This document shows positions 1-64,000 of a stretch of 64,000 bases of DNA, piece after piece. The stretch is taken from assembly GCF_040054535.1 (NCBI RefSeq), contig NC_090797.1, forward strand, positions 12,409,501 through 12,473,500. Direction: 5' to 3'. Positions within the stretch are counted from its first letter, which is position 1. Each line of letters begins with the position of its first letter. The notes below the pieces were generated by a model that ran no database searches, was not told the DNA's origin, and worked only from the letters and a program-made list of their open reading frames with translations. The position numbers were made by a program, and so were the translations under genes. Origin of the DNA: Antennarius striatus (Eukaryota > Chordata > Actinopteri > Lophiiformes > Antennariidae).

Positions 1-1254
1 TCACAGCTGGATGTTCACTGACGCGGAGCTGGACAGACAGAACCTGGACAGACAGACAGATGAAGCTGCTGCTCAGTTCTGTCAGAGCTTCAGCCCGTCC
101 ACTGAAGCAGCACACAGACCCACACTGTAGGCAGCGTGTCGTCTGTGAGCCGTCAGTGGTGCAGGTTCTGGTTAATCTGTCTGTAGTCTGTCTGTGTTGG
201 ATCAGTGTGTCCTGGTGAATTCATAATGCCATCTAATCTGAGCAGAGAATATTCCTGTGAGCGATGAGCTCACACAGGCTGGACATTCCTGCAAGAAACA
301 AAACAAAATTTCCAAATATGCAAATGATTTTGGAAGTGTTCCCAGCATGACTCATCATTTATGACCACACAGATGAATGAGTCAGACAATCATATGACCG
401 GAAAGAACACAGTCCGCTCTGTTTCCTCTGAGTTCATATGAACGGGTCTGAATGGACGGGGCGCCACCTGCAGGCAGGAGGCTGGAAAAACAGTTCAAAA
501 CGTAAAGGAATCAAAAACTGCTCAATTCTGTTGTCTGTGGCAACGCTCAAAGACTGCACAAGTCCAGACCACATGTTCCAATACATTTATAGGAATAAAA
601 CCTGTAAAATCTGCCTTATCTGTTTGGGTTGTGGGTTATTCAGTCGGTTTAACAAATTTATTCCCAGGTTGCAGACTGTAATTTCATCTGTGCTGTATGT
701 CGTGCATACATGGTACATTTAAAAATAAAGTTGACTATGTTTTTTCAAATATAAATGGGTCTTCTCTGCTGCAGGCACCCATTGTTTTTCATCATACATA
801 ATATTCGGAAAATTTCATATTAATTTAAGAAATATTGTACATTATTTCATATAATTAAATATTAATCAATAATGTAGAAAAACAAATCTGCTTTCGTTAA
901 ATTGTTATTAATAATTTTGTTTGTGTTTTAACGCAAATAATAAACGAGATGAAGCTGCTTGATTTCTACTCAGAATTTGAAGGATCTGGTGTTTAATTCT
1001 TATTAAAATGAGAGTCAGAGGCTTTTAAAGTCATATTTGTCGGCTTTTTAATATTTATTTCAGATGCGAAAAACAATGAGCCAAAGTTGCACATGAAGCT
1101 GTCAGATAGCGTCACAATGTTAAAGTGTTTCCACAATTTTTATTTTTATCATAAAAAATTTTTTTAAATCATAATTGCCTGATGTAGTATTAAATATTTC
1201 CTCATAGTCCTTCGTTTCTGGTCTGAATTATGAGATTATTTTTTTAATTCGGAC
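1..1254 (+). repeat. Head block of sub-unit A, no recognised gene
   Basis: The block repeats in all five sub-units (about 8105-9378, 24100-25140, 36867-37750 plus 45370-45480, 56770-57790). It contains a 94-codon ORF at 438-722, shortened to 66 codons in B and D by a local sequence change, so coding is doubtful. An AATAAA lies just after that ORF at about 725. The region could be the 3' end of an unrecognised transcript. The rest, 760-1254, is AT-rich and holds nothing I recognise. Confidence 0.55.
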
Positions 1255-1468
1255 CCAGCGGGTCCCAAACCGGTTCGTTTTCCGGACAACGGCTGAGTCC
1301 ATAACGCTGCTGCAGCCGGTGACGTCACAAAGACCCTAACTTCAAAGCCAAACCGCCTCAGGTATCAACACCTGTGTAACGTTACTGAGACAGACCCTCA
1401 CAGTTACACTACAGTCAGCACCGAGATCCGAGCAGCACTCAACTTGTTTCTGTCATCGATCTGCAGCC
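1255..1468 (+). promoter_or_regulatory. Kinase A promoter and 5' UTR with CRE palindrome
   Basis: The perfect cAMP-response element TGACGTCA lies at 1320-1327, about 140 bp before the kinase start codon. The block is almost unchanged in the other four sub-units (9444-9451, 25206-25213, 45545-45552, 57860-57867). It contrasts with drifting AT-rich DNA on its upstream side. CREB/ATF binding is known for this palindrome; use here is inference. Confidence 0.55.
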
Positions 1469-3650
1469 ATGAAAGGTAAATCCACCAACATTTAATTCCA
1501 CCCGTGGAAAACTGTTATTCAGTGTTTAATCAAGAAAAAATAGAAACACACGGAGAAAATTCACGTTTGTGGTTCATCATATCAGAGGTGACTTCAGGGA
1601 TTCGAATCATTATCAAAAAATTTGGATTACAAGTATTGCAAAATGAAATTTGAAAATTGATGATCTCTAATTACATCCCATGAAGCGATGATGTCAGTAG
1701 AAAGATAAAACAAAAAGCACAATCCTCGGGCAACAAAGGGGATGAAAATGAGATGATGACCTTGACCTTGAGAAAACTAGGTCAAGGTCAAATTTCAACT
1801 TTTGTTCATTTTTTGCACATATCTTAGGAACCGGATGAGATAGAAAAATGAACCAAAAGGCGTTATATTCAGGGAGGCAAAAAGGATAAAAATTAGATCA
1901 CAACCTTGACCTTGAAAAACTAGGTCAAGATCAAATTTTTACTTTTATACCATTTTCGGAACACCTCTCTGATACCTGATGAGATATAATCACAAAACGA
2001 AAAGCAACATTTTCAGGAAGCCAGAGGCACAAAAATGTGATGATGACCTTCACCTTTGGAAAATTAGGTCAATGTCATACTCGATAGAACATTATAGAAG
2101 TCATTGCTGAAAGTAAGGAACATTATGAAAGTAACTCAGGGTAAAATTTTGAATTCAGGGATGTCGCAGTCTCTGACTGCCTTGTTTAATTTGTCTTTGT
2201 CAGCAGTGTCTGTATATTAATAATATACATATTATATAATTGTAATGAGATTTCTACAATGTCTCCGACAGTTTTTAAGCGTTTTTGGAGATTCACAGCT
2301 GACTACAGACTTCAGCCTCAGCCTCTTCATCAGTGGAAGACCTCTGATGACCTCAGAGACCCCACAAAGATTCAGGGGGCTGAACAACAGACGGGTTTAT
2401 TTTCAAGTAAGTCTCTGGAAATTTAATCCACTACTGTCTATAACAGGAGCATCACAGTTTATGTGAAGTTTTGCAAACAAGACAACAAAAAGTTAGTCTT
2501 CCTTTCTAACATGAAGTAGAAGTAGCTCAGAATTCCACTTCAGTACAATACATAAGACAAACCTGCTGTCAGCTTAAACCAGTAGTTGTAAAATTAAATT
2601 CATAATATATTTTAAAAACATTTAATTTCTATTTAAATATTTAGTTGCTGCTTTCCTGTGGTTTAACGTAATTTAAAAGCTTTAAATTACATTGTAGAAT
2701 AGTAACATTGTAATCAGGGAGTGAAGGTACTAACTCAGTGTTTTCTGATGCCAATGACAGGACTAAGAACGTTCCTGAGGAAGAAAATCCATACCAGGAG
2801 ACGTGGGTCTCAATCTCAGTCCATGGAGACACAGGAGCCGGACAAGAAAATCAGTCCAGTGAAGAAGAAGAAGCAGTTTGAGGATAAATATTGTCAACTG
2901 TACCGACTCGGTGATGGAGGCCAGGGATCTGTGTACATGGGTTACAGGAAGGAAGATTTTGTCCACGTAGCGATCAAGCACATTCCCCAGACCCTTGTTT
3001 TCCGTGAAGACGACGACAGGAGCAAGATGCCTCTTGAAGTGCTTTTCATGAAGATGAGTCAACAAGCAGGAGGATCGGTTGGCCAGTCAGCATCCATTTC
3101 CCTCCTGGACCACTACGACCTGGAGGAGGAGCTCATCATCGTCATGGAATGTCCATTTCCAGCGGTTGACCTCTTGAATTACAGCAAGTCCAGAGGAGGT
3201 ACTTTGGAGGAAGAGGAGGCCAGACTCTTCTTCAAGCAGCTGGTGGAAGCTGTCAGAGAACTTGATGCCAACAAGATTTTCCATGCAGACATCAAAATGG
3301 AAAATATCTTGGTTGACATCAGCAGCGGTGTTCCACGTTTGAGGATAATTGACTTTGGTCTAAGCATGTTTATCAATGACGGGGACACAATCGAAGGTAT
3401 ATATCGTGGAACCCCTTCCTATTACCCACCAGAGTGGTCCTGGAGTTCAGTGTACAGGAGCAGGCCTGTTACTGTGTGGCAGATGGGAGTGGTTCTCTAT
3501 AACATGCTGCACCAACACTTTTTGAAGAGCCTCTGCATCAGTCAGAAGTTGTCTCCAAACTGCCAAAACGTGTTGCGTCTGTGTCTGGCTGAGGACCCTC
3601 AGCAGCGTCCCACTCTGGAGCAGCTCCTGAGTCATTCCTGGCTGGAATGA
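1469..3650 (+). CDS. Pim-like serine/threonine kinase, type 1 (copy A), three exons
   Basis: This is a protein kinase of the Pim-related group that is expanded in fishes. My model has exon 1 at 1469-1475 (ATGAAAG, donor GTAAAT), exon 2 at 2272-2406 (donor GTAAGT) and exon 3 at 2761-3650. All junctions are phase 1 and give 343 codons. The glycine loop GDGGQGSV is near residues 98-105, VAIK lysine 120, C-helix Glu 140, the catalytic loop HADIKMEN at 222-229, DFG at 245-247, then GTPSYYPPEW, the Pim-type activation-segment end. HRD has become HAD, although Asp, Lys and Asn remain. A basic, Ser-rich linker precedes the kinase domain. AATAAA at 3758-3763 is the likely polyA signal. Copy D differs by one residue that I see (R versus S after SSVY). 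Pim1 is about 313 residues, so the length fits with a longer N-terminus. Confidence 0.85.
1741..2085. repeat. Tandem AGGTCA/TGACCT inverted-repeat array in kinase intron 1 (A)
   Basis: Roughly three degenerate units of about 140 bp each carry an inverted pair, TGACCTTGACCTTG then about 8 bp then AGGTCAAGGTCA. The same array occurs at about 9934-10275 (B) and 46020-46370 (D), but not in the type 2 kinase introns of C and E. TCAAGGTCA is a nuclear-receptor half-site (NR5A/ERR type). The pattern is seen; regulatory use is speculative. Confidence 0.6.
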
Positions 3651-4810
3651 ACCATAAGTCAACCCCCTGCTGGCCCATCGTCCCTGAGGGAAACTGAATC
3701 AGTGCCTGTATCTTTTCTTGTATATAACATGTGTATTTGTTTAGTAAATCTTTTGTCAATAAATTTGTGTGATAATTTTGTGTCCGAGTTCATGTTTTAT
3801 ATCAGCACAAATACTACATGAGGGATGTTAAAAGCTGATTCAGTAATTTTGGTTGCATGTCATAAAATGATTCGAACAAAGTAGGTTATCATGTCACTCA
3901 TGAATAATGGGAGAATGAAATCAGGAAGCACACGAACACAAATACAGCCCACCGTAATGATGGAACTGAAGTGGCTTTTCACTCTGATATAAACCACATG
4001 GACCCTGACAGTAAAAGAAAACGTTCCCAGGTGTTGAAAAGTGAAAATGTGTAACTAGCATCACTGCCCACTAGATGGCGCTTCAAGCTAAATCTGAAAA
4101 GAAAGGTTTAAACTGGTGAAGTATCTGCGCCCTAGATGAGGGAGTTTATTACTTGAAGTAAAAAAATATTTCCAGTCCTTTCTAACTTTCTAACAGGGAC
4201 AAAGCGAAAGGTTTTTTTTTGTGTTGGCTATGTCAGTCAGAGAAGGTACTCTGATCAGATCTCACCTGTAGATGGAGGCCCCGCCTCCGCGATTCATGTC
4301 AAATTAAGTTGAATAAAAACAAACCTTTTGGAGGCCACGCCCAGCAGCAAACTGTCGCCATGGAGATGCACAAAAACAATTGCGTGTAAAATGACATAAA
4401 TCCTCTTGAGTGGTGAGACTGACTCGTATTTCAAGCTCGAGTCATTTTTTGTGGTCTCCGTCTCCAGTCACTGAGGACAGAAGTTCTGCTCGATGTGAAG
4501 ATCCAGAAAGTTCTGCAGACGGTGAGTTTAAAACGACTGTGGTCCGGACACAGGTTCCACCTGAGAACAGGGTCCATGAAGGTTCCACGGTTTCTGGATT
4601 CAGACTGAAAAGTAAACAGATCGGAACCTTTGACCCAGAACCAGCTGATCCGGGTCATAACCTCTTCCCCAGTAGTGACCAGTGATAAAGAAAGCTACCT
4701 CAGCCCCGCCCCTCCACCCACCTGACATTTAGCCCGGCCAATCAGTCATCCCTGTCTCAGCAAACATGTCCACCTTCATGCTGGTCTGTGAATGTACCGC
4801 CCACTGAACA

Positions 4811-4815
<5 letters not shown>
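3651..4815. other. Kinase A 3' UTR and convergent spacer
   Basis: The spacer holds the kinase 3' UTR with AATAAA at 3758-3763, then unique DNA shared with sub-units C and D. A 91-codon ORF at 4410-4685 exists on the plus strand and recurs in C. In D a 27-bp in-frame deletion between AGTTCTGC direct repeats shortens it to 82 codons. I do not recognise it and do not call it a gene. Minus-strand transcripts of an intact piwil1 would have their 3' UTR here. Confidence 0.5.

Positions 4816-4890
<75 letters not shown>
4816..4890. repeat. (TG)n microsatellite, long allele
   Basis: About 75 bp of uninterrupted GT dinucleotide. The orthologous tract is about 25 bp in C (33626-33650) and 21 bp in D (49081-49101), so tract length is the fastest-changing difference between these sub-units. 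Confidence 0.95.
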
Positions 4891-4892
<2 letters not shown>

Positions 4893-5323
4893 CCAACCTT
4901 CGTCACACCCTGAGGGGTTGTGTGAGTTCTCAGCCTGTTGACTGTTCGTGTGTGTGTGCGCAATATTTTCTAAAATATCTAAATAAATTTGATATTATCT
5001 ATCAGTTGCGTGACTTTTTTTTAGTCCCGTTCAGGAATCACAAACATTTAAGGGACTTAAAACCTTTTGAATCCGGTGACCAATCAGAACCAGGCATCAA
5101 CATCTGGACGCAACGCTGAAGCTAACTAAACGTTAGCAGGACAGCTGTCAGAAACAACTTCTTCACACAGATCTTTATGCTGCTGGAACTCTATTTGTCT
5201 TTTTAAAGAAGGAAAACAGGACTGAACAAAACCCTGAACAAAAATACTTGAGCGCCCCTAACCCTAAATTGCCAGCGAGAACAGCCGGCAGCAGGAACGT
5301 GGGTATTGGGTTTGCGCCGGTCC

Positions 5324-5440
<117 letters not shown>

Positions 5441-5587
5441 CTAAAGCACCAGAGGGAACAGGTCAGAACCCCAGACCTCGGTGACCTCTGCTAAGGGGTC
5501 AGGTCAGGACCAGGGTTTGTTCTGGTCATGTGATCAAAATCAGTTTACAACAAATGCCACTTCTGACTGATAGAGACTGGTTAGCTT
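5441..5587. other. piwil1 intron 19 remnant up to the breakpoint
   Basis: Homology with sub-unit D (49649-49790) holds up to a shared GGTTAGCTT. D then continues into piwil1 exon 19 while A continues into a glt8d2-like exon. The same joint is in C at about 34340, so the fusion predates the A/C split. Confidence 0.7.
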
Positions 5588-5937
5588 GTGTTTCATGACA
5601 AGTTCACAACACTGGACCCACTGTGGCACGTCAGACACCTGGGTGAGGTCATCACTGTTAATATGTAGAATCAGTTCAAGCTCTCCAAAGTGGAATGGTT
5701 ACCACTGATACTTACACAGGTAAAGTCAGATTCTGCAGCACTGACCTCAGCTGAGTTCCTGTTTGTCCAGGATGGGGTCCAGATGCTCGCTATCCAGAGA
5801 ACTTCATACAGGATGCACAGCTTCTGCACTGGAATGGTCCGTTCAAACCGTGGAATTACCCGGCTGTTCACCTGGATCTGTGGGAGAAGTGGTTCATCCC
5901 AGACCCCTCCAAAAAGTTTTCATTGGTACGACCTTAG
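5588..5937 (+). pseudogene. glt8d2: glt8d2-like glycosyltransferase, last two exons (copy A)
   Basis: The plus strand reads PLWHVRHLG ending at the donor G|GTGAGG after 5642. After the acceptor at 5769-5770 it reads WGPDARYPENFIQDAQLLHW and on to a stop at 5935-5937, including HWNGPFKPW and EKWFIPDPS. This is the C-terminus of the GT8-family proteins GLT8D1/GLT8D2. The LGW-x-PDARY stretch is closer to GLT8D2 as I remember it. Only the donor-ligand end of the catalytic domain is present, and the first exon is cut by the junction with piwil1 sequence. Frame is open across both pieces, so truncation and not decay made it a pseudogene. The choice of paralogue is moderately sure. Confidence 0.8.
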
Positions 5938-6360
5938 ATCGACCACTGACAACTTTGGAACCTACCATGTTAGACCCACTGGGGATATGAAGCGTGTGAG
6001 GGGCAAGACTTTCTTAAACAATAATAAATTATGTAACAAAATATTAATTTTTCATTCACTACAGGAGAATGTTCTTGAGAAGTTGTCGGACAAACTGCTT
6101 GAGAAACCATTTGTGCTGTTTGTCAGGTCAATTCAGGAACTGCGACCCTTTCTGTTGTAGCAGATAAAGCCACCACATTTGTACTTGTATGAATGTGCTC
6201 CAAGTGAAAAAAACTCCCATCTAGACACATAGACACAAAACTCAAAAGTATTCTGACATGCAAGATTAAACGTGTTTGCACACTGATGTATTTAGTCTGG
6301 TTTATTGAGTTGATCAACTGTCTTATTCTTTAGATATAAGTCAAACTTGTCAATTAAACT
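5938..6360. other. Spacer between glt8d2 and Penelope relics
   Basis: No recognisable gene. It may contain the glt8d2 3' UTR. A short plus-strand open stretch to 6160 has no family likeness that I can name. Confidence 0.4.
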
Positions 6361-7566
6361 GTGAATAAACATTTCCACTTACATTCTGTTGCCTACACAC
6401 CAGATTACCACAGCAAGGTAATGTCTCTACTCAGCGACAGCAGCACTGATGAGACCCTGAAGCACGACCCAACCAGCAGCTACAAAAACAACGTTGTGGA
6501 ATGCCAACAAATGGAGGAAACTATAAACCACCTGCTATACCATTGCCTGTACCCTGGGGAAGCCATTCCATGCATATATGGGCTCCACAAAATCATAAAG
6601 AAGGAGACCCTTCTGCATCACATACGACATCGCCAAGCATGTTGCCACCATCTTGGCCCCATTCGTAAGGAAGAACCACTACCAAATACAGAACTCCATG
6701 GACATTGTGGAAAAGGTGAGAGGACTGAGATTGGATACAGATGAGACCATGGCATCCTATGACGTCACCTCCCTGTTCACATGTGTTCATGCAATGGAGG
6801 CAGTGGAAGGACTAAGGCAACGGCTTTCACAGGACAACACCCTCAGCGACAGGACAAACTTCAACCCTGACCAGATCTGCCAACTTCTGGACCTCTGCCT
6901 AAACAGCAACTTTTTCCAGTACAGAGGGAGCTTCTATAGGCAGAAACACGGATGTGCCATGGGCTCTCAGGTGTCTCCTGTTGTGTCCAATCTGTACATG
7001 GAAGAAGTGGAACACATGGCCCTGACCTCGTTCAAAGGAGCAACACCAAGCCACTGGTTCCGGTACATGGACGACACAAGAGCAAAATCCACGAGGTGCA
7101 ACCTTTCACCGGACACATCAACTCGGTGGACAGCAACATCAAAGATGACGGAAGTGTGAGTGTTGGGGTATACAGGACTCCAACACAAACAGACCAACAC
7201 CTGTTTTTTGACTCTCACCATCCATTGGGGCACCAGCTTGGCGCCATCAGGACACTGACAAACAGGCCTGAAAAGTCACCAACCAGTACCCAAGACCAGG
7301 TGAAAGAACAGGATATCCTGACTGGACCTTTGTGAAGGCTCACAGAAGATCCAGAAGAATAACACAGTGAGGACAGAAGAGAAGGAGAGCAGGCGTAACG
7401 GTACAGTGATCCCATGTGTGTCTGGAGTGTCTGAAAAACTGAGGAAGATTTTTGACAAACACCAGATTCTTGTGTATTTTAAGCGTTTTTGGAAACGCTG
7501 CCCCTTCATCCAGTGCCGTCCACCCTCCTGTGTGGTGTGGTCCAGGAATCTATTTTCTTACAGTTA
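6361..7566 (+). mobile_element. Penelope-like element, reverse transcriptase relic (copy A)
   Basis: Fragments in shifting frames follow the Penelope-like RT in order. These are KVMSLLSD with a DPTSSYK motif, LYPGEAIPCIYGLHKI, SYDVTSLFT (RT motif A), QKHGCAMGSQVSPVVSNLYM (motif B) and the catalytic FRYMDD near 7060-7077. After a frame change come YRTPTQTDQHLFFDSHHPL and GVSEKLRKIFDKH. Frames break near 6650-6740 and after 7085, so it is dead. The GIY-YIG endonuclease end is not here; a matching tail occurs in kinase introns at 29381 and 58950. The copy in C (35117-36315) carries nearly the same lesions, so the insertion predates the duplication. Confidence 0.88.
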
Positions 7567-8104
7567 GAATCAGGAAATCCACTCAATTTATGCCATTCAG
7601 GAGACTTTGACAATATTGACAGGCATTTTTCATCATTTTTGTCAGTATCTTGATTCATCCGTCAACTTTATGTTCCGCTGATCATGTTAAAAGGAGGCTG
7701 GAGAGTTTGGAGCAGGCTGGGCAGGAGGAGTATGGCCTGGACAAGTTGGCAGTTTGTCGTACATGAAGAACAACCAGTCACACTTACATTTATGCCTCTG
7801 GGCAAATAAAAGACACCAGTTCATCTTTACACGTGTTTTTGTGGTGACAGGAAGCTGGAGAGATCCGACACCAAACTCTACCTGGAGAAGGTTTTTATAG
7901 AGACAGAATTATGTTTTAACACTGTTTTATTTTAATTAGTTAACAGGAGAACCAGTGTGTCTTAATGGAGGCGTGAGTTCTACACAGTGTAATTTAGTTT
8001 ACAGTGAATTAGTAAGAGTTTCTGCCCCCTCCACAGGCAGTAAAGACTGCAGTGAAATGTCATGTTTGGAGATGAAGTGATGTTTGTGTTGTGGTTCAGT
8101 GACT
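7567..8104. other. Spacer to the next sub-unit, possible exon scraps
   Basis: Shared with C at 36316-36866. Two short stretches look exon-like: a 44-nt open stretch near 7850-7893 between CAG and GTTTTT, and one after CCACAG at about 8037. Neither gives a recognisable protein. I see no complete gene. Confidence 0.35.
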
Positions 8105-9592
8105 TCACAGCTGGATGTTCACTGACGCGGAGCTGGACAGACAGAACCTGGACAGACAGACAGATGAAGCTGCTGCTCAGTTCTGTCAGACCTTCAGCCC
8201 GTCCACTGAAGCAGCACACAGACCCACACTGTAGGCAGCGTGTCGTCTGTGAGCCGTCAGTGGTGCAGGTTCTGGTTAATCTGTCTGTAGTCTGTCTGTG
8301 TTGGATCAGTGTGTCCTGGTGAATTCATAATGCCATCTAATCTGAGCAGAGAATATTCCTGTGAGCGATGAGCTCACACAGGCTGGACATTCCTGCAAGA
8401 AACAAAACAAAAATTTCCAAATATGCAGATGATTTTGGAAGTGTTCCCAGCATGACTCATCATTTATGACCACACAGATGAATGAGTCAGACAATCATAT
8501 GACCGGAAAGAACACAGTCCGCTCTCTTTGCTCTGAGTTCATATGAACGGGTCTGAATGGACGGGGCGCCACCTGCAGGCAGGAGGCTGGAAAAACAGTT
8601 CAAAACGTAAAGGAATCAAAAACTGCTCAATTCTGTTGTCTGTGGCAACGCTCAAAGACTGCACAAGTCCAAACCACATGTTCCAATACATTTATAGGAA
8701 TAAAACCTGTAATCCTTATAAACTCTGCCTAAGCCTGTTCTAATTTTTGGAATGTGGGTTATTCAGTCGGTTTAACAAATTTATTCCCAGGTTGCAGACT
8801 GTAATTTCATCTGTGCTGTATGTCGTGCATACATGGTACAATTGAAAATAAAGTTGACTATGTTTTTTCAAATATAAATGGGTCTTCTCTGCTGTCCAGG
8901 CACCCATTGTTTTTCATCATACACAATATTCGGAAATTTCCATATTAATTTAAGAAATATTGTACATTATTTCATATCATAGCATTAAATATTAATCAAT
9001 AATGTAGAAAAACAAATCTGCTTTTGTTAAATTGTTATTAATAATTTTTTGTTTGTGCTGTAACGCAAATAATAAACGAGATGAAGCTGCTTGATTTCTG
9101 CTCAGGATCTGGTGTTTAATTCTTATTAAAATGAGAGTCGGAGGCTTTTAAAGTCATATTTGTCGGCTTTTTAATATTTATTTCAGATGCGAAAAACAAT
9201 GAGCCAAAGTTGCACATGAAGCTGTCAGATAGCGTCACAATGTTAAAGTGTTTCCACAATTTTTATTTTTATTATAAAAATTTTTTTAAAATCATAATTG
9301 CCTGATGTAGTATTAAATATTTCCTCATAGTCCTTCGTTTCTGGTCTGAATTATGAGATTATTTTTTTTAATTCGGACCCAGCGGGTCCCAAACCGGTTC
9401 GTTTTCCAGACAACGGCTGAGTCCATAACGCTGCTGCAGCCGGTGACGTCACAAAGACCCTAACTTCAAAGCCAAACCGCCTCAGGTATCAACACCTGTG
9501 TAACGTTACTGAGACAGACCCTCACAGTTACACTACAGTCAGCACCGAGATCCGAGCAGCACTCAACTTGTTTCTGTCATCGATCTGCAGCC
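8105..9592 (+). repeat. Head block and kinase promoter of sub-unit B
   Basis: A copy of 1-1468 with small indels (offset about 8105-8124). CRE palindrome at 9444-9451. This promoter is intact but has no kinase body behind it. Confidence 0.85.
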
Positions 9593-9862
9593 ATGAAAGG
9601 TAAATCCACCAACATTTAATTCCACCCGTGGAAAACTGTTATTCAGTGTTTAATCAAGAAAAAATAGAAACACACAGAGAAAATTCACGTTTGTGGTTCA
9701 TCATATCAGAGGTGACTTGAGGGATTCGAATCATTATCAAAAAATTTGGATTACAAGTATTGCAAAATGAAATTTGAAAATTGATGATCTCTAATTACAT
9801 CCCATGAAGCGATGATGTAATTGTGAGTGTTCGTGTGTTCGTCCTTCCATCCACTAAATATC

Positions 9863-9899
9863 TTTTATCTTTCTATCTGTTGCAGATAGAAAGATAAAA
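9863..9899. repeat. Perfect 17-bp hairpin in kinase intron 1 (B)
   Basis: Two complementary arms of 17 bp (first arm TTTTATCTTTCTATCTG) flank a 3-base loop. The same palindrome is at 45958-45994 in D. In A the left arm and about 60 bp beside it are missing, leaving only part of the right arm near 1700. Confidence 0.9.
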
Positions 9900-9933
9900 C
9901 AAAAAGCACAATCCTCGGGCAACAAAGGGGATG

Positions 9934-10275
9934 AAAATGAGATGATGACCTTGACCTTGAGAAAACTAGGTCAAGGTCAAATTTCAACTTTGGTTCATTT
10001 TTTGCACATATCTTAGGAACCGGATGAGATAGAAAAACGAACCAAAAGGCGTTATATTCAGGGAGGCAAAAGGATAAAAATGAGATCAGAACATTGACCT
10101 TGAAAAACTAGGTCAAGGTCAAATTTTTACTTTTATACCATTTTCGGAACACCTCTCTGATACCTGATGAGATTTAATCACAAAACGAAAAGCAACATAT
10201 TCAGGAAGCCAGAGGCACAAGAATGTGATGATGACCTTCACCTTTGGAAAATTAGGTCAATGTCATACTCGATAG
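9934..10275. repeat. AGGTCA inverted-repeat array, intron 1 (B)
   Basis: Counterpart of 1741-2085, with the same three degenerate units. Confidence 0.6.
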
Positions 10276-10511
10276 AACATTATAGAAATCATTGCTGAAA
10301 GTAAGGAACATTATGAAAGTCAGGGTAAAATTTTGAATTCAGGGATGTCGCAGTCTCTGACTGCCTTGTTTAATTTGTCTTTGTCAGCAGTGTCTGTATA
10401 TTAATAATATACAGAGCCAGGACTTAAACCCGAGCTGGACATGACACCGCCTGCAGAGGAGCTGACCCGGGACAGCAGAACCCTGATATGTGATGAGGAC
10501 ACGTCTCCTAC

Positions 10512-13500
10512 CGATGCACATTGTTGACAAATCTGTTGAGGCGTCCCTCTCGCTGCTCTGGGTTCAGCCTGGTGTGGGCGGTCAGGTCCTTCATCACATT
10601 GAAGTCTCCTCTCATTTTGTCAGTCAGTCCTGTCAGAAACAAGCGGGTTTCAGGTGAAGTGGAACCCGTACGGAGCCAATCTGTGTCCCACAACCTCTCC
10701 ATCTGCTGCTCACCTGTTAAGTAGCACAGCTCTGGGATCAGCATGACAGTCGTGGGAGACTGGCTTCCTGGATCACGCCGCTTGATCCTGGTGACCAGCA
10801 GCACCTGGGTCAGGTCGGAGACGATGATTCCGTAATTCTGGGAGGAGGAAGCAGACGTGACCGCGAAGAACGCAAATACAGTGTGAGAGCATCCGGTTCT
10901 GTTGGGTTCTGTCTCACGTTCTTGTAGTAGTCAATGAAGGACACATCCTTGTCGGCCCGAGTGAAGGTGTTGATGGGGGTGTGATCCCAGGCGATGTCAT
11001 CAATCCTGTAGGTTTTGTTGTTGTACCTGAATAATTGAGAGAAGAGTGAAAGGTCATGTGATCCGTGGACCTCTACGTGCTGAGGGTAGTGGGGGTGTTA
11101 GGTCCTACTTGGTGAGAACAATCAGTCCAATGAGCTCCTTGGTGCAGACGTCTTGGAAGCGGTGGCTTCCACAAGACTGCCTCATGCTGATCATGAAGTC
11201 CAGGACGGTCTCGCTACGCAGAACCCGGTGGCTCACGTCGACACACATCATGATGGAGGACTCGTATTGCAGGATGGCGGTGGAGAACCCCGGCCAGATG
11301 GTCAGCCTGGAAACGACCGACACACAAGTTTAGACGGAACAACTCACCTGCAGCTTTTCACACAACAACAAGCGTCTATAACACATGTCAAACTCAAGGC
11401 TCGGGGGCCAAATCTGGCACCGCTGCATCATTTAATGTGGCCTGCAAGAGCATTAAAGGTCAGAGGCCATTTTAACTCTGACAAAAACATTTTGAACAAA
11501 GTTAATGTCCTAACTTGTGTTTGATGTCATTTTTCTTTATTCATTGGATAATTTGATCCTTGATTGATGGAGTTCTGACAAATTTAAAGGATTCATGTGG
11601 TAACAGCAACAAGCTCACATTTTTCTATGCAACTGTAATGTTTGCAACATGAATAATAAATTCAGTTATTTAACATTAAGCTGTAGTTATTTTACATCTA
11701 TGTCACATTACATTTAGTTACATCTGGTCCTAGCAGAACAGCTGTTATGCTGATGTGGCCCTCGGTGAAAATGAGTTTCACACCCCCGGTCTATAAGGAT
11801 GACAGATGTAGCTCCAACACCCGGCACCAAGAAAAACCTTTTTCATCTTCCCTGAGGAAACCATCACGTTCACTCCGCTTCATTCAATCTCCATCCATGG
11901 ATTCAAACACACAAAGTATCCATTGATCGTTTAAAGACTCCAAAAAAACACTGAGTTTCATGGACAGGATTTATTTGGATTCCGCAACGCAAAAAAAAAA
12001 CTGATGGTGATGAAGATCGGCCCGCTGCAAGAAAAACAGCATCTCCCCATCCTTCAACAGAACTACTGCTGCTAGCATGCTAGCTAGCATTAGAAAGGCA
12101 GCTGCTGCTTGGGACCAAAATCAGCAGCTTTCAGATTCCACTGACATCACTTCTAAAAATGTAACATGTTGAAAATCTGATTCTCTACGTGTCACCAGGT
12201 GCCACTGACATGGAAACATCCGGCTTCAGGCCAGAAACAGAAGAACATACTTGTGCTGTGGGATGTCCAGGGGGTCCCGGGGGTTGTAGTAGTTGCGTCC
12301 GATCTGCTGCATGTTGAGGATCTTCAGGATCCTGCAGGGATGATTAGAACATATGATATAGGAACGTGCATCACCATGAATCCCCCACCAGTTCCTGAGG
12401 ACCAGAAAACGCACCTTTTGAAGATGAGGTTGTAAAACTGGATGCACACTGGAGACGATGGGGGGAGTTCAGAAACCAGGGTGATGGTTATCTCAACCTT
12501 TTCTCCTTCCCTGGTTTCGCTGCAGACAACCGTCTCCTAAACCCCAGGAAGGAAACCAGCAGAAGATTAAATCTGCTTCTGAAATTATGTTTTCCAGTGA
12601 CTTTATGAAATTTTCATTTAACCTTGTCTCGCAGCTTGTGGGGCAGAACAAGCATCGCTCCATCGAAGGTCCGCGCTGTGCCGAGCAACTCCTCGTGCTG
12701 GAAGAGGAGGGCGGCTCTCAGGCGACGGGCCTCCTTCATCGGATTGTAGGTCACGTGGTATTGGTACAGGACCCACTGCGGGCGGGACAGGATGCGGAAG
12801 AAGTTTGCGACCAACGGGATTGGCCGCCCGCTCGTTCCTGAAGAAGTTCACACACAATAGCAGAGAGAGATTTGCAATCACCTGCACTCGTTACAACGGC
12901 TGCGTGTGTAAGGAAAAATGTACATTAACGTGACACACCCGTCTTGGATTCCGCCACATGAGTCATCGTCCGTCTGGTTAAAATCCCAGAATCACTAAAA
13001 TCCCGGCGGCGTCCTCCTCGTTCTCCCAGCTTCACCTGCTGGAACCCAGCTGAGATCTCGACCACAGCTGACAAACCAAGACTGAGGTTACAAACACGCT
13101 GCAGACATGTTTCAGTTGCTGGTCAGTCGAGCTGACCCATCGCTCCGGGTCAACTAGGATAATGAGACGTGACCACACCTTCTGAAGAGAACGGTCCCGG
13201 GCCTTTCTGCCGACCTCTACCAACTTGCACTGCTTCCTCATCTCCCCTCGGTGGGGCGGGGCAAGGTGCTGGGGCAGCTTCTCGGGTTTGGCTCTTTAAC
13301 ACAGGAAAAAGTTGGAAATGTGTAACAAAGCTTTTGGAATAAAAGAAGGGCTACTGATCCATTTTCAGTTCATCCTACATGCCCACTGAACTGTAAAATC
13401 TTTTATTACCAGCTCAATTGGAAATATTGTTCAACCAGAAATCTTCAATTTTAGTAAAAATATTACCGATGTAACGACTGTTTAATTGTCCTTTTAATTT

Positions 13501-14252
13501 CATTATTAAAAAGAAGTTCATTTAAAATAATGACAGCCTATCGCTAATGGCTTGTGGACCCTAATGAATCGTATCAAAAATATGAATAACTGTACACAAA
13601 AAACCTAACAACAATGCCAATTTACTCAGTAAAAGTGGGAGGATCTGGGCCAATCAGCCTCATGTCACCTGCTGACAAAAGGTGAAAGATGTTCAGACTT
13701 CTTTTCTCTGCGCCCCTAAACCAGGATAAATGTGGTAACGCAACAATCAATTCTGTAAAATAAATGTTTGAATACCTACACGGTTAGCATGTGTTGTTCA
13801 AGTGAGTATTTTTCATTTCATGTTATATAATTAATTTATGACCATGTGTTTCTGTAGATTTTCTCCTCTAAATATCTGAAGCGCTAATTCTAACTACTTA
13901 CTATTAGATATGAATAAATCTGTTTAATTGCGTGGTTTATTTTATTTAGTATTTACATATCATTCAATGACAATGTGCTCTTGATGTAGGATTTTATTTT
14001 GACACGCATTTTATTTTGACACAGCCTGGAAACTGTTTCCTGTTGGTTCGCGCTGCGCTGAGACGTCTGAAGAAACTTTCTACCCTTAGAATAAACCTTT
14101 AAATAACACCGGACATTGTCTCAGAAGAGGAGAGTTAAAACAAAAGGTTAAAACCACAGGTCACAGCAACCGGAAGTCCTTACCGATCCCGGGGCCACTG
14201 CCTCCTGACCGCGTGCCCGGCCTCGTGCTCTGGCTCGTGCCCGACCAGTCAT
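10512..14252 (-). pseudogene. piwil1: piwil1 5' part, exons 1-10 (copy B)
   Basis: The start codon is at 14252-14250. The Arg-rich N-terminus (MTGRARARARGRARG) and exons through 10 follow with the same splice sites as the complete gene in D (offset about 41660-41672). All ten exons are open where I checked. They encode the N-terminal domain and the PAZ domain. The MID and Piwi domains, with the slicer residues, are missing because the sequence joins kinase intron 1 at about 10412. If transcribed, it would give an N-PAZ protein or run antisense to the kinase promoter at 9444. The ERV 5' LTR starts 380 bp upstream of this ATG in head-to-head orientation. Confidence 0.9.
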
Positions 14253-14627
14253 TTTCCTCAGCTAGCTTCAGAAGGGTTCAAAAACACATTTCACTATTTT
14301 TAGAAATATTACCAACAAATGAAGTAAATACGTGATCAGGAAAACTACACCGCCCCTCATCCTCACCAGTACGAAATAAAATCTAAATTAAAGTATCGTT
14401 TACTCTCGTTTAATTGGTCTAAACAAGATGGCGACTGTAAATGTAGGGTGTGGCTGTGCAATGCCGCTAGTAGCTAATGAGCCACTATTAGCATCAACAT
14501 AAATTCAATATGTATACATTACTATAATATAACTCCACACAGAATATCCGACTTTCAAGGTATCGGTTAGAATTACGATACTTTGCGATAGTCCTTAAAC
14601 TGAACGGGCTAATTAAAATCAGATAAG
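14253..14627 (-). promoter_or_regulatory. piwil1 upstream region, copy B, cut by the ERV
   Basis: Homologous to 55925-56300 in D. I see no TATA box. The ERV separates this proximal piece from the rest of the spacer, which resumes at 23644. Confidence 0.45.
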
Positions 14628-14631
14628 GGTA

Positions 14632-15277
14632 TGTTGGAATTATATCTTTTTATGTTATGTTGGAATTATATCTTTTTATGTTATTTTGCTGTGGAAAGTT
14701 ACTGAGCTTAAAGTTCATCTTAGGTCACATCACGTGACAGTTAGAACTGCTGACTTATGCTAAATTGCTTGCACAGCTAGTCGAGCAGAAACTCTTGCAA
14801 GGCCGTCTTCCTCTTTCTTCTCTGATAATTGGTGTATATCTTCTTAGATAATTGGCGTATAGCTACGATAGTTTTCATGACCTGTCTGCTTATCACCTCT
14901 TGCCAGGCCGTCTGCAAGGCCGTCTTCCTCTTTCTTCTCAGATAATTGGGGCATCATGACATCACCTGAATGTAACCCACTGTCTTGCCTGCTATCTTGC
15001 AGCTGTTGTGATACCAGGTGAACCCCGCCTTCTGATGTGCATAAAATCCATGTGCTGCAAGTGCATCCTGGCACTCTGCAGGAAGTAATCTCCCATGAGA
15101 CAAAGTGCCGAGAATATTCTCTTTGCAATTGAAAAATAAACTTTGAAGCTTCGACATTTCACTGAGTGTTTTGTTTATTTAACTCTGTTCAGAAATTGTC
15201 CACAACCAAGAGAAAACGAACACGAAGCTGGAGGACCAAGGGTCTTTAGGACCATATTATTTGGCTCCACTTCAACA
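14632..15277 (+). repeat. ERV 5' LTR, 646 bp
   Basis: Begins TGTTGGAATT and ends CTTCAACA. A 26-bp tandem duplication forms the first 52 bases. AATAAA lies at about 15135 in the expected R region. The LTR is identical in length to the 3' LTR. Confidence 0.95.
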
Positions 15278-15278
15278 T

Positions 15279-15297
15279 TTGGTGACCCCGACGTGAT
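15279..15297 (+). promoter_or_regulatory. ERV primer binding site, tRNA-Trp type
   Basis: TGGTGACCCCGACGTGAT follows the LTR after two bases. It is the exact complement of the 3' end of vertebrate tRNA-Trp as I know it (…ATCACGTCGGGGTCA plus CCA). Confidence 0.88.
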
Positions 15298-15345
15298 CTT
15301 GGCTGGACTCCTGCCGGACAGAGACAACTCCAAAGGGTACCCCGA

Positions 15346-15358
15346 CTTGTAAGGTAAG
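15346..15358 (+). promoter_or_regulatory. Likely ERV major splice donor
   Basis: GTAAGGTAAGAGG is a near-consensus donor in the leader, upstream of gag. It would join to an acceptor upstream of env; a CTCTCTACAAG site near 22450 is one candidate. Inference from position and consensus. Confidence 0.5.
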
Positions 15359-15492
15359 AGGAACTTTGCCTCTTAGGGCCTTGTCTCTGCCTGTCAGTAT
15401 AAGGTTAAAATCTGTCTTTCCCTATTTGGAAAACGTTCTAGAATCATTGACTCGAACACCAGTGATTTGATTTAATAGACGTCTTTTTGTGA

Positions 15493-15690
15493 ATGTCAAA
15501 CTGGACGCTGTTTGGATTGATCGGTCTTTTAATTATACTTTGTGTCAGCGTCTGGTGGTTCTTACACCTAAATTATTCTTACAGTAAGAACACTCAACTA
15601 GGTTTACAGACGTTCAAACCTAGTTGTTTTAATACTGCGGTCGCTCAAAGAGTTTGTGGGGTTGCCCCAGCTGATGACATTAGGCTGTAG
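15493..15690 (+). CDS. ERV leader ORF, 65-residue membrane microprotein (putative)
   Basis: ATG at 15493 opens 65 codons ending TAG. Residues about 6-24 are one hydrophobic segment (LFGLIGLLIILCVSVWWFL), followed by a polar tail. It lies between the probable splice donor and gag, so only unspliced RNA would carry it. I recognise no family. It could be a chance ORF or a remnant of an N-terminally extended gag leader protein. Codons are not otherwise diagnostic. Confidence 0.4.
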   Translation: MSNWTLFGLIGLLIILCVSVWWFLHLNYSYSKNTQLGLQTFKPSCFNTAVAQRVCGVAPADDIRL

Positions 15691-15933
15691 AGGTTAAAGC
15701 AAACTATTGGCTAAAAACGTCTGGTAAATTCTTCCATAACTGAGTAGACTGAGAGGATTGTCTGGGACATCCTGCGCGCTAGAGATTTTGCGTCTGGGAC
15801 GCCCGTCTGGGAATATTAGTGAAACGATCCGGGATCGTGGGTCGAGTGATACTGAGTTCCGTGTTGAGGTTCTCGGAGGAAACGACGCCGAATTTTCTTA
15901 ACTAAATTGGGAAAAGGCCTAATAGAATTTACA

Positions 15934-18082
15934 ATGGAAGGTGAATTCGATCGGGAAACAGACTGGTTCAACTGGAACTTAATTCCAGACGACCCAGATG
16001 GTGCACCATTAGAAAATCAAGCAAAAATTGCTATTTTAGTGGCATCCGAGGGACTGCCCACAAAGATCCGCAGTAAGACGGAGTCTGAAATGAAAGATTG
16101 GTTTGAAGATTGCTGTAAAAAGGATGGTTACCACCGCTAACATCCAAAAAATCATTCGTCTTACTGATGAAAGAGGTTGAAAAAGCATGCATTAAAAAGT
16201 TAAATGTACTGGCCACAACTGTCTCTGCAACAAATAGAATCAGTATTCCAGGAAGGCGGGCACGAGAGTCATATGTAAAGGTGGAAAAAGTTAAGTCACA
16301 TGTACGATTGCTGTCAATGGGAGGATCAGTCAGAGTAAGTAGACAAGAGGTCAAAGAAAAGTGTGCTTGGAATAATCCTGACCCGCCTCCTTATCTGGGG
16401 GAGAATTTTGCATCTGTTTTTTCCAAAACTAACCCGTTTGCCAGTAATCCTTATGCAGAATTACAACAGACTCTGACTCTGACTCAGACCAGACCAGACC
16501 CGCCGTCACTATACTTCCAGGCACCAGTCTGGAACATCACCAGCGGGAAACTGCACATGGATCAGACCGCCCCATCCGCGCCCACACCCGCGACTGAAGG
16601 TAAAGTGGTACCGGAACATGTCAGAATCATGGCCGCGCCCTGTGAACGAGCTAACAAACAGCTTAAAGATGAGTTTGAAGAAATCCTCAGGACCAGTAAA
16701 ACTTATCCGGACCTGAGGCTTGCCCTGAGTGAGTTCAAGACGGAGCTGCTGCGCAGAGGGAATGCCTCCCGCAGCGTCAGAGACGAACTCCGTCAGAGGG
16801 TCCTACAAGCAGAACAAGAAGCGGAGGAACACTTCAAGACGTCACTCAAACATCATGAGGTATCATTTGACAACGAACAACATTCCACTTTACAGAAACA
16901 GGTGGCTGCACTTCAGGAACAGCTCTGTCGCCTCTCTTCCCGAGTGGAACCTCCCGTCTCCGCTCTTCCCCTCCCTTCTCTCCCTCCCCGGCCTCCAACC
17001 CCGCCTCCCTGTCAGCCCACCTCAGAGGGACCTGTGACTCGATCCAGAGCCGCTGTACAAGCTCCATTGATGGATACAGTGGACCCCAACTCCGGACGGC
17101 GTGTTGCCGTCTACCGCCCTTTCCCTGCAGCAGATCTCAATGCCATGCTTCAGACATTGCCACCTATTTCATCGGGGGGACGCAATTGGTTTGCATCCGT
17201 GCAGCGTCAGGCTATGGGCCACGACTTGTGTGTTGGTGACATGCAAATGATTTTAACTAAAGTATGTCCTTTGTCTATCTTACCACAGGTTCTAGAGGAA
17301 ACAGGGGTGGGTCGTATGGCTAAAGATGAACCTCTAGACCACGAAAATTTGGACCGCATGACGTAGGTCTTAACGCACATTTCCCTTTGCCTCTGTGTGC
17401 TGTCCATGACATGGTGTTCACTCCAAAAGTTGGAGAGGACGCGACTACTTACGTTGATCGGGCCAAAACTGAATATCACATTAAAACAGGTTTTCTACAT
17501 AATACCTCGCCTTTCCATGACTCAGTCTTTCGAGCTTCCATTTTGAAGGGGATTCCCAAAACAGTGGTTACCGCCATGGAAAACATACCAGATCTGGCTG
17601 AAATGACGGATGACCGGTGGTGTTCCTGCCTGAGACACTTTCTGAGGAGACATGCCAAAGAAAAAGATACTAAGGTAGAAAAACATCAAACTGCTGTTTC
17701 TCAATTGACCGTCATGCAGATCCAGGACATCAAGAAGAAAGAGGACTCTGTCTCCTCTCCTGCCTCTGCTCTTCCACCTGATGATGCAGATAGAATGATG
17801 TATCAGTCGGGGCCACGATCTTGGGGTGGGGCTGACACTCAACGTTACGTATGTTTCCGCTGTGGCAGAGAAGGTCATTGGGTCAAAGATTGCCCCGAGA
17901 GGCCCCCACCTAGGGGGCGTGGTCGTGGATTCCAACGCCCTCGTGGACGTGGCAGAGACATGGGACGGTGGCAGTCTCTAGATCGGCAGCAGTACCAACA
18001 GCGCCGCCCAGTGGACTCCAACCAAGGTTCGCCCGTCCCGAATCGCCAGCGTCTGCCCCCTGGTGAACAGTTCTCACAATGA
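15934..18082 (+). pseudogene. ERV gag (matrix, capsid, nucleocapsid), two frame changes
   Basis: Gag structural polyprotein read in three pieces: ATG 15934 to TAA 16138-16140; a second frame with its own ATG at 16167 to TAG 17364-17366; and a third frame to TGA 18080-18082. The middle part has a charged, coiled-coil-like stretch, then a Pro-rich segment, then the capsid start. The last part holds a CCHC zinc knuckle CFRCGREGHWVKDC (17852-17893) followed by an Arg/Gly/Pro tail. Frame changes sit near 16110-16145 and 17361-17366. They may be inactivating mutations or consensus errors. The final stop is in the same frame as pol. Confidence 0.85.
18080..18082 (+). promoter_or_regulatory. gag-pol UGA stop, possible readthrough site
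   Basis: The nucleocapsid frame and the protease frame are the same; only this TGA (context CAATGAAGA) separates them. Gamma- and epsilonretroviruses make Gag-Pol by stop-codon readthrough, classically at UAG. Readthrough here is inference. Confidence 0.55.
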
Positions 18083-18109
18083 AGATGCCCTGAACCCACG
18101 GACATAGGC

Positions 18110-21100
18110 ATGCAGGAGCCTATGATCACCATTACGGTAGGAGGAGTGTCAACTCCTTTTATGGTTGATACTGGTGCCCGTTATTCCACCATCCAACGGC
18201 TTCCTCCTGGCGCCTATGTCACCAATGACGTAATTCCTTTAGTTGGGTTCAAGGGTGAAGAAATTGCCCTGCCAAAGACTTCCTCCATTTTGGTTTCTGC
18301 ACACAACCAGTTATTAACTCACTCCTTTATCCTGGCTCCCTCCAGCCCTGCCAATCTTTTAGGGCGTGATTTAATGTGCAAGTTGTGTCCTTTGATAAAG
18401 TGTTCTGCCGACGGCCTGCAACTGATGTTTCCGGATGGATCATCCCGACTGTGCCTGTCTGCCACCAACCCCGTCAACACCATGTTTCCGGTACATGCCA
18501 AAGTTGCTGTGGTGTGCATGTATGCTGACATCTTTTGGGTTGTGATGGACACTGATGCTGGACAGTGGACTCCTGTTGAGACTTTCTGGACAAAGTGGTC
18601 GCCCTGGGTCCGTCACCTACGCCCCTATGATCTGGTCTCTGACGCTTTGCATTGTACTCTGTATTATGACAGGATGGAAGACACAATTTTCCTGGGAGCC
18701 TTCCAGGAGGTGGAAGGACTCCCGTGGGATCTCTCTCTCCAAGATCTCTACGTAGGACCTCAGGGTGTGGCTTGGGCCGTATCCTTGACGCCCGAACAGC
18801 AGAAGTGGTATCATATGGATGATCCTCCAGATCCTTCGATGCCGCCTTGCTATCCTCATGTCTCCTTGGCTGTCTCCCCAAAACACACACAGAAAGATCT
18901 GGGTCCCTTCGTGAAAGCTTGCATCGATGCTGATGATTGGAAGCCGACATTCTACTCTGGTTTGCACTATTCTGCATCTCTTGACTCATATCGCATTTTG
19001 TCTCCAGAATTTGTGATCCCTTCCGTCCTAGAACACAGCGTCCTGGACAGGCACCATGGCAGAGAAACATCCGACAGCGATTTGGCACCTGCGCTGATTG
19101 ACTCTCTTCCCGACTCCCTCTGGACCCAGGGTCCTACGGATGTCGGTCGTTGTGACGTCACGCCAGTCACGTTTCAAATGAAACCGGGTCCCATTTGGGT
19201 TCCTCAATATCCGGTTCCTGCGAAGGGTAAGGCCGGTGTAACTGAGACCATAAACGGGTTGCTTGAAGCTGGTGTGCTTGCTCTAATTGAAAGCTCTCCT
19301 TTTAATACACCCATTCTCCCTGTAGAAAAGAAAGGTACAGGCAAATGGAGGATGGTCCATGATTTGAGAGCTATAAATGCTGCAGTCACCACTCCCACCC
19401 TTCCGGTCCCGAACCCTCATGCTGCACTCTCACTGTTGTCGCCCTCTCACACTCACTTCACTGTCATCGACTTGGCTAATGCTTTTTTCAGTATTCCTCT
19501 TCATCCATCCATGAAACCTTATCTGGCCTTCACCTGGGATGGAAGGAGATACTCCTACAACTGTCTGCCCATGGGGTTCCTCCTTTCTCCTGGTCTCTTC
19601 AACGTCCATCTTCGTGAGCTTCTGAAACCTTTGTCTCTTCCGCCCGGTGTGCTCCTCGTCCAGTACGTCGATGACCTCCTGGTTGCGGCTCCATCAGAGC
19701 AATCCTGTCTGGACACGACTCACTCTCTGCTCCTTCGTCTCCATGAAGTAGGCCTTAAAGTTTCTAAATCCAAAATTCAAGTTGCCAGAACTCAAGTCTC
19801 TTTCCTTGGTCGCTGTGTATCCCGGATGGGCACAGGCCTCTCCTCCTCGCACAGAGAAGACATTTTACACTCTGCTCGTCCATCTACCGTGAAGCAAATG
19901 CTAGCTTTTCTGGGGTTGTGTAACTACTCTCGCCATCATGTTGTTGACTTCTCAGAGTGCACGCATCCTCTCCGTGCTATGGTCAAGGAAGTCGGCATGC
20001 GGAACCTTTCAGCCGCTTTGGCCTGGACTCCGGACGCTGATGCTGCCTTTTCTCACCTTAAGGCATGTTTGGCCTCTGCTACATCTCTTTCCATTCCTGA
20101 CTACAATAAGATGTTTTTCCTCGATGTGGCTGAAAAAGCAAGCAGTGTTTCTGCTGTGCTTTTTCAAAAGGGGGATAGAGGAGAACGAAACGTCTGTATG
20201 TATGTCTCAACACCATTGGACAATTATGAAAAACGCCAAACGCCCTGTTCATCTTTTGCCTCAGCACTAGCTAGGTTGGTCCAGAAAACTGCCCACGTGG
20301 TACTTCATCATCCACTGACCATCAGAACTGGACACAGCACTGTCCAATACATCACAAGCCAATTCTTCACCATGACTGGAGGACGCCAACGCAAGATTGA
20401 ATCGGTCATCACTCAACCACACATCATCTTCATCCATGAAGGGATCAATATGGCTGATGGTCTGATTGAAGGTACCCCACACTTTTGTACAGAAAAAGTC
20501 CAAGACGACACAAAACTCAGAGATGACTTGTACGAACAGCCATTGACTAACCCCGACATGACGTTGTTCACCGACGGATGTTGTTTTAAAGGCATGGATG
20601 GCCTGCAATCAGGTTTTGCCATAGTTCAACATCAAAACGACGATTTTGAGACAGTTAAGGAAGTCAGACTGGACGGACCACAGTCAGCACAGAGAGCTGA
20701 AATCCTAGCAGTCGCAGAAGCTCTAGGACTCGCAAAAGACCAAACTGTAAATATCTACACTGATTCTGCTTATGCTCATTTGGTTGTACATACTGCATTA
20801 AGTGAATGGCAACGGAACAATTATCAGACAGCAACAGGAAGTCCAATTAAACACCTGAAAGAGGTAATGCATCTCCAGGAAATGCTGATGTTGCCAAAAG
20901 CTGTTGCTGTTATCAAGTGTCCAGGTCATTCCAGAAAAAATGACCTGATTGCAAATGGAAACGCCGCAGCAGATGCAGCTGCTAAAAAGGTGGCAGGTTA
21001 TCAGCCAGCACTCCAACTCTCGGTGAGTGACAAAGAAATTGATTGCAAAATAACGAATGATGTGATCCGAGAGTGGCAGGTGAAAGCTAGCCCAGAAGAA

Positions 21101-22195
21101 AGGAGTTTGTGGAAGGCAAAAGGGGGTGAAAAGAATGATGAAGGAATCTGGAACAAAGAAGGTAAACCTGTGCCGCCTCAAAAACAATTGAAAGTTTTGA
21201 TTCAAGAAGCCCATGGACCATGCCACGTAGGCACGGACGAAACACTGAGACGTCTCTGTGGCTGGTGGCATCCGTTCATGAGAACAATTGTGAAAAGTGA
21301 ACTGCAGGACTGCAGTGTTTGCAATAGGCATAATTGCCTGCCAACAACTAAACCACCTCCAGGGGTGCAGGACCAGGAAGTGACAGCACCTGGTCAGGTA
21401 ATTTCAATGGATTTTACCGACATGATCCAATCGGTTAATGGGTATCGATACCTGTTAGTGATTGTTGACTCTTTTTCAGGATGGCCTGAGGCTTATCCAT
21501 GCAGAGCAGAGACAGCAGCTTCTGTAGTGAAACATTTGGTTAACCATTACATTCCAACTCATGGTTTTCCGAGAAAAATCAGGTCAGACAATGGAACTCA
21601 TTTCAAAAACAAACATCTACAACAGGTGGAAAGTATGTTGGGATTGAGACACACTTTTGGCGCTGTGTATCACCCTCAGTCACAGGGAAAGGTCGAACGA
21701 ATGAATCGCAACATCAAAGAAAAATTGTCAAAATCCATGGCCTCGTCAAAGATGAATTGGCTACAGGCCCTCCCTGTGGCTCTGTTGAATGTCAGAATGT
21801 CATTGAATTCATCCACAGGTTGGACCCCATTTGAGGCACACACTAACAGACCTTTTCCAGCTCCCACAGCTCCATTGGAACCAGTTCCCGGATTCCAAGG
21901 CCCAAAAGGCCTCCGCGAACTAACAGTCAATTTTTCCCATCTCACAGAACCACAGGAGAAACCACCAAAAAGTGTGAATGTGTGTGAATGGGTGTGGCTG
22001 AGAGTAATCAAACGAAAATGGTCTGAACCTAGGTGGACAGGTCCCCATCAAGTCATTGAGAGAACCGGAACCGCAGTTCGGCTTCTAGGAAGAGGGGACA
22101 CGTGGTTTCATCTGACGTCCACCAGGCCTGCAAAGACCCCAACGGGAGTCGCTCTCCCCTCTCCAAAAGCTGCTAATAGTGGTGACGACCACTAG
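18110..22195 (+). CDS. ERV Pol: protease, unusual 2H-like region, RT, RNase H, integrase
   Basis: The ORF holds 1361 codons from the first ATG after the gag stop; real translation would enter by readthrough. Aspartic protease DTGA at residues 20-23 with LLGRDL downstream. Residues about 115-340 form an extra region carrying HCT (181-183) and HVS (250-252), each inside a beta-like stretch, as in 2H phosphoesterases. RT has Asp454 and YVDD at 519-522. RNase H has Asp822, Glu864 and Asp885. The integrase zinc finger uses His1035, His1039, Cys1068 and Cys1071. The catalytic D,D35E triad is Asp1101, Asp1160, Glu1196, and a GPHQVIERTGTAVRL module is near the end. All catalytic residues are present, so pol may still encode active enzyme. 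Confidence 0.93.
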   Translation: MQEPMITITVGGVSTPFMVDTGARYSTIQRLPPGAYVTNDVIPLVGFKGEEIALPKTSSILVSAHNQLLTHSFILAPSSPANLLGRDLMCKLCPLIKCSADGLQLMFPDGSSRLCLSATNPVNTMFPVHAKVAVVCMYADIFWVVMDTDAGQWTPVETFWTKWSPWVRHLRPYDLVSDALHCTLYYDRMEDTIFLGAFQEVEGLPWDLSLQDLYVGPQGVAWAVSLTPEQQKWYHMDDPPDPSMPPCYPHVSLAVSPKHTQKDLGPFVKACIDADDWKPTFYSGLHYSASLDSYRILSPEFVIPSVLEHSVLDRHHGRETSDSDLAPALIDSLPDSLWTQGPTDVGRCDVTPVTFQMKPGPIWVPQYPVPAKGKAGVTETINGLLEAGVLALIESSPFNTPILPVEKKGTGKWRMVHDLRAINAAVTTPTLPVPNPHAALSLLSPSHTHFTVIDLANAFFSIPLHPSMKPYLAFTWDGRRYSYNCLPMGFLLSPGLFNVHLRELLKPLSLPPGVLLVQYVDDLLVAAPSEQSCLDTTHSLLLRLHEVGLKVSKSKIQVARTQVSFLGRCVSRMGTGLSSSHREDILHSARPSTVKQMLAFLGLCNYSRHHVVDFSECTHPLRAMVKEVGMRNLSAALAWTPDADAAFSHLKACLASATSLSIPDYNKMFFLDVAEKASSVSAVLFQKGDRGERNVCMYVSTPLDNYEKRQTPCSSFASALARLVQKTAHVVLHHPLTIRTGHSTVQYITSQFFTMTGGRQRKIESVITQPHIIFIHEGINMADGLIEGTPHFCTEKVQDDTKLRDDLYEQPLTNPDMTLFTDGCCFKGMDGLQSGFAIVQHQNDDFETVKEVRLDGPQSAQRAEILAVAEALGLAKDQTVNIYTDSAYAHLVVHTALSEWQRNNYQTATGSPIKHLKEVMHLQEMLMLPKAVAVIKCPGHSRKNDLIANGNAAADAAAKKVAGYQPALQLSVSDKEIDCKITNDVIREWQVKASPEERSLWKAKGGEKNDEGIWNKEGKPVPPQKQLKVLIQEAHGPCHVGTDETLRRLCGWWHPFMRTIVKSELQDCSVCNRHNCLPTTKPPPGVQDQEVTAPGQVISMDFTDMIQSVNGYRYLLVIVDSFSGWPEAYPCRAETAASVVKHLVNHYIPTHGFPRKIRSDNGTHFKNKHLQQVESMLGLRHTFGAVYHPQSQGKVERMNRNIKEKLSKSMASSKMNWLQALPVALLNVRMSLNSSTGWTPFEAHTNRPFPAPTAPLEPVPGFQGPKGLRELTVNFSHLTEPQEKPPKSVNVCEWVWLRVIKRKWSEPRWTGPHQVIERTGTAVRLLGRGDTWFHLTSTRPAKTPTGVALPSPKAANSGDDH

Positions 22196-22474
22196 GGCAT
22201 CCGCCCCAACTGAGGACATCGAGCAACGGCTCCAACTGAGGACATCGAGTGAGTGGTTGTTCAACGTGGCGTAAAGTCACAAAGCAACCCGAGAGCAGGC
22301 AATTACGTTCAGTAACTGACCTAAGCTTTTGAAGAGACCCCAGCGGTCACGGTGCAGCGTTCCCGAGCATCGCTCTCAACCAGCGTCCGGACGAGCCAGT
22401 ATCCAGAGGGGTCAACCCAGAGGAAAAGGTGCAAGACCTCCCTCTCTACAAGCAACAACCGTTATCTTCAGTCT
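22196..22474 (+). other. pol-env spacer of the ERV
   Basis: Contains a short direct repeat just after pol (GCATCCGCCCCAACTGAGGACATCG-like, about 22198-22246) and a possible env splice acceptor near 22450. An open frame from 22329 is continuous with env but starts in non-env sequence. Confidence 0.45.
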
Positions 22475-22495
22475 AAAAAAAAAAAAAAAAAAAAA
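22475..22495 (+). repeat. A21 homopolymer directly before env
   Basis: Twenty-one consecutive A, one base before the env ATG at 22497. Confidence 0.97.
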
Positions 22496-22496
22496 C

Positions 22497-22997
22497 ATGC
22501 TGTATTTCCTTGTTTTTAGTCTTTTGGCTGTCACTGCTGCATCCTCTCCTGACAAATGTTTACAACAGTATGGTGGGTTAACGCTTAGCTACACTGAGGG
22601 GGCTACAGCTTCTTATACCTTTGATCTCTGCAAAGTAATTAACTGCAGGGGTCCTGGCGCACCATGGCGACACTATGATGTTTACATCTGCGGTCACAGT
22701 GACAACTCCCTTAATGACCCGTGGTGTGCTTCTTGGTCCTCTGTTTGGTATTCCACAGAACATGGGTTCCAGCCCCCCACTTCTGGATTGGGCTCCTTCT
22801 TTTCTCTGCAAAGGGATTACTCCCCCACAAGTAATCCTTTAACTCTGTCCATTAAACCCCTATTTTTCCCAACATCTCAATGTCATGCTAGTGTTATGGA
22901 ACCCTGCGGAAGGTTCTCTCCCGGCAGCAGGTTTTGCTCTACAGATTTTCTACATTTAATTTTAGGTGTTGGACTCTTTCGAGTCCAAAAGGGGGAT
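22497..22997 (+). pseudogene. ERV env, N-terminal part only
   Basis: ATG 22497 begins a hydrophobic signal peptide (LYFLVFSLLAVTA) followed by a Cys-rich ectodomain start. The frame stays open through the polypurine tract into the 3' LTR (to 23129). Only about 165 codons lie before the LTR. There is no furin site, fusion peptide, CX6CC or membrane anchor, so most of SU and all of TM are deleted. The last residues before the LTR (LGVGLFRVQKGD) may be the original cytoplasmic end joined by that deletion; this is inference. Confidence 0.75.
22985..22997 (+). promoter_or_regulatory. ERV polypurine tract
   Basis: AAAAGGGGGA lies immediately upstream of the 3' LTR, the expected plus-strand primer. 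Confidence 0.85.
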
Positions 22998-23643
22998 TGT
23001 TGGAATTATATCTTTTTATGTTATGTTGGAATTATATCTTTTTATGTTATTTTGCTGTGGAAAGTTACTGAGCTTAAAGTTCATCTTAGGTCACATCACG
23101 TGACAGTTAGAACTGCTGACTTATGCTAAATTGCTTGCACAGCTAGTCGAGCAGAAACTCTTGCAAGGCCGTCTTCCTCTTTCTTCTCTGATAATTGGTG
23201 TATATCTTCTTAGATAATTGGCGTATAGCTACGATAGTTTTCATGACCTGTCTGCTTATCACCTCTTGCCAGGCCGTCTGCAAGGCCGTCTTCCTCCTTC
23301 TTCTCAGATAATTGGGGCATCATGACATCACCTGAATGTAACCCACTGTCTTGCCTGCTATCTTGCAGCTGTTGTGATACCAGGTGAACCCCGCCTTCTG
23401 ATGTGCATAAAATCCATGTGCTGCAAGTGCATCCTGGCACTCTGCAGGAAGTAATCTCCCATGAGACAAAGTGCCGAGAATATTCTCTTTGCAATTGAAA
23501 AATAAACTTTGAAGCTTCGACATTTCACTGAGTGTTTTGTTTATTTAACTCTGTTCAGAAATTGTCCACAACCAAGAGAAAACGAACACGAAGCTGGAGG
23601 ACCAAGGGTCTTTAGGACCATATTATTTGGCTCCACTTCAACA
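22998..23643 (+). repeat. ERV 3' LTR, 646 bp
   Basis: Matches the 5' LTR across its length. The only difference I see is T versus C in CTTCCTCTTTC / CTTCCTCCTTC near 23298. It includes the same 26-bp terminal tandem duplication. Confidence 0.95.
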
Positions 23644-23647
23644 GGTA

Positions 23648-24100
23648 GAATGACAGTGTCCGAATTGGATAGCTGAGAGGGAGTTTTTTCCTTCAAATCG
23701 AAACATCGCGAACAAAGTAAATTTGCATAAAGGAATCATTATTTATCAAATTTTATGACGACTTTAATATTATGCTTACTTTAAATGTTGACTTCTGCTG
23801 GCAGTGAACTCTAGAGGTCACGTATGATGCGTGTCCACAGGTGTTCTGAGTACCACTACGGCAAATTAGTCACGGGCCTCATCACCGAGCGCATTGATAC
23901 GCTTCCTGTATCTCCCGAGACCCTCTAGTCAGCTCAATTCAGGCTGCGTTATGTGTTTGAAGAGCAGGTTGTTCATATTTAACTCAATAAAGAATAACAA
24001 TTCAGCAGTGATTGAGGAAAAAAGTTTTCCAGAAAAGAGGCAGAACTACTTTTCGGAGCGCAGTGATCCGTGTGCTCTAGGGTAATTTACTATTCAGCCC
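23648..24100. other. Sub-unit B tail spacer
   Basis: Resumes the sequence interrupted by the ERV and matches 56307-56760 in D. No gene recognised; a 63-codon ORF (23894-24085) recurs in D but has no family likeness. Confidence 0.5.
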
Positions 24101-25354
24101 GCTTTCTTTGCTCTGAGTTCATATGAACGGGTCTGAATGGACGGGGCGCCACCTGCAGGCAGGAGGCTGGAAAAACAGTTCAAAACGTAAAGGAATCAAA
24201 AACTGCTCAATTCTGTTGTCTGTGGCAACGCTCAAAGACTGCACAAGTCCAAACCACATGTTCCAATACATTTATAGGAATAAAACCTGTAAAATCTGCC
24301 TTATCTGTTTGGGTTGTGGGTTATTCAGTCGGCTTAACAAATTTATTCCCAGGTTGCAGACTGTAATTTCATCTGTGCTGTATGTCGTGCATACATGGTA
24401 CAATTGAAAATAAAGTTGACTATGTTTTTTCAAATATAAATTGGTCTTCTCTGCTGTCCAGGCACCCATTGTTTTTCATCATACATAATATTCGGAAAAT
24501 TTCACATTAATTTAAGAAATATTGTACATTATTTCATATCATAGCATTAAATATTAATCAATAATGTAGAAAAACAAATCTGCTCTCACGCAATAGGATT
24601 TTGTCTATTTTTGTCTAATCTCCACACTTGTTTCTATGTGTGTTACACCTCAACACAAAACCTGCACACCGAACATTAATACAAGCTGACTGGACACTTT
24701 TCATGGGTTTAACTTCTCTGAAGGAGTTTAGTGTGAAAATCCTTCCTGACATTTCTAGACTGTAAACAACTCATTGTGTGGAAAATTGTTATTAATAATT
24801 TTTTGTTTGTGCTTTAACGCAAATAATAAACGAGATGAAGCTGCTTGATTTCTACTCAGAATTTGAAGGATCTGGTGTTTAATCCTTATTAAAATGAGAG
24901 TCAGAGGCTTTTAAAGTCATATTTGTCGGCTTTTTAATATTTATTTCAGATGCGAAAAACAATGAGCCAAAGTTGCACATGAAGCTGTCAGATAGCGTCA
25001 CAATGTTAAAGTGTTTCCACAATTTTTATTTTTATCATAAAAAATTTTTTAAAACATAATTGCCTGATGTAGTATTAAATATTTCCTCATAGTCCTTCGT
25101 TTCTGGTCTGAATTATGAGATTATTTTTTTTAATTCGGACCCAGCGGGTCCCAAACCGGTTCGTTTTCCAGACAACGGCTGAGTCCATAACGCTGCTGCA
25201 GCCGGTGACGTCACAAAGACCCTAACTTCAAAGCCAAACCGCCTCAGGTATCAACACCTGTGTAACGTTACTGAGACAGACCCTCACAGTTACACTACAG
25301 TCAGCACCGAGATCCGAGCAGCACTCAACTTGTTTCTGTCATCGATCTGCAGCC
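24101..25354 (+). repeat. Head block and kinase promoter of sub-unit C
   Basis: Homologous to 400-1468. It carries about 195 bp not in A, B or D (about 24585-24780) but present in E. CRE at 25206-25213. The joint upstream of 24101 differs from the A/B/D joints. Confidence 0.85.
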
Positions 25355-28300
25355 ATGAAAGGTAAATCCACCAACATTTAATTCCACCCGTGGAAAACTG
25401 TTATTCAGTGTTTAATCAAGAAAAAATAGAAACACACGGAGCAAATTCACGTTTGTGGTTCATCATATCAGAGGTGACTTCAGGGATTTGAATCATTATC
25501 AAAAAATTATATTTTTATATTAGACAATATTAGAGATCTAATAACCTGCTGTAATCACAGGAACTGTCTTCAGTTCATTTTCTGTACCAAAGGAAAAAGG
25601 GTTATATTGGGGTTTTTTTAACTGTTTTGTATTTTATTTTATTTTAATTTTTTTTAAAAATAAATAAGATAAAGCTGATGAGCCATATATTGAGCAGCAG
25701 TATATTTCATGTCAAAAGGAGTACTACAAATGCAGTATTTGCTCTGAGGATGTTGATAGAGAAGTACAGAGAAGTCCACAATGACTACAATGTTTGCAGA
25801 TGACATTGTGATCTGCAGTGAGAGCAGGGAACAGGTGGAGGAGAAGTAAATAATAATATTATTAATATAATACGATGTTTATGTTAAATAATATTTCAAA
25901 ACTTAGTTAATAAACAAGTGATTTAGTTCATAACATAGTACAAAAACTAGGTAGTTTAGAACCTTATTTGTTCAAAACCTAATGGGTTAGTTAGTAAGTT
26001 AGTTATTTAGTTAGTTAGTCAGTTAGTCAGTTAATTGAGAAACTGGTTAGTTAAAATCCTAGTTAGTTGTTTAGTTTGACACCTTAGTTCATCCATCCAT
26101 CCATCCATTCTCTTCCGCTTATCCGGGGTCGGGTCGCGGGGGCAGCAGCTTAAGCAGGGAAGCCCAGACTTCCCTCTCCCTAGCCACTTCATCCAGCTCC
26201 TCCGGGAGAATCCCAAGGCGTTCCCAGGCCAGCCGGGAGACATAGTCTCTCCAGCGTGTCCTGGGTCGTCCCCGGGGCCTCCTCCCGGTAGGACGTGCCC
26301 GGAACACCTCACCAGGGAGGCGTCCAGGAGGCATCCTAACCAGATGCCCGAGCCACCTCATCTGGCTCCTCTCGATGCGGAGGAGCAGCAGCTCGACTCT
26401 GAGTCCCTCCCGGATGGCCGAACTCCTCACCCTATCTCTAAGGGAGAGTCCGGGCACCCTACGGAGGAAACTCATTTCGGCCGCTTGTATCCGGGATCTC
26501 GTTCTTTCGGTCACGACCCATAGCTCGTGACCATAGGTGAGGGTAGGAACGTAGATCGACCGGTAAATCGAGAGCTTTGCCTTTCGGCTCAGCTCCTTCT
26601 TCACCACGACAGACCGATACAGAGTCCGCATCACTGCAGACGCTGCACCGATCCGCCTGTCGATCTCCCGTTCCATTGTACCCTCACTCGTGAACGAGAC
26701 CCCAAGATACTTGAACTCCTCCACTTGGGGCAGGATCTCATCCCCAACCTGGAGAGGGCACTCCACCCTTTTCCGACTGAGGACCATGGTCTCAGATTTG
26801 GAGGTGCTGATTCTCATCCCAACCGCTTCACACTCGGCTGCGAACCGTTCCAGTGAGAGTTGGAGATCACGGCTTGATGAAGCCAACAGCACCACGTCGT
26901 CTGCAAAAAGCAGAGACGCGATACTGAGGCCACCAAACCGAACACCCTCAACGCCTTGGCTGCGCCTAGAAATTCTGTCCATAAAAGTTATGAACAGAAT
27001 CGGTGACAAAGGGCAGCCTTGGCGGAGTCCAACCCTCACTGGAAACGAATCCGACTTACTGCCGGCAACGCGGACCAAACTCTGACATTGGTCGTACAGG
27101 GACCGAACAGCACTTATCAAGGGGTCCGGTACCCCATACTCCCGAAGCACCCCCCACAGAACCCCCCGAGGAACACGGTCGAACGCCTTCTCCAAGTCCA
27201 CAAAACACATGTAGACTGGTTGGGCGAACTCCCATGCCCCCTCAAGGACCCTGCGGAGGGTGTAGAGCTGGTCCACTGTTCCACGGCCAGGACGAAAACC
27301 ACACTGCTCCTCCTGAATCCGAGATTCGACTTCCCGACGGACCCTCCTCTCCAGAACCCCTGAATAGACCTTACCAGGGAGGCTGAGGAGTGTGATGCCC
27401 CTGTAGTTGGAGCACACCCTCCTGTCCCCCTTCTTAAAAAGGGGGACCACCACCCCAGTCTGCCAATCCAGAGGCACTGTCCCCGAAGTCCACGCGATGT
27501 TGCAGAGGCGTGTCAACCAGGACAGCCCCACAACATCCAGAGCCTTTAGGAACTCCGGGCGGATCTCATCCACCCCCGGGGCCCTGCCGCCGAGGAGCTT
27601 TTTAACTACCTCGGTGACCTCAACCCCAGAGATAGGAGAGCCCGCCTCAGAGAACCCAGACTCTGCTTCCTCATGGGAAGGCGTGTCTGCGGGATTGAGG
27701 AGGTCTTCGAAGTATTCTCCCCACCGAGTCACAACGTCCCGAGTTGAGGTCAGCAGCTCCCCATCCCCACTATATACAGTGTGGATGCTGCACTGCTTCC
27801 CCCTCCCGAGACGCCTGATGGTGGACCAGAATCTCTTCGAAGCCGTCTTGAAGTCGTCCTCCAAGGCCTCACCGAACTCCTCCCACGCCCGGGTTTTTGC
27901 CTCAGCAACCACCAAAGCCGCATTCCGCTTGGCCTGCCGGTACCTATCAGCTGCTTCAGGAGTCCCACAGGCCAAAAAGGCCCGATAGGACTCCTTCTTC
28001 AGCTTGACGGCATCCCTTACCGCTGATGTCCACCAACGGGTTCTGGGGTTGCCGCCACGACAGGCACCGACCACCTTACGGCCGCAGCTGCGGTCGGCCG
28101 CCTCGACAATGGAGGCGCGGAACATGGTCCACTCAGACTCAATGTCCCCCGCCTCCCCCGGAACGTGAGTGAAGTTCTGCCGGAGGTGGGAGTTGAAACT
28201 CCTTCTGACAGGGGATTCCGCCAGGCGTTCCCAGCAGACCCTCACAATACGTTTGGGTCTGCCAGGTCGGACCGGCATCTTCCCCCACCATCGGAGCCAA

Positions 28301-31300
28301 CACACCACCAGGTGGTGATCGGTTGACAGCTCCGCCCCTCTCTTCACCCGAGTGTCCAAGACATGCGGCCGCAAGTCAGATGACACGACCACAAAGTCGA
28401 TCATCGAACTGCGGCCTAGGGTGTCCTGGTGCCAAGTGCACATATGGACACCCTTATGTCTGAACATGGTGTTCGTTATGGACAGTCCGTGACAAGCATA
28501 GAAGTCCAACAACTGAACACCGCTCGGGTTCTGATCGGGGGGGCCGTTCCTCCCAATCACACCCTTCCAGGTCTCACTGTCATTGCCCACGTGAGCATTG
28601 AAGTCCCCCAGCAGAACGATGGAGTCCCCAGTGGGAGCGCTCTCCAGCACCCCCTCCAAGGACTCCAAAAAGGGTGGATACTCTGAACTGCTGTTTGGTG
28701 CATACGCACAAACAACAGTCAGGACCCGGCCCCCCACCCGAAGGCGGAGGGAGGCTACCCTCTCGTCCACCGGGGTGAACCCCAATGTATAGGCACCAAG
28801 CCGGGGGGCTACAAGTATACCCACACCTGCTCGGCGTCTCTCACCATGGGCAACTCCAGAGTGGAAGAGAGTCCAACCCCTCTGGAGAGGACTGGTACCA
28901 GAGCCCAAACTGTGTGTGGAGGTGAGCCCGACTATATCTAGTCGGAACTTCTCAACCTCACACACCAGCTCAGGCTCCTTCCCTGCCAGAGAGGTGACAT
29001 TCCACGTCCCAAGAGCCAGCTTCTGTAGCCGGGGATCGGATCGCCAAGGTCCCTGCCTTCGGCCACCGCCCAGCTCACAATGCACCCGACCCCTATGGCC
29101 CCTCCCACAGGTGGTGAGCCCATGGGAAGGACACCTTGTCATTGTGGTGTGTTGACACCTTAGTTATTTTGTTCAAAAACTAGTTTAAACCTAGCTTGTC
29201 AGTTTAAAACCTAGTTAATAATTATAATAATTTAACAGTGTAAACATAAACAATTGAATAAACGTAAATAATAATTAAATAATAACATCATTAACATAAA
29301 TAACATAAATAACATGAATACACTGTTTATTTTAAATAATAATTCATAACTTAGTGAGTTAGTTCAAAATCTAGTTTCAGGACACCGATGTTCAGATCTT
29401 GGACAGGGAAGATAAATGGTTTGAGAGAGGAGTGAAAGAGGCCATCTCTGAACGGGGGGGGGGGTCTGCGACATCACCTTTCTCCCATTTATAATCATGT
29501 CCTTTCAAAACTCCCAAAAAGATTGTCTCAACAGATTGACCCAGGTGATGAGTCTCATGCTCATGACCCTCATTAGCATACAAAGGTGTAAGTCACATCT
29601 CAGTGACCCCCTCTGACACCCCCACCAACAATCGTTGAGGAACCAGATGGGTTTCAATGACGGTCGTTGGAATGTGAATATCACTGACCACACCCCCCAG
29701 GGTTAATAATGTGGGACATGATCAGCCACCCTCTGAACTGAAGCAGTCTCTTGGATGAGAGACGAAACGTCTTCAAGAACTTTCTTAACGTCCAGTGGAT
29801 CGACTCATGACCTGGATGACTGAGAACCTACACAGACCGTTTAAAACCTAGTTAGTTAGTTAGTTCAAAAACTAATTCGTTTAAAGCCTATTAGTTAGTT
29901 TCTAGTTAGTTGTCTTTGTAGTCTGTGCCTGTATATTAATAATATATATATATGATATAATAGTAATGACATTTCTACAATGTCTCCGACAGTTTTTAAG
30001 CGTTTTTGGAGATTCACAGCTGACTACAGACTTCAGCCTCAGCCTCTTCATCAGTGGAAGACCTCTGATGACCTCAGAGACCCCACAAAGATTCAGGGGG
30101 CTGAACAACAGACGGGTTTATTTTCAAGTAAGTCTCTGGAAATTTAATCCACTACTGTCTATAACAGGAGCATCACAGCTTATGTGAACTTTTGCAAACA
30201 GGACAATGAAAAGTTTGTCTTCCTTTCTAACATGAAGTAGAAGTAGCTCAGAATTCCATTTCAGTACAATACATAAGACAAACCTGCTGTCAGCTTCAAC
30301 CAGTAGTTATAAAATTAAATTTCTAATAGTATACTTATAATATATTTAATTTCTATTTAAATATTTAGTTGCTGCTTTCCTGTGGTTTAAGGTAATTTAA
30401 AAGCTTTAAATTACATAGTAGAATAGTAACATTGTAATCAGTTAGTGAAGGTACTAACTCAGTGTTTTCTGATGCCAATGACAGGACTAAGAACGTTCCT
30501 GAGGAAGAAAATCCATACCAGGAGACGTGGGTCTCAATCTCAGTCCATGGAGACACAGGAGCCGGACAAGAAAATCAGTCCAGTGAAGAAGAAGAAGAAG
30601 AATCAGTTTGAGGATAAATATTGCCAACTGTACCGACTCGGTGATGGAGGCCATGGATCTGTGTACGTGGGTTACAGGAAAAAAGATTTTCTCCGCGTAG
30701 CGATCAAGCACATTCCCCAGGCCTTCGTTTTCCGTGAAGACAACGACAGGAGCAAGATGCCTCTTGAAGTGCTTGTCATGATGAAGATGAGTCAACAAGC
30801 AGGAGGATCGGTTGGCCAGTCAGCATCCATTTCCCTCCTGGACCACTACGACCTGGAGGAGGAGCTCATCATCGTCATGGAATGTCCATTTCCAGCGGTT
30901 GACCTCTTGAATTACAGGAAGTCCAGAGGAGGTACTTTGGAGGAAGAGGAGGCCAGACTCTTCTTCAAGCAGCTGGTGGAAGCTGTCAGAGAACTTGATG
31001 CCAACAAGATTTTCCATGCAGACATCAAAATGGAAAATATCTTGGTTGACATCAGCAGCGGTGTTCCACGTTTGAGGATAATTGACTTTGGTCTAAGCAT
31101 GTTTATCAACGACGGGGACACAATTGAAGATATATTTCCTGGAGCTCCATGCTATGACCCACCAGAGTGGTACTGGAGTTCAGTGTACAGCAGTAGGCCT
31201 GTTACTGTGTGGCAGATGGGAGTGGTTCTCCATGACATGCTGCACAGAGACTTTAATACAACGTTTTTCTTGGAGAATGGCCTCCGTATCAGTCAGGAGT

Positions 31301-31401
31301 TGTCTCCAAACTGCCAAAACGTGTTGCGTCTGTGTCTGGCTGAGGACCCTCAGCAGCGTCCCACTCTGGAGCAGCTCCTGAGTCATTCCTGGCTGGAATG
31401 A
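25355..31401 (+). CDS. Pim-like serine/threonine kinase, type 2 (copy C), Rex3 in intron 1
   Basis: Exons 25355-25361, 29993-30127 and 30485-31401, all phase 1, give 352 codons. Compared with type 1 it has an extra KN in the basic linker, MM before the C-helix segment's KMS, and about eight more residues after the [10 protein letters not shown] segment. The activation segment reads [10 protein letters not shown] instead of GTPSYYPPEW. Gly loop [12 protein letters not shown] Lys, HADIKMEN and DFG are present, with the same HRD-to-HAD change. Intron 1 is 4.6 kb because of Rex3 (26090-29151) and other relics. The 3' UTR has AATAAA at about 31521. Intron 1 shares its first 150 bp with type 1, then differs completely. 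Confidence 0.83.
25510..26075. repeat. Type 2 kinase intron 1, left part: AT-rich and TTAG-type repeats
   Basis: Replaces the AGGTCA array of type 1. It ends in degenerate TTAGTT and CAAAACCTAGTT repeats (about 25905-26075) that resume after Rex3 at 29166. The same segment is in E at 58160-58727. Confidence 0.6.
25781..25849 (+). mobile_element. Tiny LINE RT relic (C)
   Basis: [20 protein letters not shown] and two more residues, then TAA. It carries the RT active-site FADD and flanking residues typical of fish non-LTR elements. Only about 22 codons survive. Same relic in E at 58438-58506. Confidence 0.65.
26090..29151 (-). mobile_element. Rex3 (RTE clade) LINE, 3.06 kb
   Basis: Minus-strand element flanked by a 14-bp target duplication TTGACACCTTAGTT (26076-26089, 29152-29165), with the empty site in E at about 58722-58735. 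Its 3' end (left side) is a short (GATG)n tail, as known for Rex3. CGGTGACAAAGGGCAGCC at 27000 and the reverse of TGGCAGACTGGGGTGGTGGT near 27445-27465 match the conserved Rex3 stretches used in fish surveys, from memory. Almost the whole element is ORF, and it interrupts kinase C intron 1 in antisense. Confidence 0.93.
26119..29142 (-). CDS. Rex3 endonuclease-reverse transcriptase, 1007 aa, intact
   Basis: Single ORF. The N-terminal apurinic-type endonuclease carries [12 protein letters not shown] near residue 180 and STDHHLVV near 295. The RT carries [40 protein letters not shown] and FADDVVLLA near residue 745. The C-terminal part ends in a basic region with [12 protein letters not shown]. 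No stop or frame change is seen, so the protein may be active. The start is the first ATG of the open frame; the 5' end lies a few bases inside the element, so this may be a slightly 5'-truncated copy. Confidence 0.93.
29166..29380. repeat. TTAG/CAAAACCTAGTT degenerate repeat, right of Rex3
   Basis: Continues the interrupted repeat; matches 58736-58949 in E. Confidence 0.6.
29381..29830 (+). mobile_element. Penelope-like element, C-terminal and 3' relic (C)
   Basis: Plus strand reads [20 protein letters not shown] followed by AI, the end of the GIY-YIG endonuclease region of Penelope-like ORFs. A deletion near a G tract and non-coding 3' sequence follow, including the common LDERRETSSRTF-type stretch near 29750-29800. 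Matches 58950-59400 in E. It sits in kinase intron 1, so it is spliced out. Confidence 0.75.
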
Positions 31402-32089
31402 ACCATAAGTCAACCCCCTGCTGGCCCATCGTCCCTGAGGGAAACTGAATCAGTGCCTGTATAATATTTTTTCTTGTATATAACATGTATTGTGAATGCA
31501 TTTGTTTCGTAAACCATTGTCAATAAACTTGTGTGATTACTTTTAAGTCATTTCATATCAGAGTTCATGTTTTACATCAGCACAAATCCGACATGAGAGA
31601 TATTAAAGGCTGATTCTGTAATTAACAAAATAACAAAGCAGGTTATTATTTGTCAATGTTAAATAATGCCAGTCAGAAGGTCGGACAGCTGAGCACTTTT
31701 GGAGTCCCGAATTTCTTTTTACTCGTAAAACACACAATGGGTGTACAAATTCAGGCACAACACAAAGAGGTTGTACTCAGTCACTTGATTTTAATGTGTT
31801 TCATGTGGTTCGGGCATAATATGAAGTACATGTTGTTGTCCACTGTGTTCATTATGGAGCAAATAGCTACTGTTTGTAAAATTATTATGAGCAAAAATGT
31901 AAAATAATTGATTGCGTACACGTGACTGTTACTTTTGAAAAAGTTCTAACTTGAGGTTTAATGTCTCCCTACTGTGACCTGTAGAGGGAAGTAACGTCAT
32001 GAAATTCCACACAATGAATGGCAAAACTCAGGTTTTCAACCATTGAGATAGATCTGAGAAGATTGGCGTCTTTCTTAACACTGGAAAAA

Positions 32090-32090
<1 letters not shown>
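31402..32090. other. Kinase C 3' UTR and spacer
   Basis: PolyA signal at about 31521. The first 215 bp match E up to its LTR insertion at 61225. No gene recognised; an 85-codon ORF at 31650 has no family likeness. Confidence 0.5.
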
Positions 32091-32124
<34 letters not shown>

Positions 32125-32250
32125 ATAATAATAATAAAAACAGAAACAACAACAACAACAACAATAATAATAATGATAATAATAATAATAATAATATTAA
32201 TAATAATAATAATAATAATAAGGAGTAATACAATAATAATAATATAATAA
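32091..32250. repeat. Compound trinucleotide tract at a recombination joint
   Basis: (CTA)n, (AAC)n and (AAT)n runs separate type 2 kinase flank from a type 1 kinase tail. No such tract is at this place in A, D or E. Confidence 0.85.
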
Positions 32251-32448
32251 TACAGTAGCAGGCCTGTTACTGTGTGGCAGATGGGAGTGGTTCTCTATAA
32301 CATGCTGCACCAACACTTTTTGAAGAGCCTCTGCATCAGTCAGAAGTTGTCTCCAAACTGCCAAAACGTGTTGCGTCTGTGTCTGGCTGAGGACCCTCAG
32401 CAGCGTCCCACTCTGGAGCAGCTCCTGAGTCATTCCTGGCTGGAATGA
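32251..32448 (+). pseudogene. Type 1 kinase 3' tail (extra copy in sub-unit C)
   Basis: Begins abruptly after AAT repeats at the codons for [10 protein letters not shown] and continues to the stop, matching 47734-47931 in D. It encodes only the last 65 residues (C-lobe end). Its AATAAA-bearing 3' UTR follows. It marks where the E-like half of C joins the A/D-like half. Confidence 0.9.
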
Positions 32449-34080
32449 ACCATAAGTCAACCCCCTGCTGGCCCATCGTCCCTGAGCGAAACTGAATCAG
32501 TGCCTGTATCTTTTCTTGTATATAACATGTGTATTTGTTTAGTAAATCTTTTGTCAATAAATTTGTGTGATAATTTTGTGTCCGAGTTCATGTTTTATAT
32601 CAGCACAAATACTACATGAGGGATGTTAAAAGCTGATTCAGTAATTTTGGTTGCATGTCATAAAATGATTCGAACAAAGTAGGTTATCATGTCACTCATG
32701 AATAATGGGAGAATGAAATCAGGAAGCACACGAACACAAGTACAGCCCACCGTAATGATGGAACTGAAGTGGCTTTTCACTCTGATATAAACCACAAAGG
32801 AAAACCACCATGGACCCTGACAGTAAAGGGATAACGTTCCCAGGTGTTGAAAAGTGAAAATGTGTAATTAGCATCACTGCCCGCTAGATGGCGCTTCAAG
32901 CAAAATCTGAAAAGAAAGGTTTAAACTGGGAAGTATCTGCGCCCTAGATGAGGGAGTTTATTACTTGAAGTAAAAAAATATTTCCAATCCTTTCTAACTT
33001 TCTAACAGGGACAAAGCGAAAGGTTTTTTTTTGTGTTGGCTATGTCAGTCAGAGAAGGTACTCTGATCAGATCTCACCTGTAGATGGAGGCCCCGCCTCC
33101 GCGATTCATGTCAAATTAAGTTGAATAAAAACAAACCTTTTGGAGGCCACGCCCAGCAGCAAACTGTCGCCATGGAGATGCACAAAAACAATTGCGTGTA
33201 AAATGACATAAATCCTCTTGAGTGGTGAGACTGACTCGTATTTCAAGCTCGAGTCATTTTTTGTGGTCTCCGTCTCCAGTCACTGAGGACAGAAGTTCTG
33301 CTCGATGTGAAGATCCAGAAAGCTCTGCAGACGGTGAGTTTAAAACGACTGTGGTCCGGACACAGGTTCCACCTGAGAACAGGGTCCATGAAGGTTCCAC
33401 GGTTTCTGGATTCAGACTGAAAAGTAAACAGATCGGAACCTTTGACCCAGAACCAGCTGATCCGGGTCATAACCTCTTCCCCAGTAGTGACCAGTGATAA
33501 AGAAAGCTACCTCAGCCCCGCCCCTCCACCCACCTGACATTTAGCCCGGCCAATCAGTCATCCCTGCCTCAGCAAACATGTCCACCTTCATGCTGGTCTG
33601 TGAATGTACCGCCCACTGAACACCAGTGTGTGTGTGTGTGTGTGTGTGTGAACCAACCTTCGTCACACCCTGAGGGGTTGTGTGAGTTCTCAGCCTGTTG
33701 ACTGTTCGTGTGTGTGTGCGCAATATTTTCTAAAATATCTAAATAAATTTGATATCTATCAGTTGCGTGACTTTTTTTTAGTCCCGTTCAGGAATCACAA
33801 ACATTTAAGGGACTTAAAACCTTTTGAATCCGGTGACCAATCAGAACCAGGCATCAACATCTGGACGCAACGCTGAAGCTAACTAAACGTTAGCAGGACA
33901 GCTGTCAGAAACAACTTCTTCACACAGATCTTTATGCTGCTGGAACTCTATTTGTCTTTTTAAAGAAGGAAAACAGGACTGAACAAAACCCTGAACAAAA
34001 ATACTTGAGCGCCCCTAACCCTAAATTGCCAGCGAGAACAGCCGGCAGCAGGAACGTGGGTATTGGGTTTGCGCCGGTCC
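32449..34080. other. Convergent spacer of sub-unit C, with (TG)n at 33626-33650
   Basis: Matches 3651-5323. Contains the AATAAA of the kinase tail at about 32556, the 91-codon ORF equivalent at 33222-33497, and a 25-bp GT tract. No gene recognised. Confidence 0.5.
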
Positions 34081-34197
<117 letters not shown>

Positions 34198-34344
34198 CTA
34201 AAGCACCAGAGGGAACAGGTCGGAAGCCCAGACCTCAGTGACCTCTGCTAAGGGGTCAGGTCAGGACCAGGGTTTGTTCTGGTCATGTGATCAAAATCAG
34301 TTTACAACAAATGCCACTTCCCACTGATAGAGACTGGTTAGCTT

Positions 34345-34694
34345 GTGTTTCATGACAAGTTCACAACACTGGACCCACTGTGGCACGTCAGACACCTGGG
34401 TGAGGTCATCACTGTTAATATGTAGAATCAGTTCAAGCTCTCCAAAGTGGAATGGTTACCACTGATACTTACACAGGTAAAGTCAGATTCTGCAGCACTG
34501 ACCTCAGCTGAGTTTCTGTTTGTCCAGGATGGGGTCCAGATGCTCGCTATCCAGAGAACTTCATACAGGATGCACAGCTTCTGCACTGGAATGGTCCGTT
34601 CAAACCGTGGAATTACCCGGCTGTTCACCTGGATCTGTGGGAGAAGTGGTTCATCCCAGACCCCTCCAAAAAGTTTTCATTGGTACGACCTTAG
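34345..34694 (+). pseudogene. glt8d2: glt8d2-like last two exons (copy C)
   Basis: Second copy of 5588-5937. The penultimate-exon fragment ends at 34399 with its donor, and the last exon is 34528-34694. Reading frame intact. Confidence 0.8.
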
Positions 34695-35116
34695 ATCGAC
34701 CACTGACAACTTTGGAACCTACCATGTTAGACCCACTGGGGATATGAAGCGTGTGAGGGGCAAGACTTTCTTAAACAATAATAAATTATGTAACAAAATA
34801 TTAATTTTTCATTCACTACAGGAGAATGTTCTTGAGAAGTTGTCGGACAAACTGCTTGAGAAACCATTTGTGCTGTTTGTCAGGTCAATTCAGGAACTGC
34901 GACCCTTTCTGTTGTAGCAGATAAAGCCACCACATTTGTACTTGTATGAATGTGCTCCAAGTGAAAAAACTCCCATCTAGACACATAGACACAAAACTCA
35001 AAAGTATTCTGACATGCAAGATTAAACGTGTTTGCACACTGATGTATTTAGTCTGGTTTATTGAGTTGATCAACTGTCTTATTCTTTAGATATAAGTCAA
35101 ACTTGTCAATTAAACT
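34695..35116. other. Spacer between glt8d2 and Penelope relics (C)
   Basis: Copy of 5938-6360; nothing recognised. Confidence 0.4.
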
Positions 35117-36315
35117 GTGAACAAACATTTCCACTTACATTCTGTTGCCTACACACCAGATTACCACAGCAAGGTAATGTCTCTACTCAGCGACAGCAGC
35201 ACTGATGAGACCCTGAAGCACGACCCAACCAGCAGCTACAAAAACAACGTGGTGGAATGCCTACAAATGGAGGAAACTATAAACCACCTGCTATACCATT
35301 GCCTGTACCCTGGGGAAGCCATTCCATGCATATATGGGCTGCACAAAATCATAAAGAAGGAGACCCTTCTGCATCACATACGACATCGCCAAGCATGTTG
35401 CCACCATCTTGGCCCCATTCGTAAGGAAGAACCACTACCAAATACAGAACTCCATGGACATTGTGGAAAAGGTGAGAGGACTGAGATTGGATACAGATGA
35501 GACCATGGTATCCTATGACGTCACCTCCCTGTTCACATGTGTTCATGCAATGGAGGCAGTGGAAGCAGTAAGGCAACGGCTTTCACAGGACAACACCCTC
35601 AGCGACAGGACAAACTTCAACCCTGACCAGATCTGCCAACTTCTGGACCTCTGCCTAAACAGCAACTTTTTCCAGTACAGAGGGAGCTTCTATAGGCAGA
35701 AACACGGATGTGCCATGGGCTCTCAGGTGTCTCCTGTTGCGTCCAATCTGTACATGGAAGAAGTGGAACACATGGCCCTGACCTCATTCAAAGGAGCAAC
35801 ACCAAGCCACTGGTTCCGGTACATGGACGACACAAGAGCAAAATCCACGAGGGGCAACCTTTCACATCAACTCGGTGGACAGCAACATCAAAGATGACGG
35901 AAGTGTGAGTGTTGGGGTATACAGGACTCCAACACAAACAGACCAACACCTGTTTTTTGACTCTCACCATCCATTTGGGCACCAGCTTGGCGCCATCAGG
36001 ACACTGACAAACAGGCCTGACAAGTCACCAACCAGTACCCAAGACCAGGTGAAAGAACAGGATATCCTGACTGGACCTTTGTGAAGGCTCACAGAAGATC
36101 CAGAAGAATAACACAGTGAGGACAGAAGAGAAGGAGAGCAGGCGTAACGGTACAGTGATCCCATGTGTGTCTGGAGTGTCTGAAAAACTGAGGAAGATTT
36201 TTGACAAACACCAGATTCTTGTGTATTTTAAGTGTTTTTGGAGACGCTGCCCCTTCATCCAGTGCTGTCCACCCTCCTGTGTGGTGTGGTCCAGGAATCT
36301 ATTTTCTTACGGTTA
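35117..36315 (+). mobile_element. Penelope-like element, RT relic (copy C)
   Basis: Copy of 6361-7566 with the same frame breaks. A further 13-base deletion near 35865 removes part of the sequence after FRYMDD that A retains. Dead element. Confidence 0.88.
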
Positions 36316-36866
36316 GAATCAGGAAATCCACTCAGTTTAGGTCATTCAGGAGACTTTGACAATATTGACAGGCATTTTTCATCATTTTTGTCAGTATCTT
36401 GATTCATCCGTCAACTTTATGTTCCGCTGATCATGTTAAAAGGAGGCTGGAGAGTTTGGAGCAGGCTGGGCAGGAGGAGTATGGCCTGGACAAGTTGGCG
36501 GTTTGTCGTACATGAAGAACAACCAGTCACACTTACATTTATGCCTCTGGGCAAATAAAAGACACCAGTTCATCTTTACACGTGTTTTTGTGGTGACAGG
36601 AAGCTGGAGAGATCCGACACCAAACTCTACCTAGAGAAGATTTTTATAGAGACAGAACAGAATTATGTTTTAACACTGTTTTATTTTAATTAGTCTCTCA
36701 GTTAACAGGAGAACCAGTGTGTCTTAATGGAGGAGTGAGTTCTACACAGTGTAATTTAGTTTACAGTGAATTAGTAAGAGTTTCTGCCCCCTCCACAGGC
36801 AGTAAAGAGTGCAGTGAAATGTCCTGTTTGGAGATGAAGTGATGTTTGTGTTGTGGTTCAGTGACT
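36316..36866. other. Spacer to sub-unit D
   Basis: Copy of 7567-8104; nothing recognised with confidence. Confidence 0.4.
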
Positions 36867-37750
36867 TCACAGCTGGATGTTCACTGACGCGGAGCTGGAC
36901 AGACAGAACCTGGACAGACAGACAGATGAAGCTGCTGCTCAGTTCTGTCAGACCTTCACCTTCATATGATTGTCTGACTCATATGACCGGAAAGAACACA
37001 GTCCGCTCTGTTTCCTCTGAGTTCATATGAACGGGTCTGAATGGACGGGGCGCCACCTGCAGGCAGGAGGCTGGAAAAACAGTTCAAAACGTAAAGGAAT
37101 CAAAAACTACTCAATTCTGTTGCCTGTGGCAACGCTCAAAGACTGCACAAGTCCAGACCACATGTTCCAATACATTTATAGGAATAAAACCTGTAATCCT
37201 TATAAACTCTGCCTAAGCCTGTTCTAATTTTTTGAATGTGGGTTATTCAGTCGGTTTAACAAATTTATTCCCAGGTTGCAGACTGTAATTTCATCTGTGC
37301 TGTATGTCGTGCATACATGGTACAATTCAAAATAAAGTTGACTATGTTTTTTCAAATATAAATGGGTCTTCTCTGCTGTCCAGGCACCCATTGTTTTTCA
37401 TCATACAAAATATTCGGAAATTTCCATATTAATTTAAGAAATATTGTACATTATTTCATATCATTAAATATTAATCAATAATGTAGAAAAACAAATCTGC
37501 TTTTGTTAAATTGTTATTAATAATTTTTTGTTTGTGCTGTAACGCAAATAATAAACGAGATGAAGCTGCTTGATTTCTACTCAGGATTTGGTGTTTAATT
37601 CTTATTAAAATGAGAGTCGGAGGCTTTTAAAGTCATATTTGTCGGCTTTTTAATATTTATTTCAGATGCGAAAAACAATGAGCCAAAGTTGCACATGAAG
37701 CTGTCAGACAGCGTCACAATGTTAAAGTGTTTCCACAATTTTTATTTTTA
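36867..37750 (+). repeat. Head block of sub-unit D, left of the gypsy insertion
   Basis: Matches 1-1150 but lacks about 270 bp between the GACCTTCA and the CATATGACCGGAAAG stretches. A short inverted repeat, CATATGATTGTCTGACTCATATG, marks the joint near 36963-36985. Confidence 0.8.
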
Positions 37751-38664
37751 TGTAGCCAGGTCAAATAGACAATGCATTTATAATAAAGCGGTTACACATT
37801 TCTTCATGCTGCCTGGTGTTACGTTGTTGGTTGGCCAGTAGGAGTCGCACTTTTAGTTGCGTCCACGGGACGTTTACCTGGGCTGACGTCTGTCACGTGG
37901 GATGTTAGTGGCGCGAAAGTTATGCATCTGACGTCGGGTCACGTGGGACGTAATTGGCGCGCTGCAGTCGCACACTCACTTTGTGGATGAGACAGATGCG
38001 GAGCGGAGACAGGTGGTTATCGCTGAGTTTGAAAAAGACGCCAAATTGACCACGTTGTGGAGGATAAGATTAATTTCTTGGCGTAAGTAATCTTAAGGTT
38101 GTTATTTCAGTTTGGGCATTATATGAAAGAATTATTTTGGTGATGTTGCTGACTGAGTCCGTTTATGCAGAGGGGAGAGCACACCGCTTGACGTGCTTAT
38201 CAAGTGTTCGTCGTCATTTCTAGAAATGAAACCCTGTTTAGGATATTAAGGTATGTGTAATAACTACAATGTACTGTGTATCCAAGATGTTTCTGTGATG
38301 TTGTATTGCACATGTATTTTTAGAATGATGCTCAGTAGTGTGTATTTTATTTTATAGAAATTGCCACTACTGTTGTCTTGTCTTGTCTGGTGTTGTCTTG
38401 TGAAGGTTAAGTTTTAGTTTTAATCAAAGTTTTATTTGTTATCTTTTATTTTTCCTTTATTATCCTCCAAATCGTTTCGGGGAGGTAAATGGAAATTTTA
38501 TTGTTTATGTTTTAATAAACTGCCAATTCGACCAAATTTAATGCTGTCCTCTACCTGAGTTGGGGGGGGGAGAACAGTCGGGAAATAGAACCCACATTTG
38601 GGGAGCCCTCAGACTGTGTGTGTGTCTCGGTGTTGTCCGGCTGGCCACACATAGCCTGGTCACA
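37751..38664 (+). repeat. Gypsy 5' LTR, 914 bp
   Basis: TGTAGCCAGG to GGTCACA. Contains one copy of a 47-bp unit (CACGTGGGATG…ATGCATCTGACGT) that is doubled in the 3' LTR. Confidence 0.93.
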
Positions 38665-38680
38665 TAACCGCTCCTCTTTT

Positions 38681-38700
38681 TGGTGTCAGAAGTGGGATTT
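38681..38700 (+). promoter_or_regulatory. Gypsy primer binding site, tRNA-Leu type
   Basis: TGGTGTCAGAAGTGGGAT complements the 3' end of tRNA-Leu (…ATCCCACTTCTGACA plus CCA) as I know it. It lies about 17 bases after the LTR end, farther than usual. Confidence 0.75.
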
Positions 38701-38920
38701 CCAGGTTGATTTGGCCTATAGATTATTTTTTGTGGTTTGATAAGATTTTGGTAGTGCTAGCGCCTAGTAACAAGACAACAGTAGTGGCGAAGAGGAGTTC
38801 TGCCCAGCCTGGTGAGAGTACCACTGCTACGTGAGGACGAGACGTCAGCGGCACGGGGCTAGGGGACCAGAGAAACAAGAATTCCCAGAGACTGTGAGGT
38901 TCAAAAAGAGACATTACATG

Positions 38921-40024
38921 ATGTCGGAAGGGGAAGAAACCCCAGGGGTGTCCAGGCCAGTCCAAGTCGGGGGAGAGTCGGCTGCATCATCGAGTGGAGA
39001 TCACCTGTCAAGTCTACAGTCACAATTAACTGAGCTGAGTAAAAAACATGATGCTGTGATGTCCAGTATTGCCTCTTTGGGTAATGCACAACCAAGGTCT
39101 GTTGTATATGTACCAAGAGAAAGGCAGATTGTACCTTTTAATGGTGACTCAGGAAAAGATGCTCAGTCTGTTGATGAGTTTATTGACGAGATAGAAAGGG
39201 CAATAAGTCTGAGAGGTCTAAGGGAAGCTGACCAAGTAGACTTTATCCTGTCACATTTAAGAGGATCTGCCTTAGATGAAATTAAGTTACGCACATATAG
39301 ACAGGATAAGAAACCCAGTGATCTGTTTTCATACCTACGGGAGGCGTTTAGAGAGAAACGCACCACACCACAGTTGCTACATGCATTCTACGCGCGCAGA
39401 CAGTCAGAGGGAGAAGACCTGAGAGACTATTCGCATGCCCTCTCTCAGCTGTTCAATACCGCGTTACTCACTTCTCCTGACGTTGTTTGTGACCCACAGC
39501 TTGCGGTGCGCGACCAGTTCATTGAAGGTTTGCGTGACTCCACCCTTCGTCGTGAACTCAGGAGGCTCACAAGAGAAAAACCACAATCCAGCCTGGTTGA
39601 GGTTAGAGAGGAGGCTATTATGTGGACCATGGAGGATCGACCCAGAGGTAGCAGTGTGGCGAGGAGTAGAAACATGGTGGGAGATAGACTTGATGGACAT
39701 CCAGTGAACAGTGTGTCTGCTCATGACTCTGGAAGTGATTTAACCTTAGCTCTCCAGGAAGTTGTTAAAATGATGGCTGAACAAGGCAAGGCGATTGGAG
39801 AGCTGACCAGTGCCGTACGTGAGCTCACCAGTCAGAAAACCAGGCCTAGTGCGACAAGCTTACCTAATAAGCCGAAGGTAACTCCCAGATACACGGAAGA
39901 TGGCCAGCCTATATGCCTAAGGTGTGAAGGAGTAGGCCATATGGCCAGGCAGTGCACTACACGCAGGGCCCAAACTAGTCCAAGGCCTACAGTGCAGGGA
40001 AACGAGGATCCTCGGTTGCAATGA
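38921..40024 (+). CDS. Gypsy Gag with CCHC knuckle
   Basis: The open frame begins at 38831 (no ATG); the first good ATG is 38921, giving 367 codons. Middle part resembles Ty3/gypsy capsid (VPFNGDSGKDAQSVDEFIDE, then a LREAFREKRT stretch). The zinc knuckle CLRCEGVGHMARQC is at 39914-39955. It makes the virus-like particle shell and packages RNA. The stop TGA at 40022-40024 overlaps the pol start as ATGA. Confidence 0.88.
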   Translation: MSEGEETPGVSRPVQVGGESAASSSGDHLSSLQSQLTELSKKHDAVMSSIASLGNAQPRSVVYVPRERQIVPFNGDSGKDAQSVDEFIDEIERAISLRGLREADQVDFILSHLRGSALDEIKLRTYRQDKKPSDLFSYLREAFREKRTTPQLLHAFYARRQSEGEDLRDYSHALSQLFNTALLTSPDVVCDPQLAVRDQFIEGLRDSTLRRELRRLTREKPQSSLVEVREEAIMWTMEDRPRGSSVARSRNMVGDRLDGHPVNSVSAHDSGSDLTLALQEVVKMMAEQGKAIGELTSAVRELTSQKTRPSATSLPNKPKVTPRYTEDGQPICLRCEGVGHMARQCTTRRAQTSPRPTVQGNEDPRLQ

Positions 40025-43000
40025 GCCGCGCAATGCGAGGCAGATCGGAAGGCTCACCGCAGACTTTGACTAAAGAAAGGTTTTTGCAGAATGCAGTAGG
40101 AAAATGTCCGGTTGTAGACATTCAGATAGGCGGCATCCCCCTGAAGTGTCTCCTGGATACAGGAAGTAATGTAAGTACTTTGACCGAGCGTTTTTTCAGA
40201 AACCACCTACATGGAGATGATAAGGACATGCATCATACATCAAAATGGCTAAAAATCACTGCAGCTAACAAACTACCCTTACCGTATCTTGGCTATGTTG
40301 AGCTGGATATACAAGTCATGGGGATCTCTATTCCTGAATGTGGGTTTTTGATAATCAGAGATGATAATACAACCGACACAAAGGGTCTTGACTCTTGCCC
40401 GCCAGGAATAATTGGAATGAACATAGCTAAACGGTGCAAGCAGTTGATACTGACTGAGTTTGATGAAGCGCTTGGAGGTGAACTAGACTCGGACTGGCGA
40501 GGAGTCTTTCAACGTGTACAGGAGGCGGAAGTAGGTGGAAAGACAGTCATGGCTCGTATAGCACAAAAGGACAAGTGTCACTTGCCTGCGCTATCAGTAG
40601 TCACGGTGAATGTGAGAAACCCTAAAAGAGACTTTGGTGACGCTTCCACTCTGATATTTGAGTCAAGCAATACCCCACTGCCTGGTGGAGTTATTGTAGT
40701 ACCCACTGTTGTGTCTGCTAGCAGCCACATTTTCCCAGTGCAAGTAGTTAACGTGTCACCAGTTGATGTTTGGCTCCCACCGAAAGTCAGATTGGGTATT
40801 ATGACCCCATGCCACAGCATTGGAAATGATCTGTGTGAAGTTCAGTTTCAGCGCATATCAGCTACTCATGAAGAAGTAACTGTCAGTCAGAGAGATGTTG
40901 AAAAATCAGACACAGAAGTACAGACACTTTTTGATCGGCTGCACATAGGTGGTACACCAGAACAACGAGTAAAGTTAAAAGCCTTGTTGCTGAAATATGC
41001 AGATGTTTTTGCAGTCCACGATGAGGACTTAGGCTATACAGATCGAGTCACACATGAGATCCCTGTAAGGGATGAAACCCCAATTTCCCAGCCTTACAGA
41101 CGTATCCCACCAAACCAGTATCAGGAGGTGAGGGATCACATCTCAGAACTGTTGCGCAAGGGAGTTATTCAACAGAGTTCCAGTTCATATGCATCTCCCA
41201 TAGTCTTGGTCAGGAAGCCTGATAGTAGTCTAAGGCTATGTGTAGACTACAGGAAGCTGAACCTAAAAACCCGGCGTGACGCATTTCCATTGCCCCGTAT
41301 TGATGAAAGTTTGGATGCCCTGAGCGGTGCAGAGTTTTTCTCCAGCATTGATCTTGCAAGTGGTTACCATCAAGTTGCTGTCCATGAAAGAGATAGACAC
41401 AAAACAGCTTTCATAACTCCGTTTGGCCTTTATGAATATCTGCGAATGCCGTTTGGGTTATGCAATGCGCCTGCAACCTTTCAACGATTAATGCAGGCAA
41501 CAATGAGTGATCTTGTTTTCCAAATGGTCCTGGTTTATTTGGATGACCTGCTAGTGTTTTCACACACTTTTGAAGAACACCTGAAGAGACTGGAAATAGT
41601 CCTTAAGAGGTTAAAGGAGACAGGTTTAAAAGTAAAAGTGGAAAAATGTCACTTTCTTCAGTCTGAGGTCAAGTTTTTGGGTCATCAGGTTTCAGCTCAG
41701 GGTGTGGGTACTGACCCAGATAAGATCAGTGCAGTGAAGGCTTGGCCCCTTCCGAATAATGTAAAAGAACTCAGATCCTTTTTGGGGTTCTGCAGTTATT
41801 ACAGAAGGTTCATTAAAGGGTTTTCACAGGTGGCAGGACCTCTCCATGAGGTTGTAAATGCATGTGGTAAAGAGAGGTGCCCAGCTAAGGTCAGCAAATT
41901 GTTTGAGGCAGCGTGGACACCTACCTGTGCCCATGCTTTTGAACTACTTAAGGAAGAATTAACCAAGGCTCCCATGCTTGGTTATGCAGACTTCAACTTA
42001 CCGTTTGTCCTAGAGACGGATGCTAGTAACCTTGGCTTAGGTGCAGTGTTGTATCAGGTTCAGAGTGGAAAGAAAAAAGTCATGGCTTATGCTAGTCGCA
42101 GACTGAGAGGCGCGGAAAAGAATGACAGAAATTACAGCAGTATGAAATTGGAACTTCTTGCGTTAAAATGGGCTGTAACTGAGAAGTTCAGGAGTTATCT
42201 GCTGGGATCCAAGTTCACAGTCCTAACTGATAACAACCCGCTATGCCACCTTTCTACTGCTAAGCTAGGTGCTATCCAACAGCGCTGGGTTGCACAGTTG
42301 GCTGTGTTCGATTTTGAAGTCAAGTACCGGCCTGGTCGTTGTAACTCAGCGGCCGATGCTCTCTCTAGACAGCCAGCGTTGAATGAGTCTGATCCTGAGT
42401 CGGAGGATGCAGAATTTGATGGTTGTGTTGCAATTTGTGACAGTCTTAGAACAGGCACGGCTGTAGGGCTAGAGTTGGGGACCGCAGGGGTCGAACACCA
42501 CCAGGTGAGACAATTAAAAGTCTCAGAACCCAATGATGGAGAGAATGGTCTGTTGCATAGTAACACCCCCACGCTCCCTGGTTATACCAAAACTGAACTC
42601 CAGACATTGCAAGCCTCAGACCCAACACTTAGGGTTTTGAAAGCGTTGTGGGATAAGAAACAGAAACCCTCTTTTCAGGAAAGACAAGTTCTACCTGCTC
42701 CAGTGCGATCCCTATTGAAACAATGGCCCAGGTTGACAGAAAAAGATGGACTCTTGTATAGAGAAATTGAGGATGTGAGCCTTGGAAAATGTTTTCAGCT
42801 GTTGTTACCTGCTTGTCTCAGAGAAAAGGTGCTCACCAGTGTGCATAATCAGATGGGCCACCAAGGGATAGAACGCACACTTGGACTTCTAAAGCAGAGA
42901 TGTTTTTGGGGAGGTATGCATGAAGAGGTTGAACAATGGGTTAAAAATTGTCAGAGGTGTGTCCTAACTAAACTGCCACAACCCAAGATCCGTGCACCCC

Positions 43001-44373
43001 AGACTCCATTTTTAGCGACCCGTCCTCTTGAAGTTGTAGCTGTAGACTACACTACACTTGAACGTGCAAGTGATGGATGTGAAAATGTTCTGGTACTCAC
43101 CGATGTTTTTACCAAGTTCAGTCAGGCGTTCCCGACACGAAATCAGAGAGCTGACACCACTGCTAAAGTTATCTTAAGGGAGTGGTTCATGAAATACGGG
43201 GTCCCCGAGCGCTTGCATTCAGATCAGGGCCGAAATTTTGAGAGTGCTGTTATTGCTGAACTCTGCAGATTGTACGGGGTGAAAAAGACACGTACTACAC
43301 CTCATCATCCACAAGGAAACCCCCAGTGTGAGAGGTTCAACCGAACCTTGCATGACCTCTTGAAAACACTTCCTCCCGAGAAAAAGCGCCGCTGGCCTGA
43401 ACATCTAGCTGAATTGGTATACGCCTATAATGCTACCCCACACTCCTCAACTGGTTACTCACCCTACCACATGTTGTTTGGGGTACGACCCCATCTCCCA
43501 GTGGATGCTCTGTTGGGGCAACAAAAAGACAAAGATGAAACTGCAGACTGGCTCGCTGCTCACAGAGAGCGATTGCAGAATGCACATGAGAGAGCACGAG
43601 CAGTAGCTGAAAGAAAATCTGCAGAAAGAATGGTCCGTCAAAATGCAAAAGTTCACTGTCCACCTGTTGAGATTGGACAGTATGTGTACCTTCGACATCG
43701 TCCTCTAGGCAGAAATAAGATTCAAGATGCATGGTCCTCAAAAGTTTATGAAGTTATTGAGGTACAGGGAACAACATACTCAGTAGTCCCTGTGAATGGA
43801 GGTCCCTTGAAAAGAGTTCATAGGTCTAACCTCCGACTTTGCGTTGAGCCCATTCCATCTCCAAGGCAGGACCACCAAACAAATCTTTCTCCTCACCAGC
43901 ACGAAGATGAGGCAGACCCCGAATCCACAGATTCAGACCCTGAATTCCTATTGGTGGAACAAGTTGAAAATCCTAGTGATCAAGAGTTAGATAACCTAGG
44001 AAGCCACCTAGAAGACGAGACCATAAATGAAACTGGAAGTGAGCGACTGTCAGACGTTGCAGACAGGAGCCACAGCCCAGATGAAGACTACTCCCCTCAC
44101 CTGGAGCAGGTGATGGAAAGCCCGGGTTTGCCTAGAGAACTGTCAGAGAGACCAGTACCTGTGCCGCGGCAGAGGGTGGAGCCAACCAGTGCAACCCCAC
44201 CTACACCCGCCCCGCGTAGAAGTCTTAGAACAACCGCGGGTAAAAATCGAAATCCATTCAACTTGCCTACATCAGCATGTAACACTGTGTCTTTCACGCC
44301 AGATGTACTGTCTCGAGTACTAGCGGGTATGGTGCTTTATACTTCAAAAGTTAATGCAGGAGATGATGTGTAG
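40021..44373 (+). CDS. Gypsy Pol: protease, RT, RNase H, integrase, 1450 aa
   Basis: Protease DTGS at residues 46-49. RT carries LRLCVDYRKLN, SSIDLASGYHQV and YLDD at 506-509. RNase H starts at LETDASNLGLGAVLYQ. Integrase H-H-C-C zinc finger starts at His942 and His947, and the D,D35E triad is Asp1009, Asp1068, Glu1104. The gene order PR-RT-RH-IN is the usual Ty3/gypsy order. After the integrase an acidic, Ser/Pro-rich tail of about 170 residues has no domain that I recognise. The ATG overlaps the gag stop in the minus-1 frame, so entry could be by frameshift or by stop-restart. No lesions seen. Confidence 0.95.
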   Translation: MSRAMRGRSEGSPQTLTKERFLQNAVGKCPVVDIQIGGIPLKCLLDTGSNVSTLTERFFRNHLHGDDKDMHHTSKWLKITAANKLPLPYLGYVELDIQVMGISIPECGFLIIRDDNTTDTKGLDSCPPGIIGMNIAKRCKQLILTEFDEALGGELDSDWRGVFQRVQEAEVGGKTVMARIAQKDKCHLPALSVVTVNVRNPKRDFGDASTLIFESSNTPLPGGVIVVPTVVSASSHIFPVQVVNVSPVDVWLPPKVRLGIMTPCHSIGNDLCEVQFQRISATHEEVTVSQRDVEKSDTEVQTLFDRLHIGGTPEQRVKLKALLLKYADVFAVHDEDLGYTDRVTHEIPVRDETPISQPYRRIPPNQYQEVRDHISELLRKGVIQQSSSSYASPIVLVRKPDSSLRLCVDYRKLNLKTRRDAFPLPRIDESLDALSGAEFFSSIDLASGYHQVAVHERDRHKTAFITPFGLYEYLRMPFGLCNAPATFQRLMQATMSDLVFQMVLVYLDDLLVFSHTFEEHLKRLEIVLKRLKETGLKVKVEKCHFLQSEVKFLGHQVSAQGVGTDPDKISAVKAWPLPNNVKELRSFLGFCSYYRRFIKGFSQVAGPLHEVVNACGKERCPAKVSKLFEAAWTPTCAHAFELLKEELTKAPMLGYADFNLPFVLETDASNLGLGAVLYQVQSGKKKVMAYASRRLRGAEKNDRNYSSMKLELLALKWAVTEKFRSYLLGSKFTVLTDNNPLCHLSTAKLGAIQQRWVAQLAVFDFEVKYRPGRCNSAADALSRQPALNESDPESEDAEFDGCVAICDSLRTGTAVGLELGTAGVEHHQVRQLKVSEPNDGENGLLHSNTPTLPGYTKTELQTLQASDPTLRVLKALWDKKQKPSFQERQVLPAPVRSLLKQWPRLTEKDGLLYREIEDVSLGKCFQLLLPACLREKVLTSVHNQMGHQGIERTLGLLKQRCFWGGMHEEVEQWVKNCQRCVLTKLPQPKIRAPQTPFLATRPLEVVAVDYTTLERASDGCENVLVLTDVFTKFSQAFPTRNQRADTTAKVILREWFMKYGVPERLHSDQGRNFESAVIAELCRLYGVKKTRTTPHHPQGNPQCERFNRTLHDLLKTLPPEKKRRWPEHLAELVYAYNATPHSSTGYSPYHMLFGVRPHLPVDALLGQQKDKDETADWLAAHRERLQNAHERARAVAERKSAERMVRQNAKVHCPPVEIGQYVYLRHRPLGRNKIQDAWSSKVYEVIEVQGTTYSVVPVNGGPLKRVHRSNLRLCVEPIPSPRQDHQTNLSPHQHEDEADPESTDSDPEFLLVEQVENPSDQELDNLGSHLEDETINETGSERLSDVADRSHSPDEDYSPHLEQVMESPGLPRELSERPVPVPRQRVEPTSATPPTPAPRRSLRTTAGKNRNPFNLPTSACNTVSFTPDVLSRVLAGMVLYTSKVNAGDDV

Positions 44374-44395
44374 GAAGTCATCGGGACGTTAACTT

Positions 44396-44409
44396 CAGGC
44401 AGGGGAGAA
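44396..44409 (+). promoter_or_regulatory. Gypsy polypurine tract
   Basis: AGGCAGGGGAGAA directly before the 3' LTR. Confidence 0.8.
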
Positions 44410-45369
44410 TGTAGCCAGGTCAAATAGACAATGCATTTATAATAAAGCGGTTACACAATTCTTCATGCTGCCTGGTGTTACGCTGTTGGTTGGCCAGTAG
44501 GAGTCGCACTTTTAGTTGCGTCCACGGGACGTTTACCTGGGCTGACGTCTGTTCACGTGGGATGTTAGTGGCGCGAAAGTTATGCATCTGACGTCTGTTC
44601 ACGTGGGATGTTAGTGGCGCGAAAGTTATGCATCTGACGTCGGGTCACGTGGGACGTGATTGGCGCGCTACAGTCGCACACTCACTTTGTGGATGAGACA
44701 GATGCGGAGCGGAGACAGGTGGTTATCGCTGAGTTTGAAAAAGACGCCAAATTGACCACGTTGTGGAGGATAAGATTAATTTCTTGGCGTAAGTAATCTT
44801 AAGGTTGTTATTTCAGTTTGGGCATTATATGAAAGAATTATTTTGGTGATGTTGCTGACTGATTCCGTTTATGCAGAGGGGAGAGCACACCGCTTGACGT
44901 GCTTATCAAGTGTTCGTCATCATTTCTAGAAGTGAAACCCTGTTTAGGATATTAAGGTATGTGTAATAACTACAATGTACTGTGTATCTAAGATGTTTCT
45001 GTGATGTTGTATTGCACATGTAATTTTAGAATGATGCTCAGTAGTGTGTATTTTATTTTATAGAAATTGCCACTACTGTTGTCTTGTCTTGTCTGGTGTT
45101 GTCTTGTGAAGGTTAAGTTTTAGTTTTAATCAAAGTTTTATTTGTTATCTTTTATTTTTCCTTTATTATCCTCCAAATCGTTTCGGGGAGGTAAATGGAA
45201 ATTTTATTGTTTATGTTTTAATAAACTGCCAATTCGACCAAATTTAATGCTGTCCTTTACCTGAGTTGGGGGGGGAGAACAGTCGGGAAATAGAACCCAC
45301 ATTTGGGGAGCCCTCAGACTGTGTGTGTGTCTCGGTGTTGTCCGGCTGGCCACACATAGCCTGGTCACA
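44410..45369 (+). repeat. Gypsy 3' LTR, 960 bp
   Basis: Same ends as the 5' LTR but with a second tandem copy of the 47-bp unit (about 44545-44640) and about a dozen point or single-base differences. Confidence 0.93.
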
Positions 45370-45693
45370 TTTATCATAAAAAAATTTTTTAAAACATAAT
45401 TGTCTGATGTAGTATTAAATATTTCCTCATAGTCCTTCGTTTCTGGTCTGAATTATGAGATTATTTTTTTAATTCAGACCCAGCGGGTCCCAAACCGGTT
45501 CGTTTTCCGGACAACGGCTGAGTCCATAACGCTGCTGCAGCCGGTGACGTCACAAAGACCCTAACTTCAAAGCCAAACCGCCTCAGGTATCAACACCTGT
45601 GTAACGTTACTGAGACAGACCCTCACAGTTACACTACAGTCAGCACCGAGATCCGAGCAGCACTCAACTTGTTTCTGTCATCGATCTGCAGCC
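45370..45693 (+). promoter_or_regulatory. Kinase D promoter, right of the gypsy insertion
   Basis: CRE palindrome at 45545-45552 and the conserved block up to the ATG. The gypsy 3' LTR now abuts this promoter in the same orientation. Confidence 0.55.
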
Positions 45694-47931
45694 ATGAAAG
45701 GTAAATCCACCAACATTTAATTCCACCCGTGGAAAACTGTTATTCAGTGTTTAATCAAGAAAAAATAGAAACACACAGAGAAAATTCACGTTTGTGGTTC
45801 ATCATATCAGAGGTGACTTCAGGGATTCGAATCATTATCAAAAAATTTGGATTACAAGTATTGCAAAATGAAATTTGAAAATTGATGATCTCTAATTACA
45901 TCCCATGAAGCGATGATGTCAGTGTTCGTGTGTCCGTCCTTCCATCCATTAAATATCTTTTATCTTTCTATCTGTTGCAGATAGAAAGATAAAACAAAAA
46001 GCACAATCCTCGGGCAACAAAGGGGATGAAAATGAGATGATGACCTTGACCTTGAGAAAACTAGGTCAAGGTCAAATTTCAACTTTTGTTCATTTTTTGC
46101 ACATATCTTAGGAACCGGATGAGATAGAAAAACAAACCAAAAGGCGTTATATTCAGGGAGGCAAAAGGATAAAAATTAGATCACAACCTTGACCTTGAAA
46201 AACTAGGTCAAGATCAAATTTTTACTTTTATACCATTTTCGGAACACCTCTCTGATACCTGATGAGATATAATCACAAAACGAAAAGCAACATATTCAGG
46301 AAGCCAGAGGCACAAAAATGTGATGATGACCTTCACCTTTGGAAAATTAGGTCAATGTCATACTCGATAGAACATTATAGAAGTCATTGCTGAAAGTAAG
46401 GAACATTATGAAAGTAAGTCAGGGTAAAATTTTGAATTCAGGGATGTCGGTCTCTGACTGCCTTGTTTAATTTGTCTTTGTCAGCAGTGTCTGTATATTA
46501 ATAATATACATATAATATAATTGTAATGAGATTTCTACAATGTCTCCGACAGTTTTTAAGCGTTTTTGGAGATTCACAGCTGACTACAGACTTCAGCCTC
46601 AGCCTCTTCATCAATGGAAGACCTCTGATGACCTCAGAGACCCCACAAAGATTCAGGGGGCTGAACAACAGACGGGTTTATTTTCAAGTAAGTCTCTGGA
46701 AATTTAATCCACTACTGTCTATAACAGGAGCATCACAGTTTATGTGAACTTTTGCAAACAAGACAATGAAAAGTTTGTCTTCCTTTCTAACATGAAGTAG
46801 AAGTAGCTCAGAATTCCACTTCAGTACAATACATAAGACAAACCTGCTGTCAGCTTCAACCAGTAGTTATAAAATTAAATTTCTAATAGTATACTTATAA
46901 TATATTTAATTCTTATTTAAATATTTAGTTGCTTTCCTGTGGTTTAACGTAATTTAAAAGCTTTAAATTACATAGTAGAATAGTAACATTGTAATCAGTT
47001 AGTGAAGGTACTAACTCAGTGTTTTCTGATGCCAATGACAGGACTAAGAACGTTCCTGAGGAAGAAAATCCATACCAGGAGACGTGGGTCTCAATCTCAG
47101 TCCATGGAGACACAGGAGCCGGACAAGAAAATCAGTCCAGTGAAGAAGAAGAAGCAGTTTGAGGATAAATATTGTCAACTGTACCGACTCGGTGATGGAG
47201 GCCAGGGATCTGTGTACATGGGTTACAGGAAGGAAGATTTTGTCCACGTAGCGATCAAGCACATTCCCCAGACCCTTGTTTTCCGTGAAGACGACGACAG
47301 GAGCAAGATGCCTCTTGAAGTGCTTTTCATGAAGATGAGTCAACAAGCAGGAGGATCGGTTGGCCAGTCAGCATCCATTTCCCTCCTGGACCACTACGAC
47401 CTGGAGGAGGAGCTCATCATCGTCATGGAATGTCCATTTCCAGCGGTTGACCTCTTGAATTACAGTAAGTCCAGAGGAGGCACTTTGGAGGAAGAGGAGG
47501 CCAGACTCTTCTTCAAGCAGCTGGTGGAAGCTGTCAGAGAACTTGATGCCAACAAGATTTTCCATGCAGACATCAAAATGGAAAATATCTTGGTTGACAT
47601 CAGCAGCGGTGTTCCACGTTTGAGGATAATTGACTTTGGTCTAAGCATGTTTATCAATGACGGGGACACAATCGAAGGTATATATCGTGGAACCCCTTCC
47701 TATTACCCACCAGAGTGGTCCTGGAGTTCAGTGTACAGTAGCAGGCCTGTTACTGTGTGGCAGATGGGAGTGGTTCTCTATAACATGCTGCACCAACACT
47801 TTTTGAAGAGCCTCTGCATCAGTCAGAAGTTGTCTCCAAACTGCCAAAACGTGTTGCGTCTGTGTCTGGCTGAGGACCCTCAGCAGCGTCCCACTCTGGA
47901 GCAGCTCCTGAGTCATTCCTGGCTGGAATGA
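45694..47931 (+). CDS. Pim-like serine/threonine kinase, type 1 (copy D)
   Basis: Exons 45694-45700, 46553-46687 and 47042-47931, phase 1 throughout, 343 codons. The kinase-domain residues are the same as copy A: Gly loop [23 protein letters not shown] and GTPSYYPPEW. It differs from A at one residue that I see (SSVYSSRP). Intron 1 carries the hairpin at 45958-45994 and the AGGTCA array at 46020-46370. It is convergent with the only complete piwil1, whose stop codon is 1.6 kb downstream. AATAAA at about 48038. Confidence 0.85.
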
Positions 47932-49531
47932 ACCATAAGTCAACCCCCTGCTGGCCCATCGTCCCGGAGCGAAACTGAATCACTGCCTGTATCTTTTCTT
48001 GTATATAACATGTGTATTTGTTTAGTAAATCTTTTGTCAATAAATTTGTGTGATAATTTTGTGTCCGAGTTCATGTTTTATATCAGCACAAATACTACAT
48101 GAGGGATGTTAAAAGCTGATTCAGTAATTTTGGTTGCATGTCATAAAATGATTCAAAGTAGGTTATCATTTGTCACTCATGAATAATGGGAGAATGAAAT
48201 CAGGAAGCACACGAACACAAGTACAGCCCACCGTAATGATGGAACTGAAGTGGCTTTTCACTCTGATATAAACCACAAAGGAAAACCACCATGGACCCTG
48301 ACAGTAAAGGAAAACGTTCCCAGGTGTTGAAAAGTGAAAATGTGTAACTAGCATCACTGCCCGCTAGATGGCGCTTCAAGCTAAATCTGAAAAGAAAGGT
48401 TTAAACTGGGAAGTATCTGCGCCCTAGATGAAGGAGTTTATTACTTTAAGTAAAAAAATATTTCCAATCCTTTCTAACTTTCTAACAGGGACAAAGCGAA
48501 AGGTTTTTTTTTGTGTTGGCTATGCCAGTCAGAGAAGGTACTCTGATCAGATCTCACCTGTAGATGGAGGCCCCGCCTCCGCGATTCATGTCAAATTAAG
48601 TTGAATAAAAACAAACCTTTTGGAGGCCACGCCCAGCAGCAAACTGTCGCCATGGAGATGCACAAAAACAATTGCGTGTAAAATGACATAAATCCTCTTG
48701 AGTGGTGAGACTGACTCGTATTTCAAGCTCGAGTCATTTTTTGTGGTCTCCGTCTCCAGTCACTGAGGACAGAAGTTCTGCAGATGGTGAGTTTAAAACG
48801 ACTGTGGTCCGGACACAGGTTCCACCTGAGAACAGGGTCCATGAAGGTTCCACGGTTTCTGGATTCAGACTGAAAAGTAAACAGATCGGAACCTTTGACC
48901 CAGAACCAGCTGATCCGGGTCATAACCTCTTCCCCAGTAGTGACCAGTGATAAAGAAAGCTACCTTAGCCCCGCCCCTCCACCCACCTGACATTTAGCCC
49001 GGCCAATCAGTCATCCCTGTCTCAGCAAACATGTCCACCTTCATGCTGGTCTGTGAATGTACCGCCCACTGAACACCAGCGTGTGTGTGTGTGTGTGTGT
49101 GAACCAACCTTAGTCACACCCTGAGGGGTTGTGTGAGTTCTCAGCCTGTTGACTGTTCTTTGTGTGCGCAATATTTTCTAAAATATCTAAATAAATTTGA
49201 TATTATCTATCAGTTGCGTGACTTTTTTTTAGTCCCGTTCAGGAATCACAAACATTTAAGGGACTTAAAACCTTTTGAATCCGGTGACCAATCAAAACCA
49301 GGCATCAACATCTGGACGCAACGCTGAAGCTAACTAAACGTTAGCAGGACAGCTGTCAGAAACAACTTCTTCACACAGATCTTTATGCTGCTGGAACTCT
49401 ATTTGTCTTTTTAAAGAAGGAAAACAGGACTGAACAAAACCCTGAACAAAAATACTTGAGCGCCCCTAACCCTAAATTGCCAGCGAGAACAGCCGGCAGC
49501 AGGAACGTGGGTATTGGGTTTGCGCCGGTCC
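47932..49531. other. Convergent spacer between kinase D and piwil1
   Basis: Holds both 3' UTRs. Has the short GT tract (49081-49101) and the 27-bp deletion near 48780 relative to A and C. Nothing else recognised. Confidence 0.5.
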
Positions 49532-55924
<6,393 letters not shown>

Positions 55925-56770
55925 TTTCCTCAGCTAGCTTCAGAAGGGTTCAAAAACACATTTCACTATTTTTAGAAATATTACCAACAAATGAAGTAAA
56001 TACGTGATCAGGAAAACTACACCGCCCCTCATCCTCACCAGTACGAAATAAAATCTAAATTAAAGTATCGTTTACTCTCGTTTAATTGGTCTAAACAAGA
56101 TGGCGACTGTAAATGTAGGGTGTGGCTGTGCAATGCCGCTAGTAGCTAATGAGCCACTATTAGCATTAACATAAATTCAATATGTATACATTACTATAAT
56201 ATAACTCCACACAGAATATCCGACTTTCAAGGTAGGGGTTAGAATTACGATACTTTGCGATAGTCCTTAAACTGAACGAGCTAATTAAAATCAGATAAGG
56301 GTAGAATGACAGTGTCCGAATTGGATAGCTGAGAGGGAGTTTTTTCCTTCAAATCGAAACATCGCGAACAAAGTAAATTTGCATAAAGGAATCATTATTT
56401 ATCAAATTTTATGACGACTTTAATATTATACTTACTTTAAATGTTGACTTCTGCTGGCAGTGAACTCTAGAGGTCACGTACGATGCGTGTCCACAGGTGT
56501 TCTGAGTACCACTACGGCAAATTAGTCACGGGCCTCATCACCGAGCGCATTGATACGCTTCCTGTATCTCCCGAGACCCTCTAGTCAGCTCAATTCAGGC
56601 TGCGTTATGTGTTTGAAGAGCAGGTTGTTCATATTTAACTCAATAAAGAATAACAATTCAGCAGTGATTGAGGAAAAAAGTTTTCCAGAAAAGAGGCAGA
56701 ACTACTTTTCGGAGCGCAGTGATCCGTGTGCTCTAGGGTAATTTACTATTCAGCCCGCTTTCTTTGCTCT
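55925..56770 (-). promoter_or_regulatory. piwil1 upstream region and sub-unit D tail
   Basis: Shared with B before and after the ERV; the uninterrupted GGTAGAATGAC at about 56299 is the ERV empty site. No TATA box or known element recognised. Confidence 0.4.
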
Positions 56771-58008
56771 GAGTTCATATGAACGGGTCTGAATGGACGG
56801 GGCGCCACCTGCAGGCAGGAGGCTGGAAAAACAGTTCAAAACGTAAAGGAATCAAAAACTGCTAAATTCTGTTGTCTGTGGCAACGCTCAAAGACTGCAC
56901 AAGTCCAAACCACATGTTCCAATACATTTATAGGAATAAAACTTGTAAAATCTGCCTTATCTGTTTGGGTTGTGGGTTATTCAGTCGGCTTAACAAATTT
57001 ATTCCCAGGTTGCAGACTGTAATTTCATCTGTGCTGTATGTCGTGCATACATGGTACAATTGAAAATAAAGTTGACTATGTTTTTTCAAATATAAATGGG
57101 TCTTCTCTGCTGCAGGCACCCATTGTTTTTCATCATACATAATATTCGGAAAATTTCACATTAATTTAAGAAATATTGTACATTATTTCATATCATAGCA
57201 TTAAATATTAATCAATAATGTAGAAAAACAAATCTGCTCTCACGCAATAGGATTTTGTCTATTTTTGTCTAATCTCCACACTTGTTTCTATGTGTGTTAC
57301 ACCTCAACACAAAACCTGCACACCGAACATTAATACAAGCTGACTGGACACTTTTCATGGGTTTAACTTCTCTGAAGGAGTTTAGTGTGAAAATCCTTCC
57401 TGACATTTCTAGACTGTAAACAACTCATTGTGTGGAAAATTGTTATTAATAATTTTTTGTTTGTGCTTTAACGCAAATAATAAACGAGATGAAGCTGCTT
57501 GATTTCTACTCAGAATTTGAAGGATCTGGTGTTTAATCCATATTAAAATGAGAGTCGGAGGCTTTTAAAGTCATATTTGTCGGCTTTTCAATATTTATTT
57601 CAGATGCGAAAAACAATGAGCCAAAGTTGCACATGAAGCTGTCAGATAGCGTCACAATGTTAAAGTGTTTCCACAATTTTTATTTTTATCATAAAAAATT
57701 TTTTTTAAACATAATTGCCTGATGTAGTATTAAATATTTCCTCATAGTCCTTCGTTTCTGGTCTGAATTATGAGATTATTTTTTTAATTCGGACCCAGCG
57801 GGTCCCAAACCGGTTCGTTTTCCAGACAACGGCTGAGTCCATAACGCTGCTGCAGCCGGTGACGTCACAAAGACCCTAACTTCAAAGCCAAACCGCCTCA
57901 GGTATCAACACCTGTGTAACGTTACTGAGACAGACCCTCACAGTTACACTACAGTCAGCACCGAGATCCGAGCAGCACTCAACTTGTTTCTGTCATCGAT
58001 CTGCAGCC
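56771..58008 (+). repeat. Head block and kinase promoter of sub-unit E
   Basis: Matches 24101-25354 including the extra about 195 bp near 57236-57430. CRE at 57860-57867. Confidence 0.85.
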
Positions 58009-59419
58009 ATGAAAGGTAAATCCACCAACATTTAATTCCACCCGTGGAAAACTGTTATTCAGTGTTTAATCAAGAAAAAATAGAAACACACGGAGCAAAT
58101 TCACGTTTGTGGTTCATCATATCAGAGGTGACTTCAGGGATTCGAATCATTATCAAAAAATTATATTTTTATATTAGACAATATTAGAGATCTAATAACC
58201 TGCTGTAATCACAGGAACTGTCTTCAGTTCATTTTCTGTACCAAAGGAAAAAGGGTTATATTGGGGGTTTTTTTTAAACTGTTTTGTATTTTATTTTATT
58301 TTATTTTATTTTTTAAATAAATAAGATAAAGCTGATGAGCCATATATTGAGCAGCAGTATATTTCATGTCAAAAGGAGTACTACAAATGCAGTATTTGCT
58401 CTGAGGATGTTGATAGAGAAGTACAGAGAAGTCCACAATGACTACAATGTTTGCAGATGACATTGTGATCTGCAGTGAGAGCAGGGAACAGGTGGAGGAG
58501 AAGTAAATAATAATATTATTAATATAATACGATGTTTATGTTAAATAATATTTCAAAACTTAGTTAATAAACAAGTGATTTAGTTCATAACATAGTACAA
58601 AAACTAGGTAGTTTAGAACCTTATTTGTTCAAAACCTAATGGGTTAGTTAGTAAGTTAGTTATTTAGTTAGTCAGTTAATTGAGAAACTGGTTAGTTAAA
58701 ATCCTAGTTAGTTGTTTAGTTTGACACCTTAGTTATTTTGTTCAAAAACTACTTTAAACCTAGCTTGTCAGTTTAAAACCTAGTTAATAATTATAATAAT
58801 TTAACAGTGTAAACATAAACAATTGAATAAACTTAAATAATAATTAAATAATAACATCATTAACATAAATAACATAAATAACATGAATGCACTGTTTATT
58901 TTAAATAATAATTCATAACTTAGTGAGTTAGTTCAAAATCTAGTTTCAGGACACCGATGTTCAGATCTTGGACAGGGAAGATAAATGGTTTGAGAGAGGA
59001 GTGAAAGAGGCCATCTCTGAACGGGGGGGGGGGGGTCTGCGACATCACCTTTCTCCCATTTACAATCATGTCCTTTCAAAACTCCCAAAAAGATTGTCTC
59101 AACAGATTGACCCAGGTGATGGGTCTCATGCTCATGACCCTCATTAGCATACAAAGGTGTAAGTCACATCTCAGTGACCCCCTCTGACACCCCCACCAAC
59201 AATCGTTGAGGAACCAGATGGGTTTCAATGACGGTCGTTGGAATGTGAATATCACTGACCACACCCCCCAAGGTTAATAATGTGGGACATGATCAGCCAC
59301 CCTCTGAACTGAAGAAGTCTCTTGGATGAGAGACGAAACGTCTTCAAGAACTTTCTTAACGTCCAGTGGATCGACTCATGACCTGGATGACTGAGAACCT
59401 ACACAGACCGTTTAAAACC

Positions 59420-59472
<53 letters not shown>

Positions 59473-61008
59473 CAAAAACTAATTCATTTAAAGCCTATTA
59501 GTTAGTTTCTAGTTAGTTGTCTTTGTAGTCTGTGCCTGTATATTAATAATATATATATATGATATAATAGTAATGACATTTCTACAATGTCTCCGACAGT
59601 TTTTAAGCGTTTTTGGAGATTCACAACTGACTACAGACTTCAGCCTCAGCCTCTTCATCAGTGGAAGACCTCTGATGACCTCAGAGACCCCACAAAGATT
59701 CAGGGGGCTGAACAACAGACGGGTTTATTTTCAAGTAAGTCTCTGGAAATTTAATCCACTACTGTCTATAACAGGAGCATCACAGCTTATGTGAACTTTT
59801 GCAAACAGGACAATGAAAAGTTTGTCTTCCTTTCTAACATGAAGTAGAAGTAGCTCAGAATTCCACTTCAGTACAATACATAAGACAAACCTGCTGTCAG
59901 CTTCAACCAGTAGTTATAAAATTAAATTTCTAATAGTATACTTATAATATATTTAATTTCTATTTAAATATTTAGTTGCTGCTTTCCTGTGGTTTAAGGT
60001 AATTTAAAAGCTTTAAATTACATAGTAGAATAGTAACATTGTAATCAGGTAGTGAAGGTACTAACTCAGTGTTTTCTGATGCCAATGACAGGACTAAGAA
60101 CGTTCCTGAGGAAGAAAATCCATACCAGGAGACGTGGGTCTCAATCTCAGTCCATGGAGACACAGGAGCCGGACAAGAAAATCAGTCCAGTGAAGAAGAA
60201 GAAGAAGAATCAGTTTGAGGATAAATATTGCCAACTGTACCGACTCGGTGATGGAGGCCATGGATCTGTGTACGTGGGTTACAGGAAAAAAGATTTTCTC
60301 CGCGTAGCGATCAAGCACATTCCCCAGGCCTTCGTTTTCCGTGAAGACAACGACAGGAGCAAGATGCCTCTTGAAGTGCTTGTCATGATGAAGATGAGTC
60401 AACAAGCAGGAGGATCGGTTGGCCAGTCAGCATCCATTTCCCTCCTGGACCACTACGACCTGGAGGAGGAGCTCATCATCGTCATGGAATGTCCATTTCC
60501 AGCGGTTGACCTCTTGAATTACAGGAAGTCCAGAGGAGGTACTTTGGAAGAAGAGGAGGCCAGACTCTTCTTCAAGCAGCTGGTGGAAGCTGTCAGAGAA
60601 CTTGATGCCAACAAGATTTTCCATGCAGACATCAAAATGGAAAATATCTTGGTTGACATCAGCAGCGGTGTTCCACGTTTGAGGATAATTGACTTTGGTC
60701 TAAGCATGTTTATCAACGACGGGGACACAATTGAAGATATATTTCCTGGAGCTCCATGCTATGACCCACCAGAGTGGTACTGGAGTTCAGTGTACAGCAG
60801 TAGGCCTGTTACTGTGTGGCAGATGGGAGTGGTTCTCCATGACATGCTGCACAGAGACTTTAATACAACGTTTTTCTTGGAGAATGGCCTCCGTATCAGT
60901 CAGGAGTTGTCTCCAAACTGCCAAAACGTGTTGCGTCTGTGTCTGGCTGAGGACCCTCAGCAGCGTCCCACTCTGGAGCAGCTCCTGAGTCACTCCTGGC
61001 TGGAATGA
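58009..61008 (+). CDS. Pim-like serine/threonine kinase, type 2 (copy E)
   Basis: Exons 58009-58015, 59600-59734 and 60092-61008, 352 codons, phase 1. The exon 3 protein is the same as copy C as far as I can see. Exon 2 has one change (ACT for GCT, Thr for Ala). Intron 1 is 1.58 kb and lacks Rex3, showing the pre-insertion state. AATAAA at about 61128. A Gmr1-like element begins 217 bp after the stop. Confidence 0.84.
58160..58949. repeat. Type 2 intron 1 repeats in E, LINE relic at 58438-58506
   Basis: Same AT-rich, TTAG-type DNA as C. It includes the [16 protein letters not shown] relic and the unoccupied Rex3 site TTGACACCTTAGTT at about 58722-58735. Confidence 0.7.
58950..59400 (+). mobile_element. 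Penelope-like element, C-terminal and 3' relic (E)
   Basis: Copy of 29381-29830 reading [20 protein letters not shown]. The adjoining G tract is longer than in C. Confidence 0.75.
59420..59471. repeat. (TTAG)n tract, expanded in E
   Basis: About thirteen TTAG units, against three or four at the matching place in C (29850-29865). Confidence 0.9.
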
Positions 61009-61224
61009 ACCATAAGTCAACCCCCTGCTGGCCCATTGTCCCTGAGGGAAATTGAATCAGTGCCTGTATAATATTTTTCTTGTATATAACATGTATTGTG
61101 AATGCATTTGTTTCGTAAACCATTGTCAATAAACTTGTGTGATTACTTTTAAGTCATTTCATATCAGAGTTCATGTTTTACATCAGCACAAATCCGACAT
61201 GAGAGATATTAAAGGCTGATTCAG
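61009..61224. other. Kinase E 3' UTR
   Basis: Matches 31402-31617; includes AATAAA at about 61128. Confidence 0.6.
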
Positions 61225-61759
61225 TGTTACGGCCGTAGCTCATCCGTTTGTGATTGTGTGTCCCTCTGCGGCCCTGCCTTTGAGCTGCTGGCCCTGCCCT
61301 GCTCTGCTCCCTGATGCTCCGCCCTCCGTCAGTGCCAGGTGTGGTGGTTCTGGGACTCCTGACTGCACCTCGTCACCAGACCAGCTCCTGATTGGTGTGC
61401 TGTCCTCCTGCCTGGCCCAAGCCCTGCCACGTCACCTGGCGGGGACACTTTAAAAGGCTCTGCAAGCCAGCTAGTCAGGGCGCCTGTCTGACTGTGGCAG
61501 CACGCCTTTGACCTCTGACGAATTAAGAATCTTGTGACCTTGCTTATATGTTGAGTTTGTATCCGACCCTTGGTTAAAAGCTTGTTTAATTGGAGTATTT
61601 TTGTTAGTGAAATTTTGATCTTTGAAATGCGCCCATTGGCTGAGAACTTTAGTTAAACCTTTGTTCTTGTTTGCGAGAATTTCGAATAAATGTTTTATGT
61701 TCCCCCTTTTTGAAATCCGTATTATGTTATCTATCCAGTCCTCTAGCTGGGTCGTAACA
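61225..61759 (+). repeat. Gmr1-like 5' LTR, 535 bp
   Basis: Starts TGTTACGG and ends CGTAACA, a matching inverted terminus. Boundaries are set by divergence from sub-unit C on the left and the primer site on the right. AATAAA at about 61685. Confidence 0.85.
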
Positions 61760-61763
61760 TAAG

Positions 61764-61781
61764 TGGGGGCTCGTCCGGGAT
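61764..61781 (+). promoter_or_regulatory. Gmr1-like primer binding site, tRNA-Pro type
   Basis: TGGGGGCTCGTCCGGGAT, four bases after the LTR, is the tRNA-Pro complement also used by murine gammaretroviruses. Confidence 0.88.
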
Positions 61782-61915
61782 TCGAACACGGGACCTCTCG
61801 CACTAGTTGGTTTATTGTCCTCTCACACTAGTTGGGTAATTTACCTCTTGCACCTGTTGGGTAATTGACCTCTCACTCGTGTGTTAATTGAGATCGTTGA
61901 TTTTGTGCAGCTGTC

Positions 61916-64000
61916 ATGTCCCAGTTTGACTTAGACACTTTCTTAGCTTCCCCCTCGCTAACGGTAATAAATATCTGTAGAAAAGATGACTTATTAAATA
62001 TAGCCAGTCATTTCAGTCTCTCGGTGCCAAAACCAATTTTGAAAAGGGAGCTCAAGGCTCTGGTTACGGGTAAGTTGGTGGAAGTGGGACTGATTGAGGC
62101 TCCAATGCCAACAGGGTCAGCCAAGGTTGAAGAGGTCCCCCTGGGTGGAGAGGCTGGTAGCCTACCACTTAAGGGTGACTCTTCAAAGGGTGGGGATGAT
62201 GATGGAGCCTCAGACGAGGGCTCCCGTTCCCCTTCCCTCAGCAGTTCCGGGTCCAAGGACGCAGCCCGTTTGAAGGTGCGCATCGCTCGCCTGAAAATGG
62301 AAGCCCAGGTGAAGGCGGAAACCAGACAGGCTGAGCTGCAGTATCAGCTTGAGGTAAAGAGAATGGAGATGGAGAAAGCTGTGCGGCTGCGTGAGCTGGA
62401 GATTGAGGCTCTGAGGTTGACTCAGAAGCCCAGTGTGTCTACTGGTTCTGATACCAGAACCCACTCTTCCACCACTTCCCTGCCAGCGGCCTTTGACATC
62501 GGTAAGAACATTGTTTTGGTTCCTACCTTTCGAGAGACTGAAGTGGACTCCTATTTTGGTGCATTTGAGCATATAGCTAAAGCTTTACAGTGGCCACCTG
62601 ATGTGTGGGCCCTTTTGCTACAATGCAAAATTCAGGGGAAAGCTCAGGAAGCTGTCGCAGGTCTTCCGGTGGAGGATAGTTTAATTTATGACTCTGTTAA
62701 AGCTGCTATCCTTCGCGCCTATGAACTTGTACCTGAGGCCTATAGACAGAAATTCCGAAATCATAAAAAGGCCTCATCCCAGACTCATGTAGAGTTTGCC
62801 AGGGAGAAAAATACTCTTTTTGATAAATGGTGTACTGCTTGTAAGGCTAACGACTTTGACTCTTTGAAAGAGCTAATTTTGATGGAGGATTTTAAAAAGT
62901 GTCTTCCAGAACGCATTGTGGTGTATATAAATGAACAAAAGGTGTCCAGCTTGTCCTCTGCTGCTGTGTTAGCGGATGAGTTTGTTTTAACGCACAAAAC
63001 GGTTTTTTTCTCTGGTGCCGAGGAAAAGCCTCGTTCGCCTCCTGCTCGGCAAAACTCTCTCCCCTCTGGTAGCCCTAAGAAAGAGAACAGGGAGTGTTTT
63101 TACTGCCATAGGTCTGGACATCTCATCGCCAACTGCTTAGCCCTGAAAAACAAGTCTTTGAGCTCATCACAGCCAAAAGGTGTCGGTATAATTAGAGCCG
63201 AGTCACGCGTCAGCACGGACTCCACTGGTGAGCCGTCTGATCCCTGTTTTAACCCGTTTGTATCAGACTGTTTAGTCTCCCTATCAGGTGAACCCGATGA
63301 CCAGTGCCCAGTGCGTATGTTGCGTGACACTGCTTGTTCACAATCTGTGATCCTGGCTAATGTGTTTCCGTTTTCTGAGACGTCTGCTTGTGGTTACAGT
63401 GCTGTTTTACGTGGTATTGAGATGGGTTATGTTCCGCGTCCTGTGCACCGTCTCCACGTGCAGTCAAAACTAGTAACAGGATTCTTCCCAGTTGCTATCT
63501 GTCCTGCGCTGCCTATTAAAGGTGTATCATTTTTAATGGGTAGCGATATAGCTGGTGGTAAAGTTACCCCCGCGTTAGAAGTGTTGGATATCCCTCAGTG
63601 CGCACAGACATATAAACCTCGGTCGTCTTCTGAGGCCTTTCCATCTTGTGTTTTAACTCGAGCACAAGCTCGAAAAGGTGATAATGTGTCTCTATCCGAC
63701 AGTTTTCTGATGCCGGCCTTCTCAGGAGAGGCTGAGCCAGAGACGGAGGCAGAATGCGCCCCGGAGCCTCCGTGCGTAAAGGCCGCTCCAACCTCTCCTG
63801 ACAGCTCGTCTCTTCCGGTGTCTCGTGACCGCCTGTGTGCTGCGCAAAGGGCGGACCCGACGCTACAGAAATGCTTCTCAGGTGTGGTGAGTGCTGACAA
63901 AGCAAAGGGTAAAAAGGTGGCTTATTTACTCGATGGTGAAATTGTAATGCGTAAATGGTCCCCTTCCCTCTCTGATGCAGAATGGAGTGATATATTTCAG
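61916..64000 (+). CDS. Gmr1-like Gag-Pol polyprotein, N-terminal 695 codons
   Basis: Open from ATG 61916 to the window end with no stop. Residues about 115-172 are a charged coiled coil (KVRIARLKMEAQVKAETRQA onward). Residues about 200-358 resemble the SCAN/capsid fold of Gmr1-like Gag (FRETEVDSYFGAFEHIAKAL, VEFAREKNTLFDKWC, ADEFVLTH). The CCHC knuckle CFYCHRSGHLIANC begins at residue 394. The retropepsin-like region has RDTACSQS at 470-477, where DTG would be expected, and LMGSDIAGG about 75 residues later. Next comes an AAQRADPTLQKC / YLLDGEIVMRKW stretch like the linker before integrase in Gmr1-like proteins. Gag and Pol appear fused. RT and integrase cores lie beyond the window. Confidence 0.87.
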   Translation, partial: MSQFDLDTFLASPSLTVINICRKDDLLNIASHFSLSVPKPILKRELKALVTGKLVEVGLIEAPMPTGSAKVEEVPLGGEAGSLPLKGDSSKGGDDDGASDEGSRSPSLSSSGSKDAARLKVRIARLKMEAQVKAETRQAELQYQLEVKRMEMEKAVRLRELEIEALRLTQKPSVSTGSDTRTHSSTTSLPAAFDIGKNIVLVPTFRETEVDSYFGAFEHIAKALQWPPDVWALLLQCKIQGKAQEAVAGLPVEDSLIYDSVKAAILRAYELVPEAYRQKFRNHKKASSQTHVEFAREKNTLFDKWCTACKANDFDSLKELILMEDFKKCLPERIVVYINEQKVSSLSSAAVLADEFVLTHKTVFFSGAEEKPRSPPARQNSLPSGSPKKENRECFYCHRSGHLIANCLALKNKSLSSSQPKGVGIIRAESRVSTDSTGEPSDPCFNPFVSDCLVSLSGEPDDQCPVRMLRDTACSQSVILANVFPFSETSACGYSAVLRGIEMGYVPRPVHRLHVQSKLVTGFFPVAICPALPIKGVSFLMGSDIAGGKVTPALEVLDIPQCAQTYKPRSSSEAFPSCVLTRAQARKGDNVSLSDSFLMPAFSGEAEPETEAECAPEPPCVKAAPTSPDSSSLPVSRDRLCAAQRADPTLQKCFSGVVSADKAKGKKVAYLLDGEIVMRKWSPSLSDAEWSDIFQ

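What the first reader, a model, noticed from the sequence alone, without database searches (positions are those of the whole stretch)
18450..19150. 2H phosphoesterase-like motif pair between protease and RT in an ERV Pol
Retroviral Pol normally passes from protease to RT with a short linker. Here about 225 residues intervene, with HCT at Pol residues 181-183 and HVS at 250-252, both in hydrophobic strand-like context (LHCTLYYD, PHVSLAVS). Two H-x-T/S motifs about 70 residues apart are the signature of the 2H phosphoesterase fold, which in some RNA viruses degrades 2-5A and blunts RNase L. Motifs are seen; fold and function are inference. I cannot tell from memory whether this has been described in fish ERVs.
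Basis: partly seen in the sequence, partly recalled or inferred. Interest (0 to 1): 0.78.

Follow-up and report, generated by a model that had tools for sequence, protein, structure and literature searches.

The report
CNPase-like enzyme inside fish retrovirus Pol
A young endogenous retrovirus of a frogfish carries, between its protease and its reverse transcriptase, a domain predicted to have the fold and active-site residues of the cyclic-nucleotide enzyme CNPase; such domains were already reported in fish retroviruses, but I found no test of what they do for the virus.

The parts
14632..15277 (+). 5' LTR, TG...CA, 646 bp
   Evidence: 99.845% identical over 646 bp to the 3' LTR
15280..15297 (+). 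Primer-binding site; tRNA-Trp type by recall, not tested
16167..17366 (+). Gag-like ORF, first part; no Pfam match over cut-off
17387..18082 (+). Gag ORF, second part in another frame, with CCHC zinc knuckle; ends in a TGA in frame with Pol
   Evidence: zf-CCHC_2 E 4.1e-9
18080..18082 (+). In-frame TGA between Gag and Pol, present in the window and the 7 other copies checked: readthrough-type junction (inference)
   Evidence: downstream RNA fold z -2.47
18113..18385 (+). Aspartic protease (RVP)
   Evidence: E 8.5e-11
18512..19048 (+). 2H phosphoesterase domain, CNPase-like (Pol 135-313)
   Evidence: model residues 40-218 = Pol 135-313
18650..18658 (+). First catalytic motif HCT (Pol 181-183)
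   Evidence: H 89/91; T 89, S 1 of 91
18857..18865 (+). Second catalytic motif HVS (Pol 250-252)
   Evidence: H 91/91; S 49 + T 42 of 91
19049..19147 (+). Conserved linker to RT (HGRExTD ... LW..GPTDVG), largely low-confidence in the model
19325..19810 (+). Reverse transcriptase (RVT_1)
   Evidence: E 2.9e-31
20024..20323 (+). RT-linked RNase H-like domain (RT_RNaseH_2)
   Evidence: E 6.8e-16
20609..20995 (+). RNase H
   Evidence: E 7.7e-22
21383..21676 (+). Integrase core (rve); MLV-type integrase C-terminus downstream, E 5.1e-6 but just below its cut-off
   Evidence: E 6.0e-18
22329..23129 (+). Short ORF where env would be, running into the 3' LTR; no Pfam match
22987..22996 (+). Polypurine tract
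22998..23643 (+). 3' LTR; 4-bp target duplication GGTA on both sides of the provirus

Best explanation
The insert is a 2H phosphoesterase domain whose nearest known fold is CNPase/RICH, built into Pol between protease and RT of a fish endogenous retrovirus that looks epsilon/gamma-like. Shown by computation: predicted fold, conserved active site, and the same architecture across many fish ERVs; purifying selection rests on one unsaturated pair. Inferred: it is made as part of Gag-Pol by readthrough of the TGA, packaged with RT, and works in the newly infected cell. There the two His and two Ser/Thr would hydrolyse a 2',3'-cyclic phosphate or similar nucleotide (in CNPase the second His activates water and the first protonates the leaving group). 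Most likely use: removing cyclic-phosphate RNA ends or cyclic-nucleotide signals made by host nucleases or sensors during entry and reverse transcription.
Against: No enzyme assay and no substrate data. Sequence support for CNPase is weak in open searches: PDB profile E 0.75-2 behind an unrelated protein at 0.33, and 0.59 behind the same protein at 0.034; Pfam 2H families only at E 0.0015 or worse in single members and none for the window. In one search the global hhalign alignment was poor (E 0.0071, probability 2.4%) and the hmmsearch alignment (E 3.7e-8 for one target) put the second motif out of register. Arg307 of CNPase is not matched (Tyr248 in the window, by motif spacing). The partner of CNPase Tyr168 is uncertain by one residue between the structure and sequence alignments. 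Three of 91 relatives have a changed first motif (P0032, P0038, P0131), and 6 of 21 host sequences lack one motif, 5 of these without a stop in the domain. Release from Pol as a separate protein was not tested.
Confidence: 0.72

Rival explanations
1. It degrades a cyclic dinucleotide (2',3'-cGAMP), blunting cGAS-STING when retroviral DNA is made, as phage Acb1 and avian poxvirus LigT-like enzymes do.
For: PMC11410667 (passages) reports avian poxvirus LigT-like enzymes that hydrolyse cGAMP; a retrovirus makes DNA in the cell (general knowledge); Acb1 models appear in the viral fold list from E 8.1e-3 on.
Against: Nearest fold is CNPase, well above LigT. A STING domain search of the host genome found nothing, but no control rang either, so that is inconclusive.
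Confidence: 0.15
2. It degrades 2-5A and blunts RNase L, as 2H enzymes of some coronaviruses and rotaviruses do.
For: Same superfamily; coronavirus HKU5 ORF4b (E 1.9e-3) and torovirus polyproteins (E 0.23 and worse) are in the viral fold list.
Against: OAS genes are missing in some teleosts (PMC2852836, passage). OAS1_C found nothing in this host genome, though no control rang. The viral fold matches are far weaker than those to CNPase.
Confidence: 0.08
3. It acts as a non-enzymatic mimic of, or decoy for, host CNPase, an interferon-stimulated factor that hinders HIV-1 assembly.
For: PMC10761555 (title and start of abstract in a search listing; a term search of its text gave no passage) reports that CNP1 antagonises HIV-1 particle assembly; similarity to host RICH.
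Against: A decoy would not need all four catalytic residues, kept in 88 of 91. Whether fish RICH restricts retroviruses is unknown to me.
Confidence: 0.07
4. It is an inert spacer or folding scaffold between protease and RT.
For: Identity to the window is lower in the domain (34-43% in most rows) than in RT (45-57% in most rows); three relatives have a changed first motif.
Against: Active-site columns are among the most conserved in the domain, and dN/dS is 0.20 in the one unsaturated pair.
Confidence: 0.08

Closest known systems
2H domain of walleye dermal sarcoma virus and its relatives
   Same: Foldseek matches at E 5.4e-11 (walleye epidermal hyperplasia virus 1) and 3.7e-10 (walleye dermal sarcoma virus); 2H in that virus is reported by PMC9503650, citing Mazumder 2002 (passage)
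   Different: Only 19-20% identity in the alignment; this is an endogenous frogfish lineage; the walleye sequences were not at hand, so their motifs and the place of the domain were not checked. The library calls the matched proteins envelope polyproteins.
CNPase reading frames in fish ERVs (Basta 2009, as cited in PMC4977317)
   Same: Same enzyme family in epsilon-like fish ERVs (passages)
   Different: Cited there as additional ORFs; here the domain is inside the Pol frame. The original was not held, so whether it already placed the domain in Pol is not known to me.
Vertebrate CNPase / fish RICH catalytic domain
   Different: 11-19% identity in structure alignments; Arg307 not matched; below Pfam recognition; embedded in Pol
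Viral 2-5A or cGAMP 2H/LigT-like phosphodiesterases (coronavirus, torovirus, rotavirus, avian poxvirus, phage Acb1)
   Same: 2H/LigT-like fold, two catalytic His (PMC11410667, passages)
   Different: Fold matches beyond the first three viral rows are at E 1.7e-3 or worse; that paper's main text does not mention retroviruses ('retrovir' 0 times)

Membership tests
2H phosphoesterase superfamily | Two conserved H-x-S/T motifs on strands | tested here: met
   88 of 91 relatives covering both columns; motifs lie on strands at model 86-92 and 155-160
2H phosphoesterase superfamily | 2H fold | tested here: met
   Foldseek and VIA-align on the predicted model; no solved structure
2H phosphoesterase superfamily | Phosphodiesterase activity needing both His | not testable with these tools
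   needs an assay
CNPase/RICH family | Closest match among solved structures | tested here: met
CNPase/RICH family | Recognised by Pfam CNPase (PF05881, cut-off 25 bits) | tested here: not met
   window: no match at E 1; 2 of 23 members match, best E 0.12, their bit scores not printed. So it is filed as CNPase-like within the 2H superfamily, not as a member of Pfam CNPase
CNPase/RICH family | Aromatic at Phe235 and Arg at 307 | tested here: inconclusive
   Tyr186 at the 235 place (Tyr in 81 of 91); the 307 place is Tyr248 in the window; placed by motif spacing, residue roles from PMC4643303 passages
Viral 2-5A phosphodiesterases (NS2/VP3 type) | Cleaves 2-5A | not testable with these tools
   needs an assay; host OAS search inconclusive
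Endogenous retrovirus | LTRs, target duplication, retroviral protease, RT, RNase H, integrase | tested here: met
   env is not intact here, but relatives P0040 and P0049 carry a precomputed retroviral env domain PF00429
Class I / epsilonretrovirus-like | RT groups with the walleye viruses; MLV-type integrase C-terminus | tested here: inconclusive
   no walleye RT was at hand; the RT tree holds fish ERVs and three non-fish entries; MLVIN_C 26.5 bits against a cut-off of 29.2

The most novel reading that the evidence does not exclude
A CNPase-like 2H enzyme is a standing part of Pol across a wide radiation of fish epsilon-like retroviruses, captured once from a CNPase/RICH-like ancestor, and is carried in virions to destroy a cyclic-nucleotide or RNA-end signal at the moment of reverse transcription: a retroviral counter-defence enzyme inside Pol.
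Probability: 0.25. Interest if true: 0.75.

Novelty: new member of a known kind. Interest (0 to 1): 0.42.

Why it matters
If the domain is active, a large group of fish retroviruses carries its own nucleotide-cleaving enzyme together with reverse transcriptase. That would tie retroviruses to the virus groups known to use 2H enzymes against host nucleotide signals, in hosts of which some lack OAS genes. The domain is small, well defined and conserved, so its substrate can be found by plain biochemistry.

Tried and rejected
Rejected: chance motif pair (kept in 88 of 91). Rejected: a listed domain of another kind (Pfam; NCBIfam gave one chance-level hit in 1 of 23 members). Rejected: an ordinary long linker; a Ty3-like Pol in the same window also has a long protease-RT stretch but no hit to the 2H profile. 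IMG/VR scan with the domain profile: 30 pattern matches, none a relative. An RT tree to time gain or loss of the domain: the label is not clustered (19 changes, shuffled mean 20.7, as low in 76 of 500); fish rows without it lie among rows with it, so they look like truncated or partial gene models, and the gain could not be placed. Host OAS and STING searches found nothing, but no control rang, so both are inconclusive. AKAP7, NS2 and VP3 are not among the 50 entries printed; that is no evidence. Primary papers Mazumder 2002 and Basta 2009 are not held.

Full report
What is there. The window lies in a frogfish genome: its Pol domain is 99% identical to an Antennarius striatus protein, and the window is C22:12409501-12473500 of a 548 Mb assembly. 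A provirus spans 14632-23643. Its LTRs are 646 bp and 99.845% identical, flanked by a 4-bp duplication GGTA. A paralogous stretch of the window (around 56300) has the same flanks without the insert, so the provirus landed after that segmental duplication. Gag lies in two frames with a zinc knuckle; a TGA separates Gag from Pol in the same frame and is the same in the window and the 7 other copies checked, a readthrough-type junction. Pol runs protease, extra domain, RT, two RNase H-like domains, integrase. Only a short ORF without a Pfam match stands where env would be. The host genome gives 112 match places to the domain, some of them pieces of one copy; 30, the window included, are at 98% identity or more over the full query without a stop, so the family spread recently.

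Check of the observation. HCT is at Pol 181-183 and HVS at 250-252. The pair by itself means little: 19.4% of 20,000 shuffles of the region contain such a pair, and a third H-x-S is present. The case rests on conservation and fold.

Conservation. Searches with the window domain and with a relative's domain listed 4 and 40 proteins; the organisms named are all teleosts. In the 43-row comparison, first His 42 of 43, its Thr 42 of 43, second His 42 of 42, its Ser/Thr 42 of 42, one row being truncated. A search with RT alone, which does not look at the domain, found 289 proteins, of which 120 were listed and used. Of 131 sequences then at hand (130 proteins and the window), 109 carry the domain at E below 1e-3; of the 88 proteins new, 66 do. 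Of the 22 without, 13 begin less than 100 residues before RT; 9 have more room, among them an amphibian, a mammal and a bird entry. Of the 109, 91 cover both motif columns and 88 of these keep both motifs; P0032, P0038 and P0131 have a changed first motif. Within the host genome I read 20 of the 112 places and the window: 15 of these 21 keep both motifs; L012, L017, L018, L019, L024 and L026 do not, and of these only L024 has a stop inside the domain. A 31%-identical copy (L028/L029), whose own Pol frame has a protease DTG, the 2H motifs and a YADD motif in that order, shows the same layout in a far lineage. The window against L010 gives dN/dS 0.20 at dS 1.19, the one pair both distant and unsaturated; in seven older pairs synonymous sites are saturated or nearly so (pS 0.75-0.85, pN 0.29-0.43); six near pairs give ratios of 0.37 to 1.01, and window against L009 has no synonymous change.

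Sequence link to CNPase. Open profile searches are weak: 15 of 16 PDB hits are CNPase but at E 0.75 to 2, behind an unrelated protein at 0.33, and with a wider profile CNPase comes at 0.59 behind the same unrelated protein at 0.034. In Pfam, members touch three 2H families weakly: 2_5_RNA_ligase2 in 5 of 23 (best 0.0086), CNPase in 2 (0.12), LigT in 1 (0.0015); the window itself matches none. A host gene matching Pfam CNPase was found at C16:3853322-3854204; I call it RICH by recall. Aligned to it, a profile of 85 ERV domains gives local hhalign E 2e-5 and probability 77% over 91 columns at 27% identity with both motifs in register. This is one chosen comparison, not a database search; the global alignment was poor (E 0.0071, probability 2.4%), and hmmsearch (E 3.7e-8 for one target) put the second motif out of register.

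How it probably works. In CNPase, His309 activates water and His230 protonates the leaving group, giving a 2'-phosphate, and Phe235 stacks on the base (PMC4643303, passages). The ERV domain has both His, both Ser/Thr and a Tyr at the Phe235 place; Arg307 is not matched. Being part of Gag-Pol, the domain would be packaged and reach the new cell with RT. That, and any role there, are inferences. RNA ends with cyclic phosphates or cyclic nucleotides are the first guess because the fold is nearest to CNPase and next to a fungal RNA-repair protein. cGAMP is the main rival: avian poxvirus 2H enzymes cleave it (PMC11410667, passages). 2-5A is less likely: OAS genes are missing in some teleosts (PMC2852836, passage). 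Searches of this genome for OAS and STING domains found nothing, but without a working control they say little.

Known or new. PMC9503650 (passage) lists 2H domains in certain retroviruses including walleye dermal sarcoma virus, citing Mazumder 2002. PMC4977317 (passages) says that some fish epsilon-like ERVs have extra reading frames for CNPase or macro domains, citing Basta 2009. Neither original is held. I saw no functional test in the listings; that library holds only open-licence papers. So this is a new member of a known kind. What the present work adds is its place inside this Pol frame, near-complete conservation of the active site over many fish ERVs, and the CNPase/RICH affinity of the fold.

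Noticed in passing
window 2721-3650, 30445-31401, 47002-47931, 60052-61008: Four protein kinase ORFs in two near-identical pairs (99.7% and 99.8%), 93.5-93.8% between pairs, within large segmental duplications.
   Followed up: partly
window 14631/23644 and 56300-56303: A paralogous stretch holds the empty target site of the provirus with a single GGTA, so the insertion is younger than the duplication, whose arms are 98.65% identical.
   Followed up: yes
window 38831-44373: A second retroelement with a PNMA-like Gag hint (below cut-off) and a Ty3-like Pol, with a long stretch between protease and RT but no 2H domain.
   Followed up: partly
window 26119-29142 (-): LINE-like ORF with endonuclease and RT domains.
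   Followed up: no
L028/L029 (G000:C7:1045700-1050700): A far lineage of the same layout in the host genome, 31% identical in the domain, with an open frame of 1044 residues; two further places give the same match score (C2:453895, C15:6813540).
   Followed up: partly
P0044: A database protein with this RT and precomputed matches to an RNA-dependent RNA polymerase family and others: possibly a chimeric or misassembled entry.
   Followed up: no
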